Shown here: positions 1 to 47,387 of the stretch, piece by piece
Position numbering within the stretch: position 1 is the stretch's first letter
Layout of the letters: each line of letters starts with the position of its first letter
IMG/VR virus record: IMGVR_UViG_3300028835_000144
Span: 1-47,387 of that record
DNA: 47,387 nucleotides
Reading direction: 5' to 3' (one strand)
From: a virus
Made by a program: the position numbers and the translations under genes
Notes under the pieces: generated by a model
Database searches by the model: none
Told to the model about the DNA's origin: nothing
What the model saw: only the letters and a program-made list of their open reading frames with translations

Positions 1-79
1 TATCCTGATATCGTATTATATATCTCAAATGTAATATTTTTTCCTGGCAGACTATTGAAGAGCCGCGCCTGACACGCAC

Positions 80-138
80 AAAAAAGGTTCCTACCCCCGC
101 AGTCTAGCCTGGTTGACTAGCTGCAAGGATAGGAACCT
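80..138 (-). terminator. Rho-independent terminator of the left minus-strand operon
   Basis: Read on the minus strand, a 9-bp stem (bases 85-93 with 130-138) encloses a second stem (99-107 with 117-124, one bulged base at 103) capped by a 9-nt loop. The structure is followed directly by six U residues (80-85 are A on the plus strand). It lies downstream of the minus-strand genes at 231-1633 and before the terminase promoter on the closed circle. The base that differs between the two terminal copies here (125) is in an internal loop, so both versions fold identically. Confidence 0.85.
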
Positions 139-205
139 GGTTAAGTATCAGACTCCGCCTATCTATTCTGTTCTTTTAGATACCGTATCCTGTGAGTCTC
201 AGTCT

Positions 206-234
206 GTAACCTAGTGCTTAGCCTATTAGGTTAC
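206..234. other. 8-bp inverted repeat overlapping a stop codon
   Basis: GTAACCTA (206-213) and TAGGTTAC (227-234) are perfect inverted copies around a 13-nt loop. The right arm covers the stop codon of the minus-strand gene ending at 231. No U-tract follows, so it is more likely a transcript-end stem than a terminator by itself; the true terminator is further on, at 80-138. Confidence 0.5.
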
Positions 235-530
235 TTGCTACTCTGGATGAAAGCCTCCGCCATTCTGATTGCCTGCTTATACTCTCGCCTTGCCTTATTC
301 ATCAGACTGAAAGCCTGAGACTTGTTTACCTGTCCCTGGTTCGCAAGCCTAATAACTGCTTTGGCTTGTGTCCAGTTGAGTCTAGCATTCTTGAGTGTGA
401 GGCTTATCCGCTCGCTAACTGTGTACTGTCCAGTGGTATCTACCATCTTAGGTGCAAATCTAGCGGGCTGAGTCTTTGGTTGCTTGCTAGAATCATACCA
501 TTCAGAGTTTAGATTGCCTTTGGTATTCAT
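231..530 (-). CDS. Small hypothetical protein, first gene of left module
   Basis: Predicted 99-residue soluble protein, rich in Lys, Arg, Gln and Ala, with a helical C-terminal half (about residues 45-95) and a polar, probably disordered N-terminus. I do not recognise the family. The frame stays open to an ATG at 563 (110 residues), but I prefer the ATG at 530. It is preceded by a Shine-Dalgarno leader nearly identical to the one before the neighbouring gene at 860, and the promoter at 573-601 would start transcription at about 566, leaving the 563 ATG without a ribosome site. It is the last gene before the terminator at 80-138. A truncated second copy of its 3' end lies at the right end of the window because of the terminal repeat. 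Confidence 0.7.
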   Translation of the reverse strand: MNTKGNLNSEWYDSSKQPKTQPARFAPKMVDTTGQYTVSERISLTLKNARLNWTQAKAVIRLANQGQVNKSQAFSLMNKARREYKQAIRMAEAFIQSSK

Positions 531-572
531 GGTGCTGTTAACCTCTGTGCTGTTGTGTGACATTGTTCTATA

Positions 573-601
573 AGCTTAGCACTTCCCTGTGCTGCTGTCA
601 A
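573..601 (-). promoter_or_regulatory. Sigma70-type leftward promoter with operator-like palindrome in the spacer
   Basis: On the minus strand TTGACA (601-596) and TAAGCT (578-573) are separated by 17 bp. An A-rich stretch, AAATAAAAAC, lies immediately upstream. The spacer is filled by the 16-bp palindromic sequence AGCACAGGGAAGTGCT (593-578), placed where a repressor would block polymerase. The same upstream sequence through the -35 box recurs at the promoter at 1698-1726. It should drive the 231-530 gene from about position 566. Confidence 0.7.
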
Positions 602-605
602 GTTT

Positions 606-860
606 TTATTTATCCTGGCATTCCTTCATTCTGTTGATAGTTCCTGTATCAATAGCACTCTCAATGAAGTCCTCTGATAGCCTGCAAGCCTCCATCTCGC
701 CTATCCCTGGTATCTGTGCCACTATCTTATCTATTCCCTGGAACTGCTCAATCAAGTCCTCTGGCATTCTAGCAGTTCCGCTAATCTCAAGGACTCCAGT
801 CTTTGTATCATGGTAGACTTCAATCCCTGCATTCTCTAATTTCTTTAGGCTAAATCTCAT
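606..860 (-). CDS. Small hypothetical protein (84 aa)
   Basis: Predicted 84-residue acidic soluble protein without membrane segments; I do not recognise it. The ATG at 860 is preceded by AAAGGA at good distance. The leader around it (AGCACA, purine-rich SD, AACAGCACC, ATG) matches the leader of the gene starting at 530 almost base for base, which supports both starts. It sits between two unknown minus-strand genes. Upstream lie a 13-bp inverted repeat and a copy of the 16-bp operator-like palindrome, so its expression is probably controlled. Confidence 0.65.
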   Translation of the reverse strand: MRFSLKKLENAGIEVYHDTKTGVLEISGTARMPEDLIEQFQGIDKIVAQIPGIGEMEACRLSEDFIESAIDTGTINRMKECQDK

Positions 861-894
861 GGTGCTGTTTCCTTTGTGCTGTTGGAGTCTGTAT

Positions 895-936
895 CGACTC
901 TGATAGGATACTGATTAGAATACCCTATCAGAGTCG
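895..936. repeat. Perfect 13-bp inverted repeat
   Basis: CGACTCTGATAGG (895-907) and CCTATCAGAGTCG (924-936) are perfect inverted copies around a 16-nt loop. It lies in the gap between the minus-strand genes at 971-1633 and 606-860 and abuts the palindrome at 937-952. No U-tract follows on either strand, so an RNA processing stem, attenuator or protein-binding site is more likely than a simple terminator. Confidence 0.75.
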
Positions 937-952
937 AGCACTTCCCTGTGCT
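937..952. promoter_or_regulatory. Second copy of the 16-bp operator-like palindrome
   Basis: AGCACTTCCCTGTGCT on the plus strand is an exact direct copy of 578-593, where it fills a promoter spacer. Its arms (AGCAC/GTGCT) are inverted. Here no good -35/-10 pair surrounds it, but it directly abuts the 13-bp inverted repeat at 895-936. A related sequence lies at 18263-18278. Confidence 0.55.
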
Positions 953-970
953 CTGTAGTCTCTAGCAGGC

Positions 971-1633
971 TTAGAAGTCCTCCGCTGAACTTTCCTCTGA
1001 CTGAGCCGCTGTCGTAACCTTGAGGATAATATTCTCAAAGCGTGCGCTCTGCTCATTGGAGAGGTTATCAATGTAAGGACTGAGGTAATGGTTCAGGAAC
1101 TGCTGGCGAGTGTTAATCGGGCTAACGTCCAGACTAACAGGGTCGCTAAACAATTTCTTAGCCATGTCCATTGCACCTTGAGACTTATCCAAAGTCTGCA
1201 ACCAGTTTGTAAAGTGTGCAATAGCCTCATGTCGGATTTTAAGATATTCTCCACCTTGGCGCTTATGTTCCTCACAAAGCTGACCAAAAGTAGCAGGGAT
1301 ATCTCGCGTATACTCCAGTTTGTATTGGATGTTTCCTTCTTCATCCTTACCAGACTCTACCACTTTGGTTACATTGCGAGCCTCACGCCTAACAGCGTCA
1401 AGCATTGCATCCTGTACCCATTGCAGCGACTCATTCTCATATACTGGAGTCTTATTCTTGTCCTCATCTTCTGCCCACTTATCAGGCTCCGGCAGTCTGG
1501 AGTCTGCATCATGCAGCGTAGGAAAAGGAACCTCAACTGCATCAACATCAATACGCTTATTCTTGCCATTGATATCCACAGTTGTCCTCATAATAAGACT
1601 GAGGCTATTAGCAAATGTATCATCTTTACCCAT
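971..1633 (-). CDS. Hypothetical protein (220 aa), first gene of left module
   Basis: Predicted 220-residue soluble, acidic protein ending in a Ser/Glu-rich tail; no signal peptide, membrane segment or catalytic motif that I can recognise. The ATG at 1633 has GAGGA about 9 bases upstream. The promoter at 1698-1726 lies just before it, making it the first gene of the leftward left-end transcript. Reading frames open on the opposite strand here are shadows. On the circular map this module lies upstream of the terminase operon on the same strand, separated from it by the terminator at 80-138. Position next to the control region suggests an early or regulatory gene; that is inference. Confidence 0.7.
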   Translation of the reverse strand: MGKDDTFANSLSLIMRTTVDINGKNKRIDVDAVEVPFPTLHDADSRLPEPDKWAEDEDKNKTPVYENESLQWVQDAMLDAVRREARNVTKVVESGKDEEGNIQYKLEYTRDIPATFGQLCEEHKRQGGEYLKIRHEAIAHFTNWLQTLDKSQGAMDMAKKLFSDPVSLDVSPINTRQQFLNHYLSPYIDNLSNEQSARFENIILKVTTAAQSEESSAEDF

Positions 1634-1697
1634 TTTAGAAGTCCTCTATAGATTAGTGGTTTGACCCTGGTCAGGAAAATCCCTAACCATTGAGGAC

Positions 1698-1726
1698 AGT
1701 TTAGCAGAGTCCTCCAACCATGTCAA
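1698..1726 (-). promoter_or_regulatory. Sigma70-type leftward promoter of left module
   Basis: On the minus strand TTGACA (1726-1721) is followed after 17 bp by TAAACT (1703-1698). The 16 bases TGTCAAGTTTTTATTT (plus strand 1721-1736) are identical to 596-611, so the two leftward promoters share their -35 box and A-rich upstream element. GAGGAC and GTCCTC form an inverted repeat flanking the -10 box, a possible operator. It would transcribe the gene starting at 1633. Confidence 0.7.
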
Positions 1727-2173
1727 GTTTTTATTTGCGACTCGAATCCTGCTCAGTCTATTGCAGCTAGCTATAGGATAAAGCCTAGACTAGCAGGCTA
1801 TCAGCAATAGACAGGAAAAGACTAATTGGATCGCATAGCCTGGAGTAATATAACGGAAAGACAAATAATCACAGGCTAGCGAGCGGGTCCGTTATCCCTG
1901 AAATCCCAAGATTCTTAGGGTATGCCTGCCTGTCCTGCCTGTCTATAGTTAATAGGATACTCCGCCTATTATGCTATAACTAGGATACCTTTAAGAGAGT
2001 AGATTTTTCAAGGTGGCACAGAATATACACATCAATCAGGCTAAATAGGATATGATAGGATAATAAGCCTAACCATGCATTATATATAGGGACAGGCTAG
2101 CGAGATAACAGGAATTAAAGGATTTCGGGACCAAAACGGCTCTAAGTCCTTGAAAAATAACGGTTTTTAGTGC

Positions 2174-2202
2174 TTGACAGACTTCTGGATTTATGATATT
2201 AT
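2174..2202 (+). promoter_or_regulatory. Sigma70-type rightward promoter of the replication operon
   Basis: A perfect -35 TTGACA (2174-2179) and TATTAT (2197-2202) are separated by 17 bp. Transcription would start near 2209, about 40 bases before the first gene of the long plus-strand operon. No other comparably good promoter was noticed within that operon. Confidence 0.8.
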
Positions 2203-2251
2203 ATCCTAACTACCGGGACTCTATTTTATTTAAACCTACAGGAATAGTCTA

Positions 2252-3352
2252 ATGAAACAGCACCAGACTAGGCTTAGTAGTCAAGATATTAAGCCTAAAC
2301 ATAAGCCTACACATAACGTAGTATACTGCAAGCGTAGCGGAGTTAGATTTGAGATTATAGATAACTTTGGCTTGCATTATCTTACTGATTCTAATACCGT
2401 ACATCCTATATTCTTAGATAAGACTAGTTTAAGAGCTTTGCTTAAATTAGAATATGCTAAGGCTAGGAAAACACCAGAGCGTCTATTTGATGCAGACTGG
2501 CAAGATATCAGCTTAGGAAAAGAACAAGAGTATCAATATAAAGCTGAGGACCAGATACTATCTAAGTCTTTTATAGCTGGCGTAGTATTAGCTTGGCTTG
2601 CAGAGTTAGATTTAGTAGTCTGTAAAGAATTGAATGGTCGTAAGATGCATGAGCTTAATCTAGCTTTATGCAAGCATAAGCCTAGAGCTAACCTTATCTG
2701 GATGGCTAGGCGACTCCTAGTATTCCCTGCTACTGGCGCATTGCGTATTAATCTTGATACTGTCTATTCAGAATATAAAGGCTGGCAACATGAGACTAAG
2801 CAATGGTCTAGTGCTATCAGTTCTTATATTGAAGCAATGCTAGAAGATGAAGAAGAAAGATTACCTAAGCTTAAATCCCACAAGCGTACTAGTATAGCAG
2901 TCTATGATTCTCATCTTCCACCTAAGACTAATAGATTAAAGAACATAGATAAACCTCTTAATGGTAAAAGAGTCAATAGTGTATTAGGCTCTGCTATTAA
3001 GATACTAGGTACGCTTAAAAAAGCTAATGTGATAGATAAGCGTAAGCAGTCACAGATTCATACAGCTATAATGACCTGGCCTGAGCTTTCAGATAATGGT
3101 CTAGAAAGATTAGGTGACAGACTGCAAGAGCTTAGCGATGAGACTAGCCTATCATCTGATGAGCAGCAGATTCTATTTAAGGTAGGATTAGCTTTCAGTA
3201 CAGGTGAAATTAAGATGGTAGGTAATGCAGCATTATATACCCTAGGAGAGACTTTCCTAGGAGAAGTAGTAGAAAAATATCAGCCCGAACAGGAACTTAG
3301 CCTAGTCGAAAGATTAAAAGCTAAGGTTAAAGAACATGAATCTAACAGATAA
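2252..3352 (+). CDS. Hypothetical protein (366 aa), first gene of the rightward operon
   Basis: Predicted 366-residue, Lys-rich soluble protein. I do not recognise the fold; no Walker or nuclease motif is evident. It is the promoter-proximal gene of the replication operon, so it is probably expressed first. Its C-terminus ends in a charged helix containing LVERLKAK (about residues 351-358), a motif that recurs at the N-terminus of the next gene's product and in other proteins of this phage. The last 17 bases overlap the helicase start, implying translational coupling. Possible roles are a DNA-binding or host-interaction protein, but that is a guess from position and charge. Confidence 0.75.
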   Translation: MKQHQTRLSSQDIKPKHKPTHNVVYCKRSGVRFEIIDNFGLHYLTDSNTVHPIFLDKTSLRALLKLEYAKARKTPERLFDADWQDISLGKEQEYQYKAEDQILSKSFIAGVVLAWLAELDLVVCKELNGRKMHELNLALCKHKPRANLIWMARRLLVFPATGALRINLDTVYSEYKGWQHETKQWSSAISSYIEAMLEDEEERLPKLKSHKRTSIAVYDSHLPPKTNRLKNIDKPLNGKRVNSVLGSAIKILGTLKKANVIDKRKQSQIHTAIMTWPELSDNGLERLGDRLQELSDETSLSSDEQQILFKVGLAFSTGEIKMVGNAALYTLGETFLGEVVEKYQPEQELSLVERLKAKVKEHESNR

Positions 3353-5534
3353 GCTTAAAGCTAAATCTAATGCTTTCAAGGAGCAGGCTGTACCTCAGTC
3401 TATTGGTCCCGGAATACCACAGACTATTCCAGAGGAACAGCCTGCTCCACCTTCTGATAAAATAGCCGCAATACAGGCTAATCTAGCCATTATTAATAAG
3501 CTACAAAGACAAGCTAATAAGGCTAGAGCATCTGTTATGGGAGTCTCAACGGATACTAGTGTATCAGATACGCAATCTGTCCTAGGAGGCGAGCGTGTTG
3601 ATACTGCTGTTGAGGCTCCCACTCCTATTAATGATAAGCCTATGTCTATTGCTGATAGAATTAGAGCCAAAGCAGAAGCAGCAGAAGCTGAATCTGAGGC
3701 TGAGAATACTATCATAGAGTCAGCTATTGTAAAGTATATTGAGAATCAAGATACTCCAGCAGATATGATAGCTAGAGTAAAATCTGCTGAGGTAGAGATA
3801 GATTCTGCCTTTGAGCCAGAAGATGAAGGACCAGAAACCTTTGGCTTAGACTTATTAGATGTGTATGGTAATCCTATTACACTTAATGATAAGCAGGCAC
3901 AAGGAGTAGACTTTGCTATCAGTGGACAGAACTATGTATTAACAGGAGAAGCAGGCACAGGTAAATCTACAGCGATTAAAGCTGTATGTAAGAGTCTGCT
4001 ACGTCATCATGAAGATAAGTGGCATACTACAGATTATAGAGCTATGGATAGAAGTGGCTCTAGAGTATCTGGTCCTAGTATTGCTATTGTATCTTATACT
4101 AGAAAGGCTGTAGCTAATGTACAGCGTATTATCTCTACAGACTTTGAACTATCAGCAGAGATGGAGTCTTGCTTTCAGACTATCCATAACTTGCTAGAAT
4201 ATTCACCACAGATAGTCTGGTCTGAGATACAAGAGCGTGAGGTACAGATGTTTAAGCCTCAGCGCGGAGAATGGAACCCGTTAGATATTACTCATCTTAT
4301 AATAGAAGAAGCTAGTATGCTAGGATTAGACTTATGGGCAGAACTTAAAGCTGCTCTTAATCCTGGCGTACAGATAATCTATGTGGGTGATATTAATCAG
4401 CTTCCACCAGTATTTGGTAAGAGTGTAATGTCTTATGCTCTTACTAAGCTACCTATTGTGCATTTAGATGTAGTGTATAGACAGGCTTTAGATAATCCTA
4501 TTATTGAAGCAGCACATAATGTATTGCATGGTAGAGAGATTAGAGAACATAAGCCTGCCTTTAAATGGTTACAAGGTAAGAAGAAAGTAGTTCAGCCTCA
4601 AGAGACTATGGCTAGAGCTATGGGTGTATTATTCCAGAATGGATTAGAGAACAAGGATAGGATAATCAGATGGAGAGCAGAAAGAGAAGCTTGGGATAAG
4701 CTTAATGCATTAGAAAGGCAAGGCAAAGAATCTCCTAAGACTTATGCTGAGATAGAAGCATTAGAACGGGAGCATATAGCTTATGACCCAGAGCAAGATA
4801 TTGTTCTTATACCTTTTAATAAGAATGCAATGGGTACTAAAGCTATCAATTACAGGATAGCTCAGCATCTAGGAGAACAGCGTGGAGCTGAGGTATTTGA
4901 AATAGTATCTGGCTTTGAAAAGCATTATCTTGCTGTAGGTGATAAGGTATTCTGTCATAAGATGGAAGGCACTATCATTAGAATTGTAGCTAATATGAGC
5001 TATATGGGCAGGAAAGCTATGAAGCCTAGTAGAGATTTATCCAGGTTTGGATTCTATACAGGCAAGAAAGCTGAGGATGCTGCTGCTGTTCTTAATGGTA
5101 GTGATGATTTTGATTACAGCCATTTAGATGTAGATGTATTAGCTACTATAGAAGAGAATGAAGAGAGAAGCCAAGCTAGTAGCCACCTTGTAGATGTAGA
5201 ATTAGAGACAGGACAGATTATAACCTTAACTTCATCTGGAGACTTTAACGGCCAGATATTCCAGCTAGGATATGCTCTGTCTGTGCATAAGAGTCAAGGT
5301 TCAGAATGGCGACGGGTATTTCTACTGTTCCATAAGGCTCACGCTACTATGCTTAGTAGAGAATTACTATATACGGCTATGACCAGAGCAAGAGAAGAGC
5401 TTGTGGTTGTATCTAGGCCAGAACTGATTAATAAAGCTATTAAGAGTCCTAGAATTAAAGGCAATAGTTTAGCAGAGAAGATAGAATACTTTAACAGTGG
5501 TTATCTTGATGAGGATATAGAGGTTACAGTATGA
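3336..5534 (+). CDS. Superfamily 1 DNA helicase, RecD/Pif1-like
   Basis: 732 residues. Residues 1 to about 195 are a low-complexity, helical N-terminal extension with LTDKLKAK near the start and ADRIRAK near residue 107. The motor follows: Walker A GEAGTGKST (204-212), a Walker B-type IIEEAS (Glu at 324-325), GDINQLPP (motif III), a YRQ motif, then HKSQGSEW (from 651) and YTAMTRA (about 679-685), which are motifs V/VI of SF1B helicases. Members of this group unwind DNA 5'-3' during replication and recombination. The start overlaps the preceding gene and the stop overlaps the next start. The long extension is unusual and may dock the helicase to partners. Helicase assignment is secure; the exact subgroup is not. 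Confidence 0.9.
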   Translation: MNLTDKLKAKSNAFKEQAVPQSIGPGIPQTIPEEQPAPPSDKIAAIQANLAIINKLQRQANKARASVMGVSTDTSVSDTQSVLGGERVDTAVEAPTPINDKPMSIADRIRAKAEAAEAESEAENTIIESAIVKYIENQDTPADMIARVKSAEVEIDSAFEPEDEGPETFGLDLLDVYGNPITLNDKQAQGVDFAISGQNYVLTGEAGTGKSTAIKAVCKSLLRHHEDKWHTTDYRAMDRSGSRVSGPSIAIVSYTRKAVANVQRIISTDFELSAEMESCFQTIHNLLEYSPQIVWSEIQEREVQMFKPQRGEWNPLDITHLIIEEASMLGLDLWAELKAALNPGVQIIYVGDINQLPPVFGKSVMSYALTKLPIVHLDVVYRQALDNPIIEAAHNVLHGREIREHKPAFKWLQGKKKVVQPQETMARAMGVLFQNGLENKDRIIRWRAEREAWDKLNALERQGKESPKTYAEIEALEREHIAYDPEQDIVLIPFNKNAMGTKAINYRIAQHLGEQRGAEVFEIVSGFEKHYLAVGDKVFCHKMEGTIIRIVANMSYMGRKAMKPSRDLSRFGFYTGKKAEDAAAVLNGSDDFDYSHLDVDVLATIEENEERSQASSHLVDVELETGQIITLTSSGDFNGQIFQLGYALSVHKSQGSEWRRVFLLFHKAHATMLSRELLYTAMTRAREELVVVSRPELINKAIKSPRIKGNSLAEKIEYFNSGYLDEDIEVTV

Positions 5535-5785
5535 AAGTAGAACAGCTTGTTAGACCAGGACATCCAGAGGATGAAACAGAATATCACTTTACTTTGGATA
5601 ATCATCAGCTTAGGATATTACATGCAATCTTACTGTTTTCTATGGAAGAAGAGAGTAAAGGAACTAGAAAGATACAGATTAATCCTACTCTACCAGCGGT
5701 GGAATGTTTACAGGATATAGGGGATATAGTAGAAAGTAATACTGATAACTACTTCAAAGCTTTAGACAGAGGACCAGAGCATTGA
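5531..5785 (+). CDS. Hypothetical protein (84 aa)
   Basis: Predicted 84-residue acidic, soluble protein of unknown family. Its ATG overlaps the helicase stop codon by the ATGA arrangement and its own stop overlaps the next start, so it is translationally coupled on both sides. No motif beyond a hydrophobic helix around residues 27-37 can be seen. It opens a run of about fifteen tiny genes between the helicase and the nuclease, typical of phage early genes that modify host functions. Confidence 0.65.
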   Translation: MKVEQLVRPGHPEDETEYHFTLDNHQLRILHAILLFSMEEESKGTRKIQINPTLPAVECLQDIGDIVESNTDNYFKALDRGPEH

Positions 5786-6048
5786 GCAAGAAGTTTAACC
5801 CTGATTTAATAGACTTTGAATATGACCTTATGCCTAATGAAAGCATGGAATGGCACACATTAGAGCCTGAACAGAACAAGGATATTAACGACACATTAAA
5901 GCAATCGTTTAGAGATAACTATCCTATGGCTATAAGATTCTATAAGATACTTACAAAAGGAGACAGTGCTAAATACCATCAAGGACATATGATAAGACTA
6001 AACAGAGATTATCTTAATCGTATATTAGAAACCGGAGTATTAAAATGA
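5782..6048 (+). CDS. Hypothetical protein (88 aa), TTG start
   Basis: The frame is closed upstream and the most plausible start is TTG at 5782, overlapping the previous stop, with GAGG about 9 bases upstream; the next in-frame ATG would remove 16 residues. The product is soluble and acidic in its first half, and I do not recognise it. It overlaps the next start by 4 bases. The unusual start codon probably lowers expression relative to neighbours, with coupling doing much of the work. Confidence 0.6.
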   Translation: MSKKFNPDLIDFEYDLMPNESMEWHTLEPEQNKDINDTLKQSFRDNYPMAIRFYKILTKGDSAKYHQGHMIRLNRDYLNRILETGVLK

Positions 6049-6545
6049 CAGCAGCAAAGAAACCTACAACTAAGCGTAAGGTATCTAAGAAGAAAGCAGG
6101 AACAGCACGAGTTAAAATGACTATTTCAGTACCAGGTTATCTAAAGGAACAGATGGATAGTGTTACAGAGGATGTTAACTGGTCAGCAGAAGCCTGTCAT
6201 GGCTTTAGGATGAAGCTAGGAGAATTAGGCTATCCAGAACTATTAGGCCCAAAGAAAAGAAAGACTGGACCGTTAGTAGAACGTAAAGTTAAAGCTAGGG
6301 AACGCAAGCATAAACATGGAGTAGAACGTAGAGATATAACTAAGTCAGCTATTAAGGTATTAGCTGCTGGTATGCGAACAGTCTTTGATATTAATAAATC
6401 TGGATTGTATGCATTAAGAGTAATGAACAGTAAACGTGGCGTACCTGCATTTGTAGCACAGCAGGAAGCTAATGATATAGTAGAAGAGATATTATATCAG
6501 TATGACCGTCTAGTAAAGATTCTAAATGTCAATGTCGGAAAATAA
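6045..6545 (+). CDS. Ribbon-helix-helix-type DNA-binding protein
   Basis: 166 residues. A very basic N-terminal 20 residues is followed by a segment (about 22-60) with a beta strand KMTISVP, a helix KEQMDSV and then NWSAEACHGF, the pattern of MetJ/Arc-type ribbon-helix-helix repressors, in which the strand pairs in a dimer and reads the major groove. The rest is basic and helical with no known domain. It overlaps the genes on both sides by 4 and 14 bases. It is the only obvious sequence-specific regulator in the window, so it is a candidate reader of the palindromic sites near the left end. RHH membership is inferred from pattern only. Confidence 0.6.
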   Translation: MTAAKKPTTKRKVSKKKAGTARVKMTISVPGYLKEQMDSVTEDVNWSAEACHGFRMKLGELGYPELLGPKKRKTGPLVERKVKARERKHKHGVERRDITKSAIKVLAAGMRTVFDINKSGLYALRVMNSKRGVPAFVAQQEANDIVEEILYQYDRLVKILNVNVGK

Positions 6546-6702
6546 AATAGAAGCTACGGTATATTGCCGACACTACTTCTGTAGATGCCTGAGAGCTTCA
6601 GAGTTACTAGCTATGGAGATGCTACAGGAAGCTATAGAAGTGCATTATAAACAGGTTAGATGTAGACAGAAAGATGACAGAAAAGACACAAGACCTGACT
6701 AA
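6532..6702 (+). CDS. Tiny Cys/His-rich protein (56 aa)
   Basis: A 57-codon frame with ATG at 6532, overlapping the preceding gene by 14 bases and the following one by 29. It fills what would otherwise be the only gap in this stretch. The product has YCRHYFCRC near residues 11-19 and a further Cys at 44, so four cysteines and two histidines in a basic 56-residue protein, compatible with one metal site. No family recognised. The supporting evidence is gap-filling, overlap and Cys pattern; an SD sequence is not obvious. Confidence 0.5.
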   Translation: MSENKIEATVYCRHYFCRCLRASELLAMEMLQEAIEVHYKQVRCRQKDDRKDTRPD

Positions 6703-6859
6703 GTATTATCTTGTTGAGGCTATTAAAGAAGCCGATAGACAAGTTAAAACTACTACAGGTAAAGGTATACTGGCTTGCTGGCCTCCTAGGGCACAGACCA
6801 CAGTATTACGTCGTATACTGATTAGGTTTATAGAAGGACCGAATCCTTATCATGAATGA
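6674..6859 (+). CDS. Hypothetical protein (61 aa)
   Basis: ATG at 6674 inside the end of the preceding small frame, preceded by AGA/GAAAG purine-rich sequence. The 61-residue product is basic and probably folded as helices around a central Gly/Pro-containing turn; nothing recognisable. It ends 8 bases inside the next gene. Conservation in relatives would be needed to separate it from a chance frame, but its fit in the overlapping chain supports it. Confidence 0.55.
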   Translation: MTEKTQDLTKYYLVEAIKEADRQVKTTTGKGILACWPPRAQTTVLRRILIRFIEGPNPYHE

Positions 6860-7070
6860 AACTATAGACCTTAATAATCCTCAGCCACCTAGACAGCATT
6901 ATCTTATTTATACTAATACTGCTTATTATATGGTATTAGCTACGGAAGATGAAGTATGGGAGCGGCAGCAAAAGTATATACAAGAGAAGATGAAAGAAGG
7001 AGCAAGGATAAATCAGATAAGCTTTGTATATATACCTGTCCGTTATACATTGTTAGCAGGGGTAAAGTAA
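6852..7070 (+). CDS. Hypothetical protein (72 aa)
   Basis: ATG at 6852 within the last codons of the preceding gene; stop TAA shares a base with the ATG of the next gene (TAATG). The product is a small soluble protein with several Tyr residues and alternating hydrophobic segments suggestive of beta strands (about residues 15-30 and 52-70). Its family is unknown to me. A second frame open from 6956 across its 3' half belongs to the upstream extension of the DUF1353 gene and is not expected to be translated from there. Confidence 0.6.
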   Translation: MNETIDLNNPQPPRQHYLIYTNTAYYMVLATEDEVWERQQKYIQEKMKEGARINQISFVYIPVRYTLLAGVK

Positions 7071-7474
7071 TGTATTATCGGAAATTAACTAACTATAAGT
7101 ATCAGACACAGCAGCATATGAGCTGCAAGTTTCCTAAAGATTTGTTTGTTAATCTACCGCAAGGTGGTAGAATATGTACAGAGCATGAGTATGTATGTCT
7201 AGAATTAGGCTTGCGTACTATGCAGATAAAGAAAGGATACTGCTGGGATGGGCCAAGTGGTCCTACTATTGACACAGATAACTTTATGCGTGGCAGTTTA
7301 TTCCATGATGGATGGTATCAGCTTATGCGTGAGTATGGTAGCTTTTACTTCCAGTGGCGTGATGATGCTGACCAGCTACTAAGACGTATGTGTATAGAAG
7401 ATGGTATGTCTAGCCTACGAGCACGCTGGGTATACTGGGGCGTTAAAACCTTTGGACGGAGAGCAGCATCATAA
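7070..7474 (+). CDS. DUF1353 family protein
   Basis: 134 residues from the ATG at 7070 (TAATG overlap with the previous stop, purine-rich AGCAGGGG upstream). The pattern GYCWDGPSGP followed by a short spacer, then RGSLFHDGWYQLMR and a distal DADQLLRRMC segment is the signature of DUF1353, a small family common in tailed phages. The conserved Trp-Asp-Gly-Pro-Ser-Gly loop and His-Asp pair look like a ligand or active site, but no activity is established to my knowledge. In other phages the family occurs in several genome locations. The frame extends upstream to 6956, but that would overlap most of the previous gene, so 7070 is preferred. Confidence 0.8.
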   Translation: MYYRKLTNYKYQTQQHMSCKFPKDLFVNLPQGGRICTEHEYVCLELGLRTMQIKKGYCWDGPSGPTIDTDNFMRGSLFHDGWYQLMREYGSFYFQWRDDADQLLRRMCIEDGMSSLRARWVYWGVKTFGRRAAS

Positions 7475-7644
7475 TGAATGCACAGGAATTAGTAGAGAAG
7501 CTAGTGAAACTTATCAGTGAAGGATACATTGACCCTCATTCTGATATCATACGCTTTGATGATGAAACGGATGAGTATTATAAGCTACGGGATATAACCT
7601 ATGTTAAGGATAGGATATATCTTGAGCTAGACTTGGACAGCTAA
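7474..7644 (+). CDS. Hypothetical acidic protein (56 aa)
   Basis: 57 codons, ATG at 7474 sharing its A with the stop of the DUF1353 gene; its TAA shares a base with the next ATG at 7644. The product is strongly acidic (14 Asp/Glu in the last 40 residues) with a helical N-terminus. Small acidic phage proteins of this kind are often DNA mimics or host-protein inhibitors, but nothing here proves that. Coupling on both sides and exact fit in the gap support it as real. Confidence 0.6.
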   Translation: MNAQELVEKLVKLISEGYIDPHSDIIRFDDETDEYYKLRDITYVKDRIYLELDLDS

Positions 7645-7769
7645 TGCATGAGCCTGACTATCTAAAGTATCTAGATGTATTTAAATATTTTAAACTTCCT
7701 ATGGTTCTAGGCTGTTTAATCTGGATACTAATAGCAGCATTATTTGTGATAGTGGTTTGGTTAATATGA
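7644..7769 (+). CDS. Tiny single-span membrane protein (41 aa)
   Basis: 42 codons from ATG 7644 (TAATG overlap) to TGA 7769, which overlaps the next ATG as ATGA. After a 20-residue polar N-terminus with three acidic and three Lys residues, residues about 20-41 form one hydrophobic span reaching the C-terminus. Phage proteins of this size and layout include small holin-like, superinfection-exclusion and host-membrane-targeting peptides. It is too far from other lysis-like genes to assign a lysis role. Confidence 0.55.
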   Translation: MHEPDYLKYLDVFKYFKLPMVLGCLIWILIAALFVIVVWLI

Positions 7770-8263
7770 GATTATATACTTTAGCTCATGCTACATTCTT
7801 TGAAGCATGTATAGCTGGTCATCCAAGAGCATTCTTAAACTGGTTAGCTGAACAGATACCAGAACCAGAACCTATGAAGAAAGAATCTCTTGAATGGCTA
7901 ATGCTACGCTCTAAAGCAATGCCAGAAGTTCTGCCTGATTATTGTTATGGATGTAAGATACGCTTAGGTGAAATCCCTGGCGGCAATATCAGGCTAGTAT
8001 GTCCTAACTGTGTCAAGGAAGATAAGCCAGAAGCTGACAGTGAAATGAATTGGTTTCTAGATATGCAGATTATACTGCTAGATATGAATCCTCATGTTTA
8101 TTTTCCTGAGCTGCTAGACTATCTCTTAGCAGTACACGCATTATGGATAGCTACGGAGAAGCATAAGTTAGGCGAGATTACCTGGAAGAACCAGGAGTCT
8201 AAGCCTGCAATCAATTTAATTGATAAACTAAAGGCTCAAAGCTATGCAGCAAAGCGAAATTGA
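7766..8263 (+). CDS. Hypothetical zinc-ribbon-like protein
   Basis: 165 residues from ATG 7766 (4-base ATGA overlap with the membrane protein). Two CxxC knuckles, CYGCK and CPNC, about 20 residues apart near residues 64-90, form a plausible four-cysteine zinc ribbon; the rest is helical. The C-terminus carries LIDKLKAQ, the same motif that starts the helicase and ends the 366-residue protein. No family identified. It overlaps the following gene by 20 bases. The zinc ribbon and the recurring C-terminal tag together suggest a DNA-associated or complex-forming replication accessory protein; that is inference. Confidence 0.65.
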   Translation: MRLYTLAHATFFEACIAGHPRAFLNWLAEQIPEPEPMKKESLEWLMLRSKAMPEVLPDYCYGCKIRLGEIPGGNIRLVCPNCVKEDKPEADSEMNWFLDMQIILLDMNPHVYFPELLDYLLAVHALWIATEKHKLGEITWKNQESKPAINLIDKLKAQSYAAKRN

Positions 8264-8567
8264 AGAGTATAGCTTGAAAGACTTGTGGAATTTCCTGGTT
8301 GAAAAGGAAGATATAACTATCACAGTGGATATACACAAGGTAGATTATATCAGGAAAGGATTAGCTAAGATAAAGCACAGAGAAAAGGAAAAGATAGGAG
8401 AATTTGCAGATGATTCTGTTAAGTTCAATACCTATCCTATCCCACAGACCTCTGAAGAGAAGGAAGATGGTAAGATCCGTCTTAGGCTAGTGCTTAGAAC
8501 ACAGGAAGGATTCAATGTCCATAAGATTCAAGTTAATGATGTTGACGACTTGTCTGATACTGGTTAG
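8244..8567 (+). CDS. Hypothetical protein (107 aa)
   Basis: ATG 8244 lies in the end of the preceding gene with AAAGG about 8 bases upstream. The product is soluble, highly charged and rich in Lys/Glu, with a predicted helical first half and a strand-rich second half; no membrane segment or known motif. It ends inside the next gene, overlapping it by 53 bases, which is more than most pairs here. I can assign no role. Confidence 0.65.
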   Translation: MQQSEIEEYSLKDLWNFLVEKEDITITVDIHKVDYIRKGLAKIKHREKEKIGEFADDSVKFNTYPIPQTSEEKEDGKIRLRLVLRTQEGFNVHKIQVNDVDDLSDTG

Positions 8568-8841
8568 TCCAGTACAGGCTACATTATGTCCAGATGGTAG
8601 TCCAGTAACAGGGACTAGAGACTGTCACGGTAGATTATATCAGCCTCATAATCCTCGTGTCTGGCTACCTAACTATGCATATCCTGCTAGTCCAGCAGCA
8701 GTATGTACTAGAAACGGAGACTGTTATGCCAGGAATAGAAGACCTTATATTATTCGACAGCCACACGGGTACAAACCAGGAATTCGACCCAGAGTCTTTC
8801 AAAGAAGGTATTTCAAACCTCAAGGACAAATTAGATACTGA
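8515..8841 (+). CDS. Secreted Cys-containing protein
   Basis: 108 residues. The N-terminus is a classical signal peptide: KLMM, a hydrophobic core of about 12 residues, then a VQA cleavage site near residue 22. The mature part is small, basic, Pro- and Tyr-rich and has four cysteines (near residues 24, 37, 64 and 70), compatible with two disulfides in the periplasm. ATG 8515 follows a good GGAAGG. There is no lipobox and no second membrane span. The last 116 bases are shared out of frame with the next gene. A phage protein exported from the infected cell could act in exclusion or lysis; none is proven. Confidence 0.65.
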   Translation: MSIRFKLMMLTTCLILVSPVQATLCPDGSPVTGTRDCHGRLYQPHNPRVWLPNYAYPASPAAVCTRNGDCYARNRRPYIIRQPHGYKPGIRPRVFQRRYFKPQGQIRY

Positions 8842-9082
8842 AGCACCACATGAGGCGGTTAAGTCTATCTTACTTAGGCTTAAAGAATCGCTGCATCAGT
8901 ATCCTCAGATAGTCCATGAGCTATTACCGGAAGATATAGGACAGATGACTAGAGCTATTAAACATATTTCTGATATAGTTCTTATTAAAGATAAGACTAA
9001 ACAGAATAAGAAGGTAGCTCGTAAGCAAATGACTAGAGAACAGTTAGTAGACGCTATACATAATCCACCGGAGGATTTCTAA
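8726..9082 (+). CDS. Hypothetical acidic helical protein (118 aa)
   Basis: The frame is open from 8657, but ATG 8726 is preceded by GGAGA at 5 bases and is the better start. It still overlaps the secreted-protein gene by 116 bases in another frame. The 118-residue product is acidic at the N-terminus, basic near 95-105, and mostly helical; no domain recognised. Its stop overlaps the next start as TAATG. The long dual-coding stretch is unusual for this genome. Confidence 0.65.
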   Translation: MPGIEDLILFDSHTGTNQEFDPESFKEGISNLKDKLDTEAPHEAVKSILLRLKESLHQYPQIVHELLPEDIGQMTRAIKHISDIVLIKDKTKQNKKVARKQMTREQLVDAIHNPPEDF

Positions 9083-9399
9083 TGGCTATGCATGACCCTA
9101 GGGAAAATGAAATAGATCCTGAAACTATGGAAGAGATAAAATTTGATAGTAAAGAAGAACTAGAAGAAATGTGTAAGGATTATGCAAAGACTTTTAAGGA
9201 ACGATATGCTATACAATCTGGAGCAGGTGGAACCTGGACTGTTATCCGTAGAGTAAATAAAAGCTGTCCTGATTATCCAGAAGAGGATACACCTTTTGAA
9301 GAATTTTATAGCAGCGTCTGCATTTGTGCCACGCCTACTATGGCTGTTGCAATAGCAGAAGCTTTAGAGAAAGAGCATCCAAGCGGAGATATAGCATGA
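9082..9399 (+). CDS. Hypothetical acidic protein (105 aa)
   Basis: ATG 9082 shares its first base with the previous stop and has GGAGG about 10 bases upstream. The product is very acidic over residues 1-40, followed by a stretch with TWTVIRRV and a C-terminal helix ending in EALEKEHP. It is soluble, with three cysteines; the family is not recognised. The TWTVIRR and ATPTMAVAIAEALE segments look like a small beta-beta-alpha unit of the type used in phage accessory proteins. No functional claim. Confidence 0.65.
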   Translation: MAMHDPRENEIDPETMEEIKFDSKEELEEMCKDYAKTFKERYAIQSGAGGTWTVIRRVNKSCPDYPEEDTPFEEFYSSVCICATPTMAVAIAEALEKEHPSGDIA

Positions 9400-9545
9400 G
9401 CAGAAAAGATTATGTTTGTTGTATAGTTTTGTTAGCAGTAGTTGAAATACTTGGCGACTATAAGGTAACAGATAAGTTACATGAGATACGTTTAGCTTTA
9501 AAGGAAGCGTTACAGGAAAGTAAAGAAGATGCATCTGAGGGATAA
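9396..9545 (+). CDS. Hypothetical protein (49 aa)
   Basis: ATG 9396 overlaps the previous stop (ATGA), with GGAG nine bases upstream. An in-frame extension back to 9324 exists but would sit wholly inside the previous gene. The 49-residue product has a hydrophobic helix with two Cys (about residues 6-18) followed by an amphipathic charged helix. The hydrophobic part is short for a membrane span. It overlaps the nuclease gene by 17 bases. Confidence 0.6.
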   Translation: MSRKDYVCCIVLLAVVEILGDYKVTDKLHEIRLALKEALQESKEDASEG

Positions 9546-10497
9546 ACTAGGACTGAATGTACAGCAAGAACCGGGGCCAGGAGAACGCCCACGGTTTAGG
9601 CTATCTCATTCTGCCTTAGATATATTTAATAGATGCGAGCGTAAGTATCAGCTTATATGTTGGATACCACAGGAACCTGAGTTAGCTATAGAGAATGTAG
9701 ACTTATCCTTTGGTAAAGGAGTAGGCGCAGGCTTTCAAAAGTATATGGAGACAGGAGATTTAGATGAAGCTCTGTTTACTACCTTGCTAGCTTATCATCC
9801 TTACATAGAGCATCCTGATACTAAACAGAATAGGAAATATCTAGAGCGTGCCTTCTTTGCAGTAGAAGCTTTAGCTAATAAGTGGGATACGTTACCGTAT
9901 GAACTGATGTACTTTAATGGAAAGCCAGCAGTTGAGCTAACTTTTAAAGTAATCTTAAATGACTATGGCGATTATTATTGTGGTCATATGGATGCTGCTG
10001 TCTGGAATCAAGATAAGAATCTTCCAGGTGTAGTAGAAGTTAAGACTACAGGAATGAACCGTGACGATCTTACGCCTCTGTATAAATATAGTCCTCAAGC
10101 ATTAGGTTATTCTATGATACTAGATGTTATCAAAGATGATTTGCCTAATAACTTCGAGACAGTGTATACGGTAGCGCATCTTATAAGAGGAAACGAATGG
10201 CCTGATGCCAAGGTTATTCCTTTTAATAAGACTAAACTTGATAGATTAAACTGGCTCATGGCACTCATGGGCGACCTTAATACTATGATAAAGTGCTGGG
10301 AAAATAATTTCTGGCCTCAAAGATTTCAAGAATGTTTAGCATATAATAGAGCGTGTCAGTATATAGATACTTGTAATTTAGCTAGTTGGAATGATGCACA
10401 AGAGACAGTACCAGAAGAGTTTGGTTTAGATTATAATGCCGGTAAAGAATGGCAGTTTGAATTTAACCTGGATGAAGTATATGAAAAGGCAACCTAA
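9529..10497 (+). CDS. PD-(D/E)XK nuclease, RecB/Cas4-like, probable Fe-S protein
   Basis: 322 residues. An N-terminal SHSALDIFNRCERKY resembles the start of RecB/Cas4-family nucleases. The catalytic core is GHMD (Asp 155), then VVEVKT (Glu 170, Lys 172) and QALGY (Gln 190, Tyr 194), i.e. D-ExK-QxxxY. Cys 36 plus C-terminal Cys 269, 276 and 282 could bind a 4Fe-4S cluster, as in Cas4, AddB and related exonucleases. It directly precedes the Sak4-like gene (stop/start overlap), so it probably resects ends for annealing-type recombination. The spacing of the three C-terminal cysteines is not the textbook CxxC-x5-C, so cluster binding is inferred. Confidence 0.85.
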   Translation: MHLRDKLGLNVQQEPGPGERPRFRLSHSALDIFNRCERKYQLICWIPQEPELAIENVDLSFGKGVGAGFQKYMETGDLDEALFTTLLAYHPYIEHPDTKQNRKYLERAFFAVEALANKWDTLPYELMYFNGKPAVELTFKVILNDYGDYYCGHMDAAVWNQDKNLPGVVEVKTTGMNRDDLTPLYKYSPQALGYSMILDVIKDDLPNNFETVYTVAHLIRGNEWPDAKVIPFNKTKLDRLNWLMALMGDLNTMIKCWENNFWPQRFQECLAYNRACQYIDTCNLASWNDAQETVPEEFGLDYNAGKEWQFEFNLDEVYEKAT

Positions 10498-11414
10498 TGA
10501 ACCTAGCAGAGATTAAAGCGCGGAGAGAAGCTGAACAGACCCGAATGCGTGGCAGCACTGTACTAGTCTGGGGTCCACCTAGAACTGGTAAGACACGCTG
10601 GGTATCTTCTATAGCTAAAGCTCCACAAATTAATAAAATTTTTTTCTGGGATACAGAGAATGGCTTTGAAAGTATTATACACGCGACTAATCCAGACGGC
10701 ACCCCTTATTTATCTGAAGCGGAGCTTACTAAGATTAACCTTATACCTATCCTCGATACTCCTAGTAGGCCACTGGCAGCAGAGACTTTGCTCAAAGCAT
10801 TCTCCAGTACCAGCAGGACGTTATACATTAACTCAGCTGATGGTAAAGTCAGAGCCAAAGGACAAGAGGATGATAATGACGTGTGTCTTAGTCCAGAAGA
10901 TTGGGGACCAGATACCGCCCACGTAATAGATACTATAGGACAGCTAGGAATTAGTGTGCTTAATTTAGCCAAGCTAGAGATGGGTGAAGTTAAAGACCAG
11001 CGTAGATGGTATCAGTTTGCTACACAGCATTTAAATAATTTCTTTACAATGATACAAGCTAGTAATGCGTTTATTATATGTGTGACTCATGTATTAACGG
11101 ATGAAGTAGTATTAGCCCGTGATAAATCGGGCAATCCAACAAATACCCGTGACGACTATTATCCTATGTGTATGAGTAAGAACTATTCCATGAATGTAAG
11201 CAAATATTTCGGTTCAGTTATATATAAGTTCATTGATGGATTCTCTTTCGCGCACGTTAGTACACCTACTAAGAAGCGTGGAATACAGGCAGGTACGCGA
11301 ACGGGAGTAGATATATCTAACCTCCCTGATGCTACACTACCTGAGTTGTTAAAGCTAGTAGAGTTAGCACAAGCTAAACCAGAAGTTAATCCGCTATTGA
11401 AAGGTAAAAGTTAA
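10497..11414 (+). CDS. Sak4-like RecA-fold single-strand annealing ATPase
   Basis: 305 residues. Walker A GPPRTGKT at 26-33, FWDTENG about residue 53, a Walker B-like HVIDTIGQLG near residue 141, and a strand IICVTHV near residue 200: a single RecA-type ATPase core without the rest of RecA. Phage proteins of this layout (Sak4 group) promote annealing and recombination together with the phage SSB. Here an SSB-like gene follows directly with a one-base overlap, and a PD-(D/E)XK nuclease precedes, reproducing the usual nuclease/annealase/SSB set. The family call rests on P-loop pattern, size and context. Confidence 0.8.
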   Translation: MNLAEIKARREAEQTRMRGSTVLVWGPPRTGKTRWVSSIAKAPQINKIFFWDTENGFESIIHATNPDGTPYLSEAELTKINLIPILDTPSRPLAAETLLKAFSSTSRTLYINSADGKVRAKGQEDDNDVCLSPEDWGPDTAHVIDTIGQLGISVLNLAKLEMGEVKDQRRWYQFATQHLNNFFTMIQASNAFIICVTHVLTDEVVLARDKSGNPTNTRDDYYPMCMSKNYSMNVSKYFGSVIYKFIDGFSFAHVSTPTKKRGIQAGTRTGVDISNLPDATLPELLKLVELAQAKPEVNPLLKGKS

Positions 11415-11908
11415 TGCAAGACCAAACTCAAGATACTTTGCTAGATATGGACGACCTTGATTCTCTTACCCTTGATGGGATAGAAGAAGCACCGGAGTTC
11501 ATGACCCCTCCCAGTGGAAGATATAACCTTGGCATTAATAAAGCTGAGGTATTTAAAAGAGAATCTGAGGATGGGGATACGCAAGCTATCCGCCTTATTT
11601 ACTTCACCAGAGAGACTATTGAATTGAATAGTCAGGATGAGGACAAGGTTCCTGATGGTTCCTTATTCTCTGAAACCTTTGGTATCCCTGACGGGTTGAA
11701 GTATTTTAAAACTCGTATGATAAAGGTGCTTGGCGACAAAGTAGATGGCATTAAGATTAAAGATATGCTAGATGCTTTGCCTCAAGTATTCGGGGAGAAT
11801 GGAGATAAGATGATAGCAGCTACGCTAAAGAAAACTGTCTCTAAGAAAGATGGTAACGAGTATGAGAATGTTCGTTTCCAAAAGACTGAGGTAGTTGACA
11901 GAGGCTAG
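11414..11908 (+). CDS. SSB-like single-stranded DNA-binding protein (DUF669-type)
   Basis: 164 residues with an acidic N-terminus (about residues 1-28), then PPSGRYNLGINKAEVF and alternating strands with IRLIYF and FSETFGIP, the arrangement seen in phage SSB-like proteins next to Sak4 genes. It is translated right after the annealase and should coat single-stranded DNA for replication and recombination. Unlike many SSBs the acidic tail is at the N-terminus. The stop codon (11906-11908) is followed at once by the structured RNA element at 11912. Assignment is by context and pattern, so moderate. Confidence 0.6.
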   Translation: MQDQTQDTLLDMDDLDSLTLDGIEEAPEFMTPPSGRYNLGINKAEVFKRESEDGDTQAIRLIYFTRETIELNSQDEDKVPDGSLFSETFGIPDGLKYFKTRMIKVLGDKVDGIKIKDMLDALPQVFGENGDKMIAATLKKTVSKKDGNEYENVRFQKTEVVDRG

Positions 11909-11911
11909 CGT

Positions 11912-11983
11912 ATTGGTCAGAGCTTACCAATCCTAACAGACTTCGGTGCTGTTGTCCTGTTAGGGAAAGCTCGGGTGGGTGGG
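11912..11983 (+). ncRNA. Candidate structured RNA: two hairpins, pseudoknot and G-quadruplex motif
   Basis: Hairpin 1: ATTGGT (11912-11917) with ACCAAT (11926-11931), loop 11918-11925. Hairpin 2: CCTAACAG (11932-11939) with CTGTTAGG (11957-11964), whose loop starts with ACTTCGGT, a C(UUCG)G tetraloop mini-stem. Loop 1 bases GAGCTT (11920-11925) are complementary to AAGCTC (11967-11972), giving a 6-bp pseudoknot that encloses hairpin 2, with the stems nearly adjacent. GGG tracts at 11963, 11973, 11977 and 11981 with loops of 7, 1 and 1 form a canonical four-tract quadruplex motif that competes with the last stem pairs and the pseudoknot. It lies in the only sizeable gap of a 16-kb operon. No known riboswitch was recognised. 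Confidence 0.6.
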
Positions 11984-12049
11984 CAGTTTATCTTTCGGTT
12001 CCCTTCCGAGGATATTCGGGTTTTATTAAAAAAAATTTTGGAGAGTCTA

Positions 12050-12271
12050 ATGCCTAAACGTAAAGTATATTGTAGCGTAGATGGTTGCTTCAGTGAGCGT
12101 AAGTATGTAGAGAGTGGGTTATGTGCAGCTTGTTATGCAGGTATGTACTATTGGAAAGATAAGACTCCTACACAGGTAATCAATAGAGTTAAGCAGCTTG
12201 CTAGATTAAGTAGCAGGATGGATTCTCTTATGCCTACAGTTCGCCACATTAGGAGGCGACGGAGAGCCTAA
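12050..12271 (+). CDS. Small basic zinc-finger-like protein
   Basis: 73 residues from ATG 12050, preceded by GGAG at six bases. The frame is open back to GTG 11975, but that would start inside the G-rich element and has no ribosome site. The sequence CSVDGC followed by CAACY gives four cysteines (C-x4-C, then C-x2-C) near residues 7-29, and the C-terminus is a run of arginines. Probably a nucleic-acid-binding zinc protein. It is the first gene after the structured RNA, so its translation is the most likely target of that element. It overlaps the next gene by one base. Confidence 0.65.
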   Translation: MPKRKVYCSVDGCFSERKYVESGLCAACYAGMYYWKDKTPTQVINRVKQLARLSSRMDSLMPTVRHIRRRRRA

Positions 12272-12675
12272 TGAAAGATAAACCACAGGGTAGTAATATT
12301 ATCCTTGACCTTAGTATAAAGAATGCTCTTGAGAAGAGAGCACAGATGAATCCTAAACAGGATGTTATTCTGCCCTGGTGGTTTAAACGCCACACTCATA
12401 TAGAATATGGTAAAGAAGCTATGGAAGCCTTCGCCTTTATAATGCGCTGGCTTCAGGATAATGCACCAGAAGAAGCTGAGAATGTATACGATGAATCAGA
12501 CATGACACAGAATATCATTATCAATCCTATGTATGTAATAGAGGATGATATACTTCAAGCTTTTGTTGATGCAGGTTTTCGTGTGATGGAAGAGAAAGAT
12601 ATTCCAGGACAAGAAAAGACTGACATCTATGACAGACTAAAGCACGGGAGTAACTTCAGTGACAAATGGCACTAA
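12271..12675 (+). CDS. Hypothetical protein (134 aa)
   Basis: ATG 12271 overlaps the previous stop. The 134-residue soluble product has VILPWWFKRH near residue 33 and an acidic middle, with a C-terminus containing DRLKHGS. No family recognised. It lies between a zinc protein and a MazG-like enzyme just before DNA polymerase, so a link to nucleotide metabolism or replication is plausible from position only. It overlaps the next gene by 17 bases. Confidence 0.65.
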   Translation: MKDKPQGSNIILDLSIKNALEKRAQMNPKQDVILPWWFKRHTHIEYGKEAMEAFAFIMRWLQDNAPEEAENVYDESDMTQNIIINPMYVIEDDILQAFVDAGFRVMEEKDIPGQEKTDIYDRLKHGSNFSDKWH

Positions 12676-13159
12676 GTGGAACCCGCTAGCTATGCAAGCA
12701 GAATTCTGTAAGGCTATGGATATTCCTTTGGCTAATAGACCAGAGGTTAAACAGGAAGATTATCTTTATCTTGGTCGTGCTCTTATCATGGAAGAGTTTA
12801 AGGAAGTAATGATAGAGTATGATAGGATAGAAGAGACTACCTTACACTGGATAGGCGAGACTGAAAGAGAACAGTTACGCCACCAGTTCTTACAGAATCT
12901 ATGTGCAGAGCTAGCAGATTTAATATATGTTATATGTCAGGCTGCTAACATGCATGGCCTACCGTTAATCCAGTTCTATGATGCTATCCATGCTGCTAAC
13001 ATGCAGAAGATAGATCCAGCAACAGGCAAAGTAAATAGAAGAGAAGATGGTAAAGTGTTAAAGCCTGTTGGTTGGAAAGCTCCACCTCTTACGGAGATAT
13101 ATGATAAAGCTCTCCGTGGATTCTATGATGACACAGCAACCGAACCGGCTGGTGAGTAG
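12659..13159 (+). CDS. MazG-like nucleoside triphosphate pyrophosphohydrolase
   Basis: 166 residues, GTG start at 12659 with GGGAG eight bases upstream. A helical all-alpha core carries MEEFKEVMIEY and, further on, CAELADLIYVI, the acidic ExxE/ExxD pairs that bind magnesium in MazG/PRA-PH enzymes, followed by FYDAIHAANMQK and a REDGKVLKP segment common in phage versions. These enzymes hydrolyse NTP or dNTP to the monophosphate and pyrophosphate, or cleave alarmone. Next to DNA polymerase it probably adjusts nucleotide pools during infection. Confidence 0.75.
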   Translation: MTNGTKWNPLAMQAEFCKAMDIPLANRPEVKQEDYLYLGRALIMEEFKEVMIEYDRIEETTLHWIGETEREQLRHQFLQNLCAELADLIYVICQAANMHGLPLIQFYDAIHAANMQKIDPATGKVNRREDGKVLKPVGWKAPPLTEIYDKALRGFYDDTATEPAGE

Positions 13160-13466
13160 ATTGCAGAAGCAGACATATAAGCAGCAAGATTTATACTCCA
13201 TAGCGGACCTAGAGCTGGAGCTAGCCCAGAGATTCTGCCCTAGTTGTCCTATTGCAAAGTGGAGATATATGGCTGCTCTTAGAGGCCACACCATGTACAC
13301 AGGATATAAGTGGGTAGGTAAAGAGAAAACCTCCTACTGTATATGGATGTACCCGCCAGAGACTAAGGTTTCTGAGAGAGCAGATAAACACATTGTAGCT
13401 GAGGCTCCTTCATTAGATGACCTGTGTAATTGCAGGTTTAACAGAGCTGGATTTAAAGTTAGATGA
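13125..13466 (+). CDS. Hypothetical Cys-containing protein (113 aa)
   Basis: The start is uncertain: ATG 13125 or 13128 have GGA upstream, and ATG 13101 has GGAG at only four bases. I chose 13125. The product has FCPSCP and, near the C-terminus, CNCRF, so four cysteines that could bind one metal ion, with a Trp/Tyr-rich centre. It overlaps the MazG-like gene at its start and the polymerase ATG at its end (ATGA), so it is coupled to both. No family recognised; a small zinc protein linked to replication is the most one can say. Confidence 0.6.
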   Translation: MMTQQPNRLVSRLQKQTYKQQDLYSIADLELELAQRFCPSCPIAKWRYMAALRGHTMYTGYKWVGKEKTSYCIWMYPPETKVSERADKHIVAEAPSLDDLCNCRFNRAGFKVR

Positions 13467-15691
13467 AACTTCTATTCAACTGTACTAAAGAAGATAAAGC
13501 ACATAAAGGAGAGCTGGCTCATCTATTAGGAGAGAGCAACTCAGCCATTATTTCGAGTAAAGAATATGACCAATCAGCATTACTCTCAACTGCGGCAATG
13601 CCTCAAGTTGGGGCCGAAGCCATACTGTGTAACAATCCTAGCACGCTCAAGAACCTCGTACCTGGTGCAGCTAATCCATCCGACTGGCGCGGTTCTATAC
13701 TTCGATATAGCATACCTGTTCTATGTATATCCCCCCTATCTCATTTACATTCTGTTGCACATGGCGAGTGGTTACTTAAACAAGATCTTAGCAAGCTATC
13801 CTGTATTAACAAGCCAGCGCATAAGCTGGATTATACCGTCATTGAGTCTGCAAAGAGTCTTGAAGCGCATTTTAATTTACTTAGACAGCAAGCCTTATTC
13901 CTTGTTATCGACATTGAAACCAGCAAGAAGAACTTAATAACTTGTATAGGCTTTACCTTCTTTGATAACAATGGATTCCATAATTTTATTGTACCCTTTA
14001 GGATAGGCTATTGGAGAGATGAATATGAATTTGAAAGGGTCGTATCGTTCCTACGCGAATATCTTAGTACCACAGATATGCCTAAGTGTTTCCATAACGG
14101 CGCTTATGATAACTACTATTTACTCAGGTATGGAATTGCAGTACGTAACTATATCCTCGATACTGAGTATCTGTGGTATTGCTGGTTTACTGAGCTTCCT
14201 AAATCTCTTGCTTTTGTTAGTTCAGTTCTACTCCATGATACATATTATTGGAAAGAGGAATCGGAAGGTGATGAATTTAATCTATGGAAATACTGCGCTA
14301 AGGACTGCTGGTATACAGCGCGAATCCTCTTGGCAATTATCAGACATATCCCTGAATGGGCATTAGTTAATTACTCAAAGAAATTTCCAGAAGTCTTTTC
14401 TGCTATTAATGTAAAGTTCTTTGGCTTCCTGGTGGACGAGGATATTCATCGTGGTTTATTATCAGAAGCTGAAGCAACTGTGGATAAGGTTAAGCGTGAC
14501 CTTACTACTATGGCAGACGAAGAGGCGTTTAATCCGGGCTCGTGGCAACAGGTTAGTAAACTGCTCTACGATATCCTTGGAGCTAGTAAACCTTCTAGAA
14601 GAAGAGGAAAGAGTAAGGCAGGGACAGACGAAACAACTCTTAAAAAGATATCTCTCCAGCACCCACTTATCGAACGGTTCGTGGATAATATACTCTTATA
14701 CAGACAAGAAGTAAAAGCTATAGGCACTTATTATAAGGCACCTTTATATCATGACCGTCTTAAATTTGCACAGAACATTGATGGAACTGATACTGGTAGG
14801 CATTCTTCTAACAAGCTACCTATGTACATTCCTAATCCTAGTGGTCTTAAAAAAGATGAGGCTAACTACGGGACTAACTTACAGAACCAGCCGCCATACA
14901 TGAAGAAATGTCTGATGGCAGACCCAGGATTTAGGCTAGGAGAAGTAGATAAGAGTCAATCAGAAGCTAGGTGTACTGCTTATTTAAGCCAAGACCTAGA
15001 TCTTATTCGCGCACTGGAAGATGATGAGGATTTCTATTGTTATACTGCGTTCTTATTCTTTGGTGTTAAGATAGATAAGGACCATCCACTACGACAGTTG
15101 ACTAAGAAGATAATCCACGGTACTAACTATATGATGGGCGTCGATACTTTTATAGATGAAGTAGGTATCAAAGCTATAAGAGAAGCGATGGTATTGTTAG
15201 GAAAACAGCGTATGCCTATCAAAGAGTTCGTGGCTTATCTTCTTGGCCTCTATCACAAGGCATATAAACGTGTGCCTAAGTGGTGGGATTCTACTAAGCT
15301 TGATATAATTAAATGGCATAAAATAACTACTCCGGATGGATGGACCAGACTGTTCTTCGGAGATCCTAGGAAGGACCATAAAATTCTGCGTAATGCCGTA
15401 GCCCATCAGCCACAACATCTATCAGTAGCAGGTATTAATAAGTCCATGTGGGATTTACTACACCTACAGATGGATAGCAATGGCGATTATATAATGATGG
15501 CGCAAATACACGATAGTATAGTTTTTGAAGCTAAGGAAGAAAAGTTTGATTATTATATGGAACAGACTATGAATATTATGCAGAGTGTAGATGTTGTACA
15601 TGGTAGAACTATGGTTATTCCTTTAGAAGCTGAGCATGGTATACATTGGAAGCCTATGCAAGAATGGAGTTTACATGGTAGAGTGGTTTAA
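13463..15691 (+). CDS. polA: Family A DNA polymerase with 3'-5' exonuclease
   Basis: 742 residues, the size of phage polymerases lacking the 5' nuclease domain. Exonuclease motifs: DIET (Asp 150, Glu 152), HNGAYDNYY and YCAKDCWYT. Polymerase motifs: DTGRHSS, motif A EVDKSQSEARC (Asp 496), motif B RQLTKKIIHGTNY (Arg 544, Lys 548), motif C QIHDSIVFE (Asp 684). It is the replicative polymerase. Two positions depart from the textbook: His 552 where Escherichia coli Pol I has Phe 762, and Ser in place of the Glu of motif C HDE. Codon and CTAG use in the first third looks different from the neighbours. It starts on the previous stop and overlaps the next gene by 17 bases. Confidence 0.92.
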   Translation: MKLLFNCTKEDKAHKGELAHLLGESNSAIISSKEYDQSALLSTAAMPQVGAEAILCNNPSTLKNLVPGAANPSDWRGSILRYSIPVLCISPLSHLHSVAHGEWLLKQDLSKLSCINKPAHKLDYTVIESAKSLEAHFNLLRQQALFLVIDIETSKKNLITCIGFTFFDNNGFHNFIVPFRIGYWRDEYEFERVVSFLREYLSTTDMPKCFHNGAYDNYYLLRYGIAVRNYILDTEYLWYCWFTELPKSLAFVSSVLLHDTYYWKEESEGDEFNLWKYCAKDCWYTARILLAIIRHIPEWALVNYSKKFPEVFSAINVKFFGFLVDEDIHRGLLSEAEATVDKVKRDLTTMADEEAFNPGSWQQVSKLLYDILGASKPSRRRGKSKAGTDETTLKKISLQHPLIERFVDNILLYRQEVKAIGTYYKAPLYHDRLKFAQNIDGTDTGRHSSNKLPMYIPNPSGLKKDEANYGTNLQNQPPYMKKCLMADPGFRLGEVDKSQSEARCTAYLSQDLDLIRALEDDEDFYCYTAFLFFGVKIDKDHPLRQLTKKIIHGTNYMMGVDTFIDEVGIKAIREAMVLLGKQRMPIKEFVAYLLGLYHKAYKRVPKWWDSTKLDIIKWHKITTPDGWTRLFFGDPRKDHKILRNAVAHQPQHLSVAGINKSMWDLLHLQMDSNGDYIMMAQIHDSIVFEAKEEKFDYYMEQTMNIMQSVDVVHGRTMVIPLEAEHGIHWKPMQEWSLHGRVV

Positions 15692-15851
15692 TGAAGTCGT
15701 CTGGTACTGGATATTTGTACTAACCTTATTGTTCACACTAGGTAACTGGACTAAGATTAGTGGGCACCTGCTAATGTTGGGCCTAAGTGTTGCAGTATTC
15801 TTCGGGATAATTCTGCTGTTTGCAGGTGTACAACCGAGGGTTATAGGATGA
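15675..15851 (+). CDS. Two-span membrane protein, holin-like candidate
   Basis: 58 residues from ATG 15675, with GGAG five bases upstream; the longer frame from 15636 lies entirely in the polymerase gene. Two hydrophobic stretches (about residues 8-25 and 30-52) are separated by a short polar turn with a Lys, leaving little outside the membrane. Size and topology fit class II holins, which open the inner membrane for the lysin. The next genes are a 58-residue helical protein and a DUF5675 protein, so this may be a lysis cassette. Other small membrane proteins look similar, hence the moderate call. Confidence 0.55.
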   Translation: MVEWFNEVVWYWIFVLTLLFTLGNWTKISGHLLMLGLSVAVFFGIILLFAGVQPRVIG

Positions 15852-16024
15852 CGATCTTTCTAAAGATTAAACTAGCAATGAGAGCCTTAGCTATGGTTCC
15901 AGCAGTTTATAGAGCTGTAGAACCCCATGTTAAAGCAAGCGTAGCCATGCGTAGAGCAGCTGAAGTTATGAATAAAGCGGCTGACCTAGAAGAAGAACTG
16001 GAGAAAGAAGGTGAGAATAACTAG
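15848..16024 (+). CDS. Small amphipathic helical protein (58 aa)
   Basis: 59 codons from ATG 15848 (ATGA overlap) to TAG 16024, with AGG directly upstream. The product is Ala/Met/Glu-rich and almost entirely helical, with a mildly hydrophobic N-terminal half (residues 1-25) and a strongly acidic C-terminus (EEELEKEGE). The N-terminal half could associate with the membrane. It sits between the two-span membrane protein and DUF5675. It might be an antiholin or a scaffold-like peptide; there is no direct evidence. Confidence 0.55.
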   Translation: MTIFLKIKLAMRALAMVPAVYRAVEPHVKASVAMRRAAEVMNKAADLEEELEKEGENN

Positions 16025-16400
16025 AGTAGCTGATGGTCCTTATGGAACCTACGGTGTAATACATGATTTGGATGATGTACCATTTGCAGTTACACTAGAA
16101 AATCCTTGGAAGGATAACGAACCTTTCATCTCTTGTATTCCGAGTGGTCAGTATCAATGTAAACCTGTGCAATCTCCTAGTCATGGAGATACATGGGAAG
16201 TGCTCAATGTAACAGGACGCACACATATCCTATTCCACATAGGAAATACTGAAGCTAATACCAGAGGCTGTATTCTGTTAGGACAGCGGTATGGTAGATT
16301 AAACGGAGTACCAGCTATATTAAGTTCCACGCCAGCATTCAATGAGTTCAAAGATATGCTGCATGGAATTAATAGCTTAACGCTTACCATTGAGTGGTGA
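16011..16400 (+). CDS. DUF5675 protein, possible cell-wall enzyme
   Basis: 129 residues, GTG start at 16011 inside the preceding gene, with GAAAGAAG upstream. It has the DUF5675 pattern: an N-terminal strand pair, TLENPW near residue 29, IPSGQY near 43, and HIGN (His 76) followed by TRGCILLG (Cys 87). The His...Gly-Cys arrangement resembles the active site of YkuD-type L,D-transpeptidases (HG...GC), which act on peptidoglycan. The family has no proven role to my knowledge. Because no other endolysin is visible and a holin-like gene lies just upstream, it is the best candidate for the missing wall-acting lysis protein; that is inference. It overlaps the next gene by 7 bases. Confidence 0.65.
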   Translation: MRITRVADGPYGTYGVIHDLDDVPFAVTLENPWKDNEPFISCIPSGQYQCKPVQSPSHGDTWEVLNVTGRTHILFHIGNTEANTRGCILLGQRYGRLNGVPAILSSTPAFNEFKDMLHGINSLTLTIEW

Positions 16401-17644
16401 GTCAGGATTTCTTTGACCTCTATTTTTCTTATGTAGGAAAGACTGAGTGTCCTAGGATATTCCACAGGTGGACTGCTATCTCCTGTGTGGCGGCCTTATT
16501 AGGTCGTGATGTTAATTTACCGTTTGGACACAGTAACATATATCCTAACCTGTATGTTATACTGATGGGCCAGCCTGGAACACGCAAGTCAACAGCTATT
16601 AAGATAGGACAGAAGTTGATTACAAGTATAGGATACGATCATTTCTCTGCTGATAGGACAAGCAAAGAAGCTCTATGGTTAGATATGACCCAGGAGCAAG
16701 AGCGTAACTATGATGATGCAGACTTGGAGGACTTACGTCCTTATACTCCTACAGAGTTATATATAGTAGCGGATGAATTTAATGATTTCATGGGCATTAG
16801 AAATGAGGAGTTTCAGACTGCTCTCACAAAGATGTGGGATTGTCCGGGAGAGTATAAGACTCGTGCCAAGGCGAGCAGCAACGCTAGTATATACAAACCT
16901 ACTATTAACATCCTTGGCGGCAATACTCCTAGCGGGTTATCTAAAGGTTTCGGACCAGAGGCTATTAACGGTGGCTTCTTTAGTCGTATTATGTTTGTGC
17001 ATAGTGAACCTACTGACGTCCGTATTCCTTTTCCTGCTGTACCTAATCAAAGCACGGAGGATAATCTTAAACAGTCGATTAGAGATATAAGAGATTCTAC
17101 TACTGGTAAAATGAATGTCACCTCTGGCGCCCGTCACGCGCTGACCTCAATGTATACAGGGTTCCCAGGATTAGCAGATAATAGATTCCAATACTATGGG
17201 ACCAGGCGGCATACCAATCTCCTAAAGCTATGCATCATATATGCAACCATGCGTCACAGTATGGATATAGAAGAGGAAGATTGTATAGCAGCCAATACCC
17301 TGTTACATACAACTGAACTACAAATGCCACAAGCATTCGGAGAGTTTGGACTAGGAAAGAATGCAGAGGTATCCAATGTAGTAATGGAGCTGATAAAGAA
17401 ATCAGTTAAATCAGGCAAACCAATAACTGCACAGCAGATATGGAAGGTAGTACATAGAGATCTTAATGATATGAAGGATCTTAATACAATACTACGAGGC
17501 TTAATGGAAGCAGATAAGGTTAGTGTAGTTACTAAAGGAATGGCTAAAGGATTTCTTCCTCAGCAGATACACGATGTTAAGTGGGCTAATGGTCTTATAG
17601 ACTATATGTTCTTAACTCCAGAAGAGAGGATAGGTGACAAATGA
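16394..17644 (+). CDS. DUF3987-like P-loop primase/helicase
   Basis: 416 residues from GTG 16394 (or the adjacent GTG 16397). Near the N-terminus FHRWTAISCVAALLGRDV precedes a Walker A GQPGTRKST (59-67) and a Walker B-type IVADEF (Asp 127, Glu 128 region), then LGGNTPSGL, an order typical of DUF3987/primase-associated ATPases. The C-terminal 80 residues look like a winged-helix region. In phages with Pol A this protein usually acts as replicative helicase or primase-helicase loader. No separate zinc-ribbon primase was found, so priming may depend on this protein or the host. Confidence 0.7.
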   Translation: MVSQDFFDLYFSYVGKTECPRIFHRWTAISCVAALLGRDVNLPFGHSNIYPNLYVILMGQPGTRKSTAIKIGQKLITSIGYDHFSADRTSKEALWLDMTQEQERNYDDADLEDLRPYTPTELYIVADEFNDFMGIRNEEFQTALTKMWDCPGEYKTRAKASSNASIYKPTINILGGNTPSGLSKGFGPEAINGGFFSRIMFVHSEPTDVRIPFPAVPNQSTEDNLKQSIRDIRDSTTGKMNVTSGARHALTSMYTGFPGLADNRFQYYGTRRHTNLLKLCIIYATMRHSMDIEEEDCIAANTLLHTTELQMPQAFGEFGLGKNAEVSNVVMELIKKSVKSGKPITAQQIWKVVHRDLNDMKDLNTILRGLMEADKVSVVTKGMAKGFLPQQIHDVKWANGLIDYMFLTPEERIGDK

Positions 17645-17961
17645 AATGTGTAACAGGCTTATTGCTTACACTGTTACTTGGCACAGCTTTGGCGGCTGAT
17701 GTCACAATAGATGCGGATGGCGATCCTAATGCTACGAGCTATAGAATCTATAAGAGGGCAGTAGTAGATCCTGCTTGGATAGATTTTATAGATGTACCAG
17801 CATTCCCTGCTATATATCCTAATGTAAGTGATTCAGGAATAACTATGTTTAAAGCCTGTTCTATCAATGCTGTTGCTGTAGAGTTTTGCAGAGATGAAGC
17901 AGGCGCATGGTATGATGCAGATTCTATTCCACTTACAATGCAGGGAGTAAGGATTCCATGA
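17641..17961 (+). CDS. Secreted protein with fibronectin III-like fold
   Basis: 106 residues. Clear signal peptide: MK, a leucine-rich core, then ALA cleavage near residue 18-19. The mature part begins VTIDADGDPNATSYRIYKR and ends in strands around ITMFKACSINAVAVEF, the look of one fibronectin type III domain, with two Cys that could form a disulfide. It overlaps the DUF3987-like gene by 4 bases. A phage-encoded exported single-domain protein may modify the cell surface or block superinfection, but no role can be read from the sequence. Confidence 0.6.
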   Translation: MKCVTGLLLTLLLGTALAADVTIDADGDPNATSYRIYKRAVVDPAWIDFIDVPAFPAIYPNVSDSGITMFKACSINAVAVEFCRDEAGAWYDADSIPLTMQGVRIP

Positions 17962-18251
17962 ATAGGAGTGCTACCTGTACTATAACCTGTACCTTTAAAG
18001 GCCGAACAGCAAAGGCTATTAAGGTTCATGTTAAGAATGAAGGTAAGTTCTTTTGGCTACCTATATCTCAGATACCTAATATGTATTTATCAGGTGAGGA
18101 AGAATCAGGAGCTGAGACAAGCGTAGATCAAATGACACCAGAAGAGGAATACCTGGTTAGGATTCCCCTCTGGTTAGCCTGTAAGTTATTACAATGTGAT
18201 GATGTGGAGGAATTAAGAGACCTGGAACTAAGCTACTTAGAGATAGATTAA
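17958..18251 (+). CDS. Hypothetical protein (97 aa), last gene of the rightward operon
   Basis: ATG 17958 overlaps the previous stop, with GGAG upstream. The product begins with a strand-rich region containing AIKVHVKNEGKFFWLPISQI (about residues 19-38), the pattern of a small beta-domain found in phage proteins that pairs a basic strand with a Trp-Leu-Pro-x-Ser-Gln-Ile motif. An acidic C-terminal half follows. I know no function. It is followed by a hairpin at 18263-18278 and the convergent end of the virion operon. Confidence 0.65.
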   Translation: MNRSATCTITCTFKGRTAKAIKVHVKNEGKFFWLPISQIPNMYLSGEEESGAETSVDQMTPEEEYLVRIPLWLACKLLQCDDVEELRDLELSYLEID

Positions 18252-18262
18252 GGAGTCCTCTA

Positions 18263-18278
18263 GGCACAGGGATGTGCC
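18263..18278. terminator. Hairpin between convergent operons, probable bidirectional terminator
   Basis: GGCACA and TGTGCC form a 6-bp stem capped by GGGA, a GNRA-type loop. On the plus strand it is followed by ATCTTAATTATT, a weak U-rich tract. It lies between the stop of the rightward operon (18251) and that of the leftward operon (18282), the expected site for a shared terminator. The core GCACAGGGAWGTGC also matches the operator-like palindromes at 578-593 and 937-952. Confidence 0.6.
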
Positions 18279-18281
18279 ATC

Positions 18282-21200
18282 TTAATTATTATAAGATCGT
18301 AGAATATCAGATATCTCTCTTCTCTGTCTAAACTCATCAGCTAATCTTAATGCTACACTCTTATTAGCTTGTAGATAAGCATCATTAAGAACTGACTTCC
18401 AACCTTTTGCTGTACCCCCATTATCAATATAGTTCTGGAATACAGGTCCAAGGTCTGTGTTCATCCCGCTAGCTACCATACTACGCAAGCCTCGAACAGC
18501 TACCTTCCTATTCTCCTGGTCCTTACCATCATAATATCTAGCTGTGAAGTTTAGGTTTCTAGCTACTTGTTCCTGTAACGGACGCACAGCCATTACTCTA
18601 GCAAAGGTAGCCCAATTAGCAGCTAGCTCTGACTCAGCATCTATAATTCTACCTGCTCTGTCTAAGCTGTGTCCTGTTACAAGCTCTGCCATACGAGCAC
18701 CAGGTCGCCACATAGACTGCAAACTAATCCCTTCAGCGATAGCTCTACCTGCATCTATAGGAGAGCCTCCTGCTGCTAATGCATTACCTACCTGAGTACC
18801 AGTATCCCATGTAAAATCCCATAGCTGTTTCATTGTATTAACTAAGGGCGGAGCTGCTGTAATCTGTCCCTCTGTGAGTGGAGCAAAGATATTAATAGGT
18901 GGTCTAGGAGCTAGCTCACCACGAGTATAGAAGGCAGATTGAAATAACGTAGAAGGTAATCCATACAGCATATATTCTGCCATGCTGCGGCTATTATCCT
19001 CAGCATCACCAAACACTTCATAGGCAGTAGTTACTATATCAGAGTTATCATCGTTAGTGTATGCACCAATAGCACGATTAATAGGTGAGAACAGAGGCAA
19101 GGATTGGATACCAAACATACCTGACTGTGCGCTTACAAGATTACGCAAAGCTCTAAACTCTCCTTTCTCTAAGAACTTAAATGTCTGCTGAAACATAGAT
19201 AGCATAAAGGTTTGATACAATCCAAACGTAGCACCAAGCGCACCCTGGAACATAGTAGGCCGCTGCCTAGCTGTATAGTTTCCCATAGTACGATTAGTAA
19301 ATTGATTAGCAAAAGTCTCTAACATCTCAGGCGCAGCATTCTCTCCCATTTTACTAATGGCTAACTTATATCCTGTGAGATATGATACCTGTCTAGCTAG
19401 TTTCTCTGCTGCATCTGATGGCATAGTTAATAGCTGGAAGAGTTTATTCTCTTCTATCTTAGACAGAGCACCAGGGTTAACCATGTTAGCATTAATAGCA
19501 TTGGTGACAGTCTCTGCTATTCTTCCTTTGCTGTATCCTTTATCTGCTCCTATCTTTCTAATCTTCTTCCATTTGTCTGACTGGTCAAATAAAGCTTTGA
19601 CTCCTTCCATCATATAACGGAGTCCATAATCTCTTTGGCCTAACTCTGCTCCTATAACAACAGGGATACTCATGGTAGTAATAACACCATGCGCCATTTC
19701 CCATAGCCGTAAATTAAAAGTTGCCATTAAGCTATTAGTTCTAGCAATTACATTCTTAGCATCAGTCCTTTGCCACTTAGGATTATCTGTAACAAAATCT
19801 TCCCAACCTTTCCACGGATTAGGAATACCAGCTTCTTCTAGTTTCTCGCTAAGTTCTATATGGTTAGCTTTAGATAAATCTCCCTTTGTAGTTTTCCATA
19901 CATCATCCCAGATATTATTAAGTTTATCTCCAGCTGTCTCAATCATCCAGCTATACTGATTGTTAACAGTGTTAAGTAGATGAGAATCAGTAATAAGATT
20001 CTGACCTAACAGAGTCTTAGCTATTACTTCAGATGTAGATATCTGCTTGCTAGCCTTCTGACTAAACGTACCAGCATTAGAAACCTGTGGCGATTTATGG
20101 AACTTAGTATATCTATCTAGATTATCAAATAATTCAGCACCAGCTATCCTCATATACTGACGACCATTCTTCCATATCTCACCAGATATTCCTTGCAGTA
20201 TTCTAGCCATGACTCTTTCATCAGCAGGAGTAGCTTCCTGAATAATACCAGATCTTTTTAAGCTAGAGTCTGCACGCTCTAAATCATTAAGCTGAGCATA
20301 GGATGTAATCTTATTCCAATCATCTACTTCTGCTCTCCGAATTATCTGAAGATCAGGATCTATCTCTGTTCTAATCTTAGCTATCTGGCTTTCTAAATCT
20401 CCTGTACTAGTACCTACAATCATACGAGCTTTAGCTACATTCTTACCATCAAAGATATAAGCAATGTTAGACTCTTGAAGATTATAAAATGGATGCCATA
20501 TACCTAAAGGAGTAGGTGAAGGATTACCTACCATTTTATGATTGACCTCTTTCATACTATATAACAAGTCTTGAATAGGAGGCCATACGTTTTCAAAATG
20601 ATTAGCTAAAGCTGCATTCTTTACTTCAATAGCATCATCAGTAAACTTACCTTCTCTAACATAATTTAAAGCTGAGGTAATAGCACCAGTTTCTTTATCT
20701 CTACCTATAACAAACTGTCCAGACTCAGGATCAAACTGTATCTTACGCTGATCTTTAAACGGTAATCTAAGTAACGCCTTATCAATATCTCCAAACTGAA
20801 CTAAGGCTACTGGATCTTGTCTTATAGCATCAAAGGAAGCATGGACAGCCTCACCAGTTTCTTTGGTTAGCCGTGTCATAACCCTATCAAAATCCTCACC
20901 TTGCTGAGTAATGATATCTCCTAAAGGTCCTACATCCTGTTCATTTAATTTACGTAGAGCAAAGTCTCTACTATTAACAGTAGGATTACCTAGCACTTCT
21001 TTGGATGCAAAGTTATTAGAATGCTTAACAAGCTGTAAGAATGGAGCACCTCTTACCATTTCAAACAGTTCACCAATAACAGGTATCTTACTAGCTGCCA
21101 TCATACTCTCATTCTCTATTACAGCACGATGAGTATTCTGTGCTATCTGAGCATCTATACTGGTATACTGTCTTTGATTAATAAGATTCTGAGCTGAGGC

Positions 21201-23987
21201 AACATCCCCTGTAAACTGCAACTGTCTAGGATTAAGATAACCTTTTAACTGTGCTTTATTTGTACTGACATATACAAGAAAATCTTGCATAGAGCCATCT
21301 TTTGCTAGTAATGCTCCTGTATCAAAACCTGAAGCTACTAACTTCTCTACAGTTTCTAATGGCATATTAGTATATAGAGCTATCTGCTCCATACCATAAC
21401 CAGATCTACTCAATGCTCTAGCATAGTTAGTTTTTTCTCTTATCAAATGCTGTCCAAGTTTTGCTTGAGTTAAATCTACTTCAGGGCCAAGTCCTGCTGG
21501 TACTTTTAATTTAACTCTATCCCCCAGCTTAGATATAAAAGCAGCTTGTAAAGCAGGAAGATCATTAGATGCTATTGTCATCTGCCTAGGCTTACTACGT
21601 ACAACAGAATGCATAGCATCTAGATACTGTCTATCTGCTTCTATTGTATTATGTGCATAAGGATCAAAAGGTTTAGCTCTTTCACTGACTGGACCTGACA
21701 TAGAGAATTTCTTATCAGGTCTATATCCACCAGCTATATCAGCAGCACCTTGAATAATCATAGCTTGTGAACCAGATACGATACCTCTAGTACGGGAATC
21801 ATATACTGCTACTTCATCACCTGGACTAAAATTAGGTAGACCTTCTGATTGTCTATACTGTCTAACAGCCTTGCTATGAATAGCACTAAAGCGGCGCTTA
21901 ATCCTTGGTGCCTTTGCTAGATTATCTGCACTAGAGAATAATATAGTACCAGCTGCTTTAGCATATCTCCTAGTAGAACTACTTATAGCTATCTCAGCAC
22001 CAGAGAATCCAGCAATCTGTAGAAACTGCTGTGCTTCTGGCGAGGTAATAGTAGCAGGAGATGTAAGATCTAATCCCTCTGCGAATTGCTCTCTACCTTC
22101 TTTAGTAGTAGCTCTTCTAAAGGCAGGAGACAACTGTTCAAGATCTTTAAAGGTAGCAATACGAGTACCTTTAGGTAATTCAACTAATGCAAAATCTTTT
22201 TGATTAAGATGTGGAAGATCAGACATATCCCTATAACCGATAACAGAAGCCTGTACTCTAGTAGTTCCACTTCTCCTTGTTCTTTGGGCTGTAGGAGCAA
22301 AGCCAACATCTCCATCTACTTGTGCAAATACTTGACGGTTATTAACAGTTCTAGTACCAGCTATCATCTCTGGAGTAGCAGAACTATTCCTGAGTTCTTC
22401 TGATACAAACTGAGATACCTTCTTACTAGACTTTCTTCCTTTATCATATAATCCTTTTAAGGCACCACCAGCTTCCTTACCTAATGTAGTGTGCTTAATA
22501 ATGATATCTACTGGACGGAATCCTTTTTCTAGATGCATAAGAGTAAGAGCATCACGGACAAATCTATTAGTAAGAGAATCTACTGTAGCTAGATTAGCAT
22601 CATTATCCATTATAGTAACAGTGACACCACGATGATCTTCATCAAAAAATATTCTAGTATCTTCTACAAGATTAGGACCATCAAAAATACTACGCCAATT
22701 CTCAGGCTTTATTCCAGCTTCATCTAATCCACCCACTAATTCATCCGGGCGCCGAGTAGGATTTCTACCACGAGTTAACATCTGCCAGTTAGAGACAGCA
22801 GAGCCACCTTCAAAAGCTTCTATAGCTACTTCAGGAGCATTCTTTAATTCCTTAGTACCAACTAAAGTATATCCTATATCTGATACAGCAGCAGGTTCAA
22901 AGCCAGGAGCAGATTGACTAGTAAAGAAATCAAAACCATCAGTTCCAGATATACTTTGCTTTCTTCCACCAGAGACTAGCTGGATTATATGATCCATAGG
23001 AGACATCTTATTAATATCTGTCTCTATACCAGCTGCTACGCCAGGTTCAGATAATGATTTAGTAAAACTCTGAACCCTACCGGACATCATACCGCCAATT
23101 TCTTCTACTAGTTGGCCTTTAATTCTTCTTTGATCCTTCTGTGCAAAGTCAAGAGATCCTTGTTTTCCAGTCCAATCTCTCTTCTCCATCTCTCGTTGCA
23201 CACTTTCTAGGTTAGAACCTATACCAGTTACTTTATCACCTTTAGTACCTATAATGCCAATACGACTCTTATACATACTAAGATCACCAGCCTGTGCTAT
23301 ACCTGCCTCTAGTTCTGCTGCTCTTAATTTGAATGCTCTATTATCCCAGATATATCTTATAGGTGCGAAGACTGTGCCTAGCAAAGTACCGATTACAAAG
23401 TCAGTCTTATCATACTCTTGCATATAAGCATGACCATTATACATTCCTAGCAAGGCAGCTTCAAATGTAGCACCTTCCATAGCTCCTTCCGCTAGACTAA
23501 GGTTACGCCAGGATCGTCTAGCCTTAACATACTGGTCACTCATAATACCACTAGCTTCTACTAGCTTTAGTGCTTGAGTCTTAGCTTGAGCTTTTCTATC
23601 ATATACAGTATGAAAGAGGCGACCAACTGTTCTAGTACCAAAGAGAGTAGCTCCACCAACTTTAGCTATCTTTAATCCCTTAGCAACTAACATACCAGGT
23701 ACAAACAGACCACCTATAAAAGAAGCTAGTTCTACACTAGTTCTATTATTAGCATAAAAATCTGCGGCGTCATTTAATCCAGCCTTAGATAACATATCTG
23801 CGGTAGATGCTTCCATGCTTTCGCCCACGAAACTATTATATAGGCTAGTAGCAATATCAGCTACAATAGCTACAGGTGCATCAATGATATCATCAAACTC
23901 ATAGTCTGCATCTCTATCACCTTGCCATACACGTTCACTCTCGTGTAGCAGATCAAATGCACTAAGCTGATTTACTGGACTTACCAT
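18282..23987 (-). CDS. Giant internal virion / DNA ejection protein (1901 aa)
   Basis: By far the largest product, 1901 residues, mostly helical and hydrophilic with hydrophobic, Gly/Ala-rich segments near residues 88-120 and 195-215. It is last in the virion operon, after two other internal-type proteins, the position of the large ejection proteins of podoviruses that are injected with DNA to span the periplasm. I see no convincing lytic transglycosylase or peptidase motif by eye. The C-terminal 500 residues have repeated amphipathic helices. Alternatives, such as a polyprotein-like structural component, cannot be excluded. It starts 11 bases after the preceding stop. Confidence 0.65.
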   Translation of the reverse strand: MVSPVNQLSAFDLLHESERVWQGDRDADYEFDDIIDAPVAIVADIATSLYNSFVGESMEASTADMLSKAGLNDAADFYANNRTSVELASFIGGLFVPGMLVAKGLKIAKVGGATLFGTRTVGRLFHTVYDRKAQAKTQALKLVEASGIMSDQYVKARRSWRNLSLAEGAMEGATFEAALLGMYNGHAYMQEYDKTDFVIGTLLGTVFAPIRYIWDNRAFKLRAAELEAGIAQAGDLSMYKSRIGIIGTKGDKVTGIGSNLESVQREMEKRDWTGKQGSLDFAQKDQRRIKGQLVEEIGGMMSGRVQSFTKSLSEPGVAAGIETDINKMSPMDHIIQLVSGGRKQSISGTDGFDFFTSQSAPGFEPAAVSDIGYTLVGTKELKNAPEVAIEAFEGGSAVSNWQMLTRGRNPTRRPDELVGGLDEAGIKPENWRSIFDGPNLVEDTRIFFDEDHRGVTVTIMDNDANLATVDSLTNRFVRDALTLMHLEKGFRPVDIIIKHTTLGKEAGGALKGLYDKGRKSSKKVSQFVSEELRNSSATPEMIAGTRTVNNRQVFAQVDGDVGFAPTAQRTRRSGTTRVQASVIGYRDMSDLPHLNQKDFALVELPKGTRIATFKDLEQLSPAFRRATTKEGREQFAEGLDLTSPATITSPEAQQFLQIAGFSGAEIAISSSTRRYAKAAGTILFSSADNLAKAPRIKRRFSAIHSKAVRQYRQSEGLPNFSPGDEVAVYDSRTRGIVSGSQAMIIQGAADIAGGYRPDKKFSMSGPVSERAKPFDPYAHNTIEADRQYLDAMHSVVRSKPRQMTIASNDLPALQAAFISKLGDRVKLKVPAGLGPEVDLTQAKLGQHLIREKTNYARALSRSGYGMEQIALYTNMPLETVEKLVASGFDTGALLAKDGSMQDFLVYVSTNKAQLKGYLNPRQLQFTGDVASAQNLINQRQYTSIDAQIAQNTHRAVIENESMMAASKIPVIGELFEMVRGAPFLQLVKHSNNFASKEVLGNPTVNSRDFALRKLNEQDVGPLGDIITQQGEDFDRVMTRLTKETGEAVHASFDAIRQDPVALVQFGDIDKALLRLPFKDQRKIQFDPESGQFVIGRDKETGAITSALNYVREGKFTDDAIEVKNAALANHFENVWPPIQDLLYSMKEVNHKMVGNPSPTPLGIWHPFYNLQESNIAYIFDGKNVAKARMIVGTSTGDLESQIAKIRTEIDPDLQIIRRAEVDDWNKITSYAQLNDLERADSSLKRSGIIQEATPADERVMARILQGISGEIWKNGRQYMRIAGAELFDNLDRYTKFHKSPQVSNAGTFSQKASKQISTSEVIAKTLLGQNLITDSHLLNTVNNQYSWMIETAGDKLNNIWDDVWKTTKGDLSKANHIELSEKLEEAGIPNPWKGWEDFVTDNPKWQRTDAKNVIARTNSLMATFNLRLWEMAHGVITTMSIPVVIGAELGQRDYGLRYMMEGVKALFDQSDKWKKIRKIGADKGYSKGRIAETVTNAINANMVNPGALSKIEENKLFQLLTMPSDAAEKLARQVSYLTGYKLAISKMGENAAPEMLETFANQFTNRTMGNYTARQRPTMFQGALGATFGLYQTFMLSMFQQTFKFLEKGEFRALRNLVSAQSGMFGIQSLPLFSPINRAIGAYTNDDNSDIVTTAYEVFGDAEDNSRSMAEYMLYGLPSTLFQSAFYTRGELAPRPPINIFAPLTEGQITAAPPLVNTMKQLWDFTWDTGTQVGNALAAGGSPIDAGRAIAEGISLQSMWRPGARMAELVTGHSLDRAGRIIDAESELAANWATFARVMAVRPLQEQVARNLNFTARYYDGKDQENRKVAVRGLRSMVASGMNTDLGPVFQNYIDNGGTAKGWKSVLNDAYLQANKSVALRLADEFRQRREISDILRSYNN

Positions 23988-23998
23988 AAATCTAACCC

Positions 23999-25894
23999 CT
24001 AACGTGGAACATTAGCAGCAGAAGGAATTGCTTGTGGTTGTCTAGACTCTACAGAAAAGCGTTCTATCTTCTTTAATAATATATCAAACATATTTTGTGC
24101 CGCAGGATCATTAGTGCTTAAAGCAGCATTCTTTAATTGCTCTAATACTAATGTAATCTCTTCTTGATTTAAATCATTTAAGAAACTAGACAGTTCACCA
24201 CCCTGACCGCTGGCTATATTAACTGCTTCTTCATCAGTTAAACCAGGATTATTAGCTTTAACAATCCTAGCTCTTGAAGCAAGTAATGCAGGATCTTCAA
24301 CCCGTCCTTGTTGGGCAGCAGTTACAGGAGCAAGTGCTACATCTACTGCTGTTTCTGCGGTTATATTAGCTCTACTATCAGGAGTACCTCCCCCTCCTAT
24401 CATTCTATTTCTTTGCTCTTCTCTTTGTCGTACACCAAATGGCCGGTCTGCAAAGAATCCACCAAACGGTTCTCCTGTTACAGATATATCAGCACCAGCA
24501 ACATCTGTAATACCCATAGCTACTAATTGTTCTTTGAGTAAATCTTGCTTTTGTCTAACTATATCTACTCTAACCATACGGGAACTTATATCATCAGCTA
24601 AAGTATCTATAGTAACTTGATTAATACCCATACCAAATGGAGCACGGGGTTGATTAAATGTAGCCTGCATACCTCTCATATACTCTTTAATTAGCCTGTC
24701 CCTAAATTCTGGGTTCATAGGCGGCATATTAGATATAGCAGTAGTAATTGCTTCTGGCAGATTAGCTTGAGTAGGATCTAGATTAGATTGTAAAGTCTGT
24801 GCAACTCTCCATATCTCATCACTACTAAAACCTTCTCTAACTATAGCTGTTGGTACTGCACGCTTAGCCCAAGTATTAAAGGCATTACCAGTCGCTACAT
24901 CCATAGCATTGCCTACACGATCATTAACCCAAGCTCTAGCTTCTTCAGTATTCATAGGAGGACCACCAAGAGATGTTATTCTTGTTTGTTCTTTTGGTAA
25001 GGCCGCTAGAGCTTCATCCTGTGCCTCATCTAATAGCTTATCCATCTGGGGTATCATTTCTGTAAATGTTTGACCCTGAGCTACGGATAACCTAGACTTA
25101 ATCATAGCTATCATACCATCCCTATCTACATCCTGTACTATAGGTTCATGCCAGGCAAAGAACTTACCTTCCTGCTGACCAGCAAATAGCTTAATCATCT
25201 GTTTATTCTGGGGATTTAAATTATCCCAAGTTTTCTGTATCTGTTGCTTATCCTGTACATTTTCTGCTACTGTTACCATTTCCTGTACATGAACAGGGAT
25301 CTCGGGTTCTATCTCTTCTGCCCTTTCTATTATCTTTTCTAAATTTGCTTTTCTATTCTTTAATGTTAGTATTTCATTATCAATGTCAGCTACTTCAGAA
25401 GCAGTTTTAATAGCCGCATTATTTCTTGCTCTATCCTGTGCTTGTATTAATGAAGCAGTAGCATTCTCTATACGTGCTTGTATTTCAGGTGTTTTAGCTG
25501 CTACAAAATTAAGCTTTGCATCCATGTTAGCTTCATTTAGCTGAGCTAAAGAAGAGGCGACTAAAGGATCTGCGTCAATGTTATCTAAATTCTGTTGAGC
25601 AATTTCATTCTTTCTAATAAGAGCTTCTGTTATACGATCATCTATAGCAAGAACACTACTAAGATCTGGACTAATTTTAAGGGATTGATCAACAGCTATA
25701 CTACCTACTGTATCCTCTAACGGTTGGTTAGGTAGAGTCGTAGGAGTATCTAAGTTCTTTGCAGTAAGAAACTTACGCATATCAGTATCAGAAAAGCTAG
25801 GAACTCCACCTTCAGTAGTTCCTATACCCTGATCTAATAGTCTTTGTAGCCCTTTAGCTACTACTTGTCTATCAAGATTTACAAAGCTTCCCAT
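23999..25894 (-). CDS. Internal virion protein (631 aa), coiled-coil rich
   Basis: 631 residues with several long charged helices, notably residues 60-110 and 150-215, which look like coiled coils, Gln/Asp/Ala-rich, without signal peptide or membrane span. It lies between a Gly-rich protein and the 1901-residue protein at the end of the virion operon, as expected for one of the core/ejection proteins of a podovirus capsid. The C-terminus is polar and ends NVPR. No enzymatic motif recognised. Assignment is by order and composition. Confidence 0.6.
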   Translation of the reverse strand: MGSFVNLDRQVVAKGLQRLLDQGIGTTEGGVPSFSDTDMRKFLTAKNLDTPTTLPNQPLEDTVGSIAVDQSLKISPDLSSVLAIDDRITEALIRKNEIAQQNLDNIDADPLVASSLAQLNEANMDAKLNFVAAKTPEIQARIENATASLIQAQDRARNNAAIKTASEVADIDNEILTLKNRKANLEKIIERAEEIEPEIPVHVQEMVTVAENVQDKQQIQKTWDNLNPQNKQMIKLFAGQQEGKFFAWHEPIVQDVDRDGMIAMIKSRLSVAQGQTFTEMIPQMDKLLDEAQDEALAALPKEQTRITSLGGPPMNTEEARAWVNDRVGNAMDVATGNAFNTWAKRAVPTAIVREGFSSDEIWRVAQTLQSNLDPTQANLPEAITTAISNMPPMNPEFRDRLIKEYMRGMQATFNQPRAPFGMGINQVTIDTLADDISSRMVRVDIVRQKQDLLKEQLVAMGITDVAGADISVTGEPFGGFFADRPFGVRQREEQRNRMIGGGGTPDSRANITAETAVDVALAPVTAAQQGRVEDPALLASRARIVKANNPGLTDEEAVNIASGQGGELSSFLNDLNQEEITLVLEQLKNAALSTNDPAAQNMFDILLKKIERFSVESRQPQAIPSAANVPR

Positions 25895-25901
25895 GATTAA
25901 C

Positions 25902-26939
25902 TCATCCAGTTATAAAGGTATTGCCACCACCACCGCCGCCACCTTCAATAAGATTCTCAGGTGTAAGTCCTAATGCAGCTAACAAGTCTATAGTACCACT
26001 AGCCTGTAAGTTTGTTCTTTCTGTAGGAGTCTCAGTAAGTAGAGCAAGTAATTCTCTACTAACAGGATCTTGCTCAGTGATACCTTGCAATGCTCCACCA
26101 GCCTGTGCTTGTACCGTGGCAAAGTTAGCAATGGCATCTAGTATAACAGCAGCTGTAGTTCCTGCTGTACGGGTAGCTAGATCATTAATAGATAATGCCT
26201 GTAATGCATTCTGAGAAGTACCAGCAGATTCTCCAGCAGCCTGAAGCTGTGGTAATGCTTCTTCTAATGCACGTTGTACAACTAAATCTACAGCAGCAAT
26301 AGATCTGGCTTCAGCATTAGCAGGAGTTAACTGTTGTATTGTATTAAGTAACTCCTGAGCAGCTGCCATTCTAGTTGCACTGTTCTGTTGAGACTGTGGT
26401 GTACCACCAGATTCTACTAGTTGAGCAAGTAGTCCTTCTAATACAGGCTGGAGATCTTCTCTAGTTCTACTTATCTGTGCTCTATCTCCTTCACCTCCTG
26501 GTCCTGCTCCACCTGGACCACCACCGCCACCAGTCTGGAATCTTCTACTAACATCCCCGCTAGACTGAAGTAATCTACTAGGACCAGATAATCCACCTGC
26601 TCCTTCTACTCCAAAGATACCAGCACCTACTCCTGGGATTCTACTGCCAGCACCTCCTGGCCTTCCACCCCCACCTACTCCACCACCTCCAATAAGCTGA
26701 CCACTAGCATCCTCTACACCAGAAGTAAAGCGTAAGAAGCTAGAAAGAATATCATTACCAGAAGTTAATGAACCAGGACCAGAACCGGGTATAGTGCTTA
26801 CTCCACCTGGTCCTCTTCTTCCACCGCTAATTCCAAAGTCTGTATCATTCACTACTCTTTGAATGGCGGCTGCTTTAGCGGCTGCTAGTCTATTTTCTGA
26901 CTCATTAAAAGCTGAGCCAAAGGATGTAAATGTAGCCAT
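25902..26939 (-). CDS. Gly-rich internal virion protein (345 aa)
   Basis: 345 residues in two parts. Residues 1 to about 155 are low-complexity, with runs of Gly, Ser and Pro (GGGGVGGGG, GGGGGPGGAG). Residues 160-340 are Ala/Leu/Gln-rich helices, ending in another poly-Gly run before FITG. Start overlaps the previous stop (ATGA-type). In podoviruses a small, disorder-plus-helix protein commonly precedes the two larger ejection proteins, so this is probably the first of three. The Gly codons are GGA/GGT-biased and the plus strand shows long CCACC runs. Confidence 0.6.
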   Translation of the reverse strand: MATFTSFGSAFNESENRLAAAKAAAIQRVVNDTDFGISGGRRGPGGVSTIPGSGPGSLTSGNDILSSFLRFTSGVEDASGQLIGGGGVGGGGRPGGAGSRIPGVGAGIFGVEGAGGLSGPSRLLQSSGDVSRRFQTGGGGGPGGAGPGGEGDRAQISRTREDLQPVLEGLLAQLVESGGTPQSQQNSATRMAAAQELLNTIQQLTPANAEARSIAAVDLVVQRALEEALPQLQAAGESAGTSQNALQALSINDLATRTAGTTAAVILDAIANFATVQAQAGGALQGITEQDPVSRELLALLTETPTERTNLQASGTIDLLAALGLTPENLIEGGGGGGGNTFITG

Positions 26940-29899
26940 TACTCTTTTCCTAATGGTGAACCCATAAACTCTAAGCTAGTAAGATGATACCTTGGTCCTC
27001 TTACAATGATGTTAAACCATCTAGCTGTAACAGTGGTATACATCGTATGCCCAGCTCTCGTTATTTGCTCTGACCTTAGATTATACGGATCTATTGTCCT
27101 GCGGTCAAGTGACGATTCCAGGATAATACTCGCATTTGGATTCTCTGCGAACTCTGCAAAAATCTCTTGCATCATTGTCATCTTAGACCTGCGCCATCCT
27201 ATCTTACCATAATTAATCCAACTCTCTTCAGGCTGATCATCAAAGAGAGTATGCATACCGTTGATAAGAAGAGCACCTAGTCTAAGTAAGAAGTTATCAT
27301 AAGTAAATCTAGTAACTGCTTCTTCTAATACGGGGTCATAGGTTACTTCATTAATGGGACTAAAGTCTAAGAATAATCTGAAGTCCAAATCTGCTGTACC
27401 CCAGCGTTCTAAGAGCCTATCAAATATTATAGCTCTATTATATGTAGGATAAAGTGGTCCCGGTGCGCCTGTCTGAGTTAGAAATACAGTCTCAGGTAAA
27501 GTTACATCAGGAATAACAGGAACTTCAAAAGGTTGAAAGTCTGCATCTATATCAAAAGGCCATAATCCTTGTTGCAGCAGGCGACCACATTGTGTCCCAT
27601 TAAGGAAGTATTCTAAGAAACTACCAGAGGTTATACCATTATATATGTTAGGACTCTCACCACCAGATATAGGTAAGTCTACTGGACTAAAGGAACCACT
27701 ACCAGGAGCTTGAATAGTCCAACCATTTTGTGCATAGATATCTAATATACCTACTCCTTGTATAACGGAATCCTGATAATATCTTTGCAGTACAGCACCA
27801 GGTAATGCACCATCAGGTCTGGTAATAATAGCTAAAGGAATAGGAGCTAGCTCATTCCTTATAGGAATTTCTGTATCAGCAATAGGAAAGTTTAGAAGCT
27901 CTGGATATAATCTATCTAATTGAAAATCTACAACAGTAGTTTGTTCTATACGATGAATATAGATATCATTAATACCTGCTACATCTAAGCCTACAAACTC
28001 TAAGAAGGTAGTAAAGGTATCAGTTCTTTTAAATTTAGTAGTAGCTCTATTCTTAGGATGTGCTCTAAGATTAGCATATGTACATCTATCAGTAGAAGCA
28101 TTAATAGTAGTAGCAGTAGACCAAAACTGATAACCTGCTTCTGGTGGTGGATCAGCAGAAGTAGATTTAAATCCTAAGTTAATAACAGGATCATATTGCC
28201 AATCTTCTTGTTGTACATCCAGCTGGAAGAAGTTTCTAAATATAGCATCATCAAAGAATTGATTAGGTAAATCCTCATTAAGATAACCTATTCCTTGATT
28301 ACCACCAAGAGCATCTTGTTCACTCACTACAATAGTAGGTCCAGATGTAATATCTCCATCTTTACTACCACCAGTAGTAGGTTCAATAAGCTGTACAGGC
28401 TGGAGTTCAAAGATAGCTCTTATAACTTCTACAGTAGTAGTTCTCTGCTTAGTTGCAAAATCCTCTACTACTAAAGTTCTTATATTAACATAAGATAATT
28501 CTTGTGTATCTTCATCTATAAGTTGAGCTGTATCATAAGTACCTGATTGACTATCATCTAGTATAAGATCATCTACTTCTACAGTAGTAGAAAGTAACTG
28601 AGGTGTAGTATCTCTACTCTTTAATTCATGCTCATACTGTACATTAATAGTATAAGCATCATCATCCTGCATTATCTGCTCATCAAAGAGATGATTAAAA
28701 TTAGCTAAATCTTCTGCTTGCCATACATAGCTTTGATACATTAGGAGTTCATGAGGATCAAAACTAAATCTAGCAAAGGCTGAGATATTAAAATTTCCTT
28801 GATGTGCATCTCTAGTAGCTTGAGTTAATCTATATACTGGACGGGTATATAATGGTACATTAACAAATTCTTGCTCTATAGGATCAACTCTAATAGGTAC
28901 TCCTACAAAGGCACCAGGTACAGTGGCGTCAGTCATATCCATATCGCGCGCTGTAACTTCTACCTTTTCTAATTGAATGAGAGGGAAGTCTTGTGTAGCT
29001 AAACCCCATAGGGTATTTACACTACTTATAGTATCACACTTATCAGGAACCTCTGGAAAGCAATCATAGGGTAGATTATCAAACCAATCCTTTCCAAACG
29101 GATTAATAGCAGTTAGCCATGCAGGAGGATTGTTTAAATATTCTGGATCAAAAGGAAAGCGTTGACGGAAGTATGTAACTGCATCAAGGAAGTTACGCTG
29201 TCTTATAGTTCTAGCAAAATCAACTCCCTCTCCAAATAACCATATTGCAAGGTATCTATTAAGATGATAGGATAATCTAGGACTTTGTTCAAATGATAGA
29301 ATATAGTCTGATACTTCTGGAGCTACTGGTGCAATTCCTCCAGGAGAAGCTTGGACTTGATATAATCCACCATTAGTCCAAGCATAGTGCTTTCCATCAT
29401 CACCTTCTATTACAGAATAATCAGAGAAGATACCCAGATTATCCGATATCTCAAAGAAGTCAAATACCTTTTGGTCTGATGCAACATACTGTGCGCCCAC
29501 GATATTGGCGGTAGTATAGACAATAAATCCCTCAGACGTAGGCAATACATGAATGATATTCCCTTTAAGTGCATCAACCTTAACCACATTAGCTCTAGTC
29601 TTTAAGTCAGGCTCAAAGTCAAGAACATCAGCAGTATCAGACCAATAGATACTATTCTCTGTATCCCAAGCACCGAGGCGACTTCTAGCTTGGAATATAC
29701 CTTCTATCCCTGTCATATTAAGAAAGGTAGGAACGTGCTCTATCATAGTAACATCGCCAGGGACACTGGTATCTGTTTCTAGGATAAAGTCTAAACCTTG
29801 TTGGAATACAAACAACCTGTTACGAACAATAGCTTTCGTAAACTGATTTCTTATACCAGCAGCAGGTGGAGTAATTGGATATATATTTGTCCAAGCCAT
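26939..29899 (-). CDS. Large tail structural protein (986 aa), beta-rich
   Basis: 986 residues, strand-rich and acidic. The first 200 residues (LETDTSVPGDVTM, RSRLGAWDTENSIYWSD, IIHVLPTSEGFIVYTT) have a repeated short-strand and Trp pattern of a beta-propeller-like phage tail component, followed by LNRYLAIWLFGEGVDF. No signal peptide, coiled coil or catalytic motif was recognised. It shares a stop/start overlap with the 982-residue protein upstream, and the pair probably forms the tail tube, nozzle or stopper. The 125-residue product at 33136-33513 has similar character and may be a detached N-terminal piece. Confidence 0.6.
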   Translation of the reverse strand: MAWTNIYPITPPAAGIRNQFTKAIVRNRLFVFQQGLDFILETDTSVPGDVTMIEHVPTFLNMTGIEGIFQARSRLGAWDTENSIYWSDTADVLDFEPDLKTRANVVKVDALKGNIIHVLPTSEGFIVYTTANIVGAQYVASDQKVFDFFEISDNLGIFSDYSVIEGDDGKHYAWTNGGLYQVQASPGGIAPVAPEVSDYILSFEQSPRLSYHLNRYLAIWLFGEGVDFARTIRQRNFLDAVTYFRQRFPFDPEYLNNPPAWLTAINPFGKDWFDNLPYDCFPEVPDKCDTISSVNTLWGLATQDFPLIQLEKVEVTARDMDMTDATVPGAFVGVPIRVDPIEQEFVNVPLYTRPVYRLTQATRDAHQGNFNISAFARFSFDPHELLMYQSYVWQAEDLANFNHLFDEQIMQDDDAYTINVQYEHELKSRDTTPQLLSTTVEVDDLILDDSQSGTYDTAQLIDEDTQELSYVNIRTLVVEDFATKQRTTTVEVIRAIFELQPVQLIEPTTGGSKDGDITSGPTIVVSEQDALGGNQGIGYLNEDLPNQFFDDAIFRNFFQLDVQQEDWQYDPVINLGFKSTSADPPPEAGYQFWSTATTINASTDRCTYANLRAHPKNRATTKFKRTDTFTTFLEFVGLDVAGINDIYIHRIEQTTVVDFQLDRLYPELLNFPIADTEIPIRNELAPIPLAIITRPDGALPGAVLQRYYQDSVIQGVGILDIYAQNGWTIQAPGSGSFSPVDLPISGGESPNIYNGITSGSFLEYFLNGTQCGRLLQQGLWPFDIDADFQPFEVPVIPDVTLPETVFLTQTGAPGPLYPTYNRAIIFDRLLERWGTADLDFRLFLDFSPINEVTYDPVLEEAVTRFTYDNFLLRLGALLINGMHTLFDDQPEESWINYGKIGWRRSKMTMMQEIFAEFAENPNASIILESSLDRRTIDPYNLRSEQITRAGHTMYTTVTARWFNIIVRGPRYHLTSLEFMGSPLGKE

Positions 29900-32847
29900 C
29901 AGAATTTAGCCGTCCATACCATATTAATAGGTGGATTCTTCCATTTACTAAAAGAATCACCCGGAAGATTACTTGGGACATCCCGCATAACCTGTTGCCC
30001 TTCGTCTACTTTAGTATAAGTAGTATTACCTATTCCACCACGTTCTATTGTTTGTATAACAATATCCATAAAGCCTGGATCATTATCATAATCTCTAGTA
30101 TTTCTACCACCATATACAGGACTTTTAGCAGTATTTCTAATAGGGAAAGGTGGTGGAGGATTAGTTACCTCTAATGGTATAACAACGGAACGCCCAATAT
30201 ATCTTCGTAGGTTAGCACCAGGTATACCATTAGGAGAACCAGCAGATCCTATAGTTGAACCAAAGCCAAAGTTATTCTCAATAGGACTAAAGGACATCTG
30301 TGGACTAGTTGCTGGTATCTGATCTGTAAGAGCTGGCAAATCCCCATCTGTTCTACGGAATGTATCAGGACTACCAGTACCAACATTAGGCCCTGGTATA
30401 GCTAATGTTTTACCATCCCACATAATATGAGTATCAGGTTGATCTGGATCACCAAATACTCCTGATCGCCAGGGGAAAAACTCTTCCCCATCAAAGTATG
30501 CTATCGGCTTAGCTGGACTACTAACTGCCCAAGTTGCCCCATTATCAAGAGAGAATCTAACTACAGTGCTATCCTTTAGAACTATCATAGTTCCATCACG
30601 CTTAGGATCTGCCTGTATGCCAGGAGGTAAGCCTAGAACCTCTTGTCCTGGGATATTAGGATCCAAACTGTTAGTATTATTAATTAGTACGTCAGTCCAG
30701 TTACTACCATCAAAGGTGAAGGACCAGCCTAATTCACTAGTGGAAGTTCTCTTCCATACAATGTAAGCTATATTCGCAGTAGTTCCTAATGCTACTATCT
30801 GATTAGGAGTAGGTGTGAGTATAGCGTGTACAAATTGCTGTGGACCTAGCGGAGCACCCTCATTAGTAGTAAGATTATGAATATAGATATTATTTCGAGC
30901 ATCCTTATCTAGTCCAATAAACAGGCTCTTCTCTTGCCATGTTACACAATGTCTATATTTAACTAGCCCTGGATCTTGGAAGGTATAGGTATTAGTAGCA
31001 AGGAAGAAGAAGTCTATCTCTACCTCTTGTCCAAAGGTACCTTTATTCTGATCATTACCATCAAAGCTACGCTGCATAAAAGGGCCTAGTCCATTAGCAG
31101 CCTGATAGATTTCCATAACCCCCATACGACTATCAGAGGATACAGACATTCCCCTATTAATAACCTCAAACTGAGCAGCAGTTATATTACCAGAGGCTAC
31201 TCTACCCATAGCATCATTAAAAGGCCAAGGTATAAGACTAGGATCTGGAGTCCAGTGAAATGAATAATCATTTACCAGACTAGGAAAGAAAGGTGTAGGA
31301 GATACTAGAGCTATTAAAGTCCAACCATGTCCATGCGCTCTAACAAACATACTACGATTAACACTAAATCCTGCTGGTACAATCAGCCTAGTCCCTGGTA
31401 TATTGAAGTTATTAACAGTAGCCCAACCATCATTAGTCCAAGCCATAGATCCATTACTGGTGTTACCAAAGCTCTGGAAGTGCATTACCATAAAGCCTGG
31501 AGTAATCTGTGGCGTTACATTATAAGTATTAGCTTCTATAGTTTCCTTACCTAGAATAGTACCATCACCTAATACTCTAACATTATTATAAGTAATAGTA
31601 GAGGACATAGAGATATCATCAGGAATAGGATATCTAGGATCAAGAGCTATAGTATCATCAGATAAAACTACTGCATTCTCTATAATCTCTACTTGCATAG
31701 TCTGAGCAGTAACATCAATAGTTATCTTTTTAGTTTGACCTGTTTGACTATCTGTTTCCTCAATAACTTTAAGACCTACATCATTAGTATATACATGAAA
31801 ATCATATTGAATCTCATATGTTTGACCTGTAGGTGGTAATGCTGGGTCAAACAGATTAGAATCAAGCACTACATTTTCAGTTACTTCAACTGTAGATTCT
31901 ACATTAGATAGATCATAACTTAATCCCAAATTAGTATTATCTAATACTATACCACCTACATCTGAGGCATCTGCAAATACTTGACCAGTCTCTCCTAGTT
32001 GGATAGCATCCTCTGATATAGAACCAGTAGAGTCTATTCCATTATCTGATATATTAACGGTCTTATTAGCTACTGCTGGTGTCCAGGCTGGATCTTCAAA
32101 TAAAGGGGGCTGGAACGCAGGATTGGGAACATCAGTATTATCATCTACATAGCTAACAGTAGAACCAGGCAGGGTAGCCATGAGTCCAAAGCTACCTCCG
32201 ATCTGCCTTCCGTATACATTCCATTCACTAACCTGGTTATTAGGTAGCCAATCTATGAATACGTCTGCTGTTCCTGCTAGTGTGATAGTAAGGATGCGAG
32301 AACCTGCGCCCAGCCTTGATGAACCATCAACAGGAACTATACAGTATTGATAGGTTCCTGCCCCAAGTCCGACGCCCGCCTGTTCAGATATAAGAGGTGA
32401 ATCTACTGTAGCAGTAAAGAGAGTATGTGTACCTTCAAATTTAAATTCGACTTCAGAATCCTGAGCCTCTGTCTTAGGTTCAGCTATCCAACTGCCTACC
32501 CAAGTACCTGTATCATCTCTTATAGCTACAGGTGGAGATACATAAGTACCAATATCTCCACGGGTACTAGCTTGTAGATCTTCTTTACGCCAAGAGTAAG
32601 AAATAAAATTACTTATTTCATAGGGTAATCCAGTAGGTATAGGAGTAGTTAAAAGAATGGTCCTACCAGAATCAGTATATAGACGACATACAAGAGTAGT
32701 AGGAGTAGGCGCAGTATATTCATCTACTGTACCAAAATAAGTTATAGCATTTACAAGAAGCTCAAAGAAAGTTCCTGGAACTAACTGTTCCCATAAACCT
32801 TCAGCTTCATTATCTATTAAGGTATGCCCTTGGCGACAGTAACTCAT
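29899..32847 (-). CDS. Large tail protein with FN3-like and Asp-box propeller segments (982 aa)
   Basis: 982 residues. Around residues 150-240 an FN3-like segment (SRLGAGSRILTITL, EWNVYGRQIGG) is followed by long acidic beta-rich regions. Asp-box motifs of the sialidase/BNR-propeller type occur: SLDNGATW near residue 762 and looser WTNDGWATV near 470 and FTFDGSNW near 710. Asp-box propellers are found in sialidases, tailspikes and non-enzymatic tail proteins; no catalytic Arg triad was checked. It is coupled by ATGA to the upstream small basic gene and by one base to the downstream 986-residue gene. Confidence 0.6.
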   Translation of the reverse strand: MSYCRQGHTLIDNEAEGLWEQLVPGTFFELLVNAITYFGTVDEYTAPTPTTLVCRLYTDSGRTILLTTPIPTGLPYEISNFISYSWRKEDLQASTRGDIGTYVSPPVAIRDDTGTWVGSWIAEPKTEAQDSEVEFKFEGTHTLFTATVDSPLISEQAGVGLGAGTYQYCIVPVDGSSRLGAGSRILTITLAGTADVFIDWLPNNQVSEWNVYGRQIGGSFGLMATLPGSTVSYVDDNTDVPNPAFQPPLFEDPAWTPAVANKTVNISDNGIDSTGSISEDAIQLGETGQVFADASDVGGIVLDNTNLGLSYDLSNVESTVEVTENVVLDSNLFDPALPPTGQTYEIQYDFHVYTNDVGLKVIEETDSQTGQTKKITIDVTAQTMQVEIIENAVVLSDDTIALDPRYPIPDDISMSSTITYNNVRVLGDGTILGKETIEANTYNVTPQITPGFMVMHFQSFGNTSNGSMAWTNDGWATVNNFNIPGTRLIVPAGFSVNRSMFVRAHGHGWTLIALVSPTPFFPSLVNDYSFHWTPDPSLIPWPFNDAMGRVASGNITAAQFEVINRGMSVSSDSRMGVMEIYQAANGLGPFMQRSFDGNDQNKGTFGQEVEIDFFFLATNTYTFQDPGLVKYRHCVTWQEKSLFIGLDKDARNNIYIHNLTTNEGAPLGPQQFVHAILTPTPNQIVALGTTANIAYIVWKRTSTSELGWSFTFDGSNWTDVLINNTNSLDPNIPGQEVLGLPPGIQADPKRDGTMIVLKDSTVVRFSLDNGATWAVSSPAKPIAYFDGEEFFPWRSGVFGDPDQPDTHIMWDGKTLAIPGPNVGTGSPDTFRRTDGDLPALTDQIPATSPQMSFSPIENNFGFGSTIGSAGSPNGIPGANLRRYIGRSVVIPLEVTNPPPPFPIRNTAKSPVYGGRNTRDYDNDPGFMDIVIQTIERGGIGNTTYTKVDEGQQVMRDVPSNLPGDSFSKWKNPPINMVWTAKF

Positions 32848-33074
32848 GCTAAATCCTGTCCTTTATCAAAGCGTTTACGGCGTCTTTTCTTCTTACCTCT
32901 AGCTGGTACACCAGATGAATTAGCATTGATAGCAGCAGCCTGAGCCATAGCTCTTTCTCTACTACTATGTCCACCACCATCAACAGCAGTACCACCTTTA
33001 TTAGTAGATATACCGTCAGTTTTAGCTTCTACTATTCTAAACTTACCACCTATCTTTTTAACCTTGACTGGCAT
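32844..33074 (-). CDS. Small basic protein (76 aa)
   Basis: 76 residues, strongly basic. Residues 1-20 alternate Lys and hydrophobics, the centre is Ala/Gly/Ser-rich (ERAMAQAAAINANSSG), and the C-terminus has ARGKKKRRRKRFDK. It has TAATG overlap upstream with a 20-residue basic frame and ATGA overlap downstream with the 982-residue tail protein. Basic virion-operon proteins may be packaged with DNA or act in assembly; no family recognised. Confidence 0.6.
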   Translation of the reverse strand: MPVKVKKIGGKFRIVEAKTDGISTNKGGTAVDGGGHSSRERAMAQAAAINANSSGVPARGKKKRRRKRFDKGQDLA

Positions 33075-33136
33075 TATCTTGGCCGAGGTCTGGGCTTCTT
33101 ACGTTTCTTCTTTGTGGGTGCAGTATATTCATTCAT
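33074..33136 (-). CDS. Micro-ORF, 20-residue Lys/Arg/Pro-rich peptide
   Basis: ATG 33136 overlaps the stop of the upstream gene (TAATGA) and its own TAA shares a base with the ATG at 33074. GGAGG lies eight bases upstream, as good a ribosome site as any in the operon. The peptide is TAPTKKKRKKPRPRPR-like, 20 residues, with 10 Lys/Arg and 4 Pro. It may serve mainly to couple translation, or be a real DNA-binding peptide. Its size is near the limit of what can be called a gene. Confidence 0.45.
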   Translation of the reverse strand: MNEYTAPTKKKRKKPRPRPR

Positions 33137-33513
33137 TAGGGTAATCCTCCAAAGCCTCCACCCTCTAAGCCAGATCCTGCTAGTGGAACGGGAGGCGTAC
33201 TGCCATCACCAAACTGTGCAAAGATACCATCTTCACAGAATGCAAAGAGAATATTATCGCCTTCAGGAGACTTATATAAAAAGCTCCAATCACACCTAGG
33301 ACCAAGAGCATCAGTACCAATAGTTTTATTAGTACCAAAGAAACTACTATATCCACTTGATCTGGGAAGGATATTATATGCTTCATATGCGAATACAGGA
33401 GTACGCTGTTCATGCTCTTCTTCCATATTCATAGGAAGATTAGCAGGATATTCCTCCGGGTTTAACGGAAGATATGTTCTGCGTAAATCTATTCTATCTC
33501 TTCTAGCTGTCAT
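33136..33513 (-). CDS. Tail-associated structural protein (125 aa)
   Basis: 125 residues. ILPRSSGYSSFFGT, DWSFLYKSPEGDNILFAF and GIFAQFGDG form short Trp/Tyr-rich strand repeats similar in style to the N-terminal part of the 986-residue tail protein downstream. The C-terminus is a Gly-rich GSGLEGGGFGGLP. It lies between a 149-residue unknown protein and the 20-residue basic peptide. Possibly the N-terminal blade of a propeller protein encoded separately, or a small tail adaptor. Its start follows the previous stop by one base. Confidence 0.55.
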   Translation of the reverse strand: MTARRDRIDLRRTYLPLNPEEYPANLPMNMEEEHEQRTPVFAYEAYNILPRSSGYSSFFGTNKTIGTDALGPRCDWSFLYKSPEGDNILFAFCEDGIFAQFGDGSTPPVPLAGSGLEGGGFGGLP

Positions 33514-33514
33514 G

Positions 33515-33964
33515 CTAACCTCTTTGTAGACTTTCGTCTATAGCTATTGCTTCCATTCTAGTTAGCACAGATACGAATAATTCTCCAGGATTTTGTAATC
33601 CTATAACAGATAACCACCTTAATACATTAGTAGAATCTGTATCCTGTAAATAATTAGGCGGTGTAAGAATTATTCTATCTGGACTATCTAAAGCCGTGGC
33701 CCCAATAATGTAGGTAAAAGGTACAGGAGTACCGTTGCTATCAGGCCGAGTAACACTAGTAAGATCAAACCCCACCATACATACTTCATTAGAAAAGAAC
33801 TCCATTACATCCCAGCTGGGGTCGAGAGCGATTGGAGCAACCATAGGACTATTAGTAAAGCACAAAGAGAAAGTAAGCTCGGGACGAGATACTTCAAAAG
33901 GAATAACCTGTCCGTCGCGTCCTGGGCTACTGCTAGGATACTGACGTCTAAATGCTACTGTCAT
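33515..33964 (-). CDS. Hypothetical virion-operon protein (149 aa)
   Basis: 149 residues, soluble, mixed strand/helix; FEVSRPELTFSLCF, DVMEFFSNEV and PFTYIIGATAL suggest a small beta-sandwich. No recognised family. ATG 33964 overlaps the stop of the upstream 111-residue gene (ATGA). Position between the fibre gene and the tail proteins suggests a tail accessory or fibre-attachment protein; not provable from sequence. Confidence 0.55.
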   Translation of the reverse strand: MTVAFRRQYPSSSPGRDGQVIPFEVSRPELTFSLCFTNSPMVAPIALDPSWDVMEFFSNEVCMVGFDLTSVTRPDSNGTPVPFTYIIGATALDSPDRIILTPPNYLQDTDSTNVLRWLSVIGLQNPGELFVSVLTRMEAIAIDESLQRG

Positions 33965-34296
33965 GGGTAATCTATCGCCTCAAGGTCAGCTATGGTTGTA
34001 GCTGCATTAATCTCTGTAAGTTTAGTTTGAAAGACAGCATCAGCGGCTAAGATAGCCTGTTCATGTGCGCGTAGAGCTTTACGTCTTATCTCCTGTCTAA
34101 CCTGTTGCTTATCTGGTGGTCTAGCAGTACCCGTCTTATTAAACACAGCAGCTCTAGCAGCATCTAATACGGGCTGAGTTACATCAGGACAGGTAAGAGT
34201 ATTAGCAGTAGTGTCATAGGTAGCCTGAGCCGGATCAGCCCCTGCTCTATCTACTACTGCGCCAGCTTTCCTATGTCCAATATCTACTGTAGCCAT
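33961..34296 (-). CDS. Hypothetical fibre-associated protein (111 aa)
   Basis: 111 residues beginning three bases after the fibre gene's stop. An Ala-rich N-terminus is followed by a basic helix (DKQQVRQEIRRKALRAHEQ, about residues 61-79) and a further helical C-terminus. Small helical proteins directly after fibre genes are often assembly chaperones or short fibre caps, so that is the likeliest role, by position only. It overlaps the next gene by 4 bases. Confidence 0.5.
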   Translation of the reverse strand: MATVDIGHRKAGAVVDRAGADPAQATYDTTANTLTCPDVTQPVLDAARAAVFNKTGTARPPDKQQVRQEIRRKALRAHEQAILAADAVFQTKLTEINAATTIADLEAIDYP

Positions 34297-34298
34297 GA

Positions 34299-36140
34299 TT
34301 ATGTCCTGAATAATTGAGTAACTTTAATGCTTACTTCATCTGTATCTATACCAGGAGTACCTGTACCAGCAACATCTACATACTGAAGTTGTAGAGTAAG
34401 CTTATCATTAGCAGCGGCATTCACATAGAAGCCACCATGAACCTGTGTCTCTACATCTACACCTTCAATAGAGTTATCCTGAAACTGTGTATCCTCTGCA
34501 TGACTACCTACAATTCCTGTACCTGCATTATTAAGCCTAATTCTACCTTGTAGGAGCAGATTAGTATTAGCAGAACCAGTAAGTACAAAATTTACATCAT
34601 ACTCTACATGATAGCGTCCTGCAATCTTTAAATCTATTTCATCTGTATTAGCATTATTATGCTCTATAGTAGCAGGTTCATTCTCATGATCAGTAGTATT
34701 AAAAGTAACATCCGCCCATGCAGTTCCTATTGTTTGAGCAGTAGTATCTCTAATTTGTAAGATAGCTAATGCAAAAGCTCCGCTACCAGCAGCATGGACG
34801 TGTAAAGCATCAGCATTAGAACCATCAGTAAGAGTTTCAGCTTCTGCTGCTGTTATATCTGTACCACCATCTGCGGTGACAGCTTCTGTGAAAGTTACAG
34901 CATGAGGATTACCAGTAACAGGACCAGCTACATGAGCCTGGATATTAGCATTAGCTGCTTCAGCTCCTATCTGTCCTATAGTAACGGAGTGTGGATTAGC
35001 TGTATCAGTTAGATGGGCTAAGAGTGCAGCTAAATCTGCATTGTTTAAATGATTTCTTTCAGCAGGTAATCCACCTTGTAATCCAGCCAGGCTATTATGA
35101 TCAGCTACAGCAGAGGTACTAAATGTCTGCTCAAATGCAGAGTCTATAGCAGCAGGAATACCTACTCCCTGTTGAATAATCCAGCGTCCTATGAATACTC
35201 CTATGTCTACAAGAGAGGGAGGAATATCACCGGGAACATTTGCGCCATCAGCACCCTGGAAGTTAGGTGAATTATCTCTACCATATACAACATGGATACT
35301 AGATATATTATCTGCTACTTGTAGATATACCCAAGCGTTGTTAAACCTATTAGCACCTAAAGCAGCTAGGACTCCTGAGCCATCATCAAAGAAGCCATTG
35401 TCTATATCAGTCTGTACTAGTGTAGCAGTCCATCCACCTCCACCATCTCTGTGCCAATAGGTAAATGTATCAGCTACACTAGTATCAAAGGCTGGATGAT
35501 TAATCCTAGACAGCCCTATATAATAAGAGCCTGATGTTACTGCTACCTTTAAGCTGGAAGGAGTAGGATCACTAATTAAGCTAGAGCCTACTACTCTCTG
35601 AGCACCGTTAACATCCTCAAATAGTTGGCGTATACGGTCTATAGCATCAACTATCTCATCATCTACATTAGCGAAAGCTACAGCGGTGCCTGTTCTATAT
35701 ACTACACCTAGAGTAATTAAATCTAGTTCATTTATTATTGCTTCATTAGTAGTAACTAGAACTAACGGAGTACCTGCATTATAATCTGCATAGACCCAGT
35801 TTACCATGTTATCGGTAAGAGCTTGGCCTACAACTCCTGTTACTGGTAGATTTTCTAAGGGTGCTGTTCTGCTGGCTGAGGTACGAAAGATAGCTTCACC
35901 AGCAGATATATCTACTAGTCCACCACCAGCATCCGTCATATCTAAGCCAGTTAACTTACCAGCACTCCACATCCTATCAAGAGCAGCTAAGTGTGTAGGA
36001 ACTTCTAATCCTGTACCTGGAAAGCTACCACCTTCAGGTGGAATAGAAGCAGGATCTAGTGTATCACCAATTGGTATCTCACCCAGGGCTGTATGTGGGC
36101 CGCCTTCTGGGATACCAATTACAGGTTTTCTAATAGCCAT
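34299..36140 (-). CDS. Tail fibre protein with C-terminal jelly-roll-type head
   Basis: 613 residues. The N-terminal 160 residues look like an attachment domain; the middle contains DHNSLAGLQGG, NHLNNADLAALLAHL and two NPHxVT motifs, short repeats typical of trimeric phage fibres and collar/side fibre proteins. Residues about 455-613 are strand-rich (AWADVTFNT, LKIAGRYHVEYDVNF, GGFYVNAAANDKLTLQL), resembling C1q/TNF-like receptor-binding heads. It should bind the host surface. It overlaps the upstream 145-residue gene by one base. It is the best candidate receptor-binding protein of the window. Confidence 0.7.
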   Translation of the reverse strand: MAIRKPVIGIPEGGPHTALGEIPIGDTLDPASIPPEGGSFPGTGLEVPTHLAALDRMWSAGKLTGLDMTDAGGGLVDISAGEAIFRTSASRTAPLENLPVTGVVGQALTDNMVNWVYADYNAGTPLVLVTTNEAIINELDLITLGVVYRTGTAVAFANVDDEIVDAIDRIRQLFEDVNGAQRVVGSSLISDPTPSSLKVAVTSGSYYIGLSRINHPAFDTSVADTFTYWHRDGGGGWTATLVQTDIDNGFFDDGSGVLAALGANRFNNAWVYLQVADNISSIHVVYGRDNSPNFQGADGANVPGDIPPSLVDIGVFIGRWIIQQGVGIPAAIDSAFEQTFSTSAVADHNSLAGLQGGLPAERNHLNNADLAALLAHLTDTANPHSVTIGQIGAEAANANIQAHVAGPVTGNPHAVTFTEAVTADGGTDITAAEAETLTDGSNADALHVHAAGSGAFALAILQIRDTTAQTIGTAWADVTFNTTDHENEPATIEHNNANTDEIDLKIAGRYHVEYDVNFVLTGSANTNLLLQGRIRLNNAGTGIVGSHAEDTQFQDNSIEGVDVETQVHGGFYVNAAANDKLTLQLQYVDVAGTGTPGIDTDEVSIKVTQLFRT

Positions 36141-36577
36141 CAGCAGGGTACCACATTAATTGGGCTAGGTGAACCATCCGCTAAGAAGAAGGGTAATTGT
36201 AATCCTATTAACGGAATATTACTTGGTGTTCCATCTGCTAGAAAGAACGGGACACATAAATCAACAAAAGATACTACGTCTCCAGTTATATCTACTAGAT
36301 AGGCATCTACAGTAGCAGTACCTACACCTGGTGTAACCATTCTAAGACAGACACGGGTATACTTAGTAACATCTACCTCATAAGTATCATCCATTGTGAT
36401 AGATGCTATTAGAATATCAGGACCAGCAAAGCCTACTAATTCATATTCAGCAGCATCTATTCCAGTGATACCTATTCTAAGCTGATTATATTCACTAGTG
36501 TCCCAGCACAGAAGCTCCGTCCCTGGAGCGACTGTGTTATCTATTGATAAAGGACAAGTGTTATTAGAAGAATGCAT
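36140..36577 (-). CDS. Beta-rich protein with duplicated C-terminal motif (145 aa)
   Basis: 145 residues, strand-rich. The C-terminus contains PFFLADGTPSNIP and again PFFLADGSPSPIN about 18 residues apart, a short internal duplication. Residues 1-105 look like one beta-domain with several Cys. It ends on the start of the fibre gene and follows a small basic protein. Possible fibre tip or fibre-anchoring partner; the family is unknown to me. The duplicated segment may be a docking peptide. Confidence 0.55.
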   Translation of the reverse strand: MHSSNNTCPLSIDNTVAPGTELLCWDTSEYNQLRIGITGIDAAEYELVGFAGPDILIASITMDDTYEVDVTKYTRVCLRMVTPGVGTATVDAYLVDITGDVVSFVDLCVPFFLADGTPSNIPLIGLQLPFFLADGSPSPINVVPC

Positions 36578-36578
36578 A

Positions 36579-36725
36579 TTAAATATTCGCTAGAAATTCT
36601 CTTCGTTTCCTCTCAGCCTCTGCAAGAGCATCTGCTGCTCCTCTAGCTGTTCCTGTCCCCAATATTTCTTTGGGGGGCTTCTTTGGTCTCTTCTTCTTAG
36701 CTTTCTTTTTCTTTGGCTCAGCCAT
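36579..36725 (-). CDS. Small Lys-rich protein (48 aa)
   Basis: 49 codons from ATG 36725 to TAA 36579, with AGGAGA seven bases upstream, one of the best ribosome sites in the operon. The N-terminal 20 residues are almost half Lys (KKKKAKKKRPKKPPKE), then GTGTARGAADALAEAERKRR. It fills the gap between the lipoprotein and the 145-residue gene. The product is predicted to bind nucleic acid or acidic proteins without a fold; a packaged DNA-condensing protein is conceivable. Confidence 0.65.
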   Translation of the reverse strand: MAEPKKKKAKKKRPKKPPKEILGTGTARGAADALAEAERKRREFLANI

Positions 36726-36735
36726 AGTTTATCTC

Positions 36736-37011
36736 CTATTGTGCTATCGTCTTAGGATCGCCAGTACAGAAAGTCTCTGCTTCTCCAGGGCAGCGTAAAC
36801 AGATAGCCATATCTGCTTCTCTGTAAGCAGGCTCCAAACCTTGTCTAACAAGTACCCTACCAGCAGCAGTATTGTTAACACAGTAAGCAGCAGCAGCGTC
36901 AGCAGATTTGTAAGCAGCAGCTTGTAATTGAGCACATCCGCTACTCAGGATCGTCAGGCTCATTACGACCATAATAAGGGGGACCATATAGCCCCGGATT
37001 CCTGTATACAT
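36736..37011 (-). CDS. Putative outer-membrane spanin lipoprotein
   Basis: 91 residues from ATG 37011 with GGAGG nine bases upstream. A signal peptide (Arg in the n-region, hydrophobic MVPLIMVVMSLTIL) ends in LSSGC, a lipobox-like sequence with Cys 26, so a lipoprotein is likely; Ser at -3 is less usual. The mature part is Ala-rich and helical, with three CxxC/C-type cysteines near the C-terminus. It overlaps the membrane-anchored gene upstream by 71 bases in another frame, the layout of Rz/Rz1 spanin pairs, which fuse inner and outer membranes at lysis. Spanin assignment is by architecture, not by homology. Confidence 0.6.
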   Translation of the reverse strand: MYTGIRGYMVPLIMVVMSLTILSSGCAQLQAAAYKSADAAAAYCVNNTAAGRVLVRQGLEPAYREADMAICLRCPGEAETFCTGDPKTIAQ

Positions 37012-37264
37012 TGCCTTTAACCTCCATTTTCTTTAGATGATCTAGTATCTTATCGTTAGTTTCTTTTAGAGATTCTATTGCTCCTGTATTCTCAATTACA
37101 GCAGCTATAGCTAGCTTCCCTTCCATTTTAATTACGTCCCACATTCCGTATAGAACCATAGCTAAAATAGCCATAGCTCCTAATTCACGGAAGTACGATA
37201 GATATTTGTCTGTATTCCTCCGACTATCAGGATTAGTAGGCTGTGTAGGTTGTCCGTTACTCAT
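36941..37264 (-). CDS. Putative inner-membrane spanin
   Basis: 107 residues, ATG 37264 with GAGGG seven bases upstream. N-terminal 25 residues polar, then one hydrophobic span (about residues 27-46, LGAMAILAMVLYGMW), then a helical segment with coiled-coil character (AIESLKETNDKILDHLKKME, about 63-82) and a Pro/Gly/Tyr C-terminus. The order cytoplasmic tail, single span, periplasmic coiled coil, proline-rich end is that of i-spanins. Its 3' end overlaps the lipoprotein gene. A small phage membrane protein of another kind remains possible. Confidence 0.6.
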   Translation of the reverse strand: MSNGQPTQPTNPDSRRNTDKYLSYFRELGAMAILAMVLYGMWDVIKMEGKLAIAAVIENTGAIESLKETNDKILDHLKKMEVKGNVYRNPGLYGPPYYGRNEPDDPE

Positions 37265-37273
37265 ATATTACCC

Positions 37274-38071
37274 TCAATCAGGAGTGAATGGGGCAGCCGG
37301 TATAGAATATGCAGGTCCACTATAACGTATTCCACTTGATAATCTTATCTCTGTCCAGGCTCCATCTACTGTAGGAAGAGCATTGAGATTACCAACTGCT
37401 TCTATATCATCAGTTGGTGGTTGCCCAATAGGACTTTGTGCTATCCTATTACCATTGAAGAATACGTTATACTGACCTAATACAGAATCAAAGGTAACAG
37501 CACAGTGATTCCATATACCTTGTAGAATTGTTGCAGGTATATTACCTGATAACCAGATAGCTACATTATTAGCATCTACTATATCTACATTAATTGTTTG
37601 TACATTACCAAATAGAACCCACTCAACAACTTTTTCTTCTGGAGTTATAGTATCATTATTCCCAAACATAACAACACGACCAACATCTCCTACACCATTA
37701 TTCATCCAGCTTTCTAAAGTCCAATCTTTAGTAGCATCTAATGGCGTAATTAACTCAATCCTATTACCGGGGGATGGTGGCGTACCAGATCTAAGATGCC
37801 AACCATATCCAGGCTTTAAAGGCGAAGAAGTAGGAATAGTAACACCATCATCTACCCTGCTACCACCCTGTATTAAATCTGCAATAGGATTACCATATAA
37901 ATCTAACCCAGCATTAGCAACTGTTACTACAGTATTATGGGCTAGAATACCTTGGTAATCCCACTGACTTAAAGCTACACCATGCACAGTAGTTCCAGCA
38001 CCAGCAGTTACAGGCTTTTGTCCTGAGCTAGTTTCTCCTGGTTTACTAAATCTTGCAAACGGATTAGGCAT
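37274..38071 (-). CDS. LamG/concanavalin-like virion surface protein
   Basis: 265 residues. Residues 100-265 show the LamG/ConA-like jelly-roll signature: DWTLESWMN (about 116), WNHCAVTFDSVLGQYNVFFNG (around 190-210), and WTEIRLSSGIRYSG near the end, the pattern of laminin-G/pentraxin-like carbohydrate-binding domains found on phage capsids and tails. The N-terminus, MPNPFARF, resembles that of the next gene upstream (MTNPFRAQ). Probably a decoration or receptor-interacting protein. It directly overlaps the neighbour by one base. Confidence 0.65.
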   Translation of the reverse strand: MPNPFARFSKPGETSSGQKPVTAGAGTTVHGVALSQWDYQGILAHNTVVTVANAGLDLYGNPIADLIQGGSRVDDGVTIPTSSPLKPGYGWHLRSGTPPSPGNRIELITPLDATKDWTLESWMNNGVGDVGRVVMFGNNDTITPEEKVVEWVLFGNVQTINVDIVDANNVAIWLSGNIPATILQGIWNHCAVTFDSVLGQYNVFFNGNRIAQSPIGQPPTDDIEAVGNLNALPTVDGAWTEIRLSSGIRYSGPAYSIPAAPFTPD

Positions 38072-38931
38072 TATGCTGGTAAGCTCCCATACTTAGCAGT
38101 TATCCAGTCAGATATCATAACTCTATCAGGTAAGTTAATAAAACCAGTATCCCAGACTAACATTTCAAAGAGGTCTATAACATCTAAATTACCTGCATCA
38201 CCTCGTACATCAGCTGCATTAGTAGCCGCAGGTGCAATTAATGAGGTAGCACCACCAGGAGAACCTATTGTATCAGGTCCAGGAGATTGATATCTAATAG
38301 TAGGCTGTACGCTAGGATTAGGAAAAACTGATTGATACATTCCATGTACCTGACCAAGAGGGGGATTTAATCCGTATAATCCTCCTGAATTACCTACAGG
38401 TGTAGATAGAACTACAGTTGACCAGAATCTAGTTGAGCCTGTCCAGTTACGTAATAGAGGTACATGGTTACCTGCTATACCAGCTACTTTAACATTAGAT
38501 CCATTACCATTATTATATTGGCGTGCAATAACAGCATAGGTTATTCCAGTAGCTGCTATAGTAGTCTCAAAGCCAAACGGATAAGATAGGTTCTGAATAC
38601 CAGTTATTACTGGACTATTATCTACTTCTAGATAACCTAGATCAAAAGGACCAAATGGGCCTGCACGCCATAGATTATTAAATCCAGTACCATCCAAAAA
38701 GCTGCCAGCATATCCTTTATTATCCATTCTAAGAATATTCTGACCATCGGCACTAATAGGAACAGTTCCTGGTGCATCTTGGTATATGCTATCAAGACCA
38801 TTAAAATCCCACCAGTGTGCTAGATTACCAAAGTGTGGCGGCAAAGGCGGAAGCCCAATAGAAGCTGTAGCTGCTCCACCACCTCTACCTCTAGAGGCTA
38901 TAATATCTTGGGCTCTAAAAGGATTAGTCAC
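38071..38931 (-). CDS. Virion surface protein, probable ConA-like beta-sandwich (286 aa)
   Basis: 286 residues, Gly/Asn/Pro-rich and strand-rich. It contains LAHWWDFNGLDSIYQD near residue 37, a Trp-rich opening typical of ConA-like phage proteins, and ends in VWDTGFINLPDRVMISDWITAKYG, an amphipathic tail common to such proteins in virions. N-terminus MTNPF is shared with the downstream LamG gene, so they may be paralogues or use the same attachment peptide. It overlaps the upstream adaptor gene by 4 bases. Surface decoration or receptor binding is likely, not proven. Confidence 0.6.
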   Translation of the reverse strand: MTNPFRAQDIIASRGRGGGAATASIGLPPLPPHFGNLAHWWDFNGLDSIYQDAPGTVPISADGQNILRMDNKGYAGSFLDGTGFNNLWRAGPFGPFDLGYLEVDNSPVITGIQNLSYPFGFETTIAATGITYAVIARQYNNGNGSNVKVAGIAGNHVPLLRNWTGSTRFWSTVVLSTPVGNSGGLYGLNPPLGQVHGMYQSVFPNPSVQPTIRYQSPGPDTIGSPGGATSLIAPAATNAADVRGDAGNLDVIDLFEMLVWDTGFINLPDRVMISDWITAKYGSLPA

Positions 38932-39590
38932 CTACCAACTCCTGCATTCATCTCATGATCTCTTAATGCATCATCCATAAATACGGACAGCTGTAGATTT
39001 TGTAGGGCTGCAAATCCTTGTGTTCTATCTTTATCTCCGAGGGTAGCCATTAGAAATTGGCTAGCCCAATCTATTACTAAATCAGGCATAAACTCCGTGA
39101 TCCAATTTTCATCATTAGGAGCAGTCATTCTGATAGGATAATCATAATATCCCCAGAATAATGTTTCATCTATTACATCCTGATTTAGTAATATATTGCC
39201 TCCAGAAAGATAATATGTATTATTAAGTATTCTACCTTCTAATTTAACCTGATTAGGGCGGATGAGATTATACTCTGCTCCAGCTTGAAAGCTACCAGAT
39301 AATTGCCCACCACCAACTGCTCCTGTACCTGGAGCATGATCGGGTACATCTCTTCTAATATATGCAGGCTTTCTAAATCTATCAGGTAAAGAGAGATTCT
39401 TTACTGCTTCTCCTACTTGTTGTTGGTAGTCCTGGCGTTCTGACAGGATCTCTTCCTTTAGATCCCGCCAATGATCCCCACTAAGACTCATAGTGCGAAC
39501 TACACTGTTAATAGCACGCTTAGCCTGACGTTCCCTATCAGGTCTAACAGTAGCGTCTAATACTTCTTCAGTAAGCTCGCCAAAGTTCAT
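38928..39590 (-). CDS. Head-to-tail adaptor-like protein (220 aa)
   Basis: 220 residues. N-terminal helices (about residues 1-60, DATVRPDRERQAKRAINSVVR and LKEEILSER) are followed by strand-rich middle and C-terminal helices with WASQFLMATLGDKDR, the layout of podovirus adaptor/gatekeeper proteins that dock onto the portal. It lies after capsid genes and before surface/tail genes, as adaptors do. Start overlaps the stop of the acidic protein upstream by one base. Family not certain. Confidence 0.65.
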   Translation of the reverse strand: MNFGELTEEVLDATVRPDRERQAKRAINSVVRTMSLSGDHWRDLKEEILSERQDYQQQVGEAVKNLSLPDRFRKPAYIRRDVPDHAPGTGAVGGGQLSGSFQAGAEYNLIRPNQVKLEGRILNNTYYLSGGNILLNQDVIDETLFWGYYDYPIRMTAPNDENWITEFMPDLVIDWASQFLMATLGDKDRTQGFAALQNLQLSVFMDDALRDHEMNAGVGR

Positions 39591-40306
39591 TAACTTGTAC
39601 CTGCTTTAGCTCTTAATCTTTCTAACGGAGATAACGTAGAGGCTTCTTCTACTACTACGGGCTCCTCCTGACTGGGTTCCCCGCTGGATTCTTCACGTCC
39701 CGGCTCTTGCTGGTCATCCCCGTTTCCACTGCTACTGCTGATGGTTGTCCTTCCGTTGGGCTGTTGCTGGTGCCCCGCATCTGTTCCTCCTGTCCCGCTC
39801 CTATCTGTGTCTGGTGTAACCTGCTCCCCGTGTTCGGATTCTTGCTTGTCCGGTTCATTGGGTTCTGTAACGCCTGATGTGCTTCCTTCGCTGCGTTCGT
39901 GTTCCGCTCGTAGCCTTTCTCTATCGGCATCGTCTTTCACCTCTGAATCTAATTCAAGATAGTGTATCTTACCTTGATCAACAAAAAACTGTAGGAACCG
40001 TTTAACATCTCTTTCATCAGTTTTAAATAATCCACCAATAAAAGAGATAGGTCTACCTTGATCATCTACAGTATTAAAAGCTCCTGTCTCACAATAATAG
40101 ACTCTACAGCCTATAGGATCACTCTCTGAAAACATCTGCTTGGCATAATCCTCTATAGTAGGGATCATAATCTCAGGCAGTTGCATAGATATTCTTGGGC
40201 GTCTTTCTAGTGGTTCTGTGGTTTTTACACCTGTTCGTATTCTACCAGCTAGAGGATGTCCTGAGTCTTTAAACATATTTGGTGCGCGTGGTCGTTGAGT
40301 AGGCAT
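39590..40306 (-). CDS. Structural protein with acidic, GC-rich disordered C-terminal half
   Basis: 238 residues. Residues 1-120 form a compact domain (PEIMIPTIEDYAKQMF, CRVYYCETGAF, RFLQFFVDQGKIHYLELDS). Residues about 125-220 are disordered, full of Glu, Ser, Gly, Thr and Gln. The C-terminus ends LERLRAKAGTS, the motif found in replication proteins here. The ATG at 40306 has GGAG eight bases upstream. The DNA of the disordered half (about 39660-39930) is near 55-58 % GC against about 40 % around it, and is open in other frames too, a sign of a foreign or differently constrained insert. Position after the major capsid suggests a head component. Confidence 0.6.
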   Translation of the reverse strand: MPTQRPRAPNMFKDSGHPLAGRIRTGVKTTEPLERRPRISMQLPEIMIPTIEDYAKQMFSESDPIGCRVYYCETGAFNTVDDQGRPISFIGGLFKTDERDVKRFLQFFVDQGKIHYLELDSEVKDDADRERLRAEHERSEGSTSGVTEPNEPDKQESEHGEQVTPDTDRSGTGGTDAGHQQQPNGRTTISSSSGNGDDQQEPGREESSGEPSQEEPVVVEEASTLSPLERLRAKAGTS

Positions 40307-40421
40307 TAGATTACTCCTTAGATTTAAGATAGAGTGGGCAGTTTTCTGACTACCGTATAATAGTGCCGTCCTAGGGAGGTAGGAGGGATATCTACGGAAT
40401 CCTTATGCCCAGGTCTACTTA
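40307..40421. other. 115-bp spacer after the capsid gene
   Basis: No gene. It contains purine-rich and pyrimidine-rich tracts (GGGAGGTAGGAGGG on the plus strand around 40374-40388) and a palindromic CCTAGG, but neither a convincing terminator nor a good promoter could be seen. It precedes the well-placed ribosome site of the 40306 gene. It may help uncouple capsid expression from downstream genes. Confidence 0.5.
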
Positions 40422-41645
40422 TTAAGCGACGCCTGCTGTGAGGCCGTTTATGATACCATATCCGCATGGATTACGGAACTCAGTTGCAAATTCACTGGTA
40501 AGTGAACCGCCCTGTGCATCAATACCCAGATCGCCAGGATTTAGTCTGTTCTGTCCAAACTCTTCCTTCTTAACATCTCTGCCATTCATATAGGCTAGAC
40601 GCATAGATGGAAGTTCTACAGTAACAGCAAATCCAGGGACAATATCCAAACCATTAAACAGAGGATGTTCAACAATAAAGATCATACCTTTATAAGTACG
40701 GAAGGCCGTAAAGTGCATACCAAAGGTAGTAGTACGCAGATCCATAATAACCTGCTCACTCTTTCTACCAATTTCATTGAGCACTCTATTACCCTGTGCA
40801 TCTACAAACATGATACGCTCTTTGGCGTTACCTAGATTAGACTGAGCCGCAAACATAGGCTCAATAAAGGTAACAAGCTGATCATAGTTAGTAGTAGCAG
40901 CAGCCGTAAAGATATTAGCCGCAGCAAACTCATTGATAGCGTCAATGATACCCTGAGTAGTATGTACTGGCGGAGTGCCAGCAGGGGCCTGCGGTTGTCC
41001 AAAGAATAGGATTGACTCAATATCCGTGGCATGGAGTAGCATAGCATCTTGTCTGCTCTCCTGGATATTGTTAAATCCTGCTTCTGCTAGCGAAGCTCGC
41101 GCGGTATCACTGATAGCCCAGCTATTCCTTACAATCTGTGTAAAGTTAGGAATAAACAAGACTTCCATTGTGCGAGCAACAGGACGATTACTTGCCTGTT
41201 CGTGACTGTTACCAACAGCAAATAAAACTTCACTTGCTGGGATAGCAGCTGCTACTACACTACCATAGGCACGAGTGACTGTGATATCAGTAGCATTTGG
41301 AACAGTAAGTACTCTTACTAGTTCACGAGTAGTCTGAACCTGTAGCACCATTCCTGGTACAAGGCCAGCCGTGTCTAGCAATTCAATCGTAGTATCACCT
41401 GCTAGAGCACCAGTACCATCATCTACTACATTACTAAAAGCCATAGCCTTGGTATGATAACCATGCTCTACAACTTTAGCCTGCGTCTTAGGCAGTTGAC
41501 CCGTCATTGCAAATAGCGGCGCAGTACCATCCGGGAACAGTCGAAGGATAGTATCTGCAAAGCTCCGCTGATTCAATGTAGCCGGGTTAAACGTAGCAAA
41601 GAAGATACCAGTGGGATTAAAGGTACCTGTGTTTAACGTAGCCAT
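40422..41645 (-). CDS. Major capsid protein, SU10/DUF5309-type HK97 fold
   Basis: 407 residues. The first 110 residues (NPTGIFFATFNPATLNQRS, VEHGYHTKAMAF, a spine-like helix-strand) and the long central region with VGNSHEQASNRPVARTM and ERIMFVDAQGNR match the pattern of DUF5309/SU10-type major capsid proteins, an HK97-fold family of podoviruses. It follows the scaffold, with start one base from the scaffold stop, the usual gene order. It is the first main structural protein of the operon and should be the most abundant virion protein. The C-terminus (FRNPCGYGIINGL) is hydrophobic and folded. Confidence 0.85.
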   Translation of the reverse strand: MATLNTGTFNPTGIFFATFNPATLNQRSFADTILRLFPDGTAPLFAMTGQLPKTQAKVVEHGYHTKAMAFSNVVDDGTGALAGDTTIELLDTAGLVPGMVLQVQTTRELVRVLTVPNATDITVTRAYGSVVAAAIPASEVLFAVGNSHEQASNRPVARTMEVLFIPNFTQIVRNSWAISDTARASLAEAGFNNIQESRQDAMLLHATDIESILFFGQPQAPAGTPPVHTTQGIIDAINEFAAANIFTAAATTNYDQLVTFIEPMFAAQSNLGNAKERIMFVDAQGNRVLNEIGRKSEQVIMDLRTTTFGMHFTAFRTYKGMIFIVEHPLFNGLDIVPGFAVTVELPSMRLAYMNGRDVKKEEFGQNRLNPGDLGIDAQGGSLTSEFATEFRNPCGYGIINGLTAGVA

Positions 41646-42470
41646 TTACTGAGCTTCTCCTGAACTGTCGGGTGGAGCTGCACCTGTGTTCTGTGCGAAT
41701 TCTACCCAATTTGTTTCACCATCAGCAGGAGGATTATTTCCTGCACCGGGTATCCCTTTACCACCAGGTTCATTACCGGACAATACATTAGCAGACTCTA
41801 AGAAGAACTTAGTAGACTGTTCTGTTATCCATTGAGGACTGGCAGTGGGATTAGTCTTTTGTAGACGATCAGCTATAATAGATATTCCTGCTTGTAATAC
41901 GGGACTATCTTTTATTAGCTCATGCTGGTTGATATTCTGTTGAACCTGGTGTTGATTGATACGATCAGAGAAGCTGGCTTCCATAGCCTCCATCTTTTTA
42001 GAAGTAAGAGATTCTGAAAGCCTAACAGCGTGCTGTAACGCCGCAGAATAAGCACCTTTACCTATCTCATCAAAAGCAACCATAACAGCATTAGGATCTT
42101 CTCCTGCTGCTAGCTTTTCTCTTGTTTCATTAGTGATATGATCTGTAAAGTTAGGTAAAGATTCTAGTATCTTACCCATATTTTCATTAGTAAATAAATC
42201 TCCAGATCCAATAGTAGGCTCTGGCTGATTTGCTTCTAGTTGCTTATTATCGAATATTTGGGAGAAATGTGCAAGGGGATCTTTGGGTTCTTGATTTTGC
42301 GATCCCGGTGCTGGATTAGGATCAGGATCATTAGGATCTGGTCCAGGTCCAGGATTATTTGGGTCTGGACCAGGATTAGACGCAGGATCAGGAGAAGGGT
42401 GAGTATCTACTTTACCTTCTACTCCTATACCTGGAAATAAGTTTTTAAGCGTTTCCATTGCACCGGCCAT
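41646..42470 (-). CDS. Scaffold / capsid assembly protein
   Basis: 274 residues from ATG 42470; an in-frame upstream Met at 42500 would lie inside the previous gene. The sequence has a proline-rich linker (about residues 32-70, PDPNDPDPNPAP and the like), then long charged helices (TRKLAAGEDP-type, KKMEAMEASFSDRINQHQ) and an acidic Gly-rich C-terminus. Helical, soluble and located directly before the major capsid gene, it fits a scaffold or assembly chaperone. A capsid protease is not recognisable anywhere in the window, so maturation may occur without one. Confidence 0.65.
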   Translation of the reverse strand: MAGAMETLKNLFPGIGVEGKVDTHPSPDPASNPGPDPNNPGPGPDPNDPDPNPAPGSQNQEPKDPLAHFSQIFDNKQLEANQPEPTIGSGDLFTNENMGKILESLPNFTDHITNETREKLAAGEDPNAVMVAFDEIGKGAYSAALQHAVRLSESLTSKKMEAMEASFSDRINQHQVQQNINQHELIKDSPVLQAGISIIADRLQKTNPTASPQWITEQSTKFFLESANVLSGNEPGGKGIPGAGNNPPADGETNWVEFAQNTGAAPPDSSGEAQ

Positions 42471-42471
42471 G

Positions 42472-42756
42472 TTACTGTTCCTCTGGTTCTCTTGGAGCAT
42501 CAGTATAATTTAATATCTCATTAAAAGCATCTAATGCACCTTTTAGATATGCTTCGTCTAGTAGAAAGTTAAGTTGAGTATCTCCTACTTGGAAAGCATC
42601 TAAGGGTTTAAGAATATGATTTTCTACATAGTGAGTTCGTTTGCTCTGCATAAAAGCCCTTATTAACGGACTCCTAAATAATGTATCTAAAGCACGTCGC
42701 TCTTCTAAATTGAAATCATAGGCTATTAGATCGTTATCCTGCTGGCGTACCTCCAC
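42472..42756 (-). CDS. Small virion-operon protein (94 aa), GTG start
   Basis: The frame extends to ATG 42858 inside the portal gene, but GTG 42756 is preceded by GGAGGA seven bases away and overlaps the portal stop by only 23 bases, so it is the better start. The product is 94 residues, helical, with an acidic C-terminus (PREPEEQ). It lies between portal and scaffold. Similar small proteins between portal and scaffold in podoviruses are of unknown role, possibly assembly cofactors. Confidence 0.65.
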   Translation of the reverse strand: MEVRQQDNDLIAYDFNLEERRALDTLFRSPLIRAFMQSKRTHYVENHILKPLDAFQVGDTQLNFLLDEAYLKGALDAFNEILNYTDAPREPEEQ

Positions 42757-44692
42757 CTGGTTGTCCTCCAGGCCCAGGCGGTGGGGCTTCAGCAGCCTGA
42801 GCTTGTTGTAGATTCTGTTGCTGTTGTGTTTGATCAACTCTAAACTTATCCAATCCACGCATACCTATAAGAGACATCATATGCGTAAATAAGCCAGGCA
42901 GATTAAACCCTGCTGCTAGTAATGGAGAAGATCCAATTAATTGAAACCCTGTAGTAACAGCTTCAGTGTTTGCTAGAAGGCTAGTAGGTAGATACCCATC
43001 AGCCACTTTGAAATCTAATATTTCTGAACGTAACTCTTCTAAGTTAACTTCTACTATCTTATCTGTTCTATTAGAAAGAAATTGATTCTGATCTGCTTTT
43101 TGGAATAACAGAATGTTACCTTTAAGCTGATTCTTAACTGGAGTAAATATCTGATATTCCATCATAAGTGCAATCATCCTAGATCGCATATCAGAATTAG
43201 ACATGATCTCAGAGAACTCGCCTAGTGTTCTATTACCACGGCGGAAGGCTCCTTGCCTTGCAGAGTTTAATCCTCCCATAAATTCAGAAAGCTGTAGCAT
43301 TGGGAAGATATCATTGAAAGCAGAAGCTGTACCACCATCATCAAATGGAATAGGTAAGTAAGCGGATCTTAAATCAGCAGTTTTTAAATTCTGCTTAATA
43401 GGAATCTTAGCGGCGGGGAGTCTACTATTTGCGTCTACAGGATCTACCAGTGCAGGATTATATATAGCTCTATCAGAGATAGCACGACGAGCAGAATTGA
43501 GTCGAATATTAACAAGCTCAGTAGTAGCATCCTGAATTGCAAGCTGTTGTTCTGCGACTGATTTAGTTTGCATCCTGAATCCATCATCAGTGAATTGTCC
43601 TAGATGCATAGGGAACATATCAAAAGCTGATATAACCTTTTTCATATGAATTATATGAGAGTTATTAACAGCTACAAACTTCCAAATCTGTGGAGTATTA
43701 GGATCAGGAACACTTAGATCATGATCGTCTGGTACAATACGGGAATAGAACTTAGTGAATAGATACTTGTTAGAATAATCTATTCTGCTATCATCATCCT
43801 TTTCACCTGTAGCCCAGGCTAACCAATTAGTATTCTGATTTATATCCTCTATAATATTAAAGTTAGAGATAATAGGTTTTTCCCAATAGTGTTCTCTAGG
43901 TACATCATCTCTACTAGCACCTTCAAGAGATTCTAAACCGGCGCGAACATTCATAGTTACTTCGCCAGCCTTATCTAAGTCACTAATATACTTCTTCATC
44001 CGTCCTCTTGTAAACAGAGCATTAAAGCCTATATAGTCTCCAAACTCTGATACATCAGGAATATCTACTAGTTGATCCCAGAATGTATTATACATATCTA
44101 GAGACCACATTCTATTAATCTGATCTACTTCAAGAGAAGGTTGGTTATCCTGAGTAGTACCCATCTCTTCTATATTCTTAGATATTGATAGGTTTCCGAT
44201 AGGTGCCCATTCTAATTCTATACCGCATACATTATACTTACCACCATCACGAAACATCTTATTAATCTGTCTAGGCCACCTACCACGGATACTATGATTA
44301 TCAATAATAGCTTCTAACGCTTCTCCAAATGCTACTTGATCAGGAGGTGCGACAACAGGGAAAATAGGATAACCACTAAGATATAACTCAGAAAGAAAAG
44401 CAACGATACTATCCACCTGGCTGAGTACCACAGGCGTTGTAAAGTGTAATCCGCTAGCATCAATAATCTTAGCTGCGACTTCTTCTCTTTGGGCTTGATC
44501 TTCTGTTGATGTATAACAGGCATATGCTCTGTCTATAATCCTCAGCTTATCACGGAATAATTCATTCCTTCTATGCACTCGTTGTATTTCTTGTAATAGA
44601 TTTATTAGACTATCATGAGTTTTCCTAGAGACAGGAATAGGCTGAGTGACCCCAGGTATCGTAATCTCTACTCGTTTCTTTGGCTCAGCCAT
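42734..44692 (-). CDS. Portal protein
   Basis: 652 residues, within the size range of podovirus portals. An N-terminal helical region (IQRVHRRNELFRDKLRIIDRAY), mixed core with SDTSxxEFG-type segments and WATGEKDDDSRIDYS, long helix and C-terminal Gln/Pro/Gly-rich tail (QQQNLQQAQAAEAPPPGPG). The gene directly follows TerL and shares a base with its stop, and it precedes scaffold and capsid, the canonical order. The portal forms the dodecameric DNA gate at one capsid vertex. Identification is by order, length and architecture. Confidence 0.75.
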   Translation of the reverse strand: MAEPKKRVEITIPGVTQPIPVSRKTHDSLINLLQEIQRVHRRNELFRDKLRIIDRAYACYTSTEDQAQREEVAAKIIDASGLHFTTPVVLSQVDSIVAFLSELYLSGYPIFPVVAPPDQVAFGEALEAIIDNHSIRGRWPRQINKMFRDGGKYNVCGIELEWAPIGNLSISKNIEEMGTTQDNQPSLEVDQINRMWSLDMYNTFWDQLVDIPDVSEFGDYIGFNALFTRGRMKKYISDLDKAGEVTMNVRAGLESLEGASRDDVPREHYWEKPIISNFNIIEDINQNTNWLAWATGEKDDDSRIDYSNKYLFTKFYSRIVPDDHDLSVPDPNTPQIWKFVAVNNSHIIHMKKVISAFDMFPMHLGQFTDDGFRMQTKSVAEQQLAIQDATTELVNIRLNSARRAISDRAIYNPALVDPVDANSRLPAAKIPIKQNLKTADLRSAYLPIPFDDGGTASAFNDIFPMLQLSEFMGGLNSARQGAFRRGNRTLGEFSEIMSNSDMRSRMIALMMEYQIFTPVKNQLKGNILLFQKADQNQFLSNRTDKIVEVNLEELRSEILDFKVADGYLPTSLLANTEAVTTGFQLIGSSPLLAAGFNLPGLFTHMMSLIGMRGLDKFRVDQTQQQQNLQQAQAAEAPPPGPGGQPGGGTPAG

Positions 44693-46224
44693 TAGGAGAC
44701 TCCAGGTGCATAGTTAAAATGAGGTAAAAGATCCATAGGGGTATTGTTAGCTTGTACATGAGCAGCATCTTCATCTGACATATTAGGAGTTACCCCAAAT
44801 TCAAATTCTAATTCATCACGATGCTTATTTATCATGAAGTCTCCAAAGGCACAACCATCAAGAATATCATCTTGATTATCCTTTGCTCCTTTCCGATAAC
44901 GTATTCCTTGCCAAAGTATTAGAGCCTTATCAGTCTGGCGTAGGACCCAATAGTTTGACTCAAGAACATTCTGAACCCAAGCACGGATTCTTGATTCCTT
45001 ACTAGCTATTCCTGGATGCATTTCTACTACATTAATGTAATTATCTATTCTCATTCTTTTAATGTATAGTTCCATCCAGAATTTAAGAGTTTGCTGGTAG
45101 GCTACTGACTCAACTCCTATATGAGTACACTTATGTATTATGGCGGCATCAAGAGCTTCTATTATAGTTTTCTCTGGGTCCCATATACCAGATCTTACTT
45201 CTGCTATAAGTGGAGTATCAGAAACAATATAATGCACAGTAACAACATTCTCATCACTGTCAGAGCGGAAGCCTGCTGGATCAATGGTAATAAAGCTAGC
45301 TTGTATCTCAAGTTCCGTATCTTCTGCAAACGGACAATCTGGTATAATGCCTTCTGGGAATAAGCTCTGGGTAAGAGATTGTGGATCATTCATAATCTCC
45401 GAGAACCAGATATCTGCTTTACCTAGTGCAGCATCATGTTCATATTCATCTAATAGATTATCTAGTGGATGCAGCGCGGGCCATAAGGCTGTACCATCGG
45501 CAAGAATGGCACCCGTGATAAGACTTGTCCATTGCTTGTGATTCTGTAGCTGCTTGAGGATACACTGCTCTGAGTACATATTCCCAATGAACAGAATAAA
45601 GCAATGCTTAGGATCTCTGGCTTTAAGTAATGTACTGAGAATCCATCTGAGGATACGCTCTCGTTCTGCTGGACTGTCATCATTTTCTTTAGTCTGGACA
45701 TCATCCATAAGTATAAATCCTGGTCTTCTATTACGGATGTTGATCCCACGTAGACTAGTGCCAACTCCAACTGCTGCCAGTATAATCTCTCTTCCAAGGA
45801 AGTTTCTAATCTTGACTTCTCTGGTATCTCTCTCAATCGCTCTAGGATGGTTCCAATCTCCAAATGCTTTGCGAACATTAGATCCCCCAAGGATACTATT
45901 TATATCATCAAGAATATCCTGAGCACGTGGTTCGGATGATCCTACAATAAGCACAAAATCAAACAAGCCAAAGAGGATACCATAGGCAACTAATAGCTTA
46001 CTGAAAGTAGTCTTAGCATGTCCACGAGGTAGTCCTAAAGCAAAACGGAATACTGCATGTAGTGTAGTTTTTACCTCTAGGATTTTAGCTATTAAGAATG
46101 TAAAGACTTCTAAGTAAAAGTCAGGATATTCATTCTCATGTATATCAGGAACGCAGAATCTAGAGAGGAAGTTAAAGTCCTTCTTACAACCATCTACTAC
46201 TTCCTCAACAGAAACCTGTGTCAT
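44692..46224 (-). CDS. terL: Terminase large subunit
   Basis: 510 residues. Walker A-type GLPRGHAKTT (64-73), Walker B ILMDD (171-175) followed by QTKEND, a coupling-type motif ILFIGNM (about 210-216), then the RNase H-like nuclease start ITIDPAG (Asp 315) with downstream acidic residues. TerL translocates DNA into the prohead with ATP and cuts concatemers. It lies after a small ORF and the small subunit, and its start overlaps the preceding stop by 4 bases. All expected motifs are present, so the call is firm. Confidence 0.95.
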   Translation of the reverse strand: MTQVSVEEVVDGCKKDFNFLSRFCVPDIHENEYPDFYLEVFTFLIAKILEVKTTLHAVFRFALGLPRGHAKTTFSKLLVAYGILFGLFDFVLIVGSSEPRAQDILDDINSILGGSNVRKAFGDWNHPRAIERDTREVKIRNFLGREIILAAVGVGTSLRGINIRNRRPGFILMDDVQTKENDDSPAERERILRWILSTLLKARDPKHCFILFIGNMYSEQCILKQLQNHKQWTSLITGAILADGTALWPALHPLDNLLDEYEHDAALGKADIWFSEIMNDPQSLTQSLFPEGIIPDCPFAEDTELEIQASFITIDPAGFRSDSDENVVTVHYIVSDTPLIAEVRSGIWDPEKTIIEALDAAIIHKCTHIGVESVAYQQTLKFWMELYIKRMRIDNYINVVEMHPGIASKESRIRAWVQNVLESNYWVLRQTDKALILWQGIRYRKGAKDNQDDILDGCAFGDFMINKHRDELEFEFGVTPNMSDEDAAHVQANNTPMDLLPHFNYAPGVS

Positions 46225-46448
46225 TTCTTAAAGCCTAGAGCTTCAAGTTCTCTAGAGATATTACTCCTCATCCTAGTCTCTTGTCTCTGTCGCACAGGTG
46301 GAGGATTATCTGGTGCCATACCACTTATGATTTGTACGTCAGCTTCTCCTTCTGATACTATGTTAACCTTGCGCGTATTCTGTACTGAAGGAAGCTTCGT
46401 GTTCATCACTACGCTCATCTCCAGTCCTTCCAGTTCTTTCTCCGCCAT
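46221..46448 (-). CDS. Small protein overlapping TerS (75 aa)
   Basis: From ATG 46448, with AAGGAG about ten bases upstream. The frame remains open back to 46568 without a better start. It overlaps the 3' end of the TerS gene by 86 bases in another frame. The product is charged, with a basic Arg-rich C-terminal helix (RQRQETRMRSNISRELE). No known family. It may be a packaging accessory factor, or assist the small subunit. The long overlap with TerS is unusual, so the start is slightly uncertain. Confidence 0.6.
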   Translation of the reverse strand: MAEKELEGLEMSVVMNTKLPSVQNTRKVNIVSEGEADVQIISGMAPDNPPPVRQRQETRMRSNISRELEALGFKK

Positions 46449-46944
46449 TATCTTTTCGCTCCTTAACAGCTTCAATAACTTTGCTAGCTGGCATGGGTGC
46501 CATATTCCTACCGGCAATATTGATAATCTCATTGTTGCCATTCTTTTGTATCTGCACCGTGGCGCCATCAGGTAGATTAAGATGCAGGTCTAATACTCCT
46601 GCCTTTGGCCCTTCCTGTCCTGCACCATGATTTATAGCGCGCTGCTTAGCTTCTATATCGACAATAGTCTGAAGAGCCTTAGTAGATTCTAATAAACTAT
46701 CAGATAAATCTATCTGTGCTTTAATCTTCTCTAACAGATCATGTTTTACTACCTCCACGTTAACACGGCTGTTATGTTCTCTTACCGCAACCTCGGCGGC
46801 TTTCTCTTTTAGGATATCCTGTAACTCTTCATCTTCACGGACTAGGTTATGGATATACTGAGAGCTTACGCCGAAAGCATGAGCTATCTGCGTCACTGGT
46901 ATATCATAAGCTAATAGTTCTGCTAGTGCAGTCTTTTCAACCAT
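46363..46944 (-). CDS. terS: Terminase small subunit-like protein
   Basis: 193 residues. The N-terminal 45 residues form a helix-turn-helix (LAELLAYDIPVTQIAHAFG, then SSQYIHNLVREDEEL) like the DNA-recognition domain of phage small terminases; a long charged central helix (about 50-110) fits the oligomerisation coil. The C-terminus is polar. It precedes TerL by one small overlapping gene. TerS would recognise the packaging site, possibly near the gene itself. An extended -10 promoter lies just before its start. Family call is from pattern and position. Confidence 0.75.
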   Translation of the reverse strand: MVEKTALAELLAYDIPVTQIAHAFGVSSQYIHNLVREDEELQDILKEKAAEVAVREHNSRVNVEVVKHDLLEKIKAQIDLSDSLLESTKALQTIVDIEAKQRAINHGAGQEGPKAGVLDLHLNLPDGATVQIQKNGNNEIINIAGRNMAPMPASKVIEAVKERKDNGGERTGRTGDERSDEHEASFSTEYAQG

Positions 46945-46973
46945 TACAAATTATCCTAGAGATGTGCAGGGTC

Positions 46974-46982
46974 ATTATACCA
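46974..46982 (-). promoter_or_regulatory. Extended -10 promoter upstream of the virion operon
   Basis: On the minus strand TGG immediately followed by TATAAT (46979-46974) makes an extended -10 element with a perfect -10 box, about 30 bases before the ATG of TerS. A matching -35 box at 17 bp is poor, as often in extended -10 promoters. It is the only good promoter seen before the 28-kb leftward operon. Confidence 0.65.
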
Positions 46983-47015
46983 AAATCCATCGACGTATGC
47001 TAATGCGATTGCGGA

Positions 47016-47027
47016 ATATCCGGATAT
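47016..47027. promoter_or_regulatory. 12-bp perfect palindrome upstream of TerS promoter
   Basis: ATATCCGGATAT is a perfect palindrome about 35 bp upstream of the extended -10 element. It may be a binding site for an activator or for TerS at the packaging site. It is not repeated in the adjacent terminal repeat. Confidence 0.4.
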
Positions 47028-47127
47028 ATGTGCTATAGGCTAGTATTATATCCTGATATCGTATTATATATCTCAAATGTAATATTTTTTCCTGGCAGAC
47101 TATTGAAGAGCCGCGCCTGACACGCAC

Positions 47128-47186
47128 AAAAAAGGTTCCTACCCCCGCAGTCTAGCCTGGTTGACTAGCTGCGAGGATAGGAACCT
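47128..47186 (-). terminator. Tail copy of the left-module terminator
   Basis: Same two-stem hairpin and U6 tract as 80-138, shifted by 47,048 bases. One base differs, at the position equal to 125, in an internal loop. Confidence 0.85.
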
Positions 47187-47278
47187 GGTTAAGTATCAGA
47201 CTCCGCCTATCTATTCTATTCTTTTAGATGCGGTATCCTATGTATCTTAGTCTGTAACCTAGTGCTTAGCCTATTAGG

Positions 47279-47387
47279 TTACTTGCTACTCTGGATGAAA
47301 GCCTCCGCCATTCTGATTGCCTGCTTATACTCTCGCCTTGCCTTATTCATCAGACTGAAAGCCTGAGACTTGTTTACCTGTCCCTGG
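47279..47387 (-). CDS. Partial 3' end of the first left-end gene (terminal repeat)
   Basis: Identical to bases 231-339, the last 36 codons of the 231-530 gene, cut by the window end. It is not a separate gene but the second reading of the same region caused by circular closure. No change in coding sequence is seen between the copies. Confidence 0.85.
   Translation of the reverse strand, partial: QGQVNKSQAFSLMNKARREYKQAIRMAEAFIQSSK

Follow-up and report, generated by a model that had tools for sequence, protein, structure and literature searches.

A probable pseudoknotted RNA leading into a G-quadruplex motif, a candidate boundary element between the SSB-like and polymerase-side genes of a podovirus-like virus

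What occupies the one stretch of a viral replication operon that no gene appears to cover? We addressed this for IMGVR_UViG_3300028835_000144, analysed over its full 47,387 nt (hereafter the window), which is podovirus-like, with replication genes running rightward at 2252-18251 and an arm that runs leftward starting at 18282. Near-identical direct repeats at its ends (1-300 and 47049-47348, 97% identical) suggest that the window is a complete genome whose termini are defined and repeated. The gap at 11909-12049 measures 141 nt and is the sole stretch of more than 20 nt in the 2252-18251 operon without plausible ORF cover; other apparent gaps, 8568-8656 and 9400-9528, lie within other listed ORFs. 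The original prediction, which placed a compact RNA in the only sizeable gap of this operon, with SSB-like/Sak4 genes on one side and MazG/polymerase genes on the other, was therefore right about the location.

The gene upstream of the gap (11414-11908, + strand) ends with a UAG stop codon 3 nt before the RNA and matches phrog_13889 (E 1.2e-8). An AlphaFold2 model of its product, built from 23 sequences (pLDDT 89), had ssDNA-binding OB folds as top PDB matches (PrgE, SSBs; E 5e-3, TM about 0.4) and DUF669 and SSB-type proteins as viral matches, and this model points to an SSB-like OB-fold protein. Downstream, the window carries a gene for a small Cys-rich, zinc-finger-like protein (12050-12271, + strand; RBS GGAG at 12040-12043), followed by an unknown gene, MazG and the polymerase.

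The fold can be described as a three-stemmed H-type pseudoknot, composed of a first stem (P1), a pseudoknot helix and an embedded hairpin (P2), which leads into a G-tract, all on the + strand. The P1 strand ATTGGT (11912-11917) pairs with ACCAAT (11926-11931). Within the P1 loop, GAGCTT (11920-11925) forms the 5′ strand of pseudoknot stem 2, and its partner AAGCTC is located at 11967-11972. P2 (11932-11964), with an outer stem of 6 bp (CCTAAC/GTTAGG), is inserted in loop 3 of the pseudoknot and carries TGCTGTTG (11947-11954) in its apical part. Loop 1 consists of 2 nt (CA), and there are 0 nt between the two pseudoknot stems and 0 nt between P1 and P2. P2 and the pseudoknot 3′ strand are joined by 2 nt (GA), a short span for a helix of six base pairs unless the end of P2 opens. 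The two hairpins, the six-base complementarity enclosing the second of them, and the abutting stems with zero or two unpaired bases had all been part of the original prediction, and each was found as described. The element nevertheless extends past the end at 11972 given there, into a conserved G-tract ending at 11983 that had not been reported.

Could such an arrangement arise by chance? Strict 6+6 H-type knots, defined by two perfect 6-bp stems, a loop 1 with a length of 1-3 nt and 0-1 nt separating the stems, occurred 5 times on the + strand. Shuffled strands contained 2.15 on average, which corresponds to an expectation of about 0.006 for any one 141-nt gap. The minimum free energy of the element is ordinary (z -0.7). 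The earlier claim of a geometry designed rather than fortuitous can hardly be upheld from this single genome, knots being common in shuffles, and holds once a relative is compared.

This relative, IMGVR_UViG_3300009788_001138 (L012), was found by a polymerase-based search of viral contigs. Its polymerase and SSB-like protein are 65% and 58% identical, respectively, to those of the window; it lacks the small Cys-rich gene, and gene 12271 directly follows the pseudoknot RNA. Directly 3′ of its SSB-like stop codon lies AGTGGTCAGAGATTACCACTCCTGGC...GCTAGGGAAATCTCGGGTGGGTTGGG, and in both phages the RNA begins 3-4 nt after that codon. L012 keeps 18/18 pairs of the three helices, with three two-sided changes, one per helix: U-A to G-C in P1, C-G to A-U in the pseudoknot and A-U to G-C in the outer stem of P2, where a further pair changed from A-U to G-U. 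Compensatory changes, on which the proposed fold had been made to depend, are thus present in P1, P2 and the pseudoknot. As a control, the pairing partners on the 3′ side were shifted by 1-3 columns, which lowered the kept pairs to 28-50%. With the seven substitutions placed at random, all pairs were kept with P = 1.4e-4, and all pairs plus at least three double changes with P = 4.6e-5. The RNA core is identical at 41/48 positions, compared to 42-46% at third codon positions (Sak4, SSB, 12271, pol). As two members are known, covariation is limited to one pairwise comparison, window against L012, and shuffles of these two rows made by the covariation tool itself reached the observed counts in 61/500 cases.

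Because L012 keeps all pairs and core identity is far above that of third codon positions, the structure, including its pseudoknot, is very probably real as judged from these sequences. Conservation also reaches the unpaired bases, namely CA, GA, UGCUGUUG and the G-tracts; TGCTGTTG is likewise identical in L012. A C(UUCG)G mini-stem, previously regarded as part of the design, did not hold up, since L012 has UUACUG there, unlike the apical UGCUGUUG of P2, which is identical in both phages.

The gap itself is non-coding. In codon usage, its in-frame reading (11975) ranks under the 5th percentile of coding windows. The SSB-like gene of L012 ends in a tandem UAGUAG; there the frame is closed, and relative to the stop the knot occupies a different frame. 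Three-stemmed frameshift/readthrough pseudoknots share the topology and a stop codon just upstream, but the closed frame of L012 and the codon usage of the gap exclude, at the level of sequence comparison, readthrough or frameshifting as a conserved function. Other classes were also rejected: ARAGORN found no tRNA or tmRNA, and for a type III toxin-antitoxin RNA, characterized by tandem repeats before a toxin gene, no ToxI-like tandem pseudoknot repeat occurred at the element among the 20 repeat families listed, and the genes downstream are those for the small Cys-rich protein, an unknown protein, MazG and the polymerase.

The G-tract holds a G-quadruplex motif at 11963-11983 (+ strand), GGGAAAGCTCGGGTGGGTGGG, in which four GGG tracts are separated by AAAGCTC, T and T. 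It conforms to the canonical (G3+N1-7)x4 pattern, with loops of 1-7 nt; no other canonical motif occurs on either strand of the genome, the chance expectation being 0.005-0.08 per genome. L012 retains the four tracts, as GGGAAATCTCGGGTGGGTTGGG, with a third loop of TT instead of T. The motif overlaps the pseudoknot, whose 3′ strand sits in its seven-base first loop, and P2, which takes two Gs of the first tract; the pseudoknot may therefore be one of two competing folds, a predicted quadruplex being the other. ViennaRNA run with quadruplexes preferred the quadruplex folds to plain hairpins (-26.8 versus -23.4 kcal/mol in the window, -29.1 versus -27.2 in L012), the knot not being scorable. No C-rich long-range partner for the G-tract within about ±2.5 kb was consistent in both phages.

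Beyond the G-tract, a third hairpin, P3 (ATCTTTCGG/CCGAGGAT, 11990-12013), is predicted in the window (z -0.75); a strong hairpin of L012 (z -4.0) shares its position, not its sequence. A weak terminator-like hairpin with a T-rich tail (12005-12020, dG -5.6) also uses CCGAGGAT, so that it and P3 exclude each other. An attenuator based on this exchange was rejected, as it is not conserved in L012. Neither phage has the stable GC stem followed by a U-tract of an intrinsic terminator: the best candidate of the window is the 12005-12020 hairpin (-5.6 kcal/mol), and the L012 hairpin is without U-tract.

Searches for further members gave a restricted picture. No Rfam 15 family was matched at gathering score, in line with the earlier statement that no riboswitch or ribozyme consensus fits, and nothing among the Rfam 15 covariance models rose above chance even at relaxed E-values. 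Exact-pattern searches of viral and genome contigs returned L012 as the only further member; other pattern matches (viral contigs, bacterial genomes, a Shigella phage) were without P1 and judged to be chance, and L112 and L117 were coding where checked. A covariance model over 73 loci gave no further member at E < 0.05, and L012 alone matched among eight whole records scanned. Pattern, protein, nucleotide and covariance-model searches together thus yielded two members, the window and L012. The starting lead was CGGGTGGNTGGGCAG, common to the window and to phage PaP2 (upstream of pol), with only unrelated matches elsewhere. PaP2 (L005:4887-5000, upstream of pol) shows a long hairpin of 13 + 6 bp whose loop contains CTTCGGGTGGCTGGGCAGCTT, which is alike in 17/19 positions to window 11971-11989 (TCGGGTGGGTGGGCAGTTT) and the same or nearly so in all PaP2-like phages. 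This similarity beats 1500 shuffles, whereas that between L012 and PaP2 does not, and the fold around the PaP2 stretch, a long simple hairpin, differs from that of the window. The window and PaP2 stretches may share a common origin.

Covariation in all three helices thus supports a functional pseudoknotted RNA, and from the relatives we infer how it might work. These include PaP2 (Fredfastierviridae), Polaromonas phage Tiera and EBPR podovirus 3. Terminator-like hairpins were counted in non-redundant relatives: they occur after the SSB-like stop in 28/54 cases, compared to 3/62 after Sak4 and 2/53 after the exonuclease gene. The position 3′ of the SSB-like gene is thus a boundary that recurs, with SSB-like expression on one side and polymerase-side expression on the other. 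Fredfastierviridae-like podoviruses (PaP2 and Tiera among them) and relatives from IMG/VR place a simple GC hairpin with a U-tract directly after this stop codon, whereas the window and L012 carry the pseudoknot and G-tract at this site, a strong hairpin with U-tract being absent from both. About half of the relatives have no clear terminator after the SSB-like gene either.

Since relatives place terminators at the same site, the simplest reading is that the RNA performs this boundary task. Such a role is plausible, and we put at roughly 40% the probability that the RNA acts in cis as a boundary between SSB-like and downstream expression. Phage replication proteins are required in very different amounts from one transcript. 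The RNA would be a structured cis element of the polycistronic replication mRNA marking the 3′ boundary of the SSB-like cistron, and would do the job of the relatives' hairpin by another route: a fold hard to unwind could define or protect the 3′ end of the SSB-like mRNA and could lower the amount of message reaching the polymerase-side genes. Exonuclease block, polymerase pausing, ribosome block and protein binding are all candidate modes. The first G-tract is common to P2 and the quadruplex, so the element could also alternate between pseudoknot and quadruplex folds. Against a boundary role, the conserved unpaired bases resemble specific recognition more than a passive roadblock.

As these bases are strongly conserved, a protein operator or a riboswitch stays alive. 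The T4 gp32 operator consists of an mRNA pseudoknot followed by unstructured A/U-rich RNA that contains UUAAA repeats and extends to the RBS, and is bound by the phage SSB (PMC3014915; PMC535899). The present RNA could possibly work in a similar way: excess SSB-like protein would nucleate on the pseudoknot, spread over the A/U-rich leader and repress downstream translation. Like the T4/RB69 gene 32 operator, it is a phage mRNA pseudoknot beside a gene for an OB-fold SSB-like protein in a replication operon. An A/U-rich leader to the next RBS, with TTTTATTAAAAAAAATTTT between knot and RBS, is present in the window and only short in L012. However, the knot follows the SSB-like gene here and precedes it in T4, so that autorepression is not expected and the control would be feed-forward. 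Because of this reversed gene order, membership of the gene 32 type fails on position in the window and L012, neither of which has the knot in the leader of the SSB gene itself. The RNA is also about twice as large, contains an embedded hairpin and is followed by the G-quadruplex motif; P3 and the G-tract intervene, and the SSB-like protein is not a recognisable gp32 homologue. We therefore hold an SSB operator to be unlikely, if worth keeping in mind.

A ligand-sensing RNA for the downstream genes, with pseudoknot-quadruplex exchange or the P3/terminator-like alternative as output, seems slightly less probable. The preQ1-II (COG4708) and fluoride riboswitches are likewise H-type pseudoknots with an additional hairpin (PMC11262651); the unpaired bases here are near-invariant, and P3 and the terminator-like hairpin are mutually exclusive in the window. 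On the other hand, the RNA differs from these riboswitches in gene context and in having neither a sequence or covariance-model match nor a conserved expression platform: this output is not conserved, because L012 lacks the terminator alternative, and no linkage to metabolite-pathway genes was observed. Equally doubtful is a switch in which the interlocked pseudoknot and predicted G-quadruplex divide SSB-like from polymerase gene expression, possibly read by the SSB-like protein.

An RNA that modifies the transcription complex, either a put-like antiterminator or an attenuator, and acts on RNA polymerase at its exit from the SSB-like gene is a weaker candidate again. It would suit the compact, neighbouring hairpins and the long early operon, and the terminators of the relatives at this site make read-through control there plausible, but no strong terminator follows in the window or L012 and known put RNAs lie near promoters. 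The element could instead act as DNA, the + strand quadruplex serving as a replication, recombination or pausing site and the hairpins being secondary; this we consider improbable. A single canonical motif in 47 kb does lie beside the replication genes, and a similar G-rich stretch occurs upstream of the PaP2 polymerase gene. Nevertheless, this would leave the compensatory changes of all three helices unexplained, L012 and PaP2 are alike here no more than by chance, and in the first 250 nt beyond the SSB stop a canonical motif (loops of at most 12 nt) is missing from every other relative. Chance complementarity without function is very improbable despite the frequent knots in shuffles and the ordinary fold energy, and is already refuted insofar as L012, an independent relative with the same layout in which every core substitution preserves pairing, is genuinely diverged.

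The post-SSB-like site is a recurrent control point of this podovirus group, at which a conserved pseudoknot and quadruplex motif here replace the usual terminator-like hairpin. If the boundary reading is true, the RNA would be a second phage mRNA pseudoknot tied to an SSB gene, after T4 gene 32, and would offer a small testable case of pseudoknot/quadruplex exchange, with the window and L012 homologues as ready-made compensatory mutants.

Some minor observations concern the relatives. In PaP2 the SSB-like gene is duplicated in tandem (3422-3937 and 3981-4484), the copies being near-identical and the second unannotated, and a terminator hairpin with a T6 tail lies 3′ of the second copy. The next-nearest relatives show short hairpins after the SSB-like gene, GCACAGGGACGTGC (twice in L001, 4535-4553 and 4770-4789), GGAGCAAGGACGCTCC and GGGACAAGGATGTCCC; those of L001, L014 and L016 have A(A/G)GGA-type loops. 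Terminator-like hairpins of diverged relatives often have the loop CACAAG, with 12 in all compared to 0-6 for control hexamers; these are located at most 60 nt after the SSB-like stop in L021, L023, L029 and L031, and also occur in L030, L072 and L081.
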